Source: Antedon mediterranea (lineage: Eukaryota > Echinodermata > Crinoidea > Comatulida > Antedonidae). Taken from it: a stretch of DNA of 64,000 bases. Positions 1 through 64,000 of the stretch are shown in pieces. Location of the stretch: the NCBI RefSeq assembly GCF_964355755.1, contig NC_092672.1, forward strand, positions 31,802,501 to 31,866,500. Reading direction: 5' to 3'. The notes beneath the pieces are model-generated. The model was not told the DNA's origin and did not search any database. It saw only the letters and a list, made by a program, of their open reading frames with translations. A program made the translations under genes and the position numbers. The first letter of the stretch is position 1. Every line of letters starts with the position of its first letter.

Positions 1-34
1 GTCAGAGTGTTACATTATTCCCTCTCTACCAAAG
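1..34 (-). repeat. Start of the 3' LTR and polypurine tract
   Basis: Bases 14..1 on the minus strand repeat the first 14 bases of the LTR at 2846. Immediately upstream on that strand (30..15) is GGTAGAGAGGGAATAA, a purine-rich tract of the kind that primes plus-strand synthesis in LTR retrotransposons. The rest of this LTR lies outside the window. Confidence 0.7.
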
Positions 35-1258
35 AAGTGTCCCACTTCGTATATTTAAAATAAAAGATAATTGTAATATAAAAGAAATTAAGTAATTAAG
101 TAAATGCTGAAATTAAAACTGTATGCTAATTAAATTTAAGAAACAAAATCAAGTAATATCAAGTAAAGGGAATGAACTATCATTCCAAAATAAAAATATA
201 ATGATGATAATACATTACTACTGCTACTAGTAATTAAAAATAAACAAGTAATGAAAATTCGTCATCATATGCAATATATTACGTAAGTATACGAAATATA
301 ACAAAATATAAAATATTATAAGTTTTAAAACATGCAATTAATTAAAATAAGTTTATGCAAAAGTGAACCATCATTGAGAATAGAAAGTATAGATTGAAAA
401 ACACAAGTGAAGGAGAGTAAAAAGAATGGTGATATAGTATACATCGTAACATGTTTTCAAATATTTGTATAACGTTGTCGGCAAGTACGGCGGAGTTAGT
501 ACACAATGTAATAATTAAGCAAACAAATTTTAACAAGAGGAAAAAAATTACCAAATGTAGAACAAAACATACATGTAATTAATAAAATCCAAAACGTTTA
601 TTTCCATTCGTCGCCGGTTGTTTAAAACCCATAATCGCGAAAGTTAAGATCAGGTACGATCTAATGTCGGAATAAACAGTTCTATGGATAATAAATCTAA
701 CGTGACAAGAACAATGACAAATTTTGACTATCGATGTGGCTATTCGAATTTGCCTGGTCGCAGGTCATTTAATCCCTAGATAAATATATATCATGTTCAG
801 GAACGACACTAAATGGAACTTAATCGAGTGCCAATAGTCGGCATGATGATCAGAACACAATGAAGTGTATAATCTAATCAAGACACCATAACATAAATCA
901 CAAGGTAAAAGACAAAATAATATTAAACTCAAGAAAAAGTGATTGCCTAACACATACAGTAGTCGGAGTAAATAAAAAAAAGAATAGAATTAATGATCGG
1001 CATTAAACAAGTAAACTTCTCACATTTACTCTGTTCTCGGCAATGAGTAAATCTGGTAAACAAGGTTATACAATCTAAACAACTAAATGTACCAATATTA
1101 TGATATTTACAATGAGATTTTTAAAAAAAATCCATTTAACGAAAAAAAATATTTGAAAACAAACTTCTTCACAAACTTAAATTTTAAGCCTATTAAGGAA
1201 ATTGCAAATTAAAGTAAAAACTTTAAAAACAACAGAATGACAAGTCGGTCATGTTGAA

Positions 1259-1801
1259 TTAAATGTCATATCTAGCAGGAGGGTTAATTTTTCGGCCATA
1301 CCTTGTTCTGACGGATTGTTCGACAAAGGGTTTCAGTCTGTCGTGATGTATGCGTCGGGATAGGGGTTTAAGGGTGTTGGAATTTTGGAGTAGATACGTT
1401 CTGCCTCCCTTATCTACTTTAGTTATGAGGTAGGGTCCAATCCAATTCGGTGTTAACTTCTTTCTAGAATTTGCTGGGTCATCTAGCCAAACTTTGTCGC
1501 CAACATTGTAAGGGGTAAAACGTGCGGCTAAATCATATGTAAATTTCTGCCTTTCCTTTTGTCGTAAAGTATTGTCTAGGGCCATTTGGTGTGCATCTTG
1601 TATTCGCTTAGCGAGATCGTCAACATATACCGACTGCGAGTGATGAGCTATAGGGGTTTCACCAACTGAGGGGATATGTTGGGGTAAGCGGTCATTTCGT
1701 CCATGGACTAGAAAGAAAGGACTAGTGTGTGGAAATTGGGGTATTAACAGCCGTATTTCCCGAACGTAAAAACATGTTACAATATTATTATATCTATACA
1801 T
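1259..1801 (-). pseudogene. C-terminal fragment of Gypsy integrase (pol)
   Basis: The 180-residue reading frame has the end of a Gypsy-type integrase. A core-like stretch, SPFFLVHGRNDRLP, is followed by a basic helix region (KERQKFTYDLAARF). The GPY/F module comes next: YNVGDKVWL, LTPNWIGPYLI and HHDRLKPF. The reverse transcriptase, RNase H and integrase catalytic residues that should precede it are absent, because the frame is open only as far as the probable deletion point. The start codon is arbitrary. It cannot encode a working integrase. Confidence 0.82.
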
Positions 1802-2380
1802 ATATTATATCACCCGAAGAAAGAGGAGGTTATAGAAAAGAACTAGAAATGATGGATCACTTACCACTTCGTTAATATTGTGTTCAAATCAAGTTGAATA
1901 TACTGTGGGCTATCCAAAATAATGTTTAAAAATAAATCAGCCAAGCCATCCACAAACAAAATGTTTATAAAAAGTTCCATCTGCGACTCAAAAGTATTAA
2001 ACAAATTTTATACGTATCAAAGTTCGTATAAAGCGTTCAAAATAAAAAATGTCAAAAGAAAGTTAAACAAAAGGTCGCAAAAACAGTTAATGATCAATAG
2101 TAAAAAATCAACTTATTTTCGGTCTTCGTTCTTCGTCTCTTTGCCTCGGTGTTTTTTTTCTTCTGTCTTCCGTTTTCTATTTCTGGGGTTGGTCCTGCAA
2201 TTGTTTCATCCAATAATCTTCTTTTCTTCTTCTTTTGCTCTTCTTTGTCCGTGTTCATTCATCCATCAGCATCTGCTGCTCCACAAATTCCAAATCTGAT
2301 CCATCTTCTTGTTTTTTTTTTCTTCTTTTTTCTTTTTGTTTTATTGGCTTCTGTGGGTCCAAATTGGTGTGGGAACCAGT

Positions 2381-2846
2381 TGTAACGGTGTAATTTTAGT
2401 GTATCCGTTACTATACCATATAGTCTCAGCGGCAGGATTTCACACAGTCACAAAATGTACCAACAGCAAATATGGTTTATGGTCAGATACAGTTTTATTT
2501 AAATATGCAATGTAATACAGTCTGTTCTGGCTACATTACATACCTTTTCTTCTCTCTATTATAAATGTTTTATTCTACCAAGCTCTTTTCCTTCTCTTCT
2601 CTCCTCTTACCAGTACATCCATATTTTAAGGAACGGTCCTAATTAATATGCATGTACTGGGAGGGGACTATTTAGTAAAGGGAACATTCCATGATGATGA
2701 GGAAACAGTAATTGATTAAGGATGTGGGTTATAGGAGAGTGAATAAAGAGTACCTAGGGATAGGAAGAAACCACTAGGAATGTTAATAGATGGAGTAGGG
2801 AGAAATAGTGAAAAAGGGTTGTTGACCTGATGGTCAGAGTGTTACA
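2381..2846 (-). repeat. 5' LTR of the Gypsy-type element
   Basis: On the minus strand this 466-bp segment begins TGTAACACTC and ends CCGTTACA, the usual TG...CA ends. Two bases past its end comes TGGTTCCCACACC, which starts with TGG and sits where a tRNA primer-binding site should be; I cannot name the tRNA. The element boundary is set by the matching 14 bases at the left window edge. Confidence 0.65.
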
Positions 2847-3290
2847 CTACTTTAAGAACATGTCTCTGTGCTAACTTTTAAGATTGAGCTGAAATATTAT
2901 GAGGATCAAACTCCCTCCTAGATACAACACTGCTACCTAAAAGCATGTTTGTATTGTCATAATTTTTTAAGTCATAACAAATAAAATCGAATCATCAGTA
3001 TAACATGCAATTGTAACAGTATCGTGTCATTGAGATTTCAATAGACTACTGTAAATGCATTTATTTTCACACACCCTCAGATTCCACGAAAATAAACAAT
3101 GTCGAAAATCAAGGACACACAAAAATAATGTGTTTACAATAAATTCTGCAACTTCAAATAATTGGGGAAATAAATTTTGGAGTAGAAGATTTTGAATGAA
3201 TTGTAATTGTATGAATCAATCAATCCATTTATCACAGAAATTAACCCTGAAAAGACGGAGCTAAATTGAATATAAAAAACAGTAACTCAC

Positions 3291-6195
3291 GATACATGCA
3301 TCCTCCCTCGCCATTCAAGCGTGACCACCCGTGACAGCACTTGTACTTGGTGACGTAGTTACTTTCGTATACCATGCGGTATGATGTATAATATGCAGTT
3401 CTGTAAAAGTTGAAAAATATAATATCTAGTTTGACAAAAAAGTGAGGTGCCCAAATATGGTAGTGATATGCTCAAATATGGTAATGATATGACATTATCC
3501 TGTCCATAATGGGCACATCACATTTTTTGTCACATAAAGTTTGATAGTATAGACAATTATAATTTACATTTTTACATTTTTTTAAAGTTTGGGTTCTAAC
3601 ACTTTCCATCTTCAAAAAGGGATGGGATTCTTCTGTTATTAATATACCTTTCATAAATAAAGTATTCTAAAAATAATGGTTGATGCCTTAATGCACTGTA
3701 TTTTTTATAAAATGGAAACAGCATTTCTCACTAAATTGCATTCAGATATATTCAAATTAACTAAGTTAATCAAACCTTATAGATTTTGTATAATTATAGC
3801 AAAAATGTTCCTAAAATAAAAAAATTGTCATGAATTTATTCCTTAGATAAACTATGTTATTAGATCTAATTTTTGGTAATTTTCATTAATTAAATTTAAC
3901 CTATTTTTAAAATACACAATTTACACTATAAATAAAAACATGCCAGGTGTCAACTTTGCAAATTTTTAAATGCAAGATATCCTTATTCCTTATTGCAAGC
4001 TACCAATTTACAGGCACAGATTCCATTCAGTACCTCTTCCTCTCACTAATTTAGCCCATCATCCTATGTTTTTAATTTCGAGGCATTTGGTCCCAATCAC
4101 TCAAGGCATGTATGGCCTTAGGCATGTCAAAAGTAAGGTTTACCATTTTTTGAAGACGACCCTAGACTTGAGGCATTCAGGGCTTGACAGACCCCCATCA
4201 CTGCAGGCATTTGGTAATTGAGGATTAGGCTTGTGTAAATATTTATTTTTATTTGGCATAATGTAGTACTTATCGACACAGCCATCTCCTCTCTCTTTCC
4301 TGTACTTGTCTAGCTATAAACTAGCATGTATCTACCCCCTGCCCACAACAATAACCCCAAACGATTTTACATAGATTTACCTATTATTTTTCTAAGCCAA
4401 AAACTTATGTCTAGCCTAGCTCTAGGATGGGCTAAGTCAAACCAAAAACTCACCTGCGTTCATATCCAACACACCAGTTAGCACTGTAACCGCAGTTGGG
4501 CCTCCATACTTTGACAGTTCGAGTGAAAGCTCTTACGCACGGCCTTCGATGTCCTACCATCGCTACCTCTTGGTATGGGCAGACATTTGGCCTGAAAATC
4601 GGTAATAATAAACAATTTGTAAATTAATTTACACAATACTTACACATTTTCCTTTGCTAATGTTGACCACCTACAACACGCTGACACCACACCGATACAA
4701 CCTGTCCCATCATCCCTAGGGTGACGATTAAAGGTGGTGTGGTGGTGGTGTGAACTTAGCCTTCCTTGCTGACTCGCTGCATTATTTTTTCGCTAAAGAT
4801 AAACGCAATTAAAAATGCGAAAGAAAATATGAAAAAACCGCGATAAATATCAACATTCACTACATATTTTTGTATGTGATTTTGTTTGTAAACGAAAGTC
4901 ATTAATTTATATATTAAAATAGTTCATTGTCCGGTTTGTTCTAACAATCTTAATTACAACAGCCGCAATGTAAACGTCACAGCTAAGTTTCCACCAATCA
5001 CATTCAATGTTGTATTACTTCAAGGCAGAATGTGAAAAAGTGCGTAATTTCCATTTATGCAGTCAAAAAAAGAAACTTCTTTTAGTGCCGTTACTTGTGA
5101 AGGTTTTTTAAAGGTTTTATGACCCATACTATTATAGTAAGGCACCGTTTACCTCTTCAAGATACTAGTAGTAGTTATATTATACTCATACCCCTCAACC
5201 AATTTTTGATAATAATAATTAATAATGTAATAATTCATTTCGGAACTTCACTTTTGTAACAGTGGCACACTTCACATTTTGAAGGTGCGTCCAACAACAA
5301 TATATAATAAATGAAAGCACAAGATAGACAAAAACATAGGTAATCTTACTTAAAATCTACATAACGCATAAAACCGACTTTACCTATTTTATAGCTATAT
5401 AACCAGGTATAACAGGTAATTTTTTTATAATTAGGGAACTAGAGTAGATTTTTAATCAAATTATGTCACTCACAATGTCACAATACATTTGAAAGGTAAC
5501 AGAGTTTAACAAATTGTTGTCCTGAGTTGTATACGAGGAGCAGGAGGAGTTGGTTAATGGTTTCAATACACGAGAGTTAATGAACTAGATAACGGGGTTC
5601 TATTCAAAAGAATTCTGGGGACAATTTATCGGGTGGATTGCGTGCAATGCAGACAATAGCCACCGCATTCTTTTATTGTCCACAGATTGAATCGGATTTT
5701 AACGATAACTTAAAGGGACGTCAGACATGCTAGCTAACTTTGCACTTACATGCCAGGTTGGAGAGTTCCAGATGAGTGGCCTCCAGAAATTATATTTGTA
5801 GGAGGCGGTGGATTGTACCCGTTTGGGCCGTTATTAACATTGCCAAAACCTGAATTAGGAGAGCTCCCGCCGAAATTGGATGACGACGACGCCGGGTTGT
5901 ACGCGTTTTGGGCGCTTGCAGGCTGATACGGACTGCCCGGATTATAAGCGTTGCCTGTGGTGTAACCAGGGTTTGAGTACCCTGTCTGGGATGGGGGTTG
6001 CTGCTGGTCTCCGTAAGCTCTGCTTCCAGCGTTGCTATTAGGTTGCGTATAAGTCCCCGTAGGTCCACTTTTAGCTTCTGCGTACTGGTAATGCTGTTGA
6101 TATTGTTGATACGCGTCTCGCTGCTCGTACGTTAATCCAAAAACAAGACAACTCATTTCCAAGACTAAAACTAAAACGGTTAATTTTCCCAACAT
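3291..6195 (-). CDS. EMI-domain secreted protein, MEGF6-like (first three coding exons only)
   Basis: Three minus-strand exons join in frame: 5750-6195, 4454-4591 and 3291-3400, all with GT-AG borders. Exon 1 starts with a signal peptide (MLGKLTVLVLVLEMSCLVFG). A region of about 125 residues rich in Q, N, G, P, S and Y follows, probably disordered. Exons 2 and 3 together encode an EMI domain: PNVCPYQE, RRPCVRAFTRTVKVW, NWCVGYERR, SYRMVYESNYVTKYKCCHGW and GEGGC. The spacing of cysteines and the CVG-ERR, YR-VY and KCC-GW motifs fit MEGF6 better than EMILINs or MEGF10, as I remember those families. EGF repeats expected downstream would lie left of the window, past the retrotransposon. Secreted or extracellular-matrix role; the exact orthologue is uncertain. 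Confidence 0.72.
3427..3554. mobile_element. Family A palindromic MITE, copy 1 (partial)
   Basis: Lies in intron 2 of the EMI-domain gene. The left end has lost its outer TIR (it starts near CTAGTTTGAC) but the inner motifs GTGCCCAAATATGG and GGGCACATCACA and the right end TTTGATAGTATAGACA are present. Confidence 0.75.
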
Positions 6196-6351
6196 GTTGA
6201 AATAGATTAATTCCTAAAAATCCACGATAAAAAATCCTCCAAAAATTAAGAGAAACAAATTAACGATGTATAAGGAAAATTCCCAAATGACCGGGAATTT
6301 TCCACTAACTTCGAACAATTTCAATAAAAATCCGACAAGTTAAATTCCACT

Positions 6352-6359
6352 TTTATATA
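6352..6359 (-). promoter_or_regulatory. Possible TATA box of the EMI-domain gene
   Basis: On the minus strand the sequence around 6360-6351 reads ATATATAAAA, about 155 bases upstream of the ATG at 6195. Transcription would then start near 6325. AT-rich flanks make chance matches likely, so this is only a candidate. Confidence 0.3.
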
Positions 6360-6802
6360 TCAATATACACCGTTACACTCAGAGGTAGCAGTATGTGTCG
6401 CTGTGTCATCTAGTCAAGTGCAGTACTCAATGAAAAATAATTACAAAAGTACAGTAAAGTCTCTGCAATCTACTTCACGCTCCAATAAACACAGAGGGCG
6501 CACGTCTTATGAATATTTATTTTTTAGTTTATAAAGTTTCTTAAACACGTAAGAGGAGGGTGATTAGCAGCACTGCACGCATTATCTTATCTGATTACAT
6601 TGTTACTGTTGTCTGGTCTCAATTAAAAAAAATAAAAACCATTTTAGATTTATTTTTCAAGTACAGTAACTGAATTCTTAGTTTTCAAAGTTTGTCTAAA
6701 CTTTGTAAAGCATAGAGGGCGCAATTTCGAATTGCAATACACACAAAAAAGATAAAAAAACTAACCAGATAAGAGTTTTGTTTACAGTACTTCTGGTCTA
6801 AA

Positions 6803-6910
6803 ACTAGGTTTCCACTTAGACGCAACGCAATGGTGTACGCGCAACGCAAGTGAGTTGACCAATCACAGGCGAGTTCGCGTGATCCATCGTGTCGTGATTG
6901 GTCAAATTAG
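6803..6910. mobile_element. Family B inverted-repeat element, copy 1 (partial)
   Basis: Shares the left end of the 40.8 kb copy: TTTCCACTTAGACGCAACGC, then GCGCAACGCAAGTGAGTTGACC and CAATCACA. The right arm is broken off after GTCGTGATTGGTCAAATTA. Lies upstream of the EMI-domain gene. Confidence 0.6.
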
Positions 6911-7177
6911 TGTATCTGATGTATGTATATACGTGGAAGTTTCAATTTTTAGTTGTTTTATGGCGCAAAAGTGCAATAATGGCGTCGGATTTGTTTGAAG
7001 ATTTTCCATACATAGCAGGCAACCACTATGCCACAAAGTTCATAAAATTCGGTATATACAACTAGCTTAGATAGCCTTGTTTGAACCATAAAAATTAATA
7101 ATTATTATTAGTTGAGGATGAAGGAATACGTCTTATGCCGCCGATCTTCCATTCTCAAAAAGTAATTATTTAGTTTT

Positions 7178-7332
7178 AAGCTCTGTCTACACTATCAAAC
7201 TTTATTTGGCAACATGTGATGTGCCCATATATGGAAATGATGTCACCACCATATTTGAGCATATCACTACCATATTTGGGCACACCACACGTTTTTTTTT
7301 GCCAAACTAGTTTGATGTTTAGACAGAACTTA
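7178..7332. mobile_element. Family A palindromic MITE, copy 2
   Basis: Starts AAGCTCTGTCTACACTATCA and ends GTTTAGACAGAACTT. The inner arms TGATGTGCCCATATATGG and CCATATTTGGGCACACCAC pair with each other. Confidence 0.85.
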
Positions 7333-8308
7333 AGTCTCCCTCCCTGATGATGTCCATAAAAGCAAACACAAATTTACTGGTAACATGCGCGACACGACAC
7401 TGTCCGACGTCATTCATAATTTAAATGTTATCATAATTGACCAACATAACACCAATCATTAAAAATTACACATTTTGTAAAAACAATATATTTCAATCAA
7501 TTATAACTTTTTTTTTTCGAGGGTGTAACGTCCGAGTGTTGGTCTCACGTGTACTCGTATCAATGACGTCATAACCCTCGATACCCACTTGTTTTATCTT
7601 TACACATTGATGCGGAAAACATAAAGTTGCATTTGGCACGTGTCCAATTTTTAACGGAACGCGCCAATTTATAAAATCTTAATTTTAATTTTAGTTTTAT
7701 TTTTGTTTTCGCTAGGAATTATCAATAAAATAAAACGTTTAACTTCATGGAATGCCTGGCAAGCAGACTTATGAATAACCCTTCCTGTCTGCGTTATTAG
7801 GCCTAAGCTCGTGTGTAATATTGTATTATGAGTGGAGGGCTAGCGTTGGTTTCCTTTAGGTTAAAAGTAAATTATCCTATTCGTGATGTTTTTTAACTGA
7901 ATGTCACGTGGCAATCACACATTCTATGAATTTTAATTATTGCTAAATCTTAAAATAACACGTCATAAAATAAATTAACAGCCAGAAATAAAACTTAGGA
8001 CTAAAGCCCACGTTCTTATCAACATTTCCGAAAATATTTATATTTTATAGTTTAAGCGCGAAACATCAAATAAAAATGTTTTCGGGTAAGTCACACGATC
8101 CCAGATTCAGTTTCGCTGTTCGGATAAAACTCCGGCCTCCGTTACGCTTTCCGATCCGTACGATTTTTACGAAATTCGGAATGACATATAACGGGTCGGT
8201 TCTCTTAAACTAAAACAATACCATTTCTGGTGTGTTTTTTTTTATCCGGCCACCGGAGCGAAATCCGGGCTCTATGACCGTAGGGCTATCTATTATTCAT
8301 AGAAACTT

Positions 8309-8320
8309 CGCGCATGCGCA
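8309..8320. promoter_or_regulatory. Perfect NRF1 consensus site, no gene assigned
   Basis: CGCGCATGCGCA matches the consensus YGCGCAYGCGCR exactly. It follows a locally GC-richer stretch (about 8090-8300) with several CGG and CCG runs. NRF1 sites typically mark housekeeping promoters. No coding exon was recognised nearby; a 5' UTR exon of the EMI-domain gene or an unseen non-coding transcript is possible. Confidence 0.35.
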
Positions 8321-8482
8321 CAGGTGATACTTTTGTCTTTGAACTTTCTGGAAATGCTGGTCTCTGTTATATTTCAGAAGATTAGGCCTAAGTGACGCGT
8401 TTTTGTCAAATGGCAACGGAATAAGTATGCCTAGATAATGTTGATATATACAGACCTAAATACAATTGATTAGACTAGTTTT

Positions 8483-8634
8483 AAGCTCTGTCTACACTAT
8501 CAAACTAGTTTGAAAAAAGTGTGATGTGTCCAAATACGGTAGTGATACACCCAAATATAATTATGACATCATCATGTCCACGGGCACATCACATTTTTTG
8601 TCACGTAATGTTTGATAGTGTGACAACAAGGCTT
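8483..8634. mobile_element. Family A palindromic MITE, copy 3
   Basis: Starts AAGCTCTGTCTACACTATCA, followed by AACTAGTTTGAAAAAAGTGT. The orientation of the inner arms is reversed relative to copy 2. It ends GTTTGATAGTGTGACAACAA then GGCTT. Confidence 0.8.
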
Positions 8635-8730
8635 TACATCACAATCGACATACATGCCCATATTAAATAATATTTTAGTCGTTGCTGTGTCGATATACAG
8701 GCCTAAAATGTTTTCGATGTACAGGCTATA

Positions 8731-8893
8731 AAGCTCTGTCTACACTATCAAACTTTATGTGACAAAAAATGTGATGTGCCCATATATGGACATGTTGATG
8801 TCATATCACAACCGTATTTGGGCATATCACTACCATATTTGGCCACATCACACACTTTTTGTCAAACTAGTTTGATAGTTTAAGACAGAGCTT
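8731..8893. mobile_element. Family A palindromic MITE, copy 4
   Basis: Both ends are intact (AAGCTCTGTCTACACTATCA and TAAGACAGAGCTT), with the inner pair GTGCCCATATATGG / CCATATTTGGCCACATCACA. Only about 97 bp separate it from copy 3. Confidence 0.87.
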
Positions 8894-9644
8894 TAGCTTG
8901 ATAGTGGGGCACATTCCTCATGTGTAGGCCTACAAATAAAACCTAATCATCAAGATTCCTCATCGGTGGTTATATTAGCTGACACACACAGTTCTCTAGA
9001 TGATTTTTGTATATTTCCCTTTAGGTCCGATACGTACAGCTATCAGAAAATGAAACTGATTTTAATCGATGAAATTTATCAGAACGATCTACAGACGTGA
9101 CTCAGTTGAGGTTGATATATGTCTTGTATCAATTTCCAGACAAGTTATTGAATTAGTCTATACCATAAAATAAAAATCGTTCCCGATTCGAAAGCATTCA
9201 TTTTATATTTATATAGGCATGAGTGTTCATTTTTATAGTTGCGGAAAAAACGAGGAATTGGTAGGCCTTACCTCAGAAAAAGACTCGTTTAGTGGAGAAA
9301 TGAATTTAAGTCTTTATATATATAATTATATAAAGATTTCTCCATTCAGTAAGTAGCCAAAAAGGCAATGTCATGGGCGTGGTACGGAAGAAGTAGTGGG
9401 CGGAGAAAAACACAAGGCATTATCAACTGAATGAAAATTGACGAGGTTCAGTCATGTAGGCTTAATGTTCGACAATATTACACAATTAGCTGTAGGCCAC
9501 TGTCTCAAGGGCGGACTGAAGGTAGATGTAATAGGCTTTACATAGCACCTTGACACTGAGCAAGTTTAATCGAGTATTTAATATATCACGACATGACAAT
9601 ATACCCTATGTACTATGACGTATGTTTGAGTGCATTACCTTGGC

Positions 9645-9752
9645 TAAAAGTTTGATTCACAAACGGGACGCAACACAACGACGTAAAGGGAGTTAATCAC
9701 AAGCTACACTGTTCGGATGGTCCGTCGCGTGATTAGTCAATTTATTTCAAGT
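9645..9752. mobile_element. Family B inverted-repeat element, copy 2 (degraded)
   Basis: Contains GGGACGCAACACAACGACGT, TTAATCACAAGC and GTCGCGTGATTAGTCAAT, diverged versions of the family B arms. The ends are not resolvable. Confidence 0.45.
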
Positions 9753-10464
9753 TATTTCAAATTACCACCAAGTCGGAACCAAGATTTAGCATTAGTATGA
9801 TACTTTCTGAACCAATAATTGGCAGAAAATGCATTGCAATGAAATGGTGTATGGAAGCGGCTCGAAGAAAAATCGGGATAAGAAAATAAACTATGCGACA
9901 CACATACATACAGAAAACCTCTCCTAGGCACCCCTATTCGTCAAACGCACGAGATGCAATATGTTTTAACACCATGACCAACTCCTTTCAAGGGACACAT
10001 TATAAGGTACACTTTGGTCCGATTAAATATATTTTTGGTAGAAGATAATGGGACTCATATTCAAGGAACACACTATGGGAACATGAATGAATGAACCGGG
10101 ACCTAGGCTACATTTAGGTCCCGAATGTGGCTCCATATGGGTATTTTAAAGAGTGATGATGCACGTCAACTGCTGCTCAATTCAAGCCTTTACCCTGGAT
10201 AGCTCGTTTCCTCTTACAATAAATTGATTGGTACCGTATTTAACTTCGTTTCGCTTTTAAACATGCTATGAATCTGACGCCCATGTTGCTATTCAACGCG
10301 TTCCCATCTAATGATGACGCTGCGATTTACTAGACTGGGAACAACCAAGTGACGTCACTCCTTCTTGTTTAATCTGAGGATTTTCGAAGGCGCCAAGTAT
10401 TCAATTTTAAACCTTACATTGCGTATTAAGCATAATTCTAGGCGGAATGAATTAATGAAAACGT

Positions 10465-10897
10465 TAGCTTATTACATCCCAAATGTATTTTAACAAGGTC
10501 ATCTTGCGAACTTTTTTTTGCATATTTATGTAAGCAAGCTTCACAAAAACTTCTCACCTTTTTTTCGTATTATCAGTTTCTCCATTCAGAAATCATTACT
10601 CACTGATTAGCTATTTTTGTCTATTTCATCCGTTCATAAAGAATATAAGTGTTGCAATATCACGAATCGTAACCATAAAATAGCTTATTACATCCCAAAT
10701 GTATTTTAACAAGGTCATCTTGCGAACTTTTTTTTGCATATTTATGTAAGCAAGCTTCACAAAAACTTCTCACCTTTTTTTTCGTATTATCAGTTTCTCC
10801 ATTCAGAAATCATTACTCACTGATTAGCTATTTTTGTCTATTTCATCCGTTCATAAAGAATATAAGTGTTGCAATATCACGAATCGTAACCATAAAA
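10465..10897. repeat. Near-perfect 216-bp tandem duplication
   Basis: The 216 bases beginning TAGCTTATTACATCCC at 10465 are repeated from 10681, with one extra T in a T-run as the only difference I see. Two copies this similar imply a recent duplication. No coding content. Confidence 0.93.
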
Positions 10898-12929
10898 TAA
10901 TAATTTAGAAACGTTTTTTATAATTCATATCATGGATTCCTTTTATCACATAAATAAAGGACGGTTGGTCTTATCAACTTACAGTTAGAAATTCTCCTCT
11001 GGGACACCTATTTAAGGGGAAACTTTTGTGAAACAAATAGGGTGTATATGTGTTGTTCTAAAACTACGGACAATTCCTATTCAGGGGACACTTTGTTGGA
11101 TCTATAGCATGTCAATTCAAAATTCAATAAGCCCTTCTATACGGTTGATTATTCAACACGTTGAAAAGTTTCAGAAAAACGGACAGAAATTTGAGTTGAG
11201 TGCGAGGCTACTTATAACGAAAACATTTTTCAAAGCTCACATAAAACAATTTACAACAAATCTTGGGAGAGCTTCATAACGCCATGTAACCTCCTCAGCA
11301 TTTCCGATAAACTAGATCGAGTACTACTCTAAAATCCATTGCATCCGCATCGATAATTTATTCTAAAAATACATAAAACACACACTTTCGGGTTTATAGG
11401 CCTAAGTTCAAAACAGTAGACGCGCGCGTACAATAGTTATCGGATTTTGAACGCGCACGCGAAATGATGTCTATCTTCTATTCATGAAATAGCTTACGAT
11501 CTCTATGTTTGTCAATTAAAGTTAATAATTAGATAATTTTTCAATTTCTAAATGTTTATAAACGAGATTACACACAAGCGAAATTAAACTTCCGTCAACT
11601 ATAGAGGGCGGCAAAGTCATATTTCATAAGTACATGCTTTGTATAAACTATCATTAAACTGGGAAGTACTATCTAGTAATTAATAGTAGTACACATAGTG
11701 TGTGTATTATTATTAAATATAAAATAATAAAAAGTATCTACATTTTTTATTCTGTCTCTTTTATATGAACCTTTTCATTACAGTAAAACATTATTATGGA
11801 ATTAAAAAAAAAACAAGTGTGGTCCTGTTGAAACTATTTAAATTCAAAACTACATTGCACACACACGCTTATAATAAATGGAATTTTCGATTATATTATA
11901 CAATGAGAAAACTAAAAGAAGCAGATAATACAACTGCGCATGACCGTCACCTCTCGTGTGTGTGACTACTACAAAGTTGTAGAAGTTAACGCACAACCGC
12001 AAAATGTGCGCGCATGTACGTTACGCTTCATTGCTTCTTAGTTTCAGATGCCGCATTATGCAACCGAAAATGTATCATTATCTTCACTACAATAAGTAGA
12101 GCTATTCTACTATCAACCAAATTTAACATACAGCAAATAAACACACGCAACATTAACACATTGTGGCATTTTAACTCCAGCCAATAAATCACAAAATAAT
12201 ATTTAAATCGCAACTGTAGTTGTAGGGCAATTTATGGATACACAAGTGCCCGAAGAAAACCCTTTCCAGACCTACAAACCTAATCCTAGATATGCCTATG
12301 CCTATGTAATAAAATAAAACTGCACAATATCCATTTTGGTTATTTACAATATATTACATTGAAGATACAGCTAAGTTTTATATAGTGTCATCATGGGCCT
12401 GTAAATTAGTTTGTAGGTCCATGGTGTCATGATGAATCCATGGGATACTATTCTAACAATATACAAAGCTTTCACATAATTCATAATGATTTTTATGTTA
12501 CCAAATAAACAATATGAAAAATATTCTAGTCTACAAATGAACAAAATAAATGCCTTGAATTTTGAAATCAAAACAATTGTATGCAAAGTGTATGTGTGTT
12601 TGTAATCTGTGACCCTTGTTTAATCTTGAGAGGCTGTTATGTATTGTATTTCTGTATCTATGAGATCATGGGTAATTAGTGGAGATATAGGTACAAAATG
12701 ATAAGGTAGATGTATTGTTAGAATGTTTAATTTGATCAGGTACATAACTTACAGCAGAAAGATACATTGTGTTAAAAGGGTCAATAAACCTTTTATACAG
12801 TAAGCTTGGTTTGACCAATCACAAGCGATGGATTTTTCAAACTGTTTTCATTGGCCAACTCTACGTCTCTAAACCTTTATGGCTTTATTTAACCACTGTG
12901 TTTACAGTACTTTGTTTAGTACGATCATG

Positions 12930-13370
12930 GAGAGAAGTGAGCAACACATTGCCGAAGAATTCCTTCATTTCTGTCCAACACCATCTCACAAATCTGGTTG
13001 TCTTGTCTTTCTAATAACTACACAAGAGAGACATTGATAAGAAAAATTTCCGAAGAATTCCTTCATTTCTGTCTTCCATACCATCTCATAAATTTGGTTC
13101 TCTGATCTTTCTACAAACAAGTGACATCAGAACAACATATTGTCAAGGACTACCATTTTCCTTGCTGTCCTCCATACCGTCTCACAAATCTTGTTCTCTG
13201 ATCTTTCTACAAACAAGTGACATCAGAACAACATATTGTCAAGGACTACCATCTTCCTTGCTGTCCTCCATACCATCTTAAAAATCTTGTTCTCTGATCT
13301 TTCTACGAACACAAGTGACATCAGAACAACACATTGGCAAGTAATACCTTTATTGCTGTCCGCCAGTGTC
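12930..13370. repeat. Tandem repeat, about 96-98 bp period, 4-5 copies
   Basis: Successive units carry TCTCTGATCTTTCTAC, AAGTGACATCAGAACAAC and CTTGCTGTCCTCCATACC. The two central units are nearly identical and the outer ones are more diverged. Non-coding. Confidence 0.88.
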
Positions 13371-14417
13371 TAACAAATCTGTATAATAACTGGTGGCTAC
13401 TGTATGTGCATTCTGCAGTTCTGCGGCATATTTTAGGTGTGGCGTCAACTTACTTTATACGACGAAGGAATCAAGACGAAGAAGTAGTTCTACAGACAGA
13501 TGCATTGCCTGAAAGCTGAGCACAAGGATCTTTGTGTTACAACTTTGTACATAGGCGTCGTCAGGCTCTGTGAACTCCCCCCTTTTTTCAATCACAAATA
13601 ATACATATTTTTTATTTTGCAAATTACAAGAAAATTAACAGATTAGAAAAGAAATTTCAATAAATCAGAGAAATTGGCTCACATGGGAATTCATTATGAT
13701 ACTTGATGGTAGTTTAATCAAAATTTAAAAATGTTTCTAATATTCCTGGCGACGCCCATGCAACTGTTGTTTATAAAAAGACATTGAATAAGCAAAATTT
13801 CTGAAGAAATGGAATAGAGAGGTTTACAAGGTGTAAAATTGCATTGTATATACTATAGTCGTAAGGGTAATTTCTGATTCGGTTTTATGTACACATCCTA
13901 AATCTTTGGAAAGAAGAAGATAGGAGCGTTGGAGATTCTCAGAAGTTATTGCATCTTTCTGGAAATCTTGGCAGGAAATTCCAATTTCATATTACAAAAT
14001 TCACACCTCTAAAACTGATCTTGGTCTCTTCATAGTTTAGGCTTCTTGATATTTACTTTACAGGTTTCAAAATGAATCCATAGAAAAAATATTCAATTTA
14101 TATTTAAAAAAGGTTGATGAACTTGCGATTCATACCTCAATACCTTCCATCTAAAACCTTCTTTCAAAAGCTACCGGTTAACTCTTCTAGACATTATTCC
14201 AATTGGTTGTTTAGGATCTGTAACGCTTTTTAAACTTTGATGGGTTTCTATAACTGCAACAACTTTAGGTTTGTGGGTATCACTACCCAAGAGAAAATGG
14301 CTATACCCCTACCCAAAATAGAGTTAAAACAATTTAATATACAACTTTCTTCCCTTTAAAACATTTCTTTACAAAATTTAATCTTACATATGTAAATGGC
14401 TAGTAAATAACTAGTTT

Positions 14418-14632
14418 TTAGATTGAAATATAATCCTTCTAGATTGAAATATAATCTTTGTTTGATATATAATCTTTCTAGATTGAAATATAATTTCTAG
14501 ATCGACATACAATCCTTCTAGATTGACATACAATCCTTCTAGATTGACATATAATCCTTCTAAATTGACATAATCTTTTTAGACTGAAATATAATTCTAG
14601 ATTGAAATATAATCCTAGATCAAAATATAATC
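14418..14632. repeat. Tandem repeat, about 21 bp period, roughly ten copies
   Basis: Units resemble TCTAGATTGACATACAATCCT, with AAATATAAT and ACATATAAT variants. The array ends two bases before the UBE2J2 stop codon, so on the minus strand it forms the start of the UBE2J2 3' UTR. Confidence 0.9.
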
Positions 14633-14633
14633 C

Positions 14634-17600
14634 TCATTCCTGTGAAATATTTTTTAGTACATATTTAACTGTATACGCAAATGCTGCAAAACCTAATATC
14701 ACCAGAACATTGGCTAGCGCACCTCCCACAATACCTTGTGGCTCTTGGTTGTTTATCGGTGGCTGGCCCATTGGATTGTGGGATGTGTTAGCTATCGTTC
14801 GACTTGATGAGATTGACGACTGCATGCTGGCTTTAAGTTCCTCCTCTCTTTTTTTTAACTCGCTCTTAATTTCCTGAAAAACAAAGATATATTTAAATAC
14901 ACTGGACTGGCAAATAAAAAACCTGTTATTCTTGCTAAAAATATTTTTTTACTGGAGGGTAACCTTAACCTCTGGCACAAACTTTAAGTGACAAAACAAA
15001 TGTGCTAACAAATCTGTATTTTCTACAACTAATAACTGGTGATGTAGCTATGTTCATTCTGGAGTTGTACGGAATGTAATGTACCCATCTATGGACAAGA
15101 TACTGTGCCACTACCATATTTAGCCACATAACACCTTTTTTGTCAAACTAGTTTGATAGTATAGACAGAGCTTTAACAAAGTAATATTTTAATGTAAAAG
15201 GCTGGTATGTTTGACTGCATTTTCATCTAGAATAAACGCAACACAAATAAATCTCTAAAGAGTAGACAGGGGATGGATTGTCCAATCATATTCAACTTTA
15301 GGAGCACTTGTATGAAAATCAGGATTTAGTGACACAGCAAAGAGACAGATAACAGTTAATAGTAGTAGTTTGACTTTGTGGGCAAAGGCCAACTCGGACA
15401 GCGTCGTACGACGAGCCGTATCATCGGGAGAAAATTGAACATGCTTAAAGTTCTTGTGACGACCTAAAAACTACGCCCGACGCTATTTTGGGATTCAACT
15501 TGGACAGCTTCAACAAGTCAAGATGTCACGACTCATGTATGAAGCTGTCTGATTTGGCCTTAACAGATATCATAACAATTAGGCTTACCTGTGTGATTCC
15601 TGGAAACAGTTCACAAAAAATTGCATTTTTTATGTTAAAGGCTCCGCTTTGAGCCGACAGTTGGCGTTTCTGAACAAAATTGAAATTATAAAGATATTTT
15701 AGAACAAAAACAAAGGATTTAATCTCTTGAAGTCAAGAAGTCATTATATTATAATCCAAGTAAAGTTAACTAAAACGCTGGCTACACTACCCAACTTCAT
15801 GTGACAAAAAATGTGATGTTCCCATATGAATATGATGATATCATATTACTACTACATTTGGGCACATCACACTTTATTGTCACATAAAATTTGATAAATT
15901 GTAAACAGAGCTTAAGGGGGGAGTTTGTTCAGGATTGTTGTCATGAACGCATAACAGTACTTACTGTGTAATCAGACGTTTCAATGCTGCCCAGAGTAGG
16001 AATTGTTTCTACCATAAAACTGAGGAGGCCTGTTAGGATCGTTGACACGGACCATGCTGGGTTCCACGTGTCGGGATGAAAATCACTAATTGATAGACAA
16101 AGTCTACAAAAAAAAAAGATAAATAAATAAATCAAGCTTTCTCCTAATTTATAGATCATATCTTATACCTCTTTCACATTGGCTAGCAAAACTCTGGAGT
16201 CTATACACACACATCAGGATGTTAACATTCATCAGGATGTTAACATCTTCATATTGTATGGTGTTTGTTAAGCAATGTGAAAGGGGTACTGTAAAATGAG
16301 AAACGTTTGCATGCATTACATTTTTGTTTGCCGCAAACAATTGAAGTATTGAGTACGTAAAATACAGTACTAAAAGCACTTTTTTTACTAATAAAGCGAT
16401 AGCTGTTTGGTTTGCTTTATTGCGTACTGTCGGTAAACACAAACGATGTCGTATTCTTATTATTAAGTTAAGTACTGTACAATAATGCCTAGGCGTGGTC
16501 AACAATAATGCGTTACTGTATTAGTACAGAGTACATGCATTGTAACATGAAGGATTGACATGATCTTGTAACCGTATTTACTTGTACTTTATTTTTCAAA
16601 ATCCTGAATGTTTTATGTCACGAAAATGGACGATGTAACGATTCGCAAAAGTTTCTGGTTTACAGCATTTCCACCAACAAACACCAGAATTCCCTCTTTC
16701 GCGTGGACACTTTCCAAGGAATGCAAGGACAGGAAAAATAGGTTTTAACACTATCATCCACTATTTAGGATACTAGTTTATCTTATTAGCTCTATCTACA
16801 CTATCAAACTTTACTTTATGTGACAAACAAATGTGATGTGCCCATATATGGACATGATGATGTCATATTACTACCATATTTGGACATATTACCAACATAT
16901 TTAGGCACATCAAAAAACCAGTTTGATGGTGTAGACAGAGCCTTAGGAAACACCCCTATAGATAAAAAGGGCATACTTTAGTAGGTACTAAAGGTGTCCC
17001 TTTAATAGAGTGTCTACTGTGTAATGCTTCAGCTGAATCACAAAGTGCATTTACCTTGTGTTGCACTTAAATCGTCCATTTGGTGTTATCATAAAGATAC
17101 TTGGTGGTTTAAATGGAAATTCCTTTGGGAAAAGTAGTTTTCCATGGTAAAAACCTCCTTCATAGGGAGTGTTCTCAGGTCCTAATACCACATAGTGCCT
17201 AGAAGAAAATAAAAAGGGAAAACAATTAAAAATAATAATCACTTACAGAGTTAAAATCTCATTGAAATCCAGATTATGAAAGAATTTAATGAAAAATGTA
17301 TCGATTGATAGAATACTTTTGTGATAACTATTACTATTTCAAATATTCACATTGAATCGAATTTCATATTTTGTAGATTGATTATAATCTTTCCATAACA
17401 AATGCAACATTTTATTACTGTACAGTGAAACACTGAGACTTAAATTATAACTTATCTTTATTTCTTAATTGTTGATAAAATAATGTATACGTATGCCGTT
17501 TATAATAATTGAGCACCATCTAACTAACTGTTTTCTCTCTAGTACAACCTGTTTCTGATTTTGTTTTTATGTTTGTTTTCTTCTTCAATGCAAACAAAAA

Positions 17601-20600
17601 ATAAAGCTTCATTTTGTATTGTATACAGTAAAACCCAGTCCTTTGGGACATATCATCCCTATTCACTTTCACAAGAAAAAAATAATTAAAAGTATAACTA
17701 GACATGAAACTCGTCACTTTGACGAGTTAGTTATCCGCTCGACAAACGCCACGTGCACGTCATACGTTACAATATTGCGCACAGAAAAATATTAAGGCAT
17801 TATGACCTGAACTGAAGAATATGATATGTTGTTATTTCTGAATTCTGTTATTTTGTGTCATATAGTATACACAGTACAATCTGTATACATATCACAAACA
17901 GTGTAAAATAGGTGAAATTACGGGACCCGTATTTTATTGTAATTTTTAACATCTTGACGGTTTCAAAATGAAATGCAAAAGTAGAAATTTCAGAATGAAA
18001 TTATCTCAGCAACAACATATTAACGTGTAGAAGAAATTTGAATACGTGAAATATTGATGCGCGCTCTTTTAAATGTAATGAAATATAATGCAAAAGATGA
18101 AAATACGACTTTTTTTATTTAACTGGCCATATGATGACGTCACGACATTCAATTGGCACAATTTACACATGATTTTGTATCTACAATACAATAGCTTCCT
18201 GAAAACGTTTTAATCGTGATTATCACATTTTTCAATATTTACTGTAAAGATGAAATTAATGACCAACGTAATTTAAATTTTTAGGCATGATGACGTTAAA
18301 AAAATTTAAAAAATTTTAATTCATGCAAAAGATAGTTGATTGACCTAGAATATATTAAAATCGGGGTGAAAATAGACAACGAATAAGTGGAGATGCGCTC
18401 TATTAAATGTGATGAGCTATGACGAAAGAGACAAAAATCCTATATTTTATATTCGCGTGGCCATACGATGACGTCACAATGTCCGGTTACCCATATTAAT
18501 GCATGATCCGATATCTACAACTCATCAACTTCCAGAATATGTAATTAAAAAAAAGTTCTCCATGTAGTTTAGAATCTATGACTGTTTAAAAATAGGCATA
18601 ATTTTGACAAATTTTTGAACTTTTTCACCAAAAACGCGTGCAAATTATGTAATTCGACGTGCTCGTATGACGTAATTTTAAGTCGAAATTGTTTAAAAGT
18701 TGGTAACATTACTAGAAAAGGCTGAAAAAACATAAATCACGCGAAAAAAATATGTTTTTAACGCTACGTGTGCACCGCGTGCGTAAAAATTTTCGCGCGC
18801 GTGGGAATTTTTGACATGCTCAAAATGACATGAAACGCATAGAAAGTTGATTAGAAGTTGATTTTTCGCATCCTAAAATTTTAAACGCACGTACGCGCGT
18901 AACTTTTTGTGAAACATGCTATTTTTAATCCATAGAAAGTTTGCGCTTGATATGACTTAAATTTTCACAAAGTGTCAAAACAAAATTATGTTTGGTTTTT
19001 AGTCTATGATCAATCATTGAAATTCATAAAATCGCGCGTACGTCACGTTTCGCAACTCTGACGTCATTCAAAAATAGGAGGTGCACAAGTTCACGTAAAT
19101 GTCGATATGTTGACAAAGTTACGATATGTTCTGTTTACAAGTTTTAGAGAAACGCGACGCACAAAAATGACAGAAGGAAAGAAGTATAATACAGAACTAG
19201 ATTTGAACTCGTCACTACGGACGAGTTAGGTTATCCGCAGTGCAAAAGCCACGTGCACGTCATACGTTAGAATAGTGCGCGCAAAAAAATAAAACGATTA
19301 TGGCATTGAAAAATGTTAGTGCGCTCTCTATGTTGCGTCGCGTCTAAGTATATACGGTATAACACTATATACTGTATACGCACTACATACAGTGCAGAAT
19401 AGGTGAAAATAAGTGACCAAAGTTATTGACGCATTTGAACATGATGACGTCATCACAATTTTTAAAATGGTGGATCATGCGAAAGGTAATTGATTGATCT
19501 AGACAATATAAAAAAATTGAGTGAAATGGAATAAGGATAAGTAGAGATGCGCTCTATTAAATTGACGAGCTATGACGAAAGAGAAAAAAATCCTATAATT
19601 TATATTCGGGTGGCCATACGATGACGTCACAATGTCTGGTTAGCCATATCAATGCATGATTCGAGAAAAACAACTCATCTACTTCCAGAATCTGAAATTT
19701 TAAATATTTTCACCTCGGAGTTTAGAATCTATGACTGTTTTAAAAAAGGCATAATTTTGACGAATTTTTGAACTTTTTCTTCAAAAACGCGCGCAAATTG
19801 TTCAATTCTACGTGCTCGTATGACGTGATTTTAAGTCGAAATTGATTGAAAATTGTTAAATGTACTAGAAAAGGCTGAAAAAACAAAAATCAAGCAAAAA
19901 AAAGATGTTTTTGCGCTACGTGCGCACGCGCGCGTAAAAAATATGCGCACGCGTGGGAATTTTTGAAATGCTCAAAATGACCTGAAACGCGTAGAAAGTT
20001 GATTAGAAATGAATTTTTCGCAATTTGAAATTTTAAACGCGCGTGCGCGCGTAACTTTATGTCAAACATGCCATTTTTAATCCATAGAAAGTTTGCCCTT
20101 GATATGACTTAAATGTTCACTAAGTGTCATTACAAAATGACTTTTGCTTTTTAGTCTATGTTAAATACGCGAAATTCATAAAATCGCGCGTAGCTTACGC
20201 TGCGCGACTCTAAAGTAAAAAAACGAGCTGTCCTGCACTTCTACACATAGAGGTAAATCTTCTGACAAAGTTATACGATGTAATGTTGATCAGAATTTGA
20301 GATACACGTGACACAAAATTTTGGGAAAGAAAGAAGAACTAGACATGAAACTCGTCACTTTGACGAGTTAGTTATCCGCTCGACAAACGCCACGTGCACG
20401 TCATACGTTAGAATATTGCACACAGAAAAATATTAAGGCATTATGACCTGAACTGAAGAATATGATATGTTGTTATTTCTGAATTCTGTTATTTTGTGTC
20501 ATATAGTATACACAGTACAATCTGTATACATATCACAAACAGTGTAAAATAGGTGAAATTACGGGACCCGTATTTTATTGTAATTTTTAACATCTTGACG

Positions 20601-22434
20601 GTTTCAAAATGAAATGTAAAAGTAGAAATTTCTGAATGAAATTATCTCAGCAACAACGTATTAATGTGTAGAAGAAATTTGAATACGTGAAATATTGATG
20701 CGTGCTCTTTTAAATGTAATGAAATATAATGCAAAAGATGAAAATACGACTTTTTTTATTTAACTGGCCATATGATGACCTCACAACATTCAATTGGCAC
20801 AATTTACACATGATTTTGTATCTACAATACAATAGCTTCCTGAAAACGTTTTAATTGTGATTATCACATTTTATTCTTACGAGGCATAACAGATTAAAAT
20901 TTACTGTAAAGATGAAATTAATGACCAACGTAATTTAAATTTTTAGGCATAATGACGTTAAAAAAATTAAAAAAATTTTAATTCATGCCAAAGATAGTTG
21001 ATAGATCTAGAATATATTAAAATCGGAATGAAAATGGACAACGAATAAGTGGAGATGCGCTCTATTAAATGTGATGAGCTATGACGAAAGAGACAAAAAT
21101 CCTATATTTTATATTCGCGTGGCCATACGATGACGTCACAATGTCCGGTTAGCCATATTAATGCATGATCCGATATCTACAACTCATCAACTTCCAGAAT
21201 ATGTAATTAAAAAAAAGTTCTCCATGTAGTTTAGAATCTATGACTGTTTAAAAATAGGCATAATTTTGACGAATTTTTGAACTTTTTCACCAAATACGCG
21301 TGCAAATTATCTAATTCGACGTGCTCGTATGACGTAATTTTAAGTCGAAATTGTTTAAAATTTGGTAACATTACTAGAAAAGGCTGAAAAAACATAAATC
21401 ACGCGAAAAAAATATGTTTTTAACGCTACGTGTGCACCGCGTGCGTAAAAATGTTCGCGCGCGTGGGAATTTTTGACATGCTCAAAATGACATGAAACGC
21501 ATAGAAAGTTGATTAGAAGTTTATATTTCGCACGTTAAAATTTTAAACGCGCGTGCGCGCGTAACTTTTTGTGAAACATGCTATTTTTAATCCATAGAAA
21601 GTTTGCGCTTGATATGACTTAAATTTTCACAAAGTTTCAAAACAAAATTATGTTTGGTTTTTAGTCTATGATCAATCATTGAAATTCATAAAATCGCACG
21701 TAAGTCACGTTGCGCAACTCTGACGTCATTCAAAAATAGGAGGTGCACAAGTTCACGTAAATGTCGATATGTTGACAAAGTTACGATATGTTCTGTCCAC
21801 ACGTTTTAGAGAAACGCGACGCACAAAAATGACAGAAAGAAAGAAGTATAATACAGAAAAAAAATTTGATGAAACAGGACGATTACAAGGAGTTATCCGC
21901 TACTAAGCGGATAACTAATAACATAGAAAAAAAAAAAAAAGATCCTGACAATAACAAGGGGTTATCCGCCAAGTGCGGATAACCAAAAAAAAAAAAAATA
22001 TGATGAAACAGGACGATTACAAGGAGTTATCCGCTACTAAGCGGATAACTAAATATATGCTTTAACAATTACCAATCCATATTCAGGAGACACTAGTATA
22101 CAACGCAGTTGTTAATTGTATGACACGCTATAATATAAGACCCCTAGGAGAGGTGCGACATGGTATTCATAAGGTATGACAGTCATCTCAAGAGGGTCGT
22201 ATAGTGGCTCATACAAATGACGCACCTCTCCCGGGGGTCGTAAAGTGCTTAAGGGACACTTTGTCATGTTCCAAGGGGTTCTCCTGTATACTGAAACCTA
22301 AAGACACTGGCCTACCATTCTAAAATATTTGTTGACATCGGAGCTGCTGTGATGTAAGGAACAGGATCCTTAATGATGCGGGCATAGTCCTGCTTGAGAC
22401 GCGCAGTGGCGGTGGTTTGTTGGCGCCGACTCAT
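14634..22434 (-). CDS. UBE2J2: Ubiquitin-conjugating enzyme E2 J2 (tail-anchored, ER)
   Basis: Five coding exons join in frame: 22316-22434, 17055-17198, 15965-16103, 15589-15669 and 14634-14873. All have GT-AG borders, and together they give 240 residues (human about 259). The N-terminus [20 protein letters not shown] and PVPYITAAP are typical of the Ubc6/UBE2J2 class. The UBC fold continues with [28 protein letters not shown] and [20 protein letters not shown]; Cys90 in TRLCLS is the expected catalytic residue. Residues of about 209-230 ([20 protein letters not shown]) form the C-terminal membrane anchor. The family ubiquitylates ER-associated degradation substrates on the cytosolic face of the ER. 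The ATG exon begins at an acceptor at 22497, so a non-coding first exon lies upstream, probably ending at the donor at 23255/23254. Confidence 0.96.
15076..15173. mobile_element. Family A palindromic MITE, copy 5 (left end lost)
   Basis: Retains GTACCCATCTATGGAC, the arm ACCATATTTAGCCACATAAC and the right end GTTTGATAGTATAGACAGAG. Lies in the last intron of UBE2J2. Confidence 0.75.
15777..15913. mobile_element. Family A palindromic MITE, copy 6
   Basis: Diverged ends (GGCTACACTACCCAACTT and TTGTAAACAGAGCTT), with recognisable inner arms TGATGTTCCCATATGAATAT and CATTTGGGCACATCACAC. Lies in a 295-bp UBE2J2 intron (15670-15964), where it makes up nearly half of the intron. Confidence 0.75.
16166..16294. 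repeat. Short inverted-repeat element
   Basis: The left arm TACCTCTTTCACATTGGC pairs with the right arm CAATGTGAAAGGGGTAC about 110 bp away. A MITE-like hairpin in a UBE2J2 intron. A 118-residue minus-strand reading frame across it looks spurious. Confidence 0.55.
16788..16944. mobile_element. Family A palindromic MITE, copy 7
   Basis: Ends AGCTCTATCTACACTATCAA and GATGGTGTAGACAGAGCC. Lies in the intron before the UBE2J2 exon at 17055-17198, about 110 bp from its donor. Confidence 0.82.
17696..21858. repeat. Array of three 1.1-1.5 kb units, each opening with a small hairpin
   Basis: Three consecutive units begin AACTAGA at 17696, 19195 and 20337. Units 1 and 3 are about 1.5 kb and nearly identical over long stretches, though unit 3 has an extra block around 20872-20898. 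Unit 2 is about 1.14 kb and clearly diverged. Each opens with an inverted repeat (9-bp stem, 3-base loop in units 1 and 3 at 17708-17728 and 20349-20369; 8-bp stem in unit 2), followed by TTATCCGC. Shared landmarks are CATACGATGACGTCACAATG, GACGTGCTCGTATGACGT-like text and CGCG-rich text. No long reading frame. The array fills most of UBE2J2 intron 17199-22315. Possibly a non-autonomous transposon that duplicated in place. Confidence 0.85.
21880..22052. repeat. Three GTTATCCGC...GCGGATAAC hairpins closing the array
   Basis: Two near-identical cassettes, starting GATGAAACAGGACGATTACA, each carry a perfect hairpin with arms AGTTATCCGCT and AGCGGATAACT. Between them is a variant with arms GGTTATCCGC and GCGGATAACC. 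The left arm matches the TTATCCGC motif near the start of each large unit, so these look like the other terminus of the same element. Poly-A runs separate them. Confidence 0.8.
22105..22251. mobile_element. Inverted-repeat element related to the one at 30.4 kb
   Basis: GACCCCTAGGAGAGGTGCG and CGCACCTCTCCCGGGGGTC are inverted copies differing at two positions. The left end TGTTAATTGTATGACAC resembles the terminal repeat of the 30428-30747 element. Confidence 0.6.
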
Positions 22435-23255
22435 GCTACAACTTTGCAATCATACAGCAAATCTACCACTTAAATGATTTCGTGGACGATTTTGACTCTG
22501 AAACAAGAACATAATTTTTAATTAGGATAATATTAAACATTTATTATTAATTATTATTTGTTGGTGTTTCAATCAATAAATTAATTTTTCTGTTTTTTTT
22601 TTCTATCATAAATAAATATGATTCACCATTCCATTGCACCAACAAATGGAAATATTAAAAATATTAATTATTAATATTATTCAAATTTTAAATACAACAA
22701 AAATTAATATTCAACAATACCCGACCATCATAATTAAGTAAGGCTCTTTAGTGTTAAGTTAGGCCATGGAGGTATCCATGGTTAGGCCTCCGGAGCAGGT
22801 CGCAGCCACGTACCGCCCACGTTCGTAAACCATTAAACAACCGGTGATAAGGAAGTAGGCCGGTAAGCTTAGAAAGCCACTGGTTTTAAACAGTTTTAAT
22901 AACAGTTTATTGATTAATTCCTTAACAAAAAAACCATGTCAATAATACCTACGTTCGACAGACAAATATGATATCAACGACCAGGTTAACAGAATGGCAT
23001 AAGTTGGTTGTTTTTTTCAATATTTGTGAACAAAATCATAGCTGTCTCGCCCGAAATGTCAACGTTCAGCCAGCTAGCTGCTAACTAACGTCGAATTCAA
23101 TTTTACGGCATATCGCGTCGCATCTGTTGTAGATGCGTTTCATAAGTATATTATAAGAAAATGTAGAATTCCAAATCAGTTAAACGTTAGAAGAGTAAAC
23201 AATAAGTATAGTTGTATTATATAACACTTTGAAAATTACAAAAGAAATACTTACC

Positions 23256-23852
23256 TTACGCCAAAAAAAAAACAAGGTTAGATAGTTTTCAATAGGGCGT
23301 GTGAAGAAATCCGTTATAAACGTTTTGTCGTGTCGATGTGACGATTTACAATACATTATCATTGCATCGCAGCTAAAAAAAATCCACATCACACAACGTA
23401 TACACACACGTCGTACATCAGGAGTTGTCGTCGTGGGACGTATAAAACCTCTGTTTTTTTGTGTTTTTTGAACACGGATCTCTGTAAATTATTAGCTCTA
23501 CAAAAATAAAATAAAAACATTCAGAATGTAATGCGACTTGGTATGCATTCCGTCGTCTTTAAATTATTGGCTGCAAATGCCGTGCGTATGCTAGGCTAAT
23601 GATATTTACAGTTGGGTGTCCGATTTCGCGATACAGAAACGAATGCTGGCATTCCTGAGTCGTTTCGTTCCGAAAGAACACATTTAAAAAACCTAAACCC
23701 TATCAATTTAAATTGTTATTCATTGTAACTTCAGTTTTTTTCTTTTTTTTAACAGTTGATGCAAGTAATTTTGCCACAAGATGATCATCATAATAATATA
23801 ATATTAATTAATTATTTTTAAAAATACTTGGTTTATAAACTTTTATTTTCAG
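23256..23852. promoter_or_regulatory. Shared head-to-head promoter region of UBE2J2 and B3GALT6
   Basis: About 600 bp lie between the probable first-exon donor of UBE2J2 (minus, 23255/23254) and the acceptor before the B3GALT6 coding exon (AG at 23851-23852). A TATAAAA on the plus strand at about 23438-23444 could serve B3GALT6. The exact start sites and the B3GALT6 first-exon donor are not determined. Confidence 0.5.
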
Positions 23853-23946
23853 GAGTACGGAGCTTGGTCACAAAATTTGAATTTCTGCTGAAAGAATGAA
23901 ACCAAACATTGATGTACAGTGACGACAGTACACACTCGCACTAAAG

Positions 23947-24948
23947 ATGAGGAGAAGACAAAAACCCTTTTGGCAAGGCACCTCCAAGAGCCAACGGAAA
24001 TGGCAACTAATTCTGTTAGCCCCACCAATCATAACATTCGTTGTGTTAATGTTGTACATCAATAATAACTCATTTAACGCCACCGACTGCAGTTGTTCAG
24101 AATCACTTAAAATAAAAGAAAATAACATTAAAAAACTAAGTGCATTTCTTGTGGTGCTTATAATGACAGGACCAAATTTTGTTGAGAACCGACAGGTTAT
24201 AAGAGAAACGTGGTTGAGTATTTCTTCGGACGATGTTCTCCCGCGATTCGTGATTGGAACTGCAAACCTACCAGATGATCAAGTTATGGAATTAACTGCT
24301 GAAAATGAACAATATCACGATTTGTTGCTTTTAAAAAATCATGAAGATTCTTATAATTCGCTAACGTACAAACTTATAAAAATGTACGAATGGTTAGACA
24401 AAAATGTTGAATATTCATATGTTTTAAAAGCAGATGATGATACATTTGTTCAATTAAATTTACTCGTGGATGAGCTAAAAAACAAACAACGAGAACAGCT
24501 GTACTGGGGTTACTTCGACGGGCGCGCGCACGTACATAAAGCTGGAAAGTATGCCGAAAAAGATTTTAAACTCTGCGATCGTTATCTACCGTATGCGCTT
24601 GGAGGCGGTTACATACTATCAAAAGATATTGTTAGTTTTGTTGCGCAGAATTCAAAGCAATTAAATGTTTATAATGCGGAAGATGTTTCGCTTGGTTCGT
24701 GGGTCGCGGCCATAAAAGTGAACAGAATCCATGATGTTAGGTTCGACACCGAATATAAAACACGGGGTTGTAATAATCAATATCTCATCACGCATAAACA
24801 AAGTCAAGATGATATGCGAAATAAACATTTTAATCTTTTAACGACGGGAAAATTGTGTGAAACTGAAGTGCAAACAAGATTATCCTATGTTTATGATTGG
24901 GACGTTTTACCTTCGTTGTGTTGTAAAAAGGCAGAAGGAACGCCATAA
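23947..24948 (+). CDS. B3GALT6: Beta-1,3-galactosyltransferase 6 (GAG linker galactosyltransferase II)
   Basis: A single uninterrupted coding exon of 333 residues; the human protein is 329 residues and also comes from one coding exon. Residues 20-38 form a type II membrane anchor after a basic cytosolic tail (MRRRQK). The GT31 fold follows: NRQVIRETWLS (81-91), YSYVLKADDDTFVQL with the metal-binding DDD at 163-165, YWGYFDGRAHV, YALGGGYILS, and NAEDVSLGSWV with the catalytic-loop ED at 245-246. The enzyme adds the second galactose of the proteoglycan linker tetrasaccharide in the Golgi. The CNNQYLITHKQS motif near the end supports B3GALT6 over other beta-3-galactosyltransferases. The coding exon begins at an acceptor at 23853, so the 5' UTR is spliced. 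Confidence 0.94.
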   Translation: MRRRQKPFWQGTSKSQRKWQLILLAPPIITFVVLMLYINNNSFNATDCSCSESLKIKENNIKKLSAFLVVLIMTGPNFVENRQVIRETWLSISSDDVLPRFVIGTANLPDDQVMELTAENEQYHDLLLLKNHEDSYNSLTYKLIKMYEWLDKNVEYSYVLKADDDTFVQLNLLVDELKNKQREQLYWGYFDGRAHVHKAGKYAEKDFKLCDRYLPYALGGGYILSKDIVSFVAQNSKQLNVYNAEDVSLGSWVAAIKVNRIHDVRFDTEYKTRGCNNQYLITHKQSQDDMRNKHFNLLTTGKLCETEVQTRLSYVYDWDVLPSLCCKKAEGTP

Positions 24949-24958
24949 ACTGTTTATA

Positions 24959-25102
24959 AAGCTCTGTCTACCCTATCAAACTTTATGTGACAAAAAAATG
25001 TGATGTGCCCACATATGGACATGATGATGTCATATCACTACCATATTTGGGCACATCACACTTTTTTTTGTCAAACTAGTTTGATAGTTTAGACAGAGCT
25101 TA
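24959..25102. mobile_element. Family A palindromic MITE, copy 8, in the B3GALT6 3' UTR
   Basis: Starts 10 bp after the B3GALT6 stop codon. Both ends are intact (AAGCTCTGTCTACCCTATCA and AGTTTAGACAGAGCTT) and flanked by TAA on each side, consistent with a 3-bp target duplication. An AATAAA hexamer (25102-25107) straddles the right junction. Confidence 0.9.
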
Positions 25103-25333
25103 ATAAAAGGCCAGTTCAAACTTAAGTTATGTACCTAGGTAAGCTGGTTTCATAGGTCAATTATCGCTAACTTTAGTGGTTGGGTCACCAGATTACTCAG
25201 GTAACAAACTAAGTCTAAACAAGCCCTATGTTTTCCCTTTTTATTTAAATGGTGCTATGCTTTGGTATTCTATTTTTTTTAAGGTTATTTATATTTGGGA
25301 TAAGAAAGTTTTTTATAAAATCAAAGTTATGTT

Positions 25334-25600
25334 GTGTGCTAGCTATCTAAAATATATTTTAATGTGCATTTTAATATGGGATGGGAGTATGTAATCATTT
25401 TCAACTTATAAATTTTATTGTAATGTACTGTTTTTATATCTATATTTCTGTAGCCTGTCTATCCTCGTGTGTGCTAGCTATCTAAAATATACTTTAATGT
25501 GCATTTTAATTTGGGATGGGAGTATGTAACCATTTTCAACTTATAAATTTTATTGTTGTAAAATGTATTGTTTTTTTATATTATATTTCTGTATCATCCT
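25334..25600. repeat. 135-bp tandem duplication
   Basis: GTGTGCTAGCTATCTAAAAT at 25334 recurs at 25469, with the following GGGATGGGAGTATGTAA and TTCAACTTATAAATTTTATT also repeated. Similarity is high but not perfect. Confidence 0.88.
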
Positions 25601-26584
25601 CTCCACTTTCCCACCAAAAATAACATTTTCCAAGTTCAAGAGAGAGGAATGGACGTTACAAATAAATTAAATCATAGCTTTTTATTTAAAAAACAGATTA
25701 AAATACATGTTTTTCCAAATCTAATAAATCAAGCAATAAAAGTATTTGTAATCTGTTTGAAATAACAATTGAATTATAGTTTTGCAATACAATTCACATT
25801 TAGAACAATACAATATAACTGTATTATTATTACTACAAACAACTGGTGTTTCTCATGGAGATATTTAAAATAAATTCAAGCATTGTGATTAAAATGTTTG
25901 CCTTCTCCCTCAGCCCAATAAAATCAAGTGTTACAATTCTGAACAGATTATTAAAAAATCTTTTTAAAATTACAATGAATTTTTTTTAGTATTGCATAAT
26001 TTATAATCACTATTTAAACAGAAAACAGTAGTATTAATATTTTACAACTGTTTTTTATCAGTTATTTATAGTTTTTTAAATATTAAAATACAGACATTTA
26101 TAATTTGCCAACATCAAAGGCACAATGAACAAATTCACCAAATAAAAAAAGGGGAATTAACCAAATTAAAAAAGGGGGATTTAAAAATGTTTTTATTTAA
26201 AGATTGGGGAAAATAAAGAGGTAAAGATTGATTCTATGCACTTGTTTAAAGTATCAGTAACATCAAGTATTGTCTAGTTCTGTAGGAAATGGTGACTTTT
26301 TTTACTATAGTCAATGGATAAGCTACTGTACACAACTTTAACCAGGCATAATGGTTCCTCTTCATATCTTGGTTATCTTATTTATTTTATGGATCATTTT
26401 TGTGTGTAAAGTGCGTATAAACATTTTATTAGGTGCTATATAAGACTACCATTATTAATCAAATAGGGAGCTTTTAATTGTGATGACCTATGACCTGCAC
26501 ATATTGTGTCATTGGTTGTAACCTGGACCTAGAGAAGAATCCTGGGGAGTTTACAATGAATTGACATGACTTAACTAATTCCTA

Positions 26585-26747
26585 AAGCTCTGTCTACACT
26601 ATCAAACTATATGTGAAAAAAATATGTGATGTGCCCATATACGTATGGGTATGATGATGTCATATCACTGTGTTTGGGCATATCACTACCATATTTGGGC
26701 ACATCACACTTTTTTGTCAAACTAGTTTGATAGTGTAGACAGAGCTT
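26585..26747. mobile_element. Family A palindromic MITE, copy 9
   Basis: Both ends are intact (AAGCTCTGTCTACACTATCA and GATAGTGTAGACAGAGCTT), with an internal extra CATATACGTATGGGTATG. Confidence 0.88.
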
Positions 26748-26829
26748 TAGTTATCGCAAATCAAAATATCCCTGTTTTCCTGCATAGCAATTAGGCCCCA
26801 ACATTCACCATAGTCCATGCAAATTATGA

Positions 26830-27120
26830 TGTCAACCTTGGGTATAAGCCCACCGTCAGTCCAAGGCAATCTAACAACAGGACACAGAGCTCGCCTTGCC
26901 AAGATAGAGATTCTTAATATAGTCTTTTGATCTTATGTCTGGCTGCGACATATATCAACAGTACTGTACTATGTTCATATTCTTCGTGTCGCATGGTTCC
27001 TGTTAAGGGATGTGGAACTGATGATGTCACAGCCACAGATGAACTTTTTTGATCTCTATAGCTTAGCATCCTGTTAGATTACCTTGGTCAGTCTAAGCCC
27101 ACCGTTGGTATAAGCCCACC
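26830..27120. repeat. Inverted-repeat element (about 290 bp)
   Basis: GTCCAAGGCAATCTAACAAC on the left pairs imperfectly with GTTAGATTACCTTGGTCAG on the right. TAAGCCCACC motifs flank both ends. MITE-like, non-coding. Confidence 0.5.
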
Positions 27121-27963
27121 TCCACACCTGTAGGAACATGAAACACAAAATAAACTTTAGATAGGTAATTGAAATTCTACTTTATTATAAATGGTAAGAA
27201 AGAATACAGTAACAGTGTCTACAACTCAATATGATACAGTGTTTAATTTACTCAAATCAAAAACTGTATCTGGATCTGGAGTTTTATCATGTTTGATCAC
27301 AATATTTTTAATATGGAAAAACAAAATGGCAGTTTCAAATTATATTGTTTATTTGAGGGAATTTCCCACAATAAAAATGATATAATTTATTATTGGAGAA
27401 TTGTTTTTAAAAAAGACACTAAATTAAAATGATATCTTTCAATAGCAAAATAAATCTGAGACACTATCATTACAGTAGTGGCCAAATTGGTAAAAAAAAT
27501 TCAAATGAGATGACATTTGAACTTTGACCCAGAGGTCAACATATTAATACATACTAAAATAACCCAGAGCGCAGCACCAGGTTTTCTTATAATTTTATAA
27601 TTTCTATTATTTTGAAATATTTACAGAATCTTTATTCCAGAAATTATGACTTAAAATAAAAAAAATATTTATCTTTGGAACATTTCAGCTTTAAAATTTG
27701 TTGCTTTATAAATTGTTTTTTTATTATTATTAATAATGAGGACGTCATAATATAATAAGTGACGTCCCCTGATTGTATTGTTTCGCAAAACACCGCCAAT
27801 GGTTGTATTTTGAGATTTGCATTGTGGGATACTTAACAATAAGAGCAAAAGGTACTACTGTACCAATAGAGAAAGCATGGACCTATCTAATTTATAGGTC
27901 CATGGAGAAGAACCTCTTAATTACATACCACTCTCTATTTAACATTACACTATTTCTGGTAAA

Positions 27964-28151
27964 GACGAATTTACACAGATCAGCGGTAACGGTAAGCGGA
28001 AAACAAAAGAGAATCTATATTAAATTGTTATTTCTTACACAAAACATCAAGTGGATTGAGCTGAAACCTGCTCAGGATAGCCATAGATAATACGCGGGAC
28101 AACCTACACGCTTGTCTGCTTACCGTTGCCGCTCGTCTGTGTAAATTAGCC
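27964..28151. mobile_element. MITE with about 32-bp terminal inverted repeats
   Basis: The left arm AATTTACACAGATCAGCGGT continuing AACGGTAAGCGG is matched by the reverse complement of the right arm (CTGCTTACCGTTGCCGCTCG then TCTGTGTAAATT), with only a few mismatches. About 190 bp long, with no coding content. Confidence 0.75.
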
Positions 28152-29156
28152 TGAACAGTATGGTATATTATAAGTTCACAATATGGATAATATGACGCCA
28201 AATGAAACAAAGCACCAGATCATTACTATCACCTAAACTTATTTGAGCCATTTTAGAATTCAATCATACAGTAGACAAGGGAAAAGCATTCAATTGTAAT
28301 ATTAATTTTGATAGCCATTTGCATTGTTACATGCAATATGTAAATAAAACACCAACAAAGATCTGAAAATATTAACTTAAAAGTACTGATAATTAATTAA
28401 AAATATCCAACTTAATATTTTGGTGTAACAAAATAAAATTTATCGAACCCATTTTTAAAATTATGCAGTCGACTCATTTGCAGTTATTTTGATTAATTTC
28501 ATTTTTGATTGATAATTGTATAATTAAAAGTACTGATATTTAAAAATAAACACACAATTTAATACAATTATTAATGGCACCAAAATATATTGTTTAATCT
28601 GGAAATTAGTGGCTTGCATCTTCATTTTAATATTATTTTCTAAACATAAAATAAACATAATTTTGTAGGGAAAGAAAATTGTTTTCATTTTATTTGGCAG
28701 TGTATTTTCAAAATGCTTTTTAAGAACCAAAAACACCCGTTTTATTTGGTGATGGAGTAAACAAAAAACAAACAATCAAATGGACATGGCTATGTAGATG
28801 GTCATGTGATTGTGAAAGAACATACAAAACATTCGGCAACCCAGCAAGTCGGTCAAAGGTCAGTAAGGTTAGACATTTCAGACCTAACCTCGATCGAAAT
28901 ATCAGCATTTATTTCAGAATACCAAAATGGACGAAGTTCGGCGCTACAACATAACAATCAACATAATGGAATGACCAGAAACAATAATCGCTGCCGCATG
29001 TCCGACAAAGCAAACGTTGCCATGAACAATTGAAAACTTGTTTCATCTTTCTTCCCATACAGTTAACCGACCCTGCCCTTGATATGTATACCATATATAT
29101 AGTGGTTCTTTTAACAAATCTTAACTACAATTTGGGTGGTAAATACTTTATATTAT

Positions 29157-32100
29157 TCATATTCTTGAAGTACTCGCAGCCTTTATGTCTTCTGTTTCTT
29201 CTTGTCCCTGTGACGCCTTAGTGAACATCAGAATCGGCCTTCGGAAACCTGATGGCAAAAAGAAATGGAGAAAGTTAAGTATAAAATCTCAATAAAGTGA
29301 ACAAATGAAAGCAAGTGAAATGAAAATGAAGTAAAGGCTGTACAGTAGAGCTCTATTGAATGGGATACATCCAGGATCCAACAAATTGTCCAATTATTAG
29401 ATGTGCCCCTTAAAGAGTGATTGGCTGTAGTGTTAAAACACTGTTTATTCTGGTTGATTTTTCACTGGAAAATGTTGACTTAACAAAAAATGTGTCCCTG
29501 AGTAGAGGTATCCCAAAGGAGTCTACTGTTAAAAAAAAAATTGAATTCTATAAATCTGTTCATTCACATGAAAGTAGCTGCTGCAAAAACAAGGATAACT
29601 TTGGATTCTGATTGGTTGGAATATTATACCAGACCTCTAAAAAAAGGGCATTTTCTCTTTCAGTTTTGGATATACAATACAGTAATTACAAATTTAGGCT
29701 AGCCCCTTAATTTGGATAACCAAAGGTAAAAAATACATCGACAAAATATGATTTACAATAGGTTAGAAGCTGATGCATTAGATTTTTTTAAATAGTTTCC
29801 ATTTATACAGCGCACTCTATAGTTTAGCCATGCTTTTTCATAAAGTTAATTACAAGTTAAGACACCTCAAAATACAGTAAATACAATTTTTCTATTATCC
29901 CAAATTCAGAAAACCAGAATTTCTTTTAACCAGAGTGTCAGGTTTTGTGATTGCACCAAAGAGGGGCTGTTGGACACATACCTTAAAAATGGTAAACACA
30001 TTACCATTTACAGGGTCATCGGCTCAAATCTCTCAATACATGATATTAAAAGATCAGCAGTACCAACGAGTCAATAATAAGTAGCAACAGAGAGCTTTCA
30101 TTTGCAATGACTCAAGAACAAGTTAGGCATGGTCATTTATTGTCTGCATGCTGCAAAGTTGGGACGTTCTCCCTAAAGCTCTGTCTACACTATGAAACTT
30201 TATGTATGGACATCACTACCACATTTGGATATATTATTACCATATTTGGATATATTATTACCATATTTGGATATATCACTACCATATTTGGGTATATCAC
30301 ACTTTTTTTTTGATAGTGTTGATATAGCTTTACTCTATTCCTTGACACATTTTTGGCACTCTGCAATGACCGGCAAGATATTAATGCGTAAGCCCTAGAT
30401 TAATACAAATCAAAACCTTCCTATATAATGCACTTGTCAATTGTATGACACTATACGACCCCCGGGAGAGGTGCTTTATGGGCGTGTCATTGACACAGGG
30501 GTGCGTCAAAAAACCTAAGTGGTACGTCGTTACCTCAATGGTGAGTAAATGTCTGTCACTTTACCACAAAAGGACAGTCATGGTGCGTCCTTGTTCTCTA
30601 AAATGTCCTTTACTAATTTTAATCTGGGTGCAACATTTTCACTCAATTTTGTGATGCAAGGGCATGTCATGACATACATAAAATATGACGCACACCAGAT
30701 ACCTATCCCTGGGGATGTGTGGTGGGTCATACAATTGACAAGTGCATATTTGTTACACAGTATTGCTTCCCGAGTGCTCAGTTATATTAAAAAATACCTT
30801 TAGATGGGTTGAGAGGAGTGCCTAGGCATTCACATTTGATGAACCCAACGTCTCTTAACAGATAGTCTTTGAAATGTTCGGGGCGCAGTTGAAGCTGGTA
30901 AAAATTCTTGTATGTCGTTTCCTGAATATAAAACAAAACAATCATCAAATGTAAATATTTACAGAAGGAAATGACAACAAATATTAAAGAATATTGCATT
31001 TCATACAGAAAGTATAATAGAAAGAATTGATTTATTATTCTTTAATAATTATTTATAAATCTTTCCATTTTGATAACAGCCCCCCCCCCCCCCCCCCACC
31101 CACCTTCTACATTGTGTACCATTTCTAAAATCCGCCAAGTTTTGGAAGAGATCAGGGTAAGGGTTATGTACGTACAATAAACAATGTACTGTAGTTCGTT
31201 CGCTCCTGCTTATATTTCGTTTATATTGTTGTATCAGCTTTTGAAGGGTGTATGTATTAGCCCCTCCTATGGTTTGGGAAGGGCCTCTTACTAATCTATT
31301 TTCATTAATTGAAACAAAATATATAAATTGATAGTCAAGTTTAGCAGGATGTAAAGGCTTAGTCTCAAGTTAGATAGCAACGAAAACAAAGAAATAAACA
31401 TGAAGCATCCTATCAGAAATAAATTGGTCATTTCCTCTGAATGGATTAAAAAAAATATATATATTATGACATAACAAGAAAAAAATGTTAGAAATATCTA
31501 TTATAATTGGAACAGAATATATCAAGTTTTTTTTTTGAAATATAAATTAAAAAAGTTTTCCCGAACCAATATCCATACAAGAAACATCGCACTTAAGCTC
31601 TGTCTTATAATTTTTAAACAGTGCATTAATACAGTAGGATTTTTCATTATGTCAATGCTCTGAGAATCAGATTTTTTATGTCAGACTTTACTTATTAAAT
31701 TTTGAATATAAATGTAGCAGAAATTGAACATTTTAATGTACTACTATACAATGATAACCTTATCAAAGAGTTGCAAAGATAGAATATGAAAAAAAAATAA
31801 ACCAAAAAAATCTGTGTTTCAAATGTAAATGCAATTTTTAAGTAAACTAATTTATGGAAATAGCAAAAATTAGATGCTGTCAAAAATGCCTAGTTTCGTT
31901 TGATAATGAACAAAAATATCCACCAGTACCAGCAATATTCTATTTAAAATGTACATTTTATAAAGTTAAATTAAATTTCCACCTCCTCACTAACAAAATT
32001 ATTTCTAAAAAAATTCAAAATCAAATGACCAGTCCGTCGCTATTTTTAGAATACCCAAATGCAGAGTTGAAAGATATAGAAAAAGTGCAATACCATACCT

Positions 32101-35100
32101 TATCTCGCTTCTAAATGAATAATCAGTATATATCACCCTGTACAGCTTTGCGATTCTTATTGATGCTTTTAGGTGTTTTTTTTTTTTCAATTTTAATATT
32201 TTAAGCTAAACTTTTTGAATGTTCCTGTATTGTATTTCTTGTGTAAATTGCCTCCTTTTTTTATATAATTATCATTGTTTTTATACTTTTATACAAATTT
32301 TAATATTGAACAAATGTAAATATCTTTGTAATTCAGCTAAGGCTGCGATAATGATATTGAAATAAATGAAATGAAAAAAAAAAAAAAAAAAAAAAAAGAA
32401 GCAAAACTTTAGTATTTGACCTTTGGTTGTACAATTATAGGTTGTCTATGGCAGTTGTACAGTTACAAGAAAGAACAATACATCTTCAAGGATATATCTG
32501 TCTATTGTATCATCATCACTGATGATCTAAAATAGCCTGAAGACAGGAAATGCTGCGTAATACGGTTGAACGCTATTACCATAATGAAAACTGGAAATGA
32601 ACTCTTTTGGATAAATTTACTAGGGGCAAGAAAGTTGAAGAATTGAATTTCAGTCACATGATTCCTGAATGCCATTAGAAAAGTTTTAGCATATTTTATT
32701 AATACAGTGCTCCCTGTACATTGGCGATTGCATGTTGTTTTCAGGTTGTTTACCCACAAAAATCATTTGGATAAAGGTTTTATCAAACTCAGTTCAACAT
32801 GCCTAAAGGAGCCTACTACAAGGTCATAATTAACGTATTGTTTAAAAACAAAACCAATCTCCTAAATTATTTCTTGCACCATCAGAATAATAAGGGAGAT
32901 GTGAAAATCTCTCTATTATAATATTTTCCTGCATCATCCTTGCAATAACCATGGAGTAAACTCCATGCAATAATAATTGTTTAAATTAATGTACATTCAA
33001 ATCCCATATTTGCAATTCTGTAACTTTGTTATACAACCCCTTCTTTGGAACATCTCAATTAGGGTATATCTCTATTCAAGGAACATCCCTATTACGGGAA
33101 CATTTTTTGGAAAAGCATGAAGGGAAAAATAAGTTTTAACACTGTGGCCAACCCATATTCAAGGACACCCTATTAAGGGGACACTGCCCATGAAACAAAC
33201 AAATATTTTTATGGGACACTTTGTTGGATCCTGTAATTATATTGGATCTATCCTTTTTTATCTTTTCAACTTGTATCAAATAAATTTAACAACCTTGAGT
33301 GGATGGAAATACAATTGCCTTTCTTCAAGATGATAAAATTGATTGAAGTTGGCCTGGAATAAAACATTCCCAGTTCATGCCCATCAGAATGATTGTTATT
33401 TATGGATGTATTCAATTTGTTATGCAGATAGGTTACTTCGGTCTACATTGGATACGAAATTGAACATTAATGTCAAGTGATTGATTGTATCCGTACTATG
33501 TGCAAGAAACTCTTAGATAATGTAAACCGTATTACTCATCTAGGTCTGGGGAGAGGACTGCCTTGTTATTGCTGAACCATATTTACTCAGTGGTCCCTTT
33601 ACAGTGTTTTATTTCGGAGGGATATGCAACGTCTGCATTGACTTATTTCCTGTCTAATTTACCCAATTTCAGAGGGGGTAGCTTGCTCAATTGAGTTAAG
33701 CCTTGTCTACACTATCAAACTTTATGCAACATAAAAATGTGATGTGCCCATATATGGTCCTAATGATGTTATATCACTACCATATTTGTGCACATCACAC
33801 TTTTTTGTCAAACTAGTTTGATAGTGTAGACAGAGCTTTACACTGAATGTATTTTGCTTTAGTTGTATACAGATACATCAATCATAAGATCCTGTCTACT
33901 ACAGTAAAGTTAACCCATAATGCATTGCCTTCATTCCCTAATCTCCCAATCCATTACATTTGCTCTTACCCAGCATTATTCATTTGTATGTTGTGGTGTT
34001 GATGTTATACTGGTTGAGTAAATAAACGAAACGAACACAAAACAAATAGACTGCTGGTAGCCAGGGCTCATGCAGAATGATCAAAAGTACACATTAGGCT
34101 GTTGACCACACTGTTCCCTTATGGCTACACATTAGGCTGTTGACCACACTGTTCCCTTATGGCTAAAATCATCGGCAACTGCTTCAGACAAGCAGCATAA
34201 TATTGTTATTATGTGAAAGTGTAAATTGATGCATGACTCTATGCAAGTTTTATCTGGAGCAAAGTTATTAGGGAAAAGTGTGAGTTTTTAGATTGACATA
34301 CAATGCTGAACAAAATTACTAAAAATAACAATACACAGTAAACATAATACAACCACTAGCTAAAAATTGTACAAGATAGAGCTACTACCGATATAGATTT
34401 ATAGACCAATTATGGCTACATTTAGTACTGGTCGGGAGCACAGTAAAAATGTGGGAGAGCAAAGTTGTGCCCATTCAATTTGTGCAAATTGCAATTCATA
34501 AAGGAGGGTCTTCTTGCAGTGGTTACGTCACTTTTCGATTACCGTATATCCTCTGGTATAATCCCACCACCTAAAACACAAAATTAGGCCGACTGGGGGG
34601 TTAGACTATACCCAGGGAAAGTCTGGTTCAGGGAAAACAAAGATTGGTAAGCATTTCTGTAAAAACTCATCTGAACTGGCTAGAGAGAAGCTTACATCGG
34701 GATCATAAGTCAATTCTGGAACTAATACCCGGGCAATGCCTGTTTGTGAAATCAGACATAAAGTAGGGATTTACAACCGAAGTGGGATTATAACCGAGGA
34801 TATACAGTACTTTGTATTGTTTTTTATTTTTCTGTAATTTTTGTTAAAATTAAATAAATCAGATTAGCAGCTCCCAGGAGGAACCAGGTGAGAAACGGAT
34901 CATCCAATTTAACTAGCTTCTTGTAAAAAATTAAGTTAGGCCTAGAAAAGATTAATAAAATAAATTATGCACTTGGCAAGCCAAATTGTTACCTCCTTTG
35001 TTTACTAACGTCTTAATTATGAAAGGCATGAGTAATTGTACAGGAAAGCAATCAGGATAACTCGTGGAATGTTTTGTACGCAAGAAACTGAAATTTGAGA

Positions 35101-38100
35101 AGGTCCCTGTGCTTGATCAGGAAGTCAACAATCATCACAAACCCCAGTGGAATCGCACAACGAGATCTAACGTAAAAAACTTTCAGATGTGCAGAGACTA
35201 AGTTTTGTACGAGAACATGATGATCATGAATAGTTTCTTTGTGATTATACAGTACTAAGAGAGTCCGATAAAACTTATACAACTATGCCCATTTATACAA
35301 TAAATTTTGCATTTTTTTCAAAGTGTCTTAAAGTTAATAAACATTCTGATGATTGCTGTCCCAGTGTACTGTATGTTTGAATAACATAATTTCCGGCCAC
35401 ACCTAAAATTGATGTCAAGAAGATATCCTGCAACACCCAAATTAACGTCACTCCAGAAGTTATCCTGCCACACCCAAAATTGATGGCACTCCAGAAGATA
35501 TCATGCCACACCCAAATTGACGCCACTCCAGAAGATATCCTGCCACACCTGAATTTGATGCCATTCCAGAAGACTACCAGTCACAACTGAAAATGATGCC
35601 ATTCCAGAAGATATCATGTCACACCCAAAATTGATGCCACTCCAGAAGACTTCCGGTCACAACTAAAATTGGCGCCACTGCAAAAGATATACTGCCACAC
35701 CTGAATTTGATACCACTTCAAAAGACTCCCTGCCACACAAAAACACTACTCCATACACCTATTACCTAAAACCAGATTCTTACAACAATTGATTTGAACG
35801 TCAGGTTGGTTAACCTATCTATCCTTATCTATTGCCATCTTACTACCAACACACCCAGAAAAACTTTTGTTTAAACACATTGCATTGTTGCAAACAAAAA
35901 CTAGTTCAAACAACATAGAAATTCTAACTAACTTCACAAATAAAATTATTACAGTACTAGCCAACTGTGGGATATGATAGCTTGTAGTGTAAATGTTAAA
36001 ATTCCATAAAAATGTATGGAAATGATGATCAATTATAGAAATTACACCAACATGAATAGAGTGTAACACGCAAACGTGCGCTATTTTCCTACGCCCTTGT
36101 GCAGCTAAGCGCGTGATAACAACAATACAAACCGTCACTTTTTTCTTCTTGCAGTAAGATGACCAAGACTGTGGTTCGAGAATCAGTTGACCCCCAGGTC
36201 GAAGGGCAAGAAAGATACGCCTGAACATCCTCTTTAGACCAGCGTCTCCCCAATTTAAGTGAACCCACTTTGTCATACTGAGACACATGATGACATCATA
36301 CTCTGGCTTTTGCGTCGACAAATATTCATCTTTCTCCAAAACAAAATTTGCCTAAAAAATAATTGAAACATCTATATGAATAAAATATAAACCACTTGTT
36401 GTTTCAATGAAATAATAATATTTTATAGCTTAAAGACCCCTTCCCTGCAATTTTGGACGTTTTTTGGAAAATAATACATATATATCACTTTAAAAACATT
36501 AAACCATGTCATTCCTTGTCTTAAATGTACGTTTTATGGTAAATTATGATAAAAAGTGAGAAACAATGCACTACCTAAGTAGCTCGCGGCGATCGACCTC
36601 TCGTGGACGGTCTTAGGCCTAGCCTAGCTAGGCTTAGTTTTGTAGGCCTAGCTGGTAAACATCGGTAACGTACGAACATCGTACGCGAGCTATATACCTA
36701 GCCTGGCGTTGTATAGTTGCTGCATTAATTGTCTTTCTATTTTTGCCAGACTCAGTTGATACAAATTGGGGAAAACCCGGTATTTTCGCTGAAAAGTTAG
36801 GAGTCTTCCATTTGTTTTGGCCTCACGATCGATCGAAAAGTGGGCGAATTACAGGTGAAAAACAAAAATATCAATCCGCGCGCAATGCATTTTGGGATTT
36901 ATAGCGGGCCGCTATAATTATTAGAATCGACTTATTTTTCACATTTTTAACCGTTTAAAGACGAAAAAAGTTATCGCAATAGGACCATATAGTATTATTT
37001 TTACATTAAATATAGTTTGTGATCTTAAATTAGATCTAAAAAACGTAGGGAATGGGGCTTTAAGGAATGTTAGTACAGTAATATATTGCATGTAATCACT
37101 ACAAGCAGCCTGACTACAAGGTACTATAGTATAAGAAAAGTGGGTTTCAATTTCTAGAATCTCACTAACAAAATAAAAACTTATAACAATATCTATACAA
37201 AATCAATCCAATATTTCTTCTGTATTAGCCAGGTCAATAAAACTTCAATAGGCGTTCTCCAATCAAGGAGGCTCAATGATGGGTCTTTCTCTTCCACCAA
37301 TAGCAAGGCAGGTTAGGGCTTGTTTATAATAGTTAATAATAGTAGTGAACTATGAACCTAATCAATAAGGGATCCTCTCTAGCACAGCAGCTTTCCGAAA
37401 AACAAGGTGTCCCTGAATGTGTTTATAGGGACACACTAATCAATTATAGAACAATAATATGGTTAAGTGCTTAAATGTTAAAGTATAATACTGTAATACC
37501 AAGGTAATAATTAAAAACATATGATCAGTCAAGAAATACTACATATAGAAAAATTCAACAATATAAAAAAAGCTGTTAGCAAACTGCCGTGAAATACTTA
37601 CACATCTAAACATAACATTTGCTGGAAAACGCGGACTTGATGCATCCCCAACAGAAACGTTCGGTAACTCTTTCACAGGACCCAATGTCGACGTCAAAGC
37701 ATCAGGAAATTGTCCGCCATCTTTCGTCTTCATTTCGTTTTTTTCTTTGTCAATTAGTAGACACTGTTTTATGTTTTTTCGTGCGATGCCTATCAAATTA
37801 CTATCAATGTCAATACCGGTGATTTTTGATGGAGATAAATTTTTCGCGATATACAGCGTTACGTGCCCCGTGTTGCATCCAATGTCTAAACACGCTTTCC
37901 CTTCAAACCATTCCTTGCGGAAAAGTACCAACCTCACATCCTCTTCTTCCGCATTTCGGTATCCATAATAGCGCGTATAATTACCATATTGAAATTTCTT
38001 GTTCTGTTCTTTAAATTTTTGATTTTTTTTGGGTTGTTGTTGTTTATCTTTACTGTTCTGTCGGCGGTATTTTGATTTCTCTGGTGAAATTTTTCTTCGT

Positions 38101-39011
38101 TTATTATCAGTTTTTGAAGTAACATCATCGGTTTCTATCAATAAAGCTTTGGCTATTTTATTCGTAGGCTCAACTCGTTTTCGTTTTCTACTTTTTACAG
38201 TCTCTGGAAGAACAGGTGAAACTATTTTGTCGATAACTCTGTTTGGTACAACATAAATTCTTGATGCAGTGTCTAAATTTAGTTCTAACATTCTTCGTTT
38301 CGAGCGGTCAGATATTTCATCGTCGTTTTTATCTCTTGATAATCTCTTCTTTTTCTTTCCCGATCCAAATTTACGAGAAAATATTGTTGTAGTTAATTGC
38401 GGTTCTTCATCCTCAGCTGTAACAGAGTTCAATTTTAATGGGTCCGTAATATCGCGTGGGATGATAACTGGATCGGGATCTTTGTTCAACTGGGGTAACG
38501 GTGAAGTGGCTGGTGTCTTCTCATCAACCTGATTGGCTAAACTATTTAAATTTAACGGATCGTGAAGATTTCCACCAAGAAGAAATTTTGTTGGACAAAT
38601 CTTTTCTGTTGTTCTTCGTCTTTTTCTAATAAAACCTGGGTTTTTGGAAGGGTAGTGCAAACTTTGCCGTTTTGACCGAACCCTGTTCGTGTTGTTATTA
38701 TACGGAACATTTCCTTTTGTATTCTCGTCGTGTTTCTTTAAACGCACATCTTTATTATCACATTTTGTTCGTGAATCATGGTTTGTAATTTCGGAGGCAT
38801 TCTCCTCTAAACCTTTTAATTTCTCGCATAACTGCCTTGGCAAAGAATCAGAGACCATCCCTGGACCAACTTCTGAAGAGTGTCTCTGCCTCGTCGTCTC
38901 TCTCGAACAACTGATCACTTCTCCAGAAAAATGATCACTTTTTGAACATGAGTCAACAGCCCTAATTCCGTTTAGGGAACTTTGAGTTTCTACGGAAGCC
39001 ATTTCTAACAT
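29157..39011 (-). CDS. MEPCE: 7SK snRNA methylphosphate capping enzyme
   Basis: Four coding exons join in frame: 37602-39011, 36133-36351, 30798-30921 and 29157-29248. They give 614 residues from the first ATG (human 689). The second in-frame ATG at 39002 has the better context (AGAAATGGC) and may be the true start. The N-terminal half is basic and disordered but keeps [18 protein letters not shown] (141-158) and [11 protein letters not shown] (187-197). The Bin3 methyltransferase domain starts at [13 protein letters not shown] (340-352). The SAM-binding motif is [17 protein letters not shown] (374-390), followed by [16 protein letters not shown]. Exon 2 adds [19 protein letters not shown] and [14 protein letters not shown]; exon 3 adds [14 protein letters not shown]; exon 4 ends the fold with [11 protein letters not shown]. 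It methylates the gamma-phosphate of 7SK RNA and stays in the 7SK snRNP that holds P-TEFb. Confidence 0.97.
30176..30330. mobile_element. Family A palindromic MITE, copy 10, with an internal expansion
   Basis: Starts AAGCTCTGTCTACACTATGA and ends TAGTGTTGATATAGCTT. A 22-bp unit containing TATTACCATATTTGGATA is repeated several times inside. Lies in MEPCE intron 3. Confidence 0.82.
30428..30747. mobile_element. 320-bp MITE with perfect terminal inverted repeats
   Basis: Left end ATGCACTTGTCAATTGTATG and right end CATACAATTGACAAGTGCAT are exact reverse complements, and the match continues inward for at least two bases. Contains CGACCCCCGGGAGAGGTGC, shared with the element at 22.1 kb. Lies in MEPCE intron 3, 50 bp from an exon. 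Confidence 0.88.
31080..31097. repeat. Poly-C run (18 C)
   Basis: An uninterrupted run of 18 C, followed by ACCCACC, in MEPCE intron 2. On the MEPCE sense strand this is a G-run with G-quadruplex potential. Length may be unreliable in the assembly. Confidence 0.9.
32200..32397 (+). mobile_element. Possible retroposon 3' end with AATAAA and poly-A tail
   Basis: The segment ends TGATATTGAAATAAATGAAATG followed by about 24 A (32374-32397), with AATAAA at 32361-32366. It looks like the 3' terminus of a LINE or other retroposed transcript. The upstream part shows no reverse transcriptase, so the copy would be 5' truncated. Lies in MEPCE intron 2, antisense to MEPCE. Confidence 0.45.
33698..33838. 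mobile_element. Family A palindromic MITE, copy 11
   Basis: Left end AAGCCTTGTCTACACTATCA; right end GATAGTGTAGACAGAGCTT is intact. Lies in MEPCE intron 2. Confidence 0.87.
34088..34164. repeat. Perfect 38-bp tandem duplication
   Basis: Two exact copies of a unit starting TACACATTAGGCTGTTGACC. Lies in MEPCE intron 2. Confidence 0.9.
34543..34811. mobile_element. MITE with 28-bp terminal inverted repeats
   Basis: The left arm starts TACCGTATATCCTCTGGTAT and the right arm ends ATAACCGAGGATATACAGTA. They match as inverted copies over 28 bp with about four mismatches, both running into ATCCCAC. About 269 bp, no reading frame, in MEPCE intron 2. Confidence 0.78.
35395..35735. repeat. Tandem repeat, about 38 bp period, roughly nine copies
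   Basis: Units resemble CCACACCCAAAATTGATGCC plus ACTCCAGAAGATATCCTG, with substitutions and small indels. Lies in MEPCE intron 2, about 400 bp from exon 2. A minus-strand reading frame across it is a by-product of the repeat. Confidence 0.88.
36655..37010. repeat. Dispersed repeat D, copy 1
   Basis: Shares, in reverse orientation, a chain of motifs with 51110-51480: the pairs GTAACGTACGAAC / GTTCGTACGTTAC, AATTGTCTTTCT / AGAAAGACAATT, TTTTCGCTGAAA / TTTCAGCGAAAA and AACCGTTTAAAGACGAAA / TTTCGTCTTTAAACGGT. Lies in MEPCE intron 1. Confidence 0.65.
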
Positions 39012-39956
39012 AACTATTTACATTATCTTAAAATATAGTTCATAATCACCGATTGAAAAATGTAAACACACGAGGTTCTTGTTGACGAAAAAGGTCACGT
39101 CCCACTTATTTGCATAAAATATGCAATGTGTGACAGCAGCTGCCCAGATCGAGCCCAATCTGTTCCAGAAGCTCTGCGCCACACAGGCTTACAGTCTCGC
39201 TATGATTCTGAAAATATACACAAGAATTATTATTGAAATAAAAGTTGTGATACTCGTTTTTCTGTTAGTGTAATATCTTGATCTAAAAACTAGGGAAAGT
39301 ATGAAAACTTTGCCTTTGGAACCTACTCACTACCTCGCTACTCTCAACACGCTCTGTTCTCTGAGACCGTTCTCGTCTCGCTTTCTTTTGACGAAAAATA
39401 ATCGTTTTGTCATCTCCAGTTTTTTAAGCGCCCTCTATATTCACGTGGGAGATTCAACTTTTTTCACTCTTTTTTTTTCAGAGCAGCAGACGTCGTACGC
39501 ATACGGCAGACTGCAACAGAAACTTTCGGTAAAAAAGGCGATTTATACAAGAGACCAGAGTCTATAAGCACTTTCAACTTCAATCTCTTTTTTTAAAAGA
39601 ATACTGTATACCGACTGTCACGTGTAAGTTGATTACAAAATGATTTACTGTACTTTATTTACTTTATTTACTGGGCCGCGTGGAGGTCACCACCCAGGCC
39701 AAACCATCAGAACAGGAAGAGAGGGAGGAGGAGAGGGCTGGGACCTGACTCGGGGGGAGGAGAGAAGAGGCGGATCGATGGATCGGAGAGCAACTCCGTT
39801 TTTTTTTCTCTAAATATAGGCCTAGCCCTAGGCCTCCTGTGGTTGGGGAACAGGGGTGTGGCATTAATTTGTCGCTTTGTCGTTAAAATATTATATTCAT
39901 TGTCTTTCAGTTTTCAATTAATGAACTGCAAGGGCCTAGCCTAGGCCTATTACAAA
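39012..39956. promoter_or_regulatory. Divergent promoter region between MEPCE and ZCWPW1
   Basis: About 945 bp separate the two start codons of head-to-head genes. ATTTGCAT (39108-39115, an octamer in reverse) and ATGCAAT (39121-39127) form an inverted pair on the MEPCE side. On the ZCWPW1 side an acceptor-like TCTTTCAG ends at 39910, so its 5' UTR may be spliced. CTAGGCCTAG-type motifs cluster from 39820 on. Confidence 0.6.
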
Positions 39957-42900
39957 ATGCTGTCAACTGAACAATATGCAAGTCTTGCCAAAAAAGCTGT
40001 CGAAAGTGCAAGAAAGGATCTGGCTGAATGGGATTGCGGCGAGCAAAGTACTACCACCAGTAGAGGTAGTACTAGGCTACTAGTATTATTAGGCCTAGGC
40101 CTAAAAAGGCTCTAGACTAGGGCCTGGCCCTAGACCTAGGATAGATTGTATGTTGGAGGGTTTGTGTCAAATTGAAGATGTAAAAACATACTAATTTTTT
40201 TTTATTAATAATAATATATATATTTTTTTTTTGATCCAATTTTTAGTAAACTTGAAAAACTATTGCGACATTATAAATTGGCATAGCCTAGGCCTATTCA
40301 ACAAAAGAAATCTTACACATTTATTTTTCATGATAATAATTATTAATATCTTTAACTAAATTTATAAAATAAAAATCTTTAAAAAAAAGGGATTGTCAAA
40401 TAAAAATGTCATTTAATCAAATTGGGCATTTGAGAGAAATGGATTTTGAAGAAACATGCCATCAACATAATAGAAATTGTAGACTATTTTATTTTAGAGG
40501 CAGATTCTGATGTTAAGAATAATGTTAATAATCCAGTAGTCATGAAGAAATCCATAGACGTCACAGAGTATTATGAAGATGTTAACAACATGGACCTAAG
40601 CCAGCTGTAAGTGTTCGTGTCATGTACATTTTGATCGATACATTTACTCCTTATTTTAGGCCTAATGTATACTTTATAAATTTTGATTGTTAATTATTAT
40701 ATTACACAATTACACCATTTTCAGAAAACACTAATTTAAGGACATACTTGTTAGGTCTCCTTAAAGCGTGGTTCCCACTAGCGACGCAACGCAAGGACGT
40801 AACGCAACGCAAGTGAATTGACCAATCACAAGCGATGGCTTATTCGCTTGTGATTGCTAACTGTCTATAACTTCGCTTGTCATTGGTTAAAACGCTTGCG
40901 TTGCGTTTACGTCCTTGCGTTACGTTCTAGTGGGAACCAAGCTTTAGCGGTTCTATTGTATATGCTCTTTACAATACAAGATAATTTTCCATTCAAAAGC
41001 AGCTAATAAGGCTTCTATCAAATATGTACCAAATAGCTCTAATTATTTACAACTAATTAGCTGGCAAATAAGTGTAAAGCATAGTACCTCTTTATTGTCA
41101 TAATCATTGCTAATTAATATAAACATATCCAATTGTATAAATTTAGTTTTAACACACACAAAAGCTAGGCCTAGTAACAATTGCAAGCCAATGCCCTGCA
41201 ATGTTATTTTTATAAATCTTTAGAATTGCTGCAGAACTTGAAACACCTTTAATGAGTGATGACGATGATGATATGGGGGACATGTCATTCCCTAAGTTGA
41301 TATCATACAAGGAAACTAATATGAGACCACCACAGATGATGAACTACCCTACCAAGGTAGCCAAGGTGCATCAACCAAATGGTAACAATTTAATTAATAC
41401 ATACTTTTATTAAATCAATTGACTTCCTCTTCCAATGAGTTAGGGACTTTCACTCATTCCAAGCTGCTACGTCATCTCTCCACTTCATTAAGCTCTGTCT
41501 GCACTATCAAACTTTATGCGACAAAAAATTTCATGTGCCCATATATGGACATGATGATGTCATATTACTACCATATTTGGCTATATCACTACCATATTTG
41601 GCACGTCACACTTTTTTGATAGTGTAGGCGGAACTTAACTTTTCTACCTCCAAATTCTTGATAATCTCTCTCTCACCTTCAGGTTGTTAATGTGTGGATG
41701 AGTTAAGTGTATGAGTGATTAAAGCAGGCACACTGCAGCCTACATCCATAAAATTGGTGCAGGTTAACGGCTGTCCTCGTCCATAGTTCTGGTGGTGGAA
41801 CACAGTGTACACATATGGCTTGGGTGCACTTTAAAGAACCCAGGACATATTTTATGATGAGTAGGTGTTATGGTTGAAATTCATCCCCTAATGATGTTAA
41901 TAGCAGTTATGGGGCCTGCTGTTTCTATCAGGATTAACCTGCACACAATCTCAGTATAGCTTCATTTGAGCTGTAAAGCTCTGTGTACACTATCAAGCTA
42001 TTTTGACAAACAAAATGTGATGTCCCCAAATATGGTAGTGATATGATGCCATCGTATCCATATATGGGCACATCACATTTTTTTGTCACATAAAGTTTGA
42101 TAGTATTGACAGAGCTTAAAAGTATTACAAGTGTACATTATGTGTATACATACATCCTTTTTATTAGGAAAGTCAAACAAAACATTCAACCCTCCAAAGA
42201 ACAAAAAGATGAAACACTCTACCAGCTCAATGCCAAGACCATCCAAACAGGAACTAATTAACAACCACATCCAAAGATCAAAGCAGCAAAAGAGGCAAAA
42301 CACCAGCAAAACACAAGAATTTAAAAGACCCAAGGAGAAGTTTCAATCCATGCTAGATGCGTTCAAGCAGCGAGTGATCCCAGAGCGTGGTGTATGGGTT
42401 CAGTGTATGCGTACAGGCTGCAACAAATGGCGTTACCTATCTGATGTCACAGACCCATCAACCGTACCGGAGTTGTGGTCTTGTGACCAAAATTCAGGTA
42501 TAGAAAGTTCATGTACTATAAATGAATTTGTATATTAAAGATACATTGTCTCCTGGAAAAAATATTTTTTTAAATATATTTGTTGAACATGATATTCCAT
42601 AATAGAATGGATAATAAATAATAATAAAAACTGGATCGAAAAAATATTTACCTGAAAAAACTCTAATTTAAAGCTCAGGTACAGACATGAATTTTAAATA
42701 TAATATTTGGTTAATTGTACATAAATAAAATATTTGTAACAGAAATCAAGATGAAAAAATATGAATTTCCCTTAATATGGTCAAATACAAAATTTGACAA
42801 AATTCTTCTATAAAAACCAAGACCTTTTTTCAGTAGTTAGGTAGTTAACTTAATGTAATAACATGTCTGGTGACTCCCTAGAAGGTGAAAAAAGATGGTG

Positions 42901-45900
42901 GATATAGGGTGGATACTTTTTGCTATAGCATGAAAATAAAAATCTGAAGTTAAATAAAAATATCAGAAATGTAATATTCAAGTTATATTACCTATTTTAG
43001 TCATCTGATAACATTTTTTACCACACCGTTTATTTTTCATAGCTTTTTAAAATGCCTCTCTATTTACAAAATTTGTGTACAAAAGAATAGAGATTTTACT
43101 GTGTAATTTGAACTATCCCCCCACTGATAAGAAAGTGCTTATTTTCAACAAGCTTGTGTAACATAAATAAAATTCCAAAAATTATGAAACATATAAAACT
43201 ATAGATCGACAATTATTGGAATGTATGATCAATAGAAATTTTTTGCCCGCACCTGGCCTTTAAAGCAAAAAATTATAAAATTGGCTATCATGTCAGTGGG
43301 TTTTGGCTGAATTTAACTGTTTGTTTTTTTCGGTGAAAGTTATTAACCTGATTAAAACTACAAAATAACCTATTCAAAATCTGATTTATTAACCTTCATT
43401 TTTCATGTTTTTTGAGGCCAATAATACATCTTTTGGAGTAAGACTGCCCTGTGTGTAACCCCTACATATTGGGCTAAAAAAACGTATAATTTGAATAGTT
43501 TTTACATATGAAAATGTTTTATTTTACGCCAGATGTCATGTACAATACATGCGATAAGCCTGAAGTTGATTGGAAAAATGTGGAGCAGCAGCAGGGATTT
43601 GTTGATACTAAATTCACTGTTGGAACGATTGTTTGGGCTAAGCTTGCTGGATATCCATGGTAAAAACATTACCTTAAGTTTGTCTGCAAATCCTGTAAGC
43701 AATATTTATACACTAATACAGAATAGAGATAGATTCAAGGTGGGAAACATGGATCAAAATACAATGTAAAAGATAGGACATAATAGTTCAGCACTACACT
43801 CAAATTGCAATTTGCAGGCTCTATTTCAAAATCATAGATTTAACCACTGATAAATGATATTGTTGTTTTTAGAAACTCTTTGTAAGAATATATATATATA
43901 TCTTTCAGGTGGCCAGCTATGGTAGAGGAAGACCCAAATGTTGGAGAATATTTTTGGCTCGTTGATACATGGAGAACCAATCCAGTAAGTTTTGCCGGCC
44001 AAAATACATATGCAAAAATACATTTTAGTAGAAATTAATTATTGTTACTATAATATCTCGCTATTCTTTTTCAGACCGACTATCATGTGGTGTTTCTTGA
44101 CAAGAACATTTCTCGTGCTTGGGTCAATAGATCATTCATTAAAATATTCTCTGGTCCAAACCAGAATTTAAGATGTGTAAGTACACTACACTAATTCACA
44201 GTCTGTTCAGACTTTTGTAAAATACTGGCATTCCTGTATAATATAGTGATTTGTTATAATACGCAAGTAAGTTGAAGATAAAGTATGGGTGGGTGATATG
44301 TTTTAAAATTCTATGCTGGTCTTGCTTTAGACTGTATAAAGTTCTGTCTACACTATCAAACTAGTTTGATGTGCCCAAATATGGTAGTGATATGATGTCA
44401 TCATGTCCATATATGGGCACATCTTTTTTTTGTTACATAAAGTTTGTGGATGTGTCCACCATGCATATCCATGAATGTTGCATCAATAAGATGCATCGAT
44501 ATGATACCATGAATATATACTATTTTCAGGTGAAAGTGAAAGGAAAGCTATTCCATCAACTAGAAGAAGCTAAATTGACAGCAGTAAAGGCCAAGACTCT
44601 TCCAATAAAGGTAAAAGATCTTTAAAAACAGAGATTGAGAATCACACTGTACCAATACCAAAATACATGTGGTATTATACTTTACAATACACAATCCTGT
44701 ATAGTTTTCAGGGAAACAGGCCCTATTTATATATCTTGAAATATAACCATAAGATCTTCACATTTTAATTCCTAAGTATCTTATCTTGTATTTTAGGAAC
44801 GTATCGCAGCTTACGGATTCAGTTCTCATTACACAGGCAGATGGGGTGGAGCCGATCGCTCACTTGTAAAAGGTATTTTGTTTTTAAAGACAATCTTACA
44901 GCGCTATAAGACCAAAGTCTATTTGAACAACTTTTAAAGATGTATTGTCCCCCAAAATCATGAAAAATAAAGATGTTTAAAATCGGACTTTGAATAGGCC
45001 ATTTTGCAGTTTTAATGAAGTTGTTCACTTCCATAAGAAAAAAAAACGGGGGGGAAAATTATTTCACCTATAAAAAGACAAAATAAACAGTTAAATTACC
45101 CAAAAACTCATTGTCTTCCAGACAATTTGACAATTTTTTGCTTTAAATTACATTTTTCTCAGGTAAATAAATTTTTTTCAGACCCAATTTTTTGTGAGAG
45201 TGAATAACTATTATGTGACATTAAAATAACATATTCAACAAAAAAATATTTTTTTAGGGGGACAATATATCTTTAAGTTTAAAGAAGGAACTTAAATTGT
45301 GACTTGGAAATGACGGATGTAACATGGAAGCTGATTCCAGACAGTAATAAAAACAAGTGTATATGTACAACCTAGAGTTCAATTTCACATAGCATTATTG
45401 TTTTTTGTATTAATAGGTTTAATAATTGTCTTTTTAAATTTTCTATTTTTAGAATTTGAGCGCAAGTGGCCTGGTCATGGAAAGGTGGGTACAATTGATA
45501 CATTAGAGGAGAAAGAAGATGAGGAGGAAGACGATGAGGAGGACGTTGAGACGGAAGAGGAGATTGCTCCTAGTCAAAGAGTGAAACATAAAAAGGACAA
45601 CACAATGAAAATGGAAAAACAGAGAAAAAGAAAGCGTGCCAGAAGTGATGGTATCAAACCAAAAAAGAGTAAAACGGATAATGAAAAAACAAACGAAGGG
45701 AACAGTAAACTGGATGAAATAGACAAACCAAATGATGTGTACGAGTTTGCTGATAACTCATTAAATGAAGAGGATGTAGAAAAGCAGACTGATGATAATA
45801 ATTTAGATAACTGCTTAACTGTAGACAAGTCGAATGATAAAAGTGATGTAGGCATGAATGAACATGAGAAAGATGATCTGGATAAAGAACAGAAAGAGAA

Positions 45901-47437
45901 GCAACAAATAACTGAAGATACACCTGAAAACACTGAAACGATTGAAGTGGATACAAAACAAAATGGTACTGGTGAAGAAAATACACACAAGGATGATATA
46001 ACTGAACCAGAAATAACAAATGCAGTTGAGGATAAAAATGTGGAAAGTGATCAAAATATGGAAGAAGGGTGTAAACAGAAAAAGATGATGAAAAAGTCAA
46101 AAGTCACATTTGAAAATACAGAATTAGAAGAATGTAATACAAAGAAAGATAAATCAAAGAAGATGATGAAAGAAATGAAGACAACTGAAAATAAAAAAGA
46201 TAGTGACGACAAACAGGCAGATGAAGACACTTTAAGTAAAGACAGTGAAGTTGATGATCATGCTAATGTAGAAAATGATGGAATGAGCATCCAACAGAAG
46301 AAAAAGAAACAGAAAAAAGTGAACACCACAACTGGAAATGATGATAGATTAGAAAATCTAAATACCAGTAAAACAAGAGATGAAGAGAAAGACGGCAAGA
46401 AAAAGAAAATAAAGAAACAGAAAAAAGTGAAAGATACAACTGGAAATGCAGATTCTGTCGATAGTGTAGAGAATGTAGATAACAGTAAGACAAAGGAGGA
46501 TGAAGAGAAAGATAGCAAGAAAAAGAAAATAAAGAAACAGAAAAAAGTGAAAGATACAACTGGAAATGCAGATTCTGTCGATAGTGTAGAGAATCTAGAT
46601 AACAGTAAGACAAAGGAGGATGAAGAGAAAGATAGCAAGAAAAAGAAAATAAAGAAGCCAAGAAAACCAAAAGAATCTGTTGAAACAGACTTATCGAAAA
46701 AAGATAAAGAGAAGAAAAACTCAAATGGATTAAAGAAGGCTGCTAAAGATGTGGAAGGAACGAGTAAAGAAAAGAAAGTCAAACCTCTTGGTACTAAAAC
46801 GACAAACCTAAATAAGAAAGTTGCAGAATCGAAAGAAATCACAAAAGAAGTTTCTAAACCAAGTAAGCTAAAACCAAGTTTCAAGGCACCACGGAAGAAA
46901 GACAGTGTTACTGCAAACAAACCCTTTAAGCCACCTACTGTGAAAGACAACAGTAACAAGAAAGAAAACAGTTTAGGAGAAGAGAATGGAAACACTCACA
47001 AAGTGAATATTACCCAAGATAACATTGGAAACAAGAGTGAAGGAAAAGAAATAGACCAGACTAAAAGAACAGATAAAGAGCAAGAAACTAAAGAAGATGA
47101 AACTTCCATTAATATGGTTAGCAAGAGTAAACATGAGAGCGAGAAATTAATTGACAAATCTTCTGATGTCCTAAATACAGCAGCAGAAGAGAAAGTACAG
47201 AAAGATACCAAAGCCAATAAGAAAGAAGTTACTGCAGATCTCCTGAGAGAAGAAAAGTGCAACATCTTTCCAAGAGCTGAAGATCAGTTGGTGCCATCAA
47301 CCGACAATGATATGGATCTTACGTTGGATACTGACATAGATTCATGGGATCAATTAACACCATGCGAGATTAGAAAGCATAATCTAGAGGTGCTGGACGA
47401 GGATGACAACTCACAACCATTTGAGATTGAAGAATAA
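39957..47437 (+). CDS. ZCWPW1: ZCWPW1-like CW zinc finger and PWWP histone reader
   Basis: Ten exons join in frame, all GT-AG: 39957-40065, 40498-40606, 41224-41381, 42168-42497, 43533-43659, 43909-43984, 44075-44176, 44530-44610, 44797-44872 and 45453-47437. They give about 1050 residues (human ZCWPW1 648). The CW finger starts at about residue 200: GVWVQCMRTGCNKWRYL, ELWSCDQNS and YNTC provide four cysteines and the cage tryptophans. The PWWP domain runs from about 265 (VGTIVWAKLAGYPWWPAM) through YHVVFLDKNISRAWV to about 335. Human ZCWPW1 reads H3K4me3 plus H3K36me3 and helps repair meiotic breaks made through PRDM9. The last exon encodes 660 residues of Lys/Glu-rich low-complexity tail ending QPFEIEE. 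ZCWPW2 is an alternative, but adjacency to MEPCE favours ZCWPW1. An AATAAA lies at 47661. Confidence 0.9.
40763..40946. mobile_element. Family B inverted-repeat element, copy 3 (complete)
   Basis: The left arm GTGGTTCCCACTAGCGACGC, GGACGTAACGCAACGCAAGT, TTGACCAATCACAAGCG is mirrored on the right by CGCTTGTCATTGGTTAAAAC, GCGTTTACGTCCTTGCGTTA and AGTGGGAACCAAGCTTTA. About 184 bp, the best copy in the window, in ZCWPW1 intron 2. Confidence 0.88.
41490..41637. mobile_element. Family A palindromic MITE, copy 12
   Basis: Left end AAGCTCTGTCTGCACTATCA is intact; right end TTTGATAGTGTAGGCGGAAC is diverged. Lies in ZCWPW1 intron 3. Confidence 0.85.
41690..41970 (+). mobile_element. tRNA-derived SINE-like element
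   Basis: A weak A-box-like GAGTGATTAAAGCAGGCACA and a degenerate B-box region (GCAGGTTAACGGC) are followed by CCATAGTTCTGGTGGTGGAA and CAGTGTACACATATGGC. The last two blocks recur in the element at 49.6 kb, which has much better A and B boxes. Lies in ZCWPW1 intron 3. Confidence 0.55.
41976..42116. mobile_element. Family A palindromic MITE, copy 13
   Basis: Ends AAGCTCTGTGTACACTATCA and GATAGTATTGACAGAGCTT. Inner arms are in the reverse order relative to copy 12. Ends about 50 bp before ZCWPW1 exon 4. Confidence 0.87.
42536..43436. mobile_element. Family C element, long copy
   Basis: Starts TTAAAGATACATTGTCTCCT and ends with TTTTTCATGTTTTTTGAGGC then AATAATACATCTTTT, a diverged inverted copy of its start. 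About 900 bp of AT-rich sequence without a reading frame. Fills most of ZCWPW1 intron 4. The grouping with the 44.9 kb copy rests on the ends only. Confidence 0.5.
44339..44452. mobile_element. Family A palindromic MITE, copy 14 (shortened)
   Basis: Starts AAGTTCTGTCTACACTATCA, contains GTGCCCAAATATGGTAGTGA and CATATATGGGCACATC, and loses its right TIR after ACATAAAGTTTG. Lies in ZCWPW1 intron 7. Confidence 0.8.
44934..45276. mobile_element. Family C inverted-repeat MITE (best copy)
   Basis: TTAAAGATGTATTGTCCCCC on the left is mirrored by GGGGGACAATATATCTTTAA on the right, with one mismatch in 20. AAATCATGAAAAATAAAGAT follows the left end. Lies in ZCWPW1 intron 9. Confidence 0.8.
46381..46660 (+). 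repeat. 120-bp tandem repeat inside the ZCWPW1 coding exon
   Basis: Bases from 46441 and from 46561 are almost identical over 60-base blocks, with one difference in the first block. They encode two consecutive 40-residue units with DEEKDSKKKKIKKQKKVKDT and TGNADSVDSVEN. A diverged third unit precedes them. The reading frame is kept. Confidence 0.92.
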
Positions 47438-47489
47438 CTCAAAAAGTAAATTCTACACATTTTATATAATGGGGAAAAGCAAGTAGTTT

Positions 47490-47800
47490 AGTTGATATAG
47501 TTGAGGTTTTGTATGAAATGTATTGTAAATACAATTTCATTTTAATGAAGAATGAACCCCCAAAAAATGGGTTTATTAAAATTTATTATCATATTCGTAA
47601 CTTATTTATTTATTAGCAATGTTAATTAGGAAAAAAATATAGTTGTGGTTTTTTGTTTAAAATAAAGTTTTGTATGAATTGAAAATACAATTTAATTTTA
47701 ATGAAGAATTAACCCAAAAAAATTGGTTTATTAATTATAATAATATTCATAACTTATTATATTTAGTTAATCAGTAGCAATGTTAATTAGGAAAAGAAAA
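47490..47800. repeat. 161-bp tandem duplication in the ZCWPW1 3' UTR
   Basis: TTTTAATGAAGAAT, GGTTTATTAA and AGCAATGTTAATTAGGAAAA occur twice, 161 bp apart. The copies differ at many positions. The AATAAA at 47661-47666 lies between them. Confidence 0.75.
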
Positions 47801-48391
47801 CGTGTGCAATTTAAAATTTCATTTAGATTTAATCATTAAAATACTTTATATATAGTGTACTGTTTTTCCAAAGGTTCTGATAATTTGAGCCTTAGATATT
47901 AAACATCAATAATGTTGTTATAGTTGTTGTTCTGGAAAATGAAAATGTTAGTTTAAATAAATTATCTAAACAGTTTTGATATTGATTGTCTTATGAACTT
48001 TTCAAAATACATTTTCTATTGAATTATAAGTCATTTTTAAAATAGGAAAGAGTTTGATGGAGGACTTCCAGCCACAAACACAGAACATAAACCATTATCT
48101 TTGTGCAAGATGAACTAAGACAGAGAGAAGAGAAAATTACGACACTTTTTGGTGAATTCTATATTTAAAATTCATGGTTTAAACAGTCATGTAAAATTTC
48201 TTTTTACAATAAAATTGTAATTTGATTCTATAAGAAGTAAAATTTGATGAAGATTTTGCATTCAGTTTAACAGTAGGTTATTCTCCATCCTACTACAGCA
48301 GCTTGCGGCCAAACTAAATCTACAGTTCAGCCACAATTGCATCCTTCTATCTACACAAGAAAAATGTTTAAGTATGTGTCTCCCAGTTTAG
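47801..48391. other. Short gap between convergent ZCWPW1 and NOC2L
   Basis: About 600 bp of AT-rich sequence separate the 3' ends. No gene or repeat recognised. A minus-strand AATAAA (48392-48397), about 35 bp past the NOC2L stop, probably ends the NOC2L transcript. Confidence 0.5.
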
Positions 48392-48431
48392 TTTATTAAA
48401 TGATTGAAGAATCTTGAAAAAATATTTTATG

Positions 48432-51400
48432 TTAATTTTCGTCTGAATCTGAAGAAAAATGGAAATCTTCCACAACATCTTCATCATCACCACCAACATC
48501 AATTGGCTTTCTTTGTTCTTTCTTTCCTTTCATTTTTCCATTTGTTAATGATTTACTTCTGTTTTTATTTTTACCAGTTCCCTTTTCTTCTTCATCACTT
48601 CCCTCATCTTCATCAATTTCTCCTCCATCTTCATCACTTTCTCCTCCCTCATCACTTTCTCCATCCTCCTCATCACCCGACATGTCATCTTCCGAAGATC
48701 CAATATCCAAATCACTCAGATAATCATCTTCATCTGAATCATGCTGTGTGTTCTTCTTTTGAAGTTTTCTTTCGGCTCTTTCTAATATGTCATCTTCAGA
48801 ATCACTACCAGTTGAGTTGAAGAGGTCACTGAACTCCACCTTGTCCTGTTTCTTCTGCTTTCGTTGCTTTTCAATTGTCGGCAGCTCATCATCAATAAGC
48901 TATAAAGACAAATTAAAACTGGATTAAAAACAAAATTGAATCTGGCACAGATGATTTCTTGTATAAGATGAGCACCACACTGTTGGACCATAGAATAGCA
49001 AATACCTGATTGAATGAAGGTTTGCTGTAGTGTTAAAATATATATTGCTCATCATTCATTTGACAGTAAAGTGTCCCCTTAATAGGGTGTTCTGTAAATA
49101 GGGGTTTGCTGTAGTGTTAAATATATATAATATATTCATTTCACAGGAAAGTGCTTTCCTCATAGGGTGTCCCCTGAATAGAGGTTTGCCATAGAATTTA
49201 CAATATAGATTGCCATTCATTTTACAGGAAAGAGCTATGTCAAAAATAGATAGCAAGAATTACTTACCCTTTCTTTACCAGCTTCTTCTCTCAATAGTTC
49301 CTCTTGTCTCTTTTTCTTGTACGATACATAATGCTTTATCAATGGCGTTGACTGCTCTTTCAAATTCTTTTCCCATTTAGACTATAAAAACAAATTATTC
49401 AAGTAAATTACCTACACATAGTTCCTTCAGAAAGACTTAACAAGCCTCTCAATATAAAGAGATTTTGCCAGAGGGACAAGATGATAAGATAATGATGTTG
49501 GTTGGATTTGAACAAATAACACTGGGATTGACAGGCAACCATATTAACACTCAAGCTTACAGTGCCACTATGGCAGACTGAGCTAACTAATGAGTGGTTA
49601 AGACCATGTAGCCATAACATCGGCAAGGGTTCGAGGCTCAATCGCTCCATGGTTCTGGTGGTAGAATAAGTCTTTTTGATAAGGACTATAAACCATAGGT
49701 TCAGTGTACACATCTAGCTCATGTACAACCTAGTACATCTTTCTAGACGAGTAGGGGGGGCTACCCCGGTGTGTTAGTACATCACAGTCACTGATCACAA
49801 CTGGGTCCTCTGGGAGAACAGTCTTTAAGTGAAGATGTCACTCAGTATAAATAAAATATTTTCATTAAAAATATTTCAACGAATCATTAAGGTGTTATTT
49901 GAATACAACCGTGTAGTCTCACCACAGCTTGGCTATCAGCAATGCTGAAGGCGACCGTCTCTCGCTTCCTCGTTATCATGGCAAAGTTTTCTTGAATTTT
50001 GTCAAGAATAAGTTTGATTGGCTTGCTGTGATTGGTTACTTTACAAGATTTTAAAAACTTCTTGAGCTATAAAAAAAGAAATCAGATTAAATATAAATTT
50101 ATTACCATTTTTCCATAAAATGTGAGCAGTATTATGCATTTTGATAGGTGAACGTCCTATCTGGTCAGTATAAGATCTTTGTCGTATAATTACCTGGATA
50201 ATGGCTGGCAAAGCAAGCTCTGGGAAACCTATACACTGACTGTGAATCTGCATGTGATCCAGTAACAAGTCACACACTTGTTCAATAACACCATCCTGAA
50301 CGACAAAAGAATATAAATGGTGGCTATATTAGTCAACTTAATTAAAAGTCATTGGCAAGCTTCCGTTGTAGGATGGAGACTGTAATTCAAGACCGTGACG
50401 AGCGGAATTTGTGTTACAATGTCAAAATATAAAAATTACAGTCTCCCTCATCTACTCCCTCGAACACAAAATTAAAAAACTTGATCATGTGACTGGACAT
50501 TTTTACTGGTTTCATTCAGGTTCACCAGTTTTGAGACATTACATCGTGGCAAAATATAAAAGTACTCATATGTTTGTACTGACAGTATTGTTATATCTGT
50601 ACTCTGTATGTGTGAATTGCGCATCAGTCACAAACTGTGCTGAAGACTTCCAAGACTTAATCTTGATTCCCACTTAGAACGTAACGCAAGGACGTACATG
50701 CAACGAAGGTGAGTTGACCAATCACAAGCAACAGCTGGTATGATCCATCGTGTTGTGATTTTTCAAATTACTTGCATTGCATTTTATCCTAGTGGGAACC
50801 AAGCTTTAGTAACACAAAAAGTCTCTACATTACCACTAAATGTCTGTTCCCACTTACTGTAAATGCTCTCTCCTTTATCTGTGGTTTGGATAGTTTCAGG
50901 ATAACAGTAAAGTTAATGGGTTTCATGCTGACTGCCGAGTTCTTCTTATTGAAATTAGTGTGTTCTAGAATCTAAACAAACACACATTTATGTTAAAAAC
51001 ATAGTACTAGAATATACATTTTAAAGACATGTTTCCTACGGGTTTTTTTTCAATCTAATTTAAGGTCTCAAACTGCATTTATGTAAAATAAAATACTTTA
51101 TCAATATATGGGCCTATTGCGATAATTTGTTTCGTCTTTAAACGGTAAAGAATGTGAAATATAAGCCCGCTATAATTAACCGGATGCATTGCACACAGAT
51201 TTATTTTATTTTGGTTTTTTCTGTGATTCACTCACAAAGGTGAAAAAAATGCAAGAATTGTAATATTTCAGCGAAAATACTGGGTTTCCCCCGAATTTGT
51301 ATTACAGATTCTGTCAAAAACAGAAAGACAATTATTGTAGCAACTAAACAGTGTCGGGCTAGGCAATGTTCGTACGTTACCGTTAACGTTAAATGCAGAA

Positions 51401-54400
51401 ACTAACTAAACAGCGTCGGGCTAGGCAATGTTCGTACGTTACCGTTAACGTTACATGCAGAAACTTTCCAGCAAATAATGCTGAAAGTAAAACAAAGCGA
51501 CAAATGAGAAAAGCATCTGCGAGAAGAAAAATATTCAGCTGTCCCAATCAACATTCCAACCAAAAAACAAACAATAATCATCTACTCCTATTTATCCAAC
51601 AGTTTCAAAATTACCTCTAATATGAATGGTAGAAGTGGTATAAATGTTCCGGACGACTCCGACAGAAGATTGAGCGCCCTTACCACATGGAATCTAAGAG
51701 GGTAGTAACGTTCTGATGGTATCAACCTATTAAAAAATAATTAGTTTAAATTAGCTGTATTTTGTGCCCTTGTTATTAGTCAGTTTAAACATATTAAAGA
51801 TGTATTGTCACCCAAAAACATGAAAAATGTAGATGAATGAAATTTTATTAGCCATTTAGTAGTTTTATTGAAATTGAACACTTAATAACATTGTTTTTAT
51901 TGTTTAGGTGGACAATATATCTTTAAGATATGCTTAAAGAAAAAACATGTTCAGAGGGTTAGACAGACAGATATTTTGTCGATGTGAAAGTAGTTTTAAG
52001 CTGAGCCAATTCAATATATCTACAATACAAAAGCTTACTTCATAATACCAATAGCAGTCTGTACCAATGGATAGATAAGAGGTTGTAAGGCATCACACGG
52101 TTGAATGGTTCCAAGTACGCGACACCAGAGGGTCAAGCAATGGATGTACTGCCAGTTGTAGACAGACTGGTGCGTATCCTATAAGAACAAACCACAAAGT
52201 CTTTGTTTATTTTATTTATTCTTTTTAGGCATTTTATAGCCAAGGAAGACCACAAGTGAACTCAATCACTGTCCTTCTCTCAAAGGTGGCAAAACTGTTC
52301 ACAACACAAACATATACACAACACAAACATATACACAAGATGCTCTACATAAACAAAGACTTAATTACAAGTCTTTGGGAGTGGAGTTGTAAATTGTCAT
52401 GAGAAAAAATCCTGACATATGACAGGACTTCAACCCAGGACCCTTGGATTGGTAGCCAAGCATCATAACCACCAAGCCACAACTCCACTTTATTCCAACA
52501 CAATCTCAGTAACTCTTCAGCTCTGTCTACACTATCAAACTTTATGTTACAAAAAAATGTGTTGTGCCCATATAATGGACATGATGATGTCATATCACTA
52601 TTATATTTATTTAGGCTCATCACCCTTTTTTGTCAAAATAGTTTTATAGTGTAGACAATGCACCACAATACACATCAACATGTCCTGATTTCTTGCACTT
52701 ATTTTTGGATAACTTAATTTTTTCTTGAATATAGTTGAATAGTAGTGACAGTTCGTTTTGAGACACACCAAGTAGATACAAACTATTGAGTCAAACAGTC
52801 GCTCTACACACGCTTAAAAGTTTATAAGCATGCATAGAATTAATTTATTTTCAATAGGAGCATAGTCTGTTGGTGAGTTGTGAAAACAAATAGTCTATAG
52901 TAATATTTAGCACAACAAAAAAAGGCCATGCTTTAAATCTTATTATATATACAGTCGACTCCGCCTAAGTCGAATTCGCGTAAGTCGAAAAATCGCGAAA
53001 GTCGAATTTTTATGAAAGTCCCAATTCTTTCCTATACATTACTGTGTAATTTTTATTTGTAAGTCGAATTTTTCTAAGTCGAAATTCGTCTAAGTCGACG
53101 TCTTTTTGCGGTCCGAATACACACATTCTTTAGTGATTTATATCGTATAAGTCGAAGTCACAAATCACGCGGCAACAACGCGCTAAAAAAGCCGATGAAA
53201 CGTACGTAAAAAAAAAAAACGACAGAGGAGATAATGTGGGACCATATCGGTTCTCTCAAGCAGGTTGTATAGTATAGGCGGCGTCCTACAACTCGCGCTA
53301 GTGTATAGTGTATGAGTTTCAGAGTTGAGAACTTGAGCAGCGTTTTGTGGGTACCCATTTTGTGCTAGACAGATGGCAATAAACAATGGATACCGATTTC
53401 GAATAAGAACCGAAATGTATTTATTATACGTTTTCGTATTGTTTCGGGTTTAAACCATAAAAGAAAATACAGTTTATCATTTATTAGGCCTAGCTAGCTA
53501 AGCAAACTCAAGTCAAGAAGACTCATCGCGTGGGCCGCGATCGCGACAGGGCCTACCAGGCCTAGCCATAGCGCGGCTAGTGAGTGAACCTAGGCCTAGG
53601 CCTAGCATTTTTTTTTTGCAAATCTGTAAGTCGAAGGTCACGTAACTCAAATTTTTATACCGGTCCCATTAGATTCGACTTAGGCGGCGTCGACTGTAAT
53701 ATATATAACTTTTACCAGGCATGACTGTGCAGTACAGACAATGGCCGTTTTCAAATATGGCTTAATTTAACCTACGAAAGAAATTAATTAACAATATCTA
53801 CACTGTGAAACTAATTTGACAAAAAAAAAAAAGATGTACCCAAATAAGGTATTGATATGCCCGAATATGGTAGTGATATGACATCACCATGTCCATATAT
53901 GTGCACATCACATTTTTTTGTCACATCAAGAACTTTACCTTTTCTTTCACTGTAATAGCATTGCGCAAATGAATTGCCAGTTGTCGTATATAAACAAAAC
54001 CGTGCTGGTAGGTCACTGCTACGTTTACGGCAAACATCTCGGTTATCGAGCGCTGCATGAAGTTGATCAGTGGCAAAGTGGTGACGGACGTGAATTTAGA
54101 GTTGCGTACAAACGCCAGGTACATTTGCTGTAACAGTAATATAAAAACAATTATTTTTTTAAAACTTTAAATTATTTTGGACATGGTAAAGGCGAGTCCC
54201 CGTTCATTCTGAAGGTAGGGGAATGAGCTGTTAGGAGCTCATTGTACTAAGCCTCGGCATTATGTGGTAGGGTGGCCAGTTCTTTTCCATGCCGCCTTAT
54301 CTTCAACCAGGTACTCATTTACAGCCGAGTAGACTGGGAGTTATCGGGAATTTAACCCCGGTCTCTCTGTATGACAGCCAAGTGTTCTAACCACTCGGTT

Positions 54401-57400
54401 ACTCAACAACTTTGGACAAGATACCTAATAAAATAGAAATAAAAGTCCTCACCTTCAAAATAAATTCTAGCCTCGCTTTTGGCATATACCTTGTAATTTT
54501 GTACAACGCTAGGAACGCTAAAATACGTACAGATTCCTCACCAGTGCTCCAGATAATCACTAGTTTCTAAGTACAAAAAGGCATATTTAAATACATTAGT
54601 TTGATTTCTATATTTAGCTAATCAATTTAAAAGCCTTTAGAGCACAATGTTTTAAGGAACAGAGAATTATAGTATAATTCTGGCACTAACATAAAATGAG
54701 ATTTTGTCAAAAAAATTACCTTTATGAGTGTTGTTGCTACTTTGGAAAAACAGGCGACATACGGAATCATCGCGTTGATGTGTCGTAAAACAACGCTGAC
54801 AATAGAGGGCTCCGTCATTTGGCTGACCAGCTAAAATAAATACAAGGTTATAGGTTGAAATTGTGTACGCAACAGTCGTTGTACAAGTTTGTATAGTGAT
54901 GAGGTTTTTATTATAAGAATCAAATACCTTTATTAGATCTGATAAATATGTTTTAACATCATCTTCGACTTTTTTCCATTTTGGTGACAAAGCTGGACGG
55001 AGTAATCTATTACAACAAAAATAACAAAAATTCTACTAATGACTTTCAGATTTATGAGACAAGTAGAGTAAAGAAAACAAATGGTGTTTTAAAATAACAG
55101 TAAAATGCAACTAATCATGATGATGAGAATGCTATTTAAAGCTGAACTATTTTTTCCAAAATTTATTTGCCAATATTAAACTTAGAGAATAACAAAAATG
55201 ATTTATATAATGCTTAGTATTGCTTGTTATATCAAAGAAAAACGTTTTTAATTAAAAAAAAACGAATGAAAAAATCAGTTCTAAAATATTCCTATTAATT
55301 TTCATTATTCTTTAGAGAAATATTATATAAAGTCTGTGCTCATAAATAATTTTTTGTTACTCCTGCAAAGAAGGAATATTCTGCTGACTTTTTCATTTAA
55401 AGTTTATAACTAACAGTCACGTAATATATAAACAAATCAGGTAAAGAACAGTTATGTATTGATTAAAAAAGGTAGCGGTCCGATATTCAAAAAGTTATTT
55501 TTTATTAAACTACATGTTGATTTTTGTATGTACATTGCATTTCAAATTCTCAAAATGTTGAGCATGCAATAGAACCATTCAATAGAACTTTTACAGTGCA
55601 ATAGAACCTAATTATACTGACACTTTGAAAGGCATTTGTTAAATTATCTACGGCCAAGGATACACACAATTTTACATAAACACTGAATTAAGAAATAATC
55701 ATAATAATTTTTCTGTATTAACATCACTTAACAATAAATTAGAGTATATTATAATATTGATTTATAATCGAATGCAATATTAGTATTAAATCATATACAA
55801 TAATAACATATTAGGAATTATCATAATAACCATTTAGATTATATTATAAATACATATAATTAATGTATAGATTAACTATACTAGCAGATTTTTATCTGAA
55901 TTAGTAACTAGTAACTGTGCTGACTCTCATAGCTAGATAGTAATTTGAGCAATATGGCGCAATGGTAAATAGTTGGACTGCTATGTAGAAGGGCTTATAA
56001 TAATATAAGGAAAGATGGTTTACTAATTGTCTTGTCCTTCAGATGGGGCTATAAGTTGTTGGCTGCACCGTACATAGTATATTTTTATAGAAAAAAAAAA
56101 CCTATTCTGTGTCTAACCACACAATAAAATTTCACTTACTTTTTCTCCTTTGTTTCTTTTAGATCTAAAGCTTTCTGTAGAGTTCTTGCAACATGACGAA
56201 CACACAAATTAATCAGAGCATTAAAAACTGCCAAAAGAATCATTTTTTAAGTTAAAACAATAAGGCAATTTCATAACTGAATGCAAATAAACCATAAAGA
56301 GTAAAATATTCTCACTAAAATAAAATTTACATGGTGGCTAGCAGTTGGTACACAATATAAGCATAATGGCTGTGCAGTTACTACACTGTAGTTGCCAAAT
56401 TTCTAAAGCTCTATCTGCACTATCAAACTAGTTTGAAAAAAAGTGTAATGTGCCGAAATATGGTAGTGATATGAGATCATCTTTTTGTCAAATCAAGTTT
56501 GATAACAGAGCTTAAAAGAGATTGTCCTCATGAGAAACTGGTTCCAAATTTCAAAACTTTATCATTCTTGAAAATAAACGTTAACAAATCTTACAAATTA
56601 TAAATATTCATTCTTTTACAAAAAAGAATAAATGATCAAGAAATCCCTTATTAAGGGATTATATCATGAATGGTGTTATTGAAAATATATTAAATAATAA
56701 TGAATAATTCAGTCATTTTAAGAAACACTACAATGCTGAAAGGTTATAATGATTTCTAATCTAAATTATATAACCTTTATTGAGTCTAATAATCAGCTTC
56801 AGCTAGTAGCTAGATGGACCACCCTCATAAAATATAGTTGAAAAAATGATAGGGCAACTTAAGAGTTCCATATAATTTTCTTAGGCATACTTGGAGAGGC
56901 CACTTGTTAAATTGCTCCCCAATGTTTTTAGAGAGCATTGTGGGATTTAGAACAATCAATAAAACTTAAATGTTCAATCAATCATTTAATAACCAAGTAT
57001 ATTATACAGTAATTAATGTAGTCATTAAAAAGGAATAGCTAAAGGGAGAAATAACATACTAAACAAATAGTTTACAGAATGTCTACACTATCAAACTTTA
57101 TGTGGAAAAAAATGTGATATGCCCATATATGTCATATCACTACCATATTTGGACATATGACAACCATATTTGAGCATGTCACACTTTTTTTGTCAAACTA
57201 ATTTGATAGTGTAGATAGAGCTATTAACCAACCTTCACTTCCTTGAACTCTATATCGGGCAAATCCTCTTTTAACTTTCTCGGAACTAGTCTGTTGCACA
57301 GCTGCTTTGAAGGCACGAGTGACTTCATGGAATGCTTTAAGAGAGTGAGACTCCTGCAAAAAGACCAGTCTTAGATTATCATAAAACTATTTATAGTTGT

Positions 57401-59067
57401 GGGTTTGAACCAAAAAAAGCAACAAACTGCACTAACTGTTCCCTATATAAATGGAACAATTACCACAATATGATTAAAAAGATGAATACATTTTTTGGTT
57501 GTACGTAGTATTGAGGGCGCTGCCATTTCAGAGTGCAATCACTAACTGTCCTCTATTTTTGGACAATATTTACCAAATTCCAATAAAAAAGTTTTAACCT
57601 TAAGAGTCATTTAAAACTCCAAATATTGTTATGCATGGTGGCGAGGGCGCTGGGTTTGGTTGCATAGGAACGTAAAAGCTCACCTTAAATGCGCGTGTCC
57701 ATTTACTTATCATAGTCAACGTAACAGGTTTGCCACGGTTGCGATCTTTCTTGTTTGATTTCGGTTTATCTTCCACTTCTGTTTCCTCCTCTTCACTCTC
57801 ACTTGCTTCCTACACAAGAAATGAACAAAATAATTTAATAACAATAATAATAACAACAACAACAATCATTTTTAAATTGAATGTAAGTCACAGATAAATA
57901 AGTCATGGTATTAAAATTTAAAAAAAATGTTTTATTTACCTCTAAGGTTGTTGGCGGTTTATGAATTTCTTCATCGTCTGAGCTTAAATCATTTGGGTCA
58001 AAGTTCAAAAGCTCTTCATCATTTTCTTGAAGAAACTGATAAAACTCAGGGTCAGACTTCTTGAGGTTTTCCAAGGAATTTTTGTGCTTATGTGCCACAG
58101 ACAATTTCTCAGTATTAGGCCTAAATATAATGAGAACAAAAATGTTCATATTGATAAATAACAATGATTAATTTTGAATATGCAATTTTAATATCACATA
58201 ATAAAAATTATTTACCTGAAAAATCTGTAGTTTAAAGCAACAAATACTGTAGTCAAATTGACTGGAAGTCAATGGGTTTTTGGTTGAATTTAACCATTTA
58301 TTTTGCCTTGAATTGAAAACATTTTTTTAGTTTTTTTTTTTTTACAGGAGTGATGATTATTAAAACCTACGAAATGGTCTATTCAATGTCTTTTTTTACT
58401 AATCTTCATTTTTCATGTTTTTGGGGGGACACAATACATTTTAAAAAATGTATTTTTGAGATTTAATTTACTTCTTTTTCTTGGTCGTTTTGTGTGATGC
58501 TTTCTCTTCTGTTCCATCATCCTGTTCAAAGTCACTGGAGTCTAAGTCATTCTCAAGAAATTCATCGACACTCATTTCCTCTAGTTTTCTGTGTGGTTGA
58601 AAAAATTTAAAAAAATTGCTTTACAAATTTACAAGAAAAACTGAATTGAAATAGAATTAGGAATAGAAAATACATTTTTTTTATAACATTTATTTATTTA
58701 AAAAATATATCTACTACCTATATTTAAATAAAATAGGTTGAGCCTACTAGTACTAGCTAGTACTAGTAGTAGTAGGCCTAGGCTAGATGTATACAATAAC
58801 TTCAAGAAATTCAAGCCTTTCCAGCAACCTTCTTCTTCAACCAATATGGAAGCAAGGAGATAGACGAAACGACCACGCACTGGCTAGCTGCCTGCCCTAG
58901 CTCGTCCAAGCTAGGCTTAGGGCCTGGCCCTAGCCCTAGCTAGCGTCGCGATATGGCATGAACTTGGTGAATTGCGATTACCTAGGCTAAACTTATATAT
59001 TCAATAAAATAGAAAATGTATAGATATGAATAACTATGTCTTACTGTTTCTTTTTAGCAGACGCCAT
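48432..59067 (-). CDS. NOC2L: Nucleolar complex protein 2 homologue
   Basis: Seventeen coding exons join in frame with GT-AG borders: 59045-59067, 58472-58588, 57940-58120, 57684-57809, 57233-57353, 56140-56227, 54928-55006, 54720-54830, 54453-54566, 53939-54127, 52039-52178, 51615-51726, 50858-50971, 50194-50295, 49923-50066, 49268-49381 and 48432-48899. They give about 780 residues (human 749). The start MASAKKKQ is followed by [10 protein letters not shown] and [20 protein letters not shown], the acidic N-terminal signature. The Noc2 repeat region includes [99 protein letters not shown] and [18 protein letters not shown]. The last exon adds [10 protein letters not shown] and a long Asp/Glu/Ser-rich tail. 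The yeast orthologue escorts pre-60S particles with Noc1 and Noc3; the vertebrate protein also binds histones. Confidence 0.97.
49020..49240. repeat. Three diverged copies of an about 80-bp repeat
   Basis: GGTTTGCTGTAGTGTTAAA, CATTCATTTGACAGTAAAGT and AATAGGGTGTTCTGTAAATA recur with changes. The same vocabulary appears near 16.7-17.0, 29.3 and 33.0-33.2 kb, so this is a dispersed family. Lies in NOC2L intron 16. Confidence 0.65.
49560..49860 (+). mobile_element. tRNA-derived SINE with clear A and B boxes
   Basis: GAGTGGTTAAGACCATGTAG (A box) and GGGTTCGAGGCTC (B box) are spaced as in a tRNA promoter. The body carries CCATGGTTCTGGTGGTAGAA, CAGTGTACACATCTAGC and CTAGACGAGTAGGGG. Two of these blocks are shared with the 41.7 kb element. 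Lies in NOC2L intron 15, antisense. Confidence 0.75.
50659..50810. mobile_element. Family B inverted-repeat element, copy 4
   Basis: ATTCCCACTTAGAACGTAAC and GTTGACCAATCACAAGC on the left; ATCCTAGTGGGAACCAAGC and TTTA on the right. Lies in NOC2L intron 13. Confidence 0.8.
51110..51480. repeat. Dispersed repeat D, copy 2 (inverted relative to 36.7 kb)
   Basis: The order of motifs is the reverse complement of 36655-37010, including AAGCCCGCTATAATT and TTTCAGCGAAAATACTGGGT. Lies in NOC2L intron 12. Confidence 0.65.
51342..51465. repeat. 62-bp tandem duplication
   Basis: AACTAAACAG(T/C)GTCGGGCTAGG recurs at a 62-bp spacing, with GTTCGTACGTTACCGTTAAC also repeated. Only two substitutions seen between the copies. 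Confidence 0.9.
51794..51926. mobile_element. Family C inverted-repeat MITE, short copy
   Basis: Left end TTAAAGATGTATTGTCACCC and right end TGGACAATATATCTTTAA, with AAAAACATGAAAAATGTAG inside. Lies in NOC2L intron 11. Confidence 0.78.
52385..52495 (-). mobile_element. tRNA-derived SINE-like fragment
   Basis: On the minus strand GTTGTGGCTTGGTGGTTATG, then GCTTGGCTACCAATCC and GGGTCCTGGGTTGAAGTCC, read like a tRNA A box, anticodon region and B box. Lies in NOC2L intron 10, same strand as the gene. Confidence 0.6.
52519..52659. mobile_element. Family A palindromic MITE, copy 15
   Basis: Left end AGCTCTGTCTACACTATCAA is intact; right end TTTTATAGTGTAGACAATG is diverged. Lies in NOC2L intron 10. 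Confidence 0.85.
52952..53696. mobile_element. Tigger/pogo-like non-autonomous DNA transposon
   Basis: Left end CAGTCGACTCCGCCTAAGTC and right end GACTTAGGCGGCGTCGACTG are inverted copies over 24 bp with one mismatch, flanked by TA on both sides. The CAGT start and TA target site fit the Tc1/mariner superfamily, pogo/Tigger branch. Sub-terminal AAGTCGAA motifs repeat several times. The 745 bp hold no transposase; the small frames at 53158-53386 match nothing I know. Lies in NOC2L intron 10. Confidence 0.82.
53794..53937. mobile_element. Family A palindromic MITE, copy 16, touching a splice donor
   Basis: Left part ATCTACACTGTGAAACTAAT; inner arms GTACCCAAATAAGGTATTGA and CATGTCCATATATGTGCACA; it ends TTTTTTTGTCACATCAAG directly beside the NOC2L exon 10 donor (intron starts at 53938). 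The right TIR is lost or absorbed at that point. Confidence 0.8.
54180..54417 (-). mobile_element. tRNA-derived SINE, second family
   Basis: On the minus strand TAACCGAGTGGTTAGAACAC (A box) and GGGGTTAAATTCCCG (B box) are spaced as in a tRNA. The body continues GAGTACCTGGTTGAAGATAA and ends near ACTCGCCTTTACCATGTCC. The body differs from the 49.6 kb family. Lies in NOC2L intron 9. Confidence 0.75.
56406..56513. mobile_element. Family A palindromic MITE, copy 17 (internally shortened)
   Basis: Ends AAGCTCTATCTGCACTATCA and GTTTGATAACAGAGCTT. The middle is reduced to about 60 bp. Lies in NOC2L intron 5. Confidence 0.83.
57076..57222. mobile_element. Family A palindromic MITE, copy 18, near a splice donor
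   Basis: Ends AATGTCTACACTATCAAACT and TTTGATAGTGTAGATAGAGC. Ends about 10 bp from the NOC2L exon 5 donor (intron starts at 57232). Confidence 0.87.
58225..58446. mobile_element. Family C-related fragment
   Basis: AATCTTCATTTTTCATGTTT and TGGGGGGACACAATACATTT match, in reverse, the left end of the 44.9 kb copy. The other end is unclear. Lies in NOC2L intron 2, just before exon 2. Confidence 0.5.
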
Positions 59068-60552
59068 TTTAATAAATAATTGAGAGTAAGCACAAAAACA
59101 CGAACAAAAAGGTAGAGTAAAGCAAACGTCAACAACACAACATGTGTTATTTCTTGGCCCTCAATTTTCCATGTGTGAATTCGATAACGAGGTAGAAAAG
59201 GTTGCCAGGTTAAACCGTTTCTTTTATGCAAATTTACCCAATAAAAAATTACTAATGACTGAATTAATGTTAATCAAGCTAATGTTAATTGTAAGTGTCA
59301 ATTATATTTATTTTATCTATCAGAATTAAGTTAAGATCCATTGAAATATTTTAAGTTGTGACATTGTAAATCAGGAACGCGTTACACACATTGAATATGA
59401 CGCGACTTGGCGTTTGGGAATTAATCTGACCATCTCTATGATCTGACGGATTTTTAATTTAAAAAAAAGATTAATGCAATAACTGCATAAAAAGAACAAT
59501 TAAATATCCAAAAATAACATTAACAATGACTAGGCCCTAAGCATGTATTTCGATAACCATTCCGGGCGCTACCGGACGTAGTTCCAGGAGCGCGGGTCAA
59601 TAAAAATAAAGTTATTTCGTTGCGCTTGGATGGAAACTAATAACGAACGAGTTTTATTACAAATAACGTTGTTTGAAGAAGTATTATCTCCGTGCAATTG
59701 ATACATAATTCACACCAGTGAAACACTTGGATAATCCAGCGAGTGAGAAAAAAAATTACAATTTTAAGTTATTTAAGCTAAAACTTCGTTACAATTAATT
59801 GAAGCTTGACTGAATCCAGTTTATTCAGGGTCTGTGGTGTTTATGTTATTAAATTAGCAACAAGACGTCTGAAAATTATTAAGATATGAAAATATTTCTA
59901 CCTGCGTCTAATAAGGGATTTATCAAAAGGTTGGCAAGATAAAAAAAATCATCTTAGCGGGGCCTATTTCAAATGATCTTTTGCTTCAGTCCGTTTTCAA
60001 AATAACCTTAAGCAAAATATTTTTTATGTTTTCTTTTATAAATCTTGATATTAACTATCTTGGTTTCCATCAAAAAATTGATAAAGCCAGTCGAGGAGTC
60101 CGTAACTGAATTTTCGGTAATAATGTTTAGGTGAGAAATAAGCTTTGTTTTCACAGCTTTTCAGAGAATTTATGTTTTTTTGTGAAATTCAGGAATATTT
60201 ACATTGTGTTTATATATAGGCATATATGAATATATTTAAAATGAATGGTTCTATATACTTATAAATTATTTATTTTTATAATCCACAATTTATTGGCGTT
60301 CGTGTGCTTTATCAATAAAAATTGTGATAAACGATCGAGCGAAGGATGTAGGCCTTATAATTAACATGGTGAAATTTTAAATTTATCACCAAAAACTAGA
60401 CTTTTAAATAATGTAACACAATTCATCTTAGACTTCCAAAGATCGCGTGTTCTTATAATAATTTCACAATCATGCACACTGTATATACTCTTCAATGTAA
60501 TAGATTCATCAATTATGGTTTCGATCGATTAACTACCTGCGCGTGCTTCTAA

Positions 60553-60709
60553 TGCGCATGCGCTATATCTTGCCATTTCACCGTTGTGTTTGCCAGTCTG
60601 TGACCAAAAGACGTGAAATTAATATTTTAACTGTCGTGGCTTGTAGATCACTGTTAAAAGCAACAAGCGAATTCTTCTATCTACCGGAAGATATCGACGC
60701 AACAAACCG
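60553..60709 (+). promoter_or_regulatory. Candidate promoter and non-coding first exon
   Basis: TGCGCATGCGC (60553-60563), one base off a full NRF1 consensus, is followed about 145 bp later by a strong donor, ACCG|GTAAGT at 60709/60710. This would fit a 5' UTR exon of a plus-strand gene that continues beyond the window. No protein evidence. Confidence 0.28.
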
Positions 60710-61084
60710 GTAAGTATGTACACAGTTTGGTTTAAACCATGGAAGAGTGAAATTACAATTTCACCCTTTCCTGGTTTAGACAGAATTTTAGTACCGGGCT
60801 GATAAGAAACGGTATAAAACAATCGTAATAATAAATATACTAGTAAGTTTATGTTATAATATCAATACATTGGATAGAACCGAAACAATTTGTTTATTGT
60901 GTTTTTTAAGAGAGGATATTTGCAATTATAATCATCATAATAACAATAGCCGTTTGAAATTAATAGGAGTAGTGATACACCGTTATACTGCAGTACCGTA
61001 GCGTGTGTGCATTACTTTATTTCAGACTATTTGCATGCTACTAATCTAATAATCTATTTCTACGCAGCGTATTATATTTAAATA

Positions 61085-61550
61085 TACATTTTCATCATTA
61101 TCATTCCATCGTGTTGAAAAGTAAATTTTTCTTACCGTTATTACCCTCATCATCATTTTTAAATCATCTTTATACCAAATATAATCATCTTTAGCCTATA
61201 ATTGCTATCATACTGTCATTACGATTTTTATCATATCATTTATCATTATTTTTATTTCATTACCATATTGACATATTAATCATAATTTTCAATCATAATA
61301 ATAATCACACAGAATCATTGATTCAGTTCTCATCTTAATCATTTTAATAACCGTATCATAAGTTTTTTTAGGTAAGGAAAACTAATGGGAAATATAATTT
61401 ATCATCATATTCCATTCATTATAATATTGTCATATTAATCATAATTGTTTTATCATTATCATCATCAGAATCATAATTATTGTTTCATTCTTCATCAATT
61501 TTCCTCTTTTTTTTTATCAATTGCGTTATCTTAATCATTTAATAATCATA
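61085..61550. repeat. TCAT/ATTATC-rich low-complexity tract
   Basis: An irregular run of ATCATTATCATT-like words for about 450 bp, with no fixed period. Probably an eroded microsatellite. Confidence 0.7.
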
Positions 61551-62776
61551 AATTGGAGTAAAAAAATATTGTCAAAATAGCAACAAACCAATGGGAACGC
61601 CAAGTAAAAGGCAAGCCGATTCTTGTACTGTATCATGTCTTAGCGATAATAAACACCCCGCAGTATCGTGTCTGCTGACTGCAACAGGCTCACACCACAT
61701 ACCTCCTAATATTAACTATGGATATCAATGTTATCGAATAACAGGCCTGAAGCAGTATCATTTTTCTTTCTTGTTCGTTTGAAAAAACATCGTCAAAATA
61801 ACATGTCTTCGGTTTTGTCATGAACTAAGAAGTCATTTTATTCAATCCATTCATTACAAACATTATAAGAAATAGCGAATGTCATTAAGACAGTATTATT
61901 TTCTGTACTGTATATAAATTGTACAGTAGGCAAATCCTGTGATACATAATAAAACTTGTACCATAGGCCTGACAAGATGATACAAAATATGTGACACTAT
62001 ATGACAGATTGTGCCTATGATACACTGGCCATTATAATACCATGTATAAGAGATACAGTATACACAGAGGATCGGATCATTGTTACATGCAATTATAATT
62101 AATTCTTTTTATTTAATGAAAAACTAAATACGCCAAAATCTATTTATTTCTAAGAAAGAAAAATTACAGTAAACCTATAATAATTGTTCGTAACATTATA
62201 TGAAGGATATTAAGCCAATTCAAGCCGTCGAGTGATTCAAAATATAGGTCCTGCTTTTTACTTCAGTCATGTCATGTTCTACTTTCGTATACGATGTAAA
62301 ATAAAACTGAAGTGTTTTTATTTCTGCATATAAGAAGAAGTGAAAAGGCTATGGTTTTCATTTCCGACACGTAAGTTTCTACTTTCGTAAGATGTAAAAT
62401 AAAACTAGAATGCAGCCTTGGGTTTTAAAAGATTTTAAATTTCAAACGTAAAACAAATCGAGAGTCATATAGTTTTCATATCCGATGCGTTACTTTCGTA
62501 TGCCTAAGATTTGAAAAAACAATTACAACAGTATAGCGCATTTTGTAATATTTAGAGGAAGAGATTTAAAGGGGAGCTCCGGGTACAACCTTTCTATTGT
62601 TCATTGTATATATAAACCTTTGCAACAACATTGATAATAACCTCATTAATTTTTCATCAGCGGTAAAGCAGAACGAGCATAAGTAAAATAAGTATCTTTT
62701 TCAAAAAGTGGTGCTCAATGACTTTATACATACGATATGAATTCTACTGATTGGCCGAGTGGAATCGGTTATATCA

Positions 62777-62846
62777 CGTTTCCACAGGCAGTTTATCGGT
62801 TAATTATCGGTTAATTTTTGGCTGTGGAAACACGGCCAATGACAGA
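62777..62846. repeat. Short inverted repeat
   Basis: GTTTCCACAG and CTGTGGAAAC are exact inverted copies about 50 bp apart, enclosing GGTTAATTATCGGTTAATT. Possibly a small MITE end pair. Confidence 0.4.
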
Positions 62847-64000
62847 CGCTCAGTGGATAACCATTTCAATAAAAGAATATATTTTCTGTGTAAAATTGAT
62901 TAGTTTTTCGATTTATATCAATTAAATTATATAAATTATAGAATTTATTATTGAATTCATCTTACTAACATTACAAAAAGTCATCACTTTAAATTTAAAA
63001 AAAAAGCTTGTTATGCTTTACGACCGACGAAACAAAAGTGGGGGTTGTTATATCGATATTTAAAATGTTTAAAAATTGAGTCCGGAGCAACCCTTTAATG
63101 TTAATAAATGTCAATCCTGGGAAAACAAATCAAACAACAGCTATTATATTCCTGGCTTTCAAACAGCTTATGATTGAAAATACAACTTCAGTATATATTG
63201 CCTGCTGGCAATACCTATAATATGGTCACGTACTATGCGTCGAAGTGAAACTCGCGGGTGGTATAAAATTATCATAAAACCGTACAGATCTCGGAATAAC
63301 TTATGAAACAAAAATACATTGTTAAAATGATAATTATACACGAAAAACCAACTGATCTGTAGATCAACTTGATCGATTGACAAATCGACACAGCTATATC
63401 CTTAATGGTTCTATTTCAGAATTCTAAAATAACAAAAAAAATACAAAAATAACGGTAGGCCTACTGTTACTCCTCAGTACTTTAACACGCACAACACTCG
63501 CGTGTACATTTCGAGTGAAATTCAAGGTTAGCTGTATTCAGTCTAGTATAGAGCGTATCACAGGTATGATTGATTTCAGTACAGACTACATTATGATCAT
63601 TTACAGGCTAGGCCTACTACTACCCTAGGCTACACATAAGGTTGAATACATTATTTCTTTTAACTTCTTCATCTTTGTTAAAAATATGATTAGATGTCGA
63701 CTTGAGATGAAGAATTACAGTGCGTCCTTGAGTTGAGTAATCTAAATTCATCTAATTCACCCATCGAGTATAAATGCACAATACAAAGTGAATTACAAAT
63801 ACACAATTCGTAATTAAATTTGTATGTATGACTAGATACAAAGAAGTTGCACTTTGAAGAAAATAAATCAGAGAGATGACCAAAAGAAATTAAATTCAAT
63901 AATTAAAGAAATAGAAATATTGCATATATTTCCTCACAATTTGGCAGTAGCATTGAGAAAAGAAACAACGCGCGTACACAAATTAGTCTCATTTTATCAT

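What the first reader, a model, noticed from the sequence alone, without database searches (positions are those of the whole stretch)
36133..42497. MEPCE and ZCWPW1 keep a divergent, head-to-head arrangement
In human 7q22.1 MEPCE and ZCWPW1 are adjacent and divergently transcribed. The same orientation occurs here, with about 945 bp between the ATGs. A transcription regulator of 7SK and a meiotic chromatin reader sharing a promoter region over this distance suggests a constraint on the promoter. In this window the pair lies between 1p36-type genes, hinting that the two human regions were once linked.
Basis: partly seen in the sequence, partly recalled or inferred. Interest (0 to 1): 0.62.

Follow-up and report, generated by a model that had tools for sequence, protein, structure and literature searches.

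The report
Ancient MEPCE–ZCWPW1 head-to-head gene pair
An invertebrate chromosome carries intact MEPCE and ZCWPW1 genes head to head as in humans, and the same genome encodes a complete PRDM9, so a gene pair used to place meiotic recombination in vertebrates appears to be older than vertebrates.

Summary
MEPCE (minus strand, 4 coding exons, 614 aa) and a ZCWPW1-type CW–PWWP gene (plus strand, 10 coding exons, 1050 aa) are adjacent and divergent, with exactly 945 bp between the ATGs. MEPCE identity is firm (305 bits to human MEPCE, 34 to BCDIN3D). The plus-strand gene is ZCWPW1-like rather than ZCWPW2-like (CW domain 59 versus 29 bits), and no second CW–PWWP gene was found.

Neighbours UBE2J2, B3GALT6 and NOC2L are 1p36.33 genes. 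SSU72, the single GNB1–4 ancestor, a p53-family gene and PPP1R35 lie on the same chromosome, but TAF6 and POP7 (7q22.1) do not. Linkage before the vertebrate genome duplications is therefore supported for the MEPCE–ZCWPW1–PPP1R35 block, not for all of 7q22.1. Promoter constraint was not shown.

More interesting, this non-vertebrate genome also encodes a complete PRDM9: KRAB-like and SSXRD-like N-terminus, SET with its tyrosines, and 12 homogenised fingers varying at DNA-contact positions. One paper states that ZCWPW1 "emerged in jawless fishes"; this genome contradicts that. PRDM9 in invertebrates was already known. Species and expression are unknown.

The parts
29157..39011 (-). MEPCE orthologue, complete CDS in 4 exons (39011-37602, 36351-36133, 30921-30798, 29248-29157), 614 aa; Bin3 domain encoded at about 36300-29217
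   Evidence: gene model; Bin3 143 bits, full length; 305 bits to human MEPCE chains vs 34 bits to the BCDIN3D-type RNA 5'-monophosphate methyltransferase
39012..39956 (.). 945-bp interval between the two ATGs; candidate bidirectional promoter (inferred). CpG o/e 0.86 against 0.43 in the ZCWPW1 body and 0.48 in MEPCE introns; no repeats, no shared promoter motif found
39957..47437 (+). ZCWPW1 orthologue, complete CDS in 10 exons (39957-40065, 40498-40606, 41224-41381, 42168-42497, 43533-43659, 43909-43984, 44075-44176, 44530-44610, 44797-44872, 45453-47437), 1050 aa
   Evidence: (gene model)
42395..43564 (+). CW zinc finger (H3K4me3-reader type), split over exons 4 and 5; W256 equivalent kept here and W303 equivalent just downstream kept, E301 equivalent is Val
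   Evidence: residue numbering from PMC7314539
43622..44562 (+). PWWP domain (H3K36me3-reader type), split over exons 5-8
14637..17242 (-). UBE2J2 orthologue (exons seen: UBC core fragment 17054-17242, tail with C-terminal anchor 14637-14948); human 1p36.33 neighbour
   Evidence: 97 bits UBE2J2, 72 bits the UBC6-type E2, 37 bits or less for other E2s
23947..24948 (+). B3GALT6-type galactosyltransferase, single coding exon; human 1p36.33 neighbour
   Evidence: Galactosyl_T 124 bits; B3GALT6 rather than another family member is by my reading
48435..58167 (-). NOC2L orthologue, multi-exon; human 1p36.33 neighbour, convergent with ZCWPW1
   Evidence: Noc2 130 and 88 bits over several exons

Best explanation
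This is an inherited head-to-head pair. MEPCE and ZCWPW1 were already adjacent and divergent in the common ancestor of this invertebrate and vertebrates, on a chromosome that also carried today's human 1p36.33 genes. After the two vertebrate genome duplications, alternate copies were lost, leaving MEPCE-ZCWPW1-PPP1R35 on the 7q22 copy and NOC2L-B3GALT6-UBE2J2 on the 1p36 copy. The two genes most likely share one short unmethylated bidirectional promoter between the ATGs (inferred, not shown). Their products work separately: MEPCE caps a small nuclear RNA, and ZCWPW1 reads H3K4me3 plus H3K36me3. The latter marks are what the PRDM9 found in the same genome is expected to write at meiotic break sites (inferred). 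Shown: gene structures, domains, adjacency, chromosome linkage, presence of PRDM9. Inferred: shared promoter, meiotic role, ancestry of the order in other phyla.
For: Complete open gene models with 945 bp between ATGs. MEPCE vs BCDIN3D resolved (305 vs 34 bits); the genome's only other Bin3 gene found is BCDIN3D (106 vs 31 bits). ZCWPW1 vs ZCWPW2: CW 59 vs 29 bits; CW-PWWP alignment score 402 (41% identity) vs 192, against 198 for the two human paralogues with each other (human sequences from memory). The other three CW loci are MORC, KDM1B-like and MORC2. Same-chromosome markers: PPP1R35, SSU72, single GNB1-4 ancestor, p53 family 154 kb from the window. GNB1 1p36.33 and GNB2 7q22.1 in PMC6952978. 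Single let-7 and single GNB1-4 locus fit an unduplicated, non-vertebrate bilaterian. PRDM9: SET 168 bits vs 109 for PRDM11, complete 9-exon frame, fingers varying at helix -1, +1, +2, +3 and +6, N-terminus similar to human PRDM9, matched by 0 of 1000 shuffles.
Against: TAF6 and POP7, also 7q22.1, are on C5/C10 and C10, so 7q22.1 as a whole is not one ancestral block. PPP1R35, next to MEPCE in human, is about 0.43 Mb away here. No second invertebrate was examined, so ancestry of the adjacency rests on two lineages, one of them recalled. No expression data; the 945 bp show no recognisable shared promoter motif. The CW domain has Val at the position of human E301, one of three residues changed together in the mouse reader-dead mutant. 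KRAB and SSXRD fall below Pfam detection.
Confidence: 0.77

Rival explanations
1. The adjacency is inherited but not constrained: gene order simply decays slowly in slowly rearranging genomes, and the two promoters are independent.
For: Neighbouring genes of the same ancestral segment (UBE2J2, B3GALT6, NOC2L) also stayed within 45 kb without obvious regulatory ties; no motif or repeat in the 945 bp points to a shared element.
Against: This pair kept exact adjacency and orientation in two lineages while PPP1R35 lies 0.43 Mb away. Head-to-head pairs within 1 kb are retained longer than tail-to-tail pairs in vertebrates (PMC2423431).
Confidence: 0.4
2. The plus-strand gene is the single ancestor of both ZCWPW1 and ZCWPW2, and ZCWPW2 is a later, fast-diverging vertebrate duplicate. 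This refines the main reading and does not compete with it.
For: Only one CW-PWWP gene found in this genome; human ZCWPW2 is about as far from human ZCWPW1 as from this gene (198 vs 192, human sequences from memory).
Against: A duplication before this lineage split, with ZCWPW2 lost or missed here, is also possible, since absence by this search is not proof.
Confidence: 0.55
3. The link to 1p36 genes is a lineage-specific translocation of MEPCE-ZCWPW1 into a 1p36-like segment, not ancestral linkage.
For: TAF6 and POP7 of 7q22.1 lie on other chromosomes; only one genome was examined.
Against: PPP1R35, next to MEPCE in human, is on the same chromosome, and the GNB family that sits in both human regions has its single ancestor there.
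Confidence: 0.15
4. Independent origin: the two genes became neighbours by chance in each lineage.
For: None beyond the lack of a wider survey.
Against: Rough probability 2.5e-5 to 2e-4 per pair (inference from chromosome share and an assumed 20,000 genes).
Confidence: 0.02

Closest known systems
Human MEPCE/ZCWPW1 divergent pair at 7q22.1
   Same: Same two genes, adjacent, divergent, short interval (human side from own knowledge)
   Different: Here the neighbours are 1p36.33-type genes (UBE2J2, B3GALT6, NOC2L), and PPP1R35 lies about 0.43 Mb off instead of next to MEPCE
Vertebrate ZCWPW1 (dual H3K4me3/H3K36me3 reader at PRDM9 hotspots; PMC7237205, PMC7314539, PMC7494361)
   Same: CW then PWWP, C-terminal helical extension after PWWP, lysine-rich tail, W256 and W303 equivalents
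   Different: Val in place of E301; a longer acidic/lysine-rich tail; found outside vertebrates, whereas PMC7237205 states that Zcwpw1 emerged in jawless fishes
PRDM9 of invertebrates (Oliver et al. 2009, PMC2779102; sea urchin mentioned in PMC8835667)
   Same: KRAB-like, SSXRD-like, PR/SET and a homogenised finger array varying at DNA-contact positions
   Different: No essential difference found; new here is its co-occurrence with a ZCWPW1 orthologue, which I found in no held paper
Ancient bidirectional gene pairs (Yang et al. 2008, PMC2423431, in vertebrates)
   Same: Head-to-head, under 1 kb, retained over long times
   Different: That survey covers vertebrates only; shared regulation is not shown here

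Membership tests
MEPCE (7SK capping enzyme) | Methyltransferase domain with complete Bin3 domain | tested here: met
   Bin3 143 bits, positions 1-109/109
MEPCE (7SK capping enzyme) | Closer to MEPCE than to BCDIN3D | tested here: met
   305 vs 34 bits; the other Bin3 gene is BCDIN3D
MEPCE (7SK capping enzyme) | 7SK RNA substrate present in genome | tested here: inconclusive
   RF00100 found nothing, with no positive control
ZCWPW1 | CW zinc finger followed by PWWP in one protein | tested here: met
ZCWPW1 | Closer to ZCWPW1 than to ZCWPW2 | tested here: met
   CW 59 vs 29 bits; 402 vs 192 (human CW-PWWP from memory). No multi-species tree was built
ZCWPW1 | H3K4me3-reader residues W256, E301, W303 | tested here: inconclusive
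   alignment: both W kept, E301 is Val; binding not testable
ZCWPW1 | Germline expression and PRDM9-dependent recruitment | not testable with these tools
   no expression or chromatin data
ZCWPW2 | Best match to ZCWPW2 | tested here: not met
PRDM9 (gene at G000:C1:38032006-38037587) | PR/SET of the PRDM9 type with catalytic tyrosines | tested here: met
   168 bits PRDM9 vs 109 PRDM11; the three tyrosine positions (numbering from memory) are Tyr
PRDM9 (gene at G000:C1:38032006-38037587) | KRAB and SSXRD domains | tested here: inconclusive
   Pfam finds neither, but alignment to the human PRDM9 N-terminus (from memory) beats all of 1000 shuffles for each part
PRDM9 (gene at G000:C1:38032006-38037587) | Tandem homogenised C2H2 array varying at DNA-contact positions | tested here: met
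   12 fingers, the most variable positions are helix -1, +1, +2, +3 and +6
Bidirectional promoter | Start sites within 1 kb, divergent | tested here: inconclusive
   ATGs 945 bp apart; start sites not known
Bidirectional promoter | Shared regulation of both genes | not testable with these tools
   no expression data

The most novel reading that the evidence does not exclude
The PRDM9-ZCWPW1 writer-reader system for placing meiotic recombination is older than vertebrates and works in this invertebrate: PRDM9 marks hotspots through a rapidly changing finger array, and ZCWPW1, kept in its ancestral place next to MEPCE, reads the marks.
Probability: 0.4. Interest if true: 0.75.

Novelty: new member of a known kind. 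Interest (0 to 1): 0.5.

Why it matters
One of the main ZCWPW1 papers treats it as a gene that appeared, like PRDM9, in jawless fishes (PMC7237205), and its coupling to PRDM9 has been studied only in vertebrates (PMC8892340). A ZCWPW1 orthologue in its human-like gene neighbourhood plus a complete PRDM9 in one invertebrate genome puts both parts before vertebrates, and makes the question of when PRDM9-directed recombination began testable in an invertebrate. The gene order also gives positional support for orthology with ZCWPW1.

Tried and rejected
7SK RNA search found nothing and is uninformative, as no control held it. SSXRD Pfam search missed a gene whose SSXRD-like exon is visible, so Pfam absence was not taken as absence. 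Promoter motif, repeat and promoter scans of the 945 bp gave nothing usable; the sigma-70 scan does not apply to animals. Papers on MEPCE with microsynteny and on ZCWPW1 in invertebrates gave nothing relevant. The species could not be named: let-7 places it in Bilateria, and unduplicated GNB1-4 and let-7 argue against a vertebrate. A structure prediction was not run, as domain identity was already clear by sequence.
Full report
What is there. The window lies at G000:C3:31802501-31866500 in a 354-Mb genome of 18 contigs. Splice-consistent gene models give MEPCE on the minus strand (4 coding exons, 614 aa, 39011 to 29157) and a CW-PWWP gene on the plus strand (10 coding exons, 1050 aa, 39957 to 47437). 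All introns are GT-AG and no stop interrupts either frame.

Identity of MEPCE. The Bin3 domain is complete at 143 bits. Against solved structures the methyltransferase region scores 305 bits with human MEPCE and 34 with the BCDIN3D-type enzyme. The only other Bin3 gene found in the genome has the reverse preference, 106 vs 31 bits, so both paralogues are accounted for.

Identity of the plus-strand gene. CW 42 bits and PWWP 50 bits. The CW domain scores 59 bits with ZCWPW1 and 29 with ZCWPW2. Over CW-PWWP and the following helical stretch, the alignment score is 402 (41% identity) with ZCWPW1 and 192 with ZCWPW2; the two human proteins score 198 with each other (the human PWWP sequences are from memory, the CW parts agree with PDB entries). 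The genome has three other CW loci: a MORC gene, a KDM1B-like gene (identity from the CW sequence and a downstream FAD-binding fold) and MORC2. No second CW-PWWP gene was found, which does not prove absence. Of the three residues changed together in the mouse reader-dead mutant (human W256, E301, W303; PMC7314539), both tryptophans are kept and E301 is Val.

Surroundings. UBE2J2 and a B3GALT6-type galactosyltransferase lie on the MEPCE side, NOC2L on the ZCWPW1 side. In human these are 1p36.33 genes (own knowledge). I then tested markers chosen before seeing where they lie. SSU72 (1p36.33) is on C3; a p53-family gene (TP73 is 1p36.32) is on C3, 154 kb right of the window; PPP1R35 (next to MEPCE in human) is on C3, about 0.43 Mb from MEPCE; and the only strong GNB1-4 type locus is on C3. 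GNB1 is at 1p36.33 and GNB2 at 7q22.1 (PMC6952978). TAF6 is on C5 with a second TAF6_C locus on C10, and POP7 is on C10. C3 is 11% of the genome, so four of six on C3 is unlikely by chance (binomial about 0.002), but two of the three tested genes that are specific to 7q22.1 fail. The fair reading is that the block MEPCE-ZCWPW1-PPP1R35 belongs to the same ancestral chromosome as 1p36.33, that 7q22.1 is a mosaic, and that the vertebrate separation is explained by genome duplication followed by alternate gene loss.

What kind of animal. One let-7 gene and one GNB1-4 locus fit a bilaterian without the vertebrate genome duplications. The species is not known to me.

PRDM9. A search with the PRDM9 SET domain (sequence from memory) found a match at C1:38034640-38036025. 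The surrounding 30 kb give a 9-exon, 772-aa open frame at C1:38032006-38037587. The SET region scores 168 bits with PRDM9 and 109 with PRDM11. The N-terminus aligns with the KRAB and SSXRD regions of human PRDM9 better than all of 1000 shuffles, although Pfam detects neither. The last exon encodes 12 nearly identical fingers; the most variable positions are helix positions -1, +1, +2, +3 and +6, with five residue types at +3 among the 11 regular fingers (six counting the last, degenerate one), while most other positions are invariant or nearly so. Oliver et al. 2009 (PMC2779102) reported concerted evolution of the fingers in Nematostella, Lottia and Capitella, with positive selection at -1, 3 and 6 in Nematostella, so an invertebrate PRDM9 is not new in itself. 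I found no held paper that reports ZCWPW1 in an invertebrate, and PMC7237205 says that Zcwpw1, like Prdm9, emerged in jawless fishes. This genome contradicts that statement.

Promoter. The 945 bp have CpG o/e 0.86 and MEPCE exon 1 has 1.23, against 0.43 in the ZCWPW1 body and 0.48 in MEPCE introns. This is what one expects if germline methylation covers the gene bodies and spares a start region between or at the 5' ends, but other stretches of the window are equally CpG-rich (1.22 over UBE2J2). No repeat and no convincing shared motif were seen. A shared promoter is plausible, constraint is untested.

How it most likely works. MEPCE is a housekeeping RNA-capping enzyme; ZCWPW1 in mouse is a meiotic reader of PRDM9 marks. 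Their proximity most likely reflects an old shared start region, not a shared pathway (inference). Both being needed in germ cells would be enough to tolerate it. The PRDM9-ZCWPW1 pairing in this genome is the part with biological consequence.

Verdict. The linkage claim is right for a block, not for the whole of 7q22.1. The promoter-constraint claim is open. The find is an old gene arrangement of a known kind, raised in interest by the co-occurrence of ZCWPW1 and PRDM9 outside vertebrates.

Noticed in passing
G000:C1:38032006-38037587 (loci L021-L023): Complete PRDM9-type gene with 12 homogenised zinc fingers varying at DNA-contact positions, outside vertebrates.
   Followed up: yes
window, 21 sites, e.g. 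7180-7201, 26587-26745, 33700-33836, 41978-42115: A short element with ends GCTCTGTCTACACTATCAAACT occurs 21 times (0 expected), several times as inverted pairs about 115-160 bp apart: probably a miniature inverted-repeat transposon.
   Followed up: partly
window 17689-21726: Long direct repeats (three copies 85-86% alike, two blocks 97-98% alike about 2.65 kb apart), suggesting a recent segmental duplication between UBE2J2 and B3GALT6.
   Followed up: partly
window 1262-1804: Open frame that reads like the C-terminal part of a Ty3/gypsy integrase (GDKVWLDDP...NWIGPYLITKV).
   Followed up: no
window 5749-6213: Open frame of 155 aa with a possible signal peptide and a proline/tyrosine/glycine-rich body; no Pfam match.
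   Followed up: no
G000:C2:14617092-14617412: BCDIN3D orthologue, the genome's other Bin3-domain gene found.
   Followed up: yes
G000:C3:32020625-32021426: p53/p63/p73-family gene 154 kb from the window, on the same chromosome as the other 1p36-type genes.
   Followed up: partly
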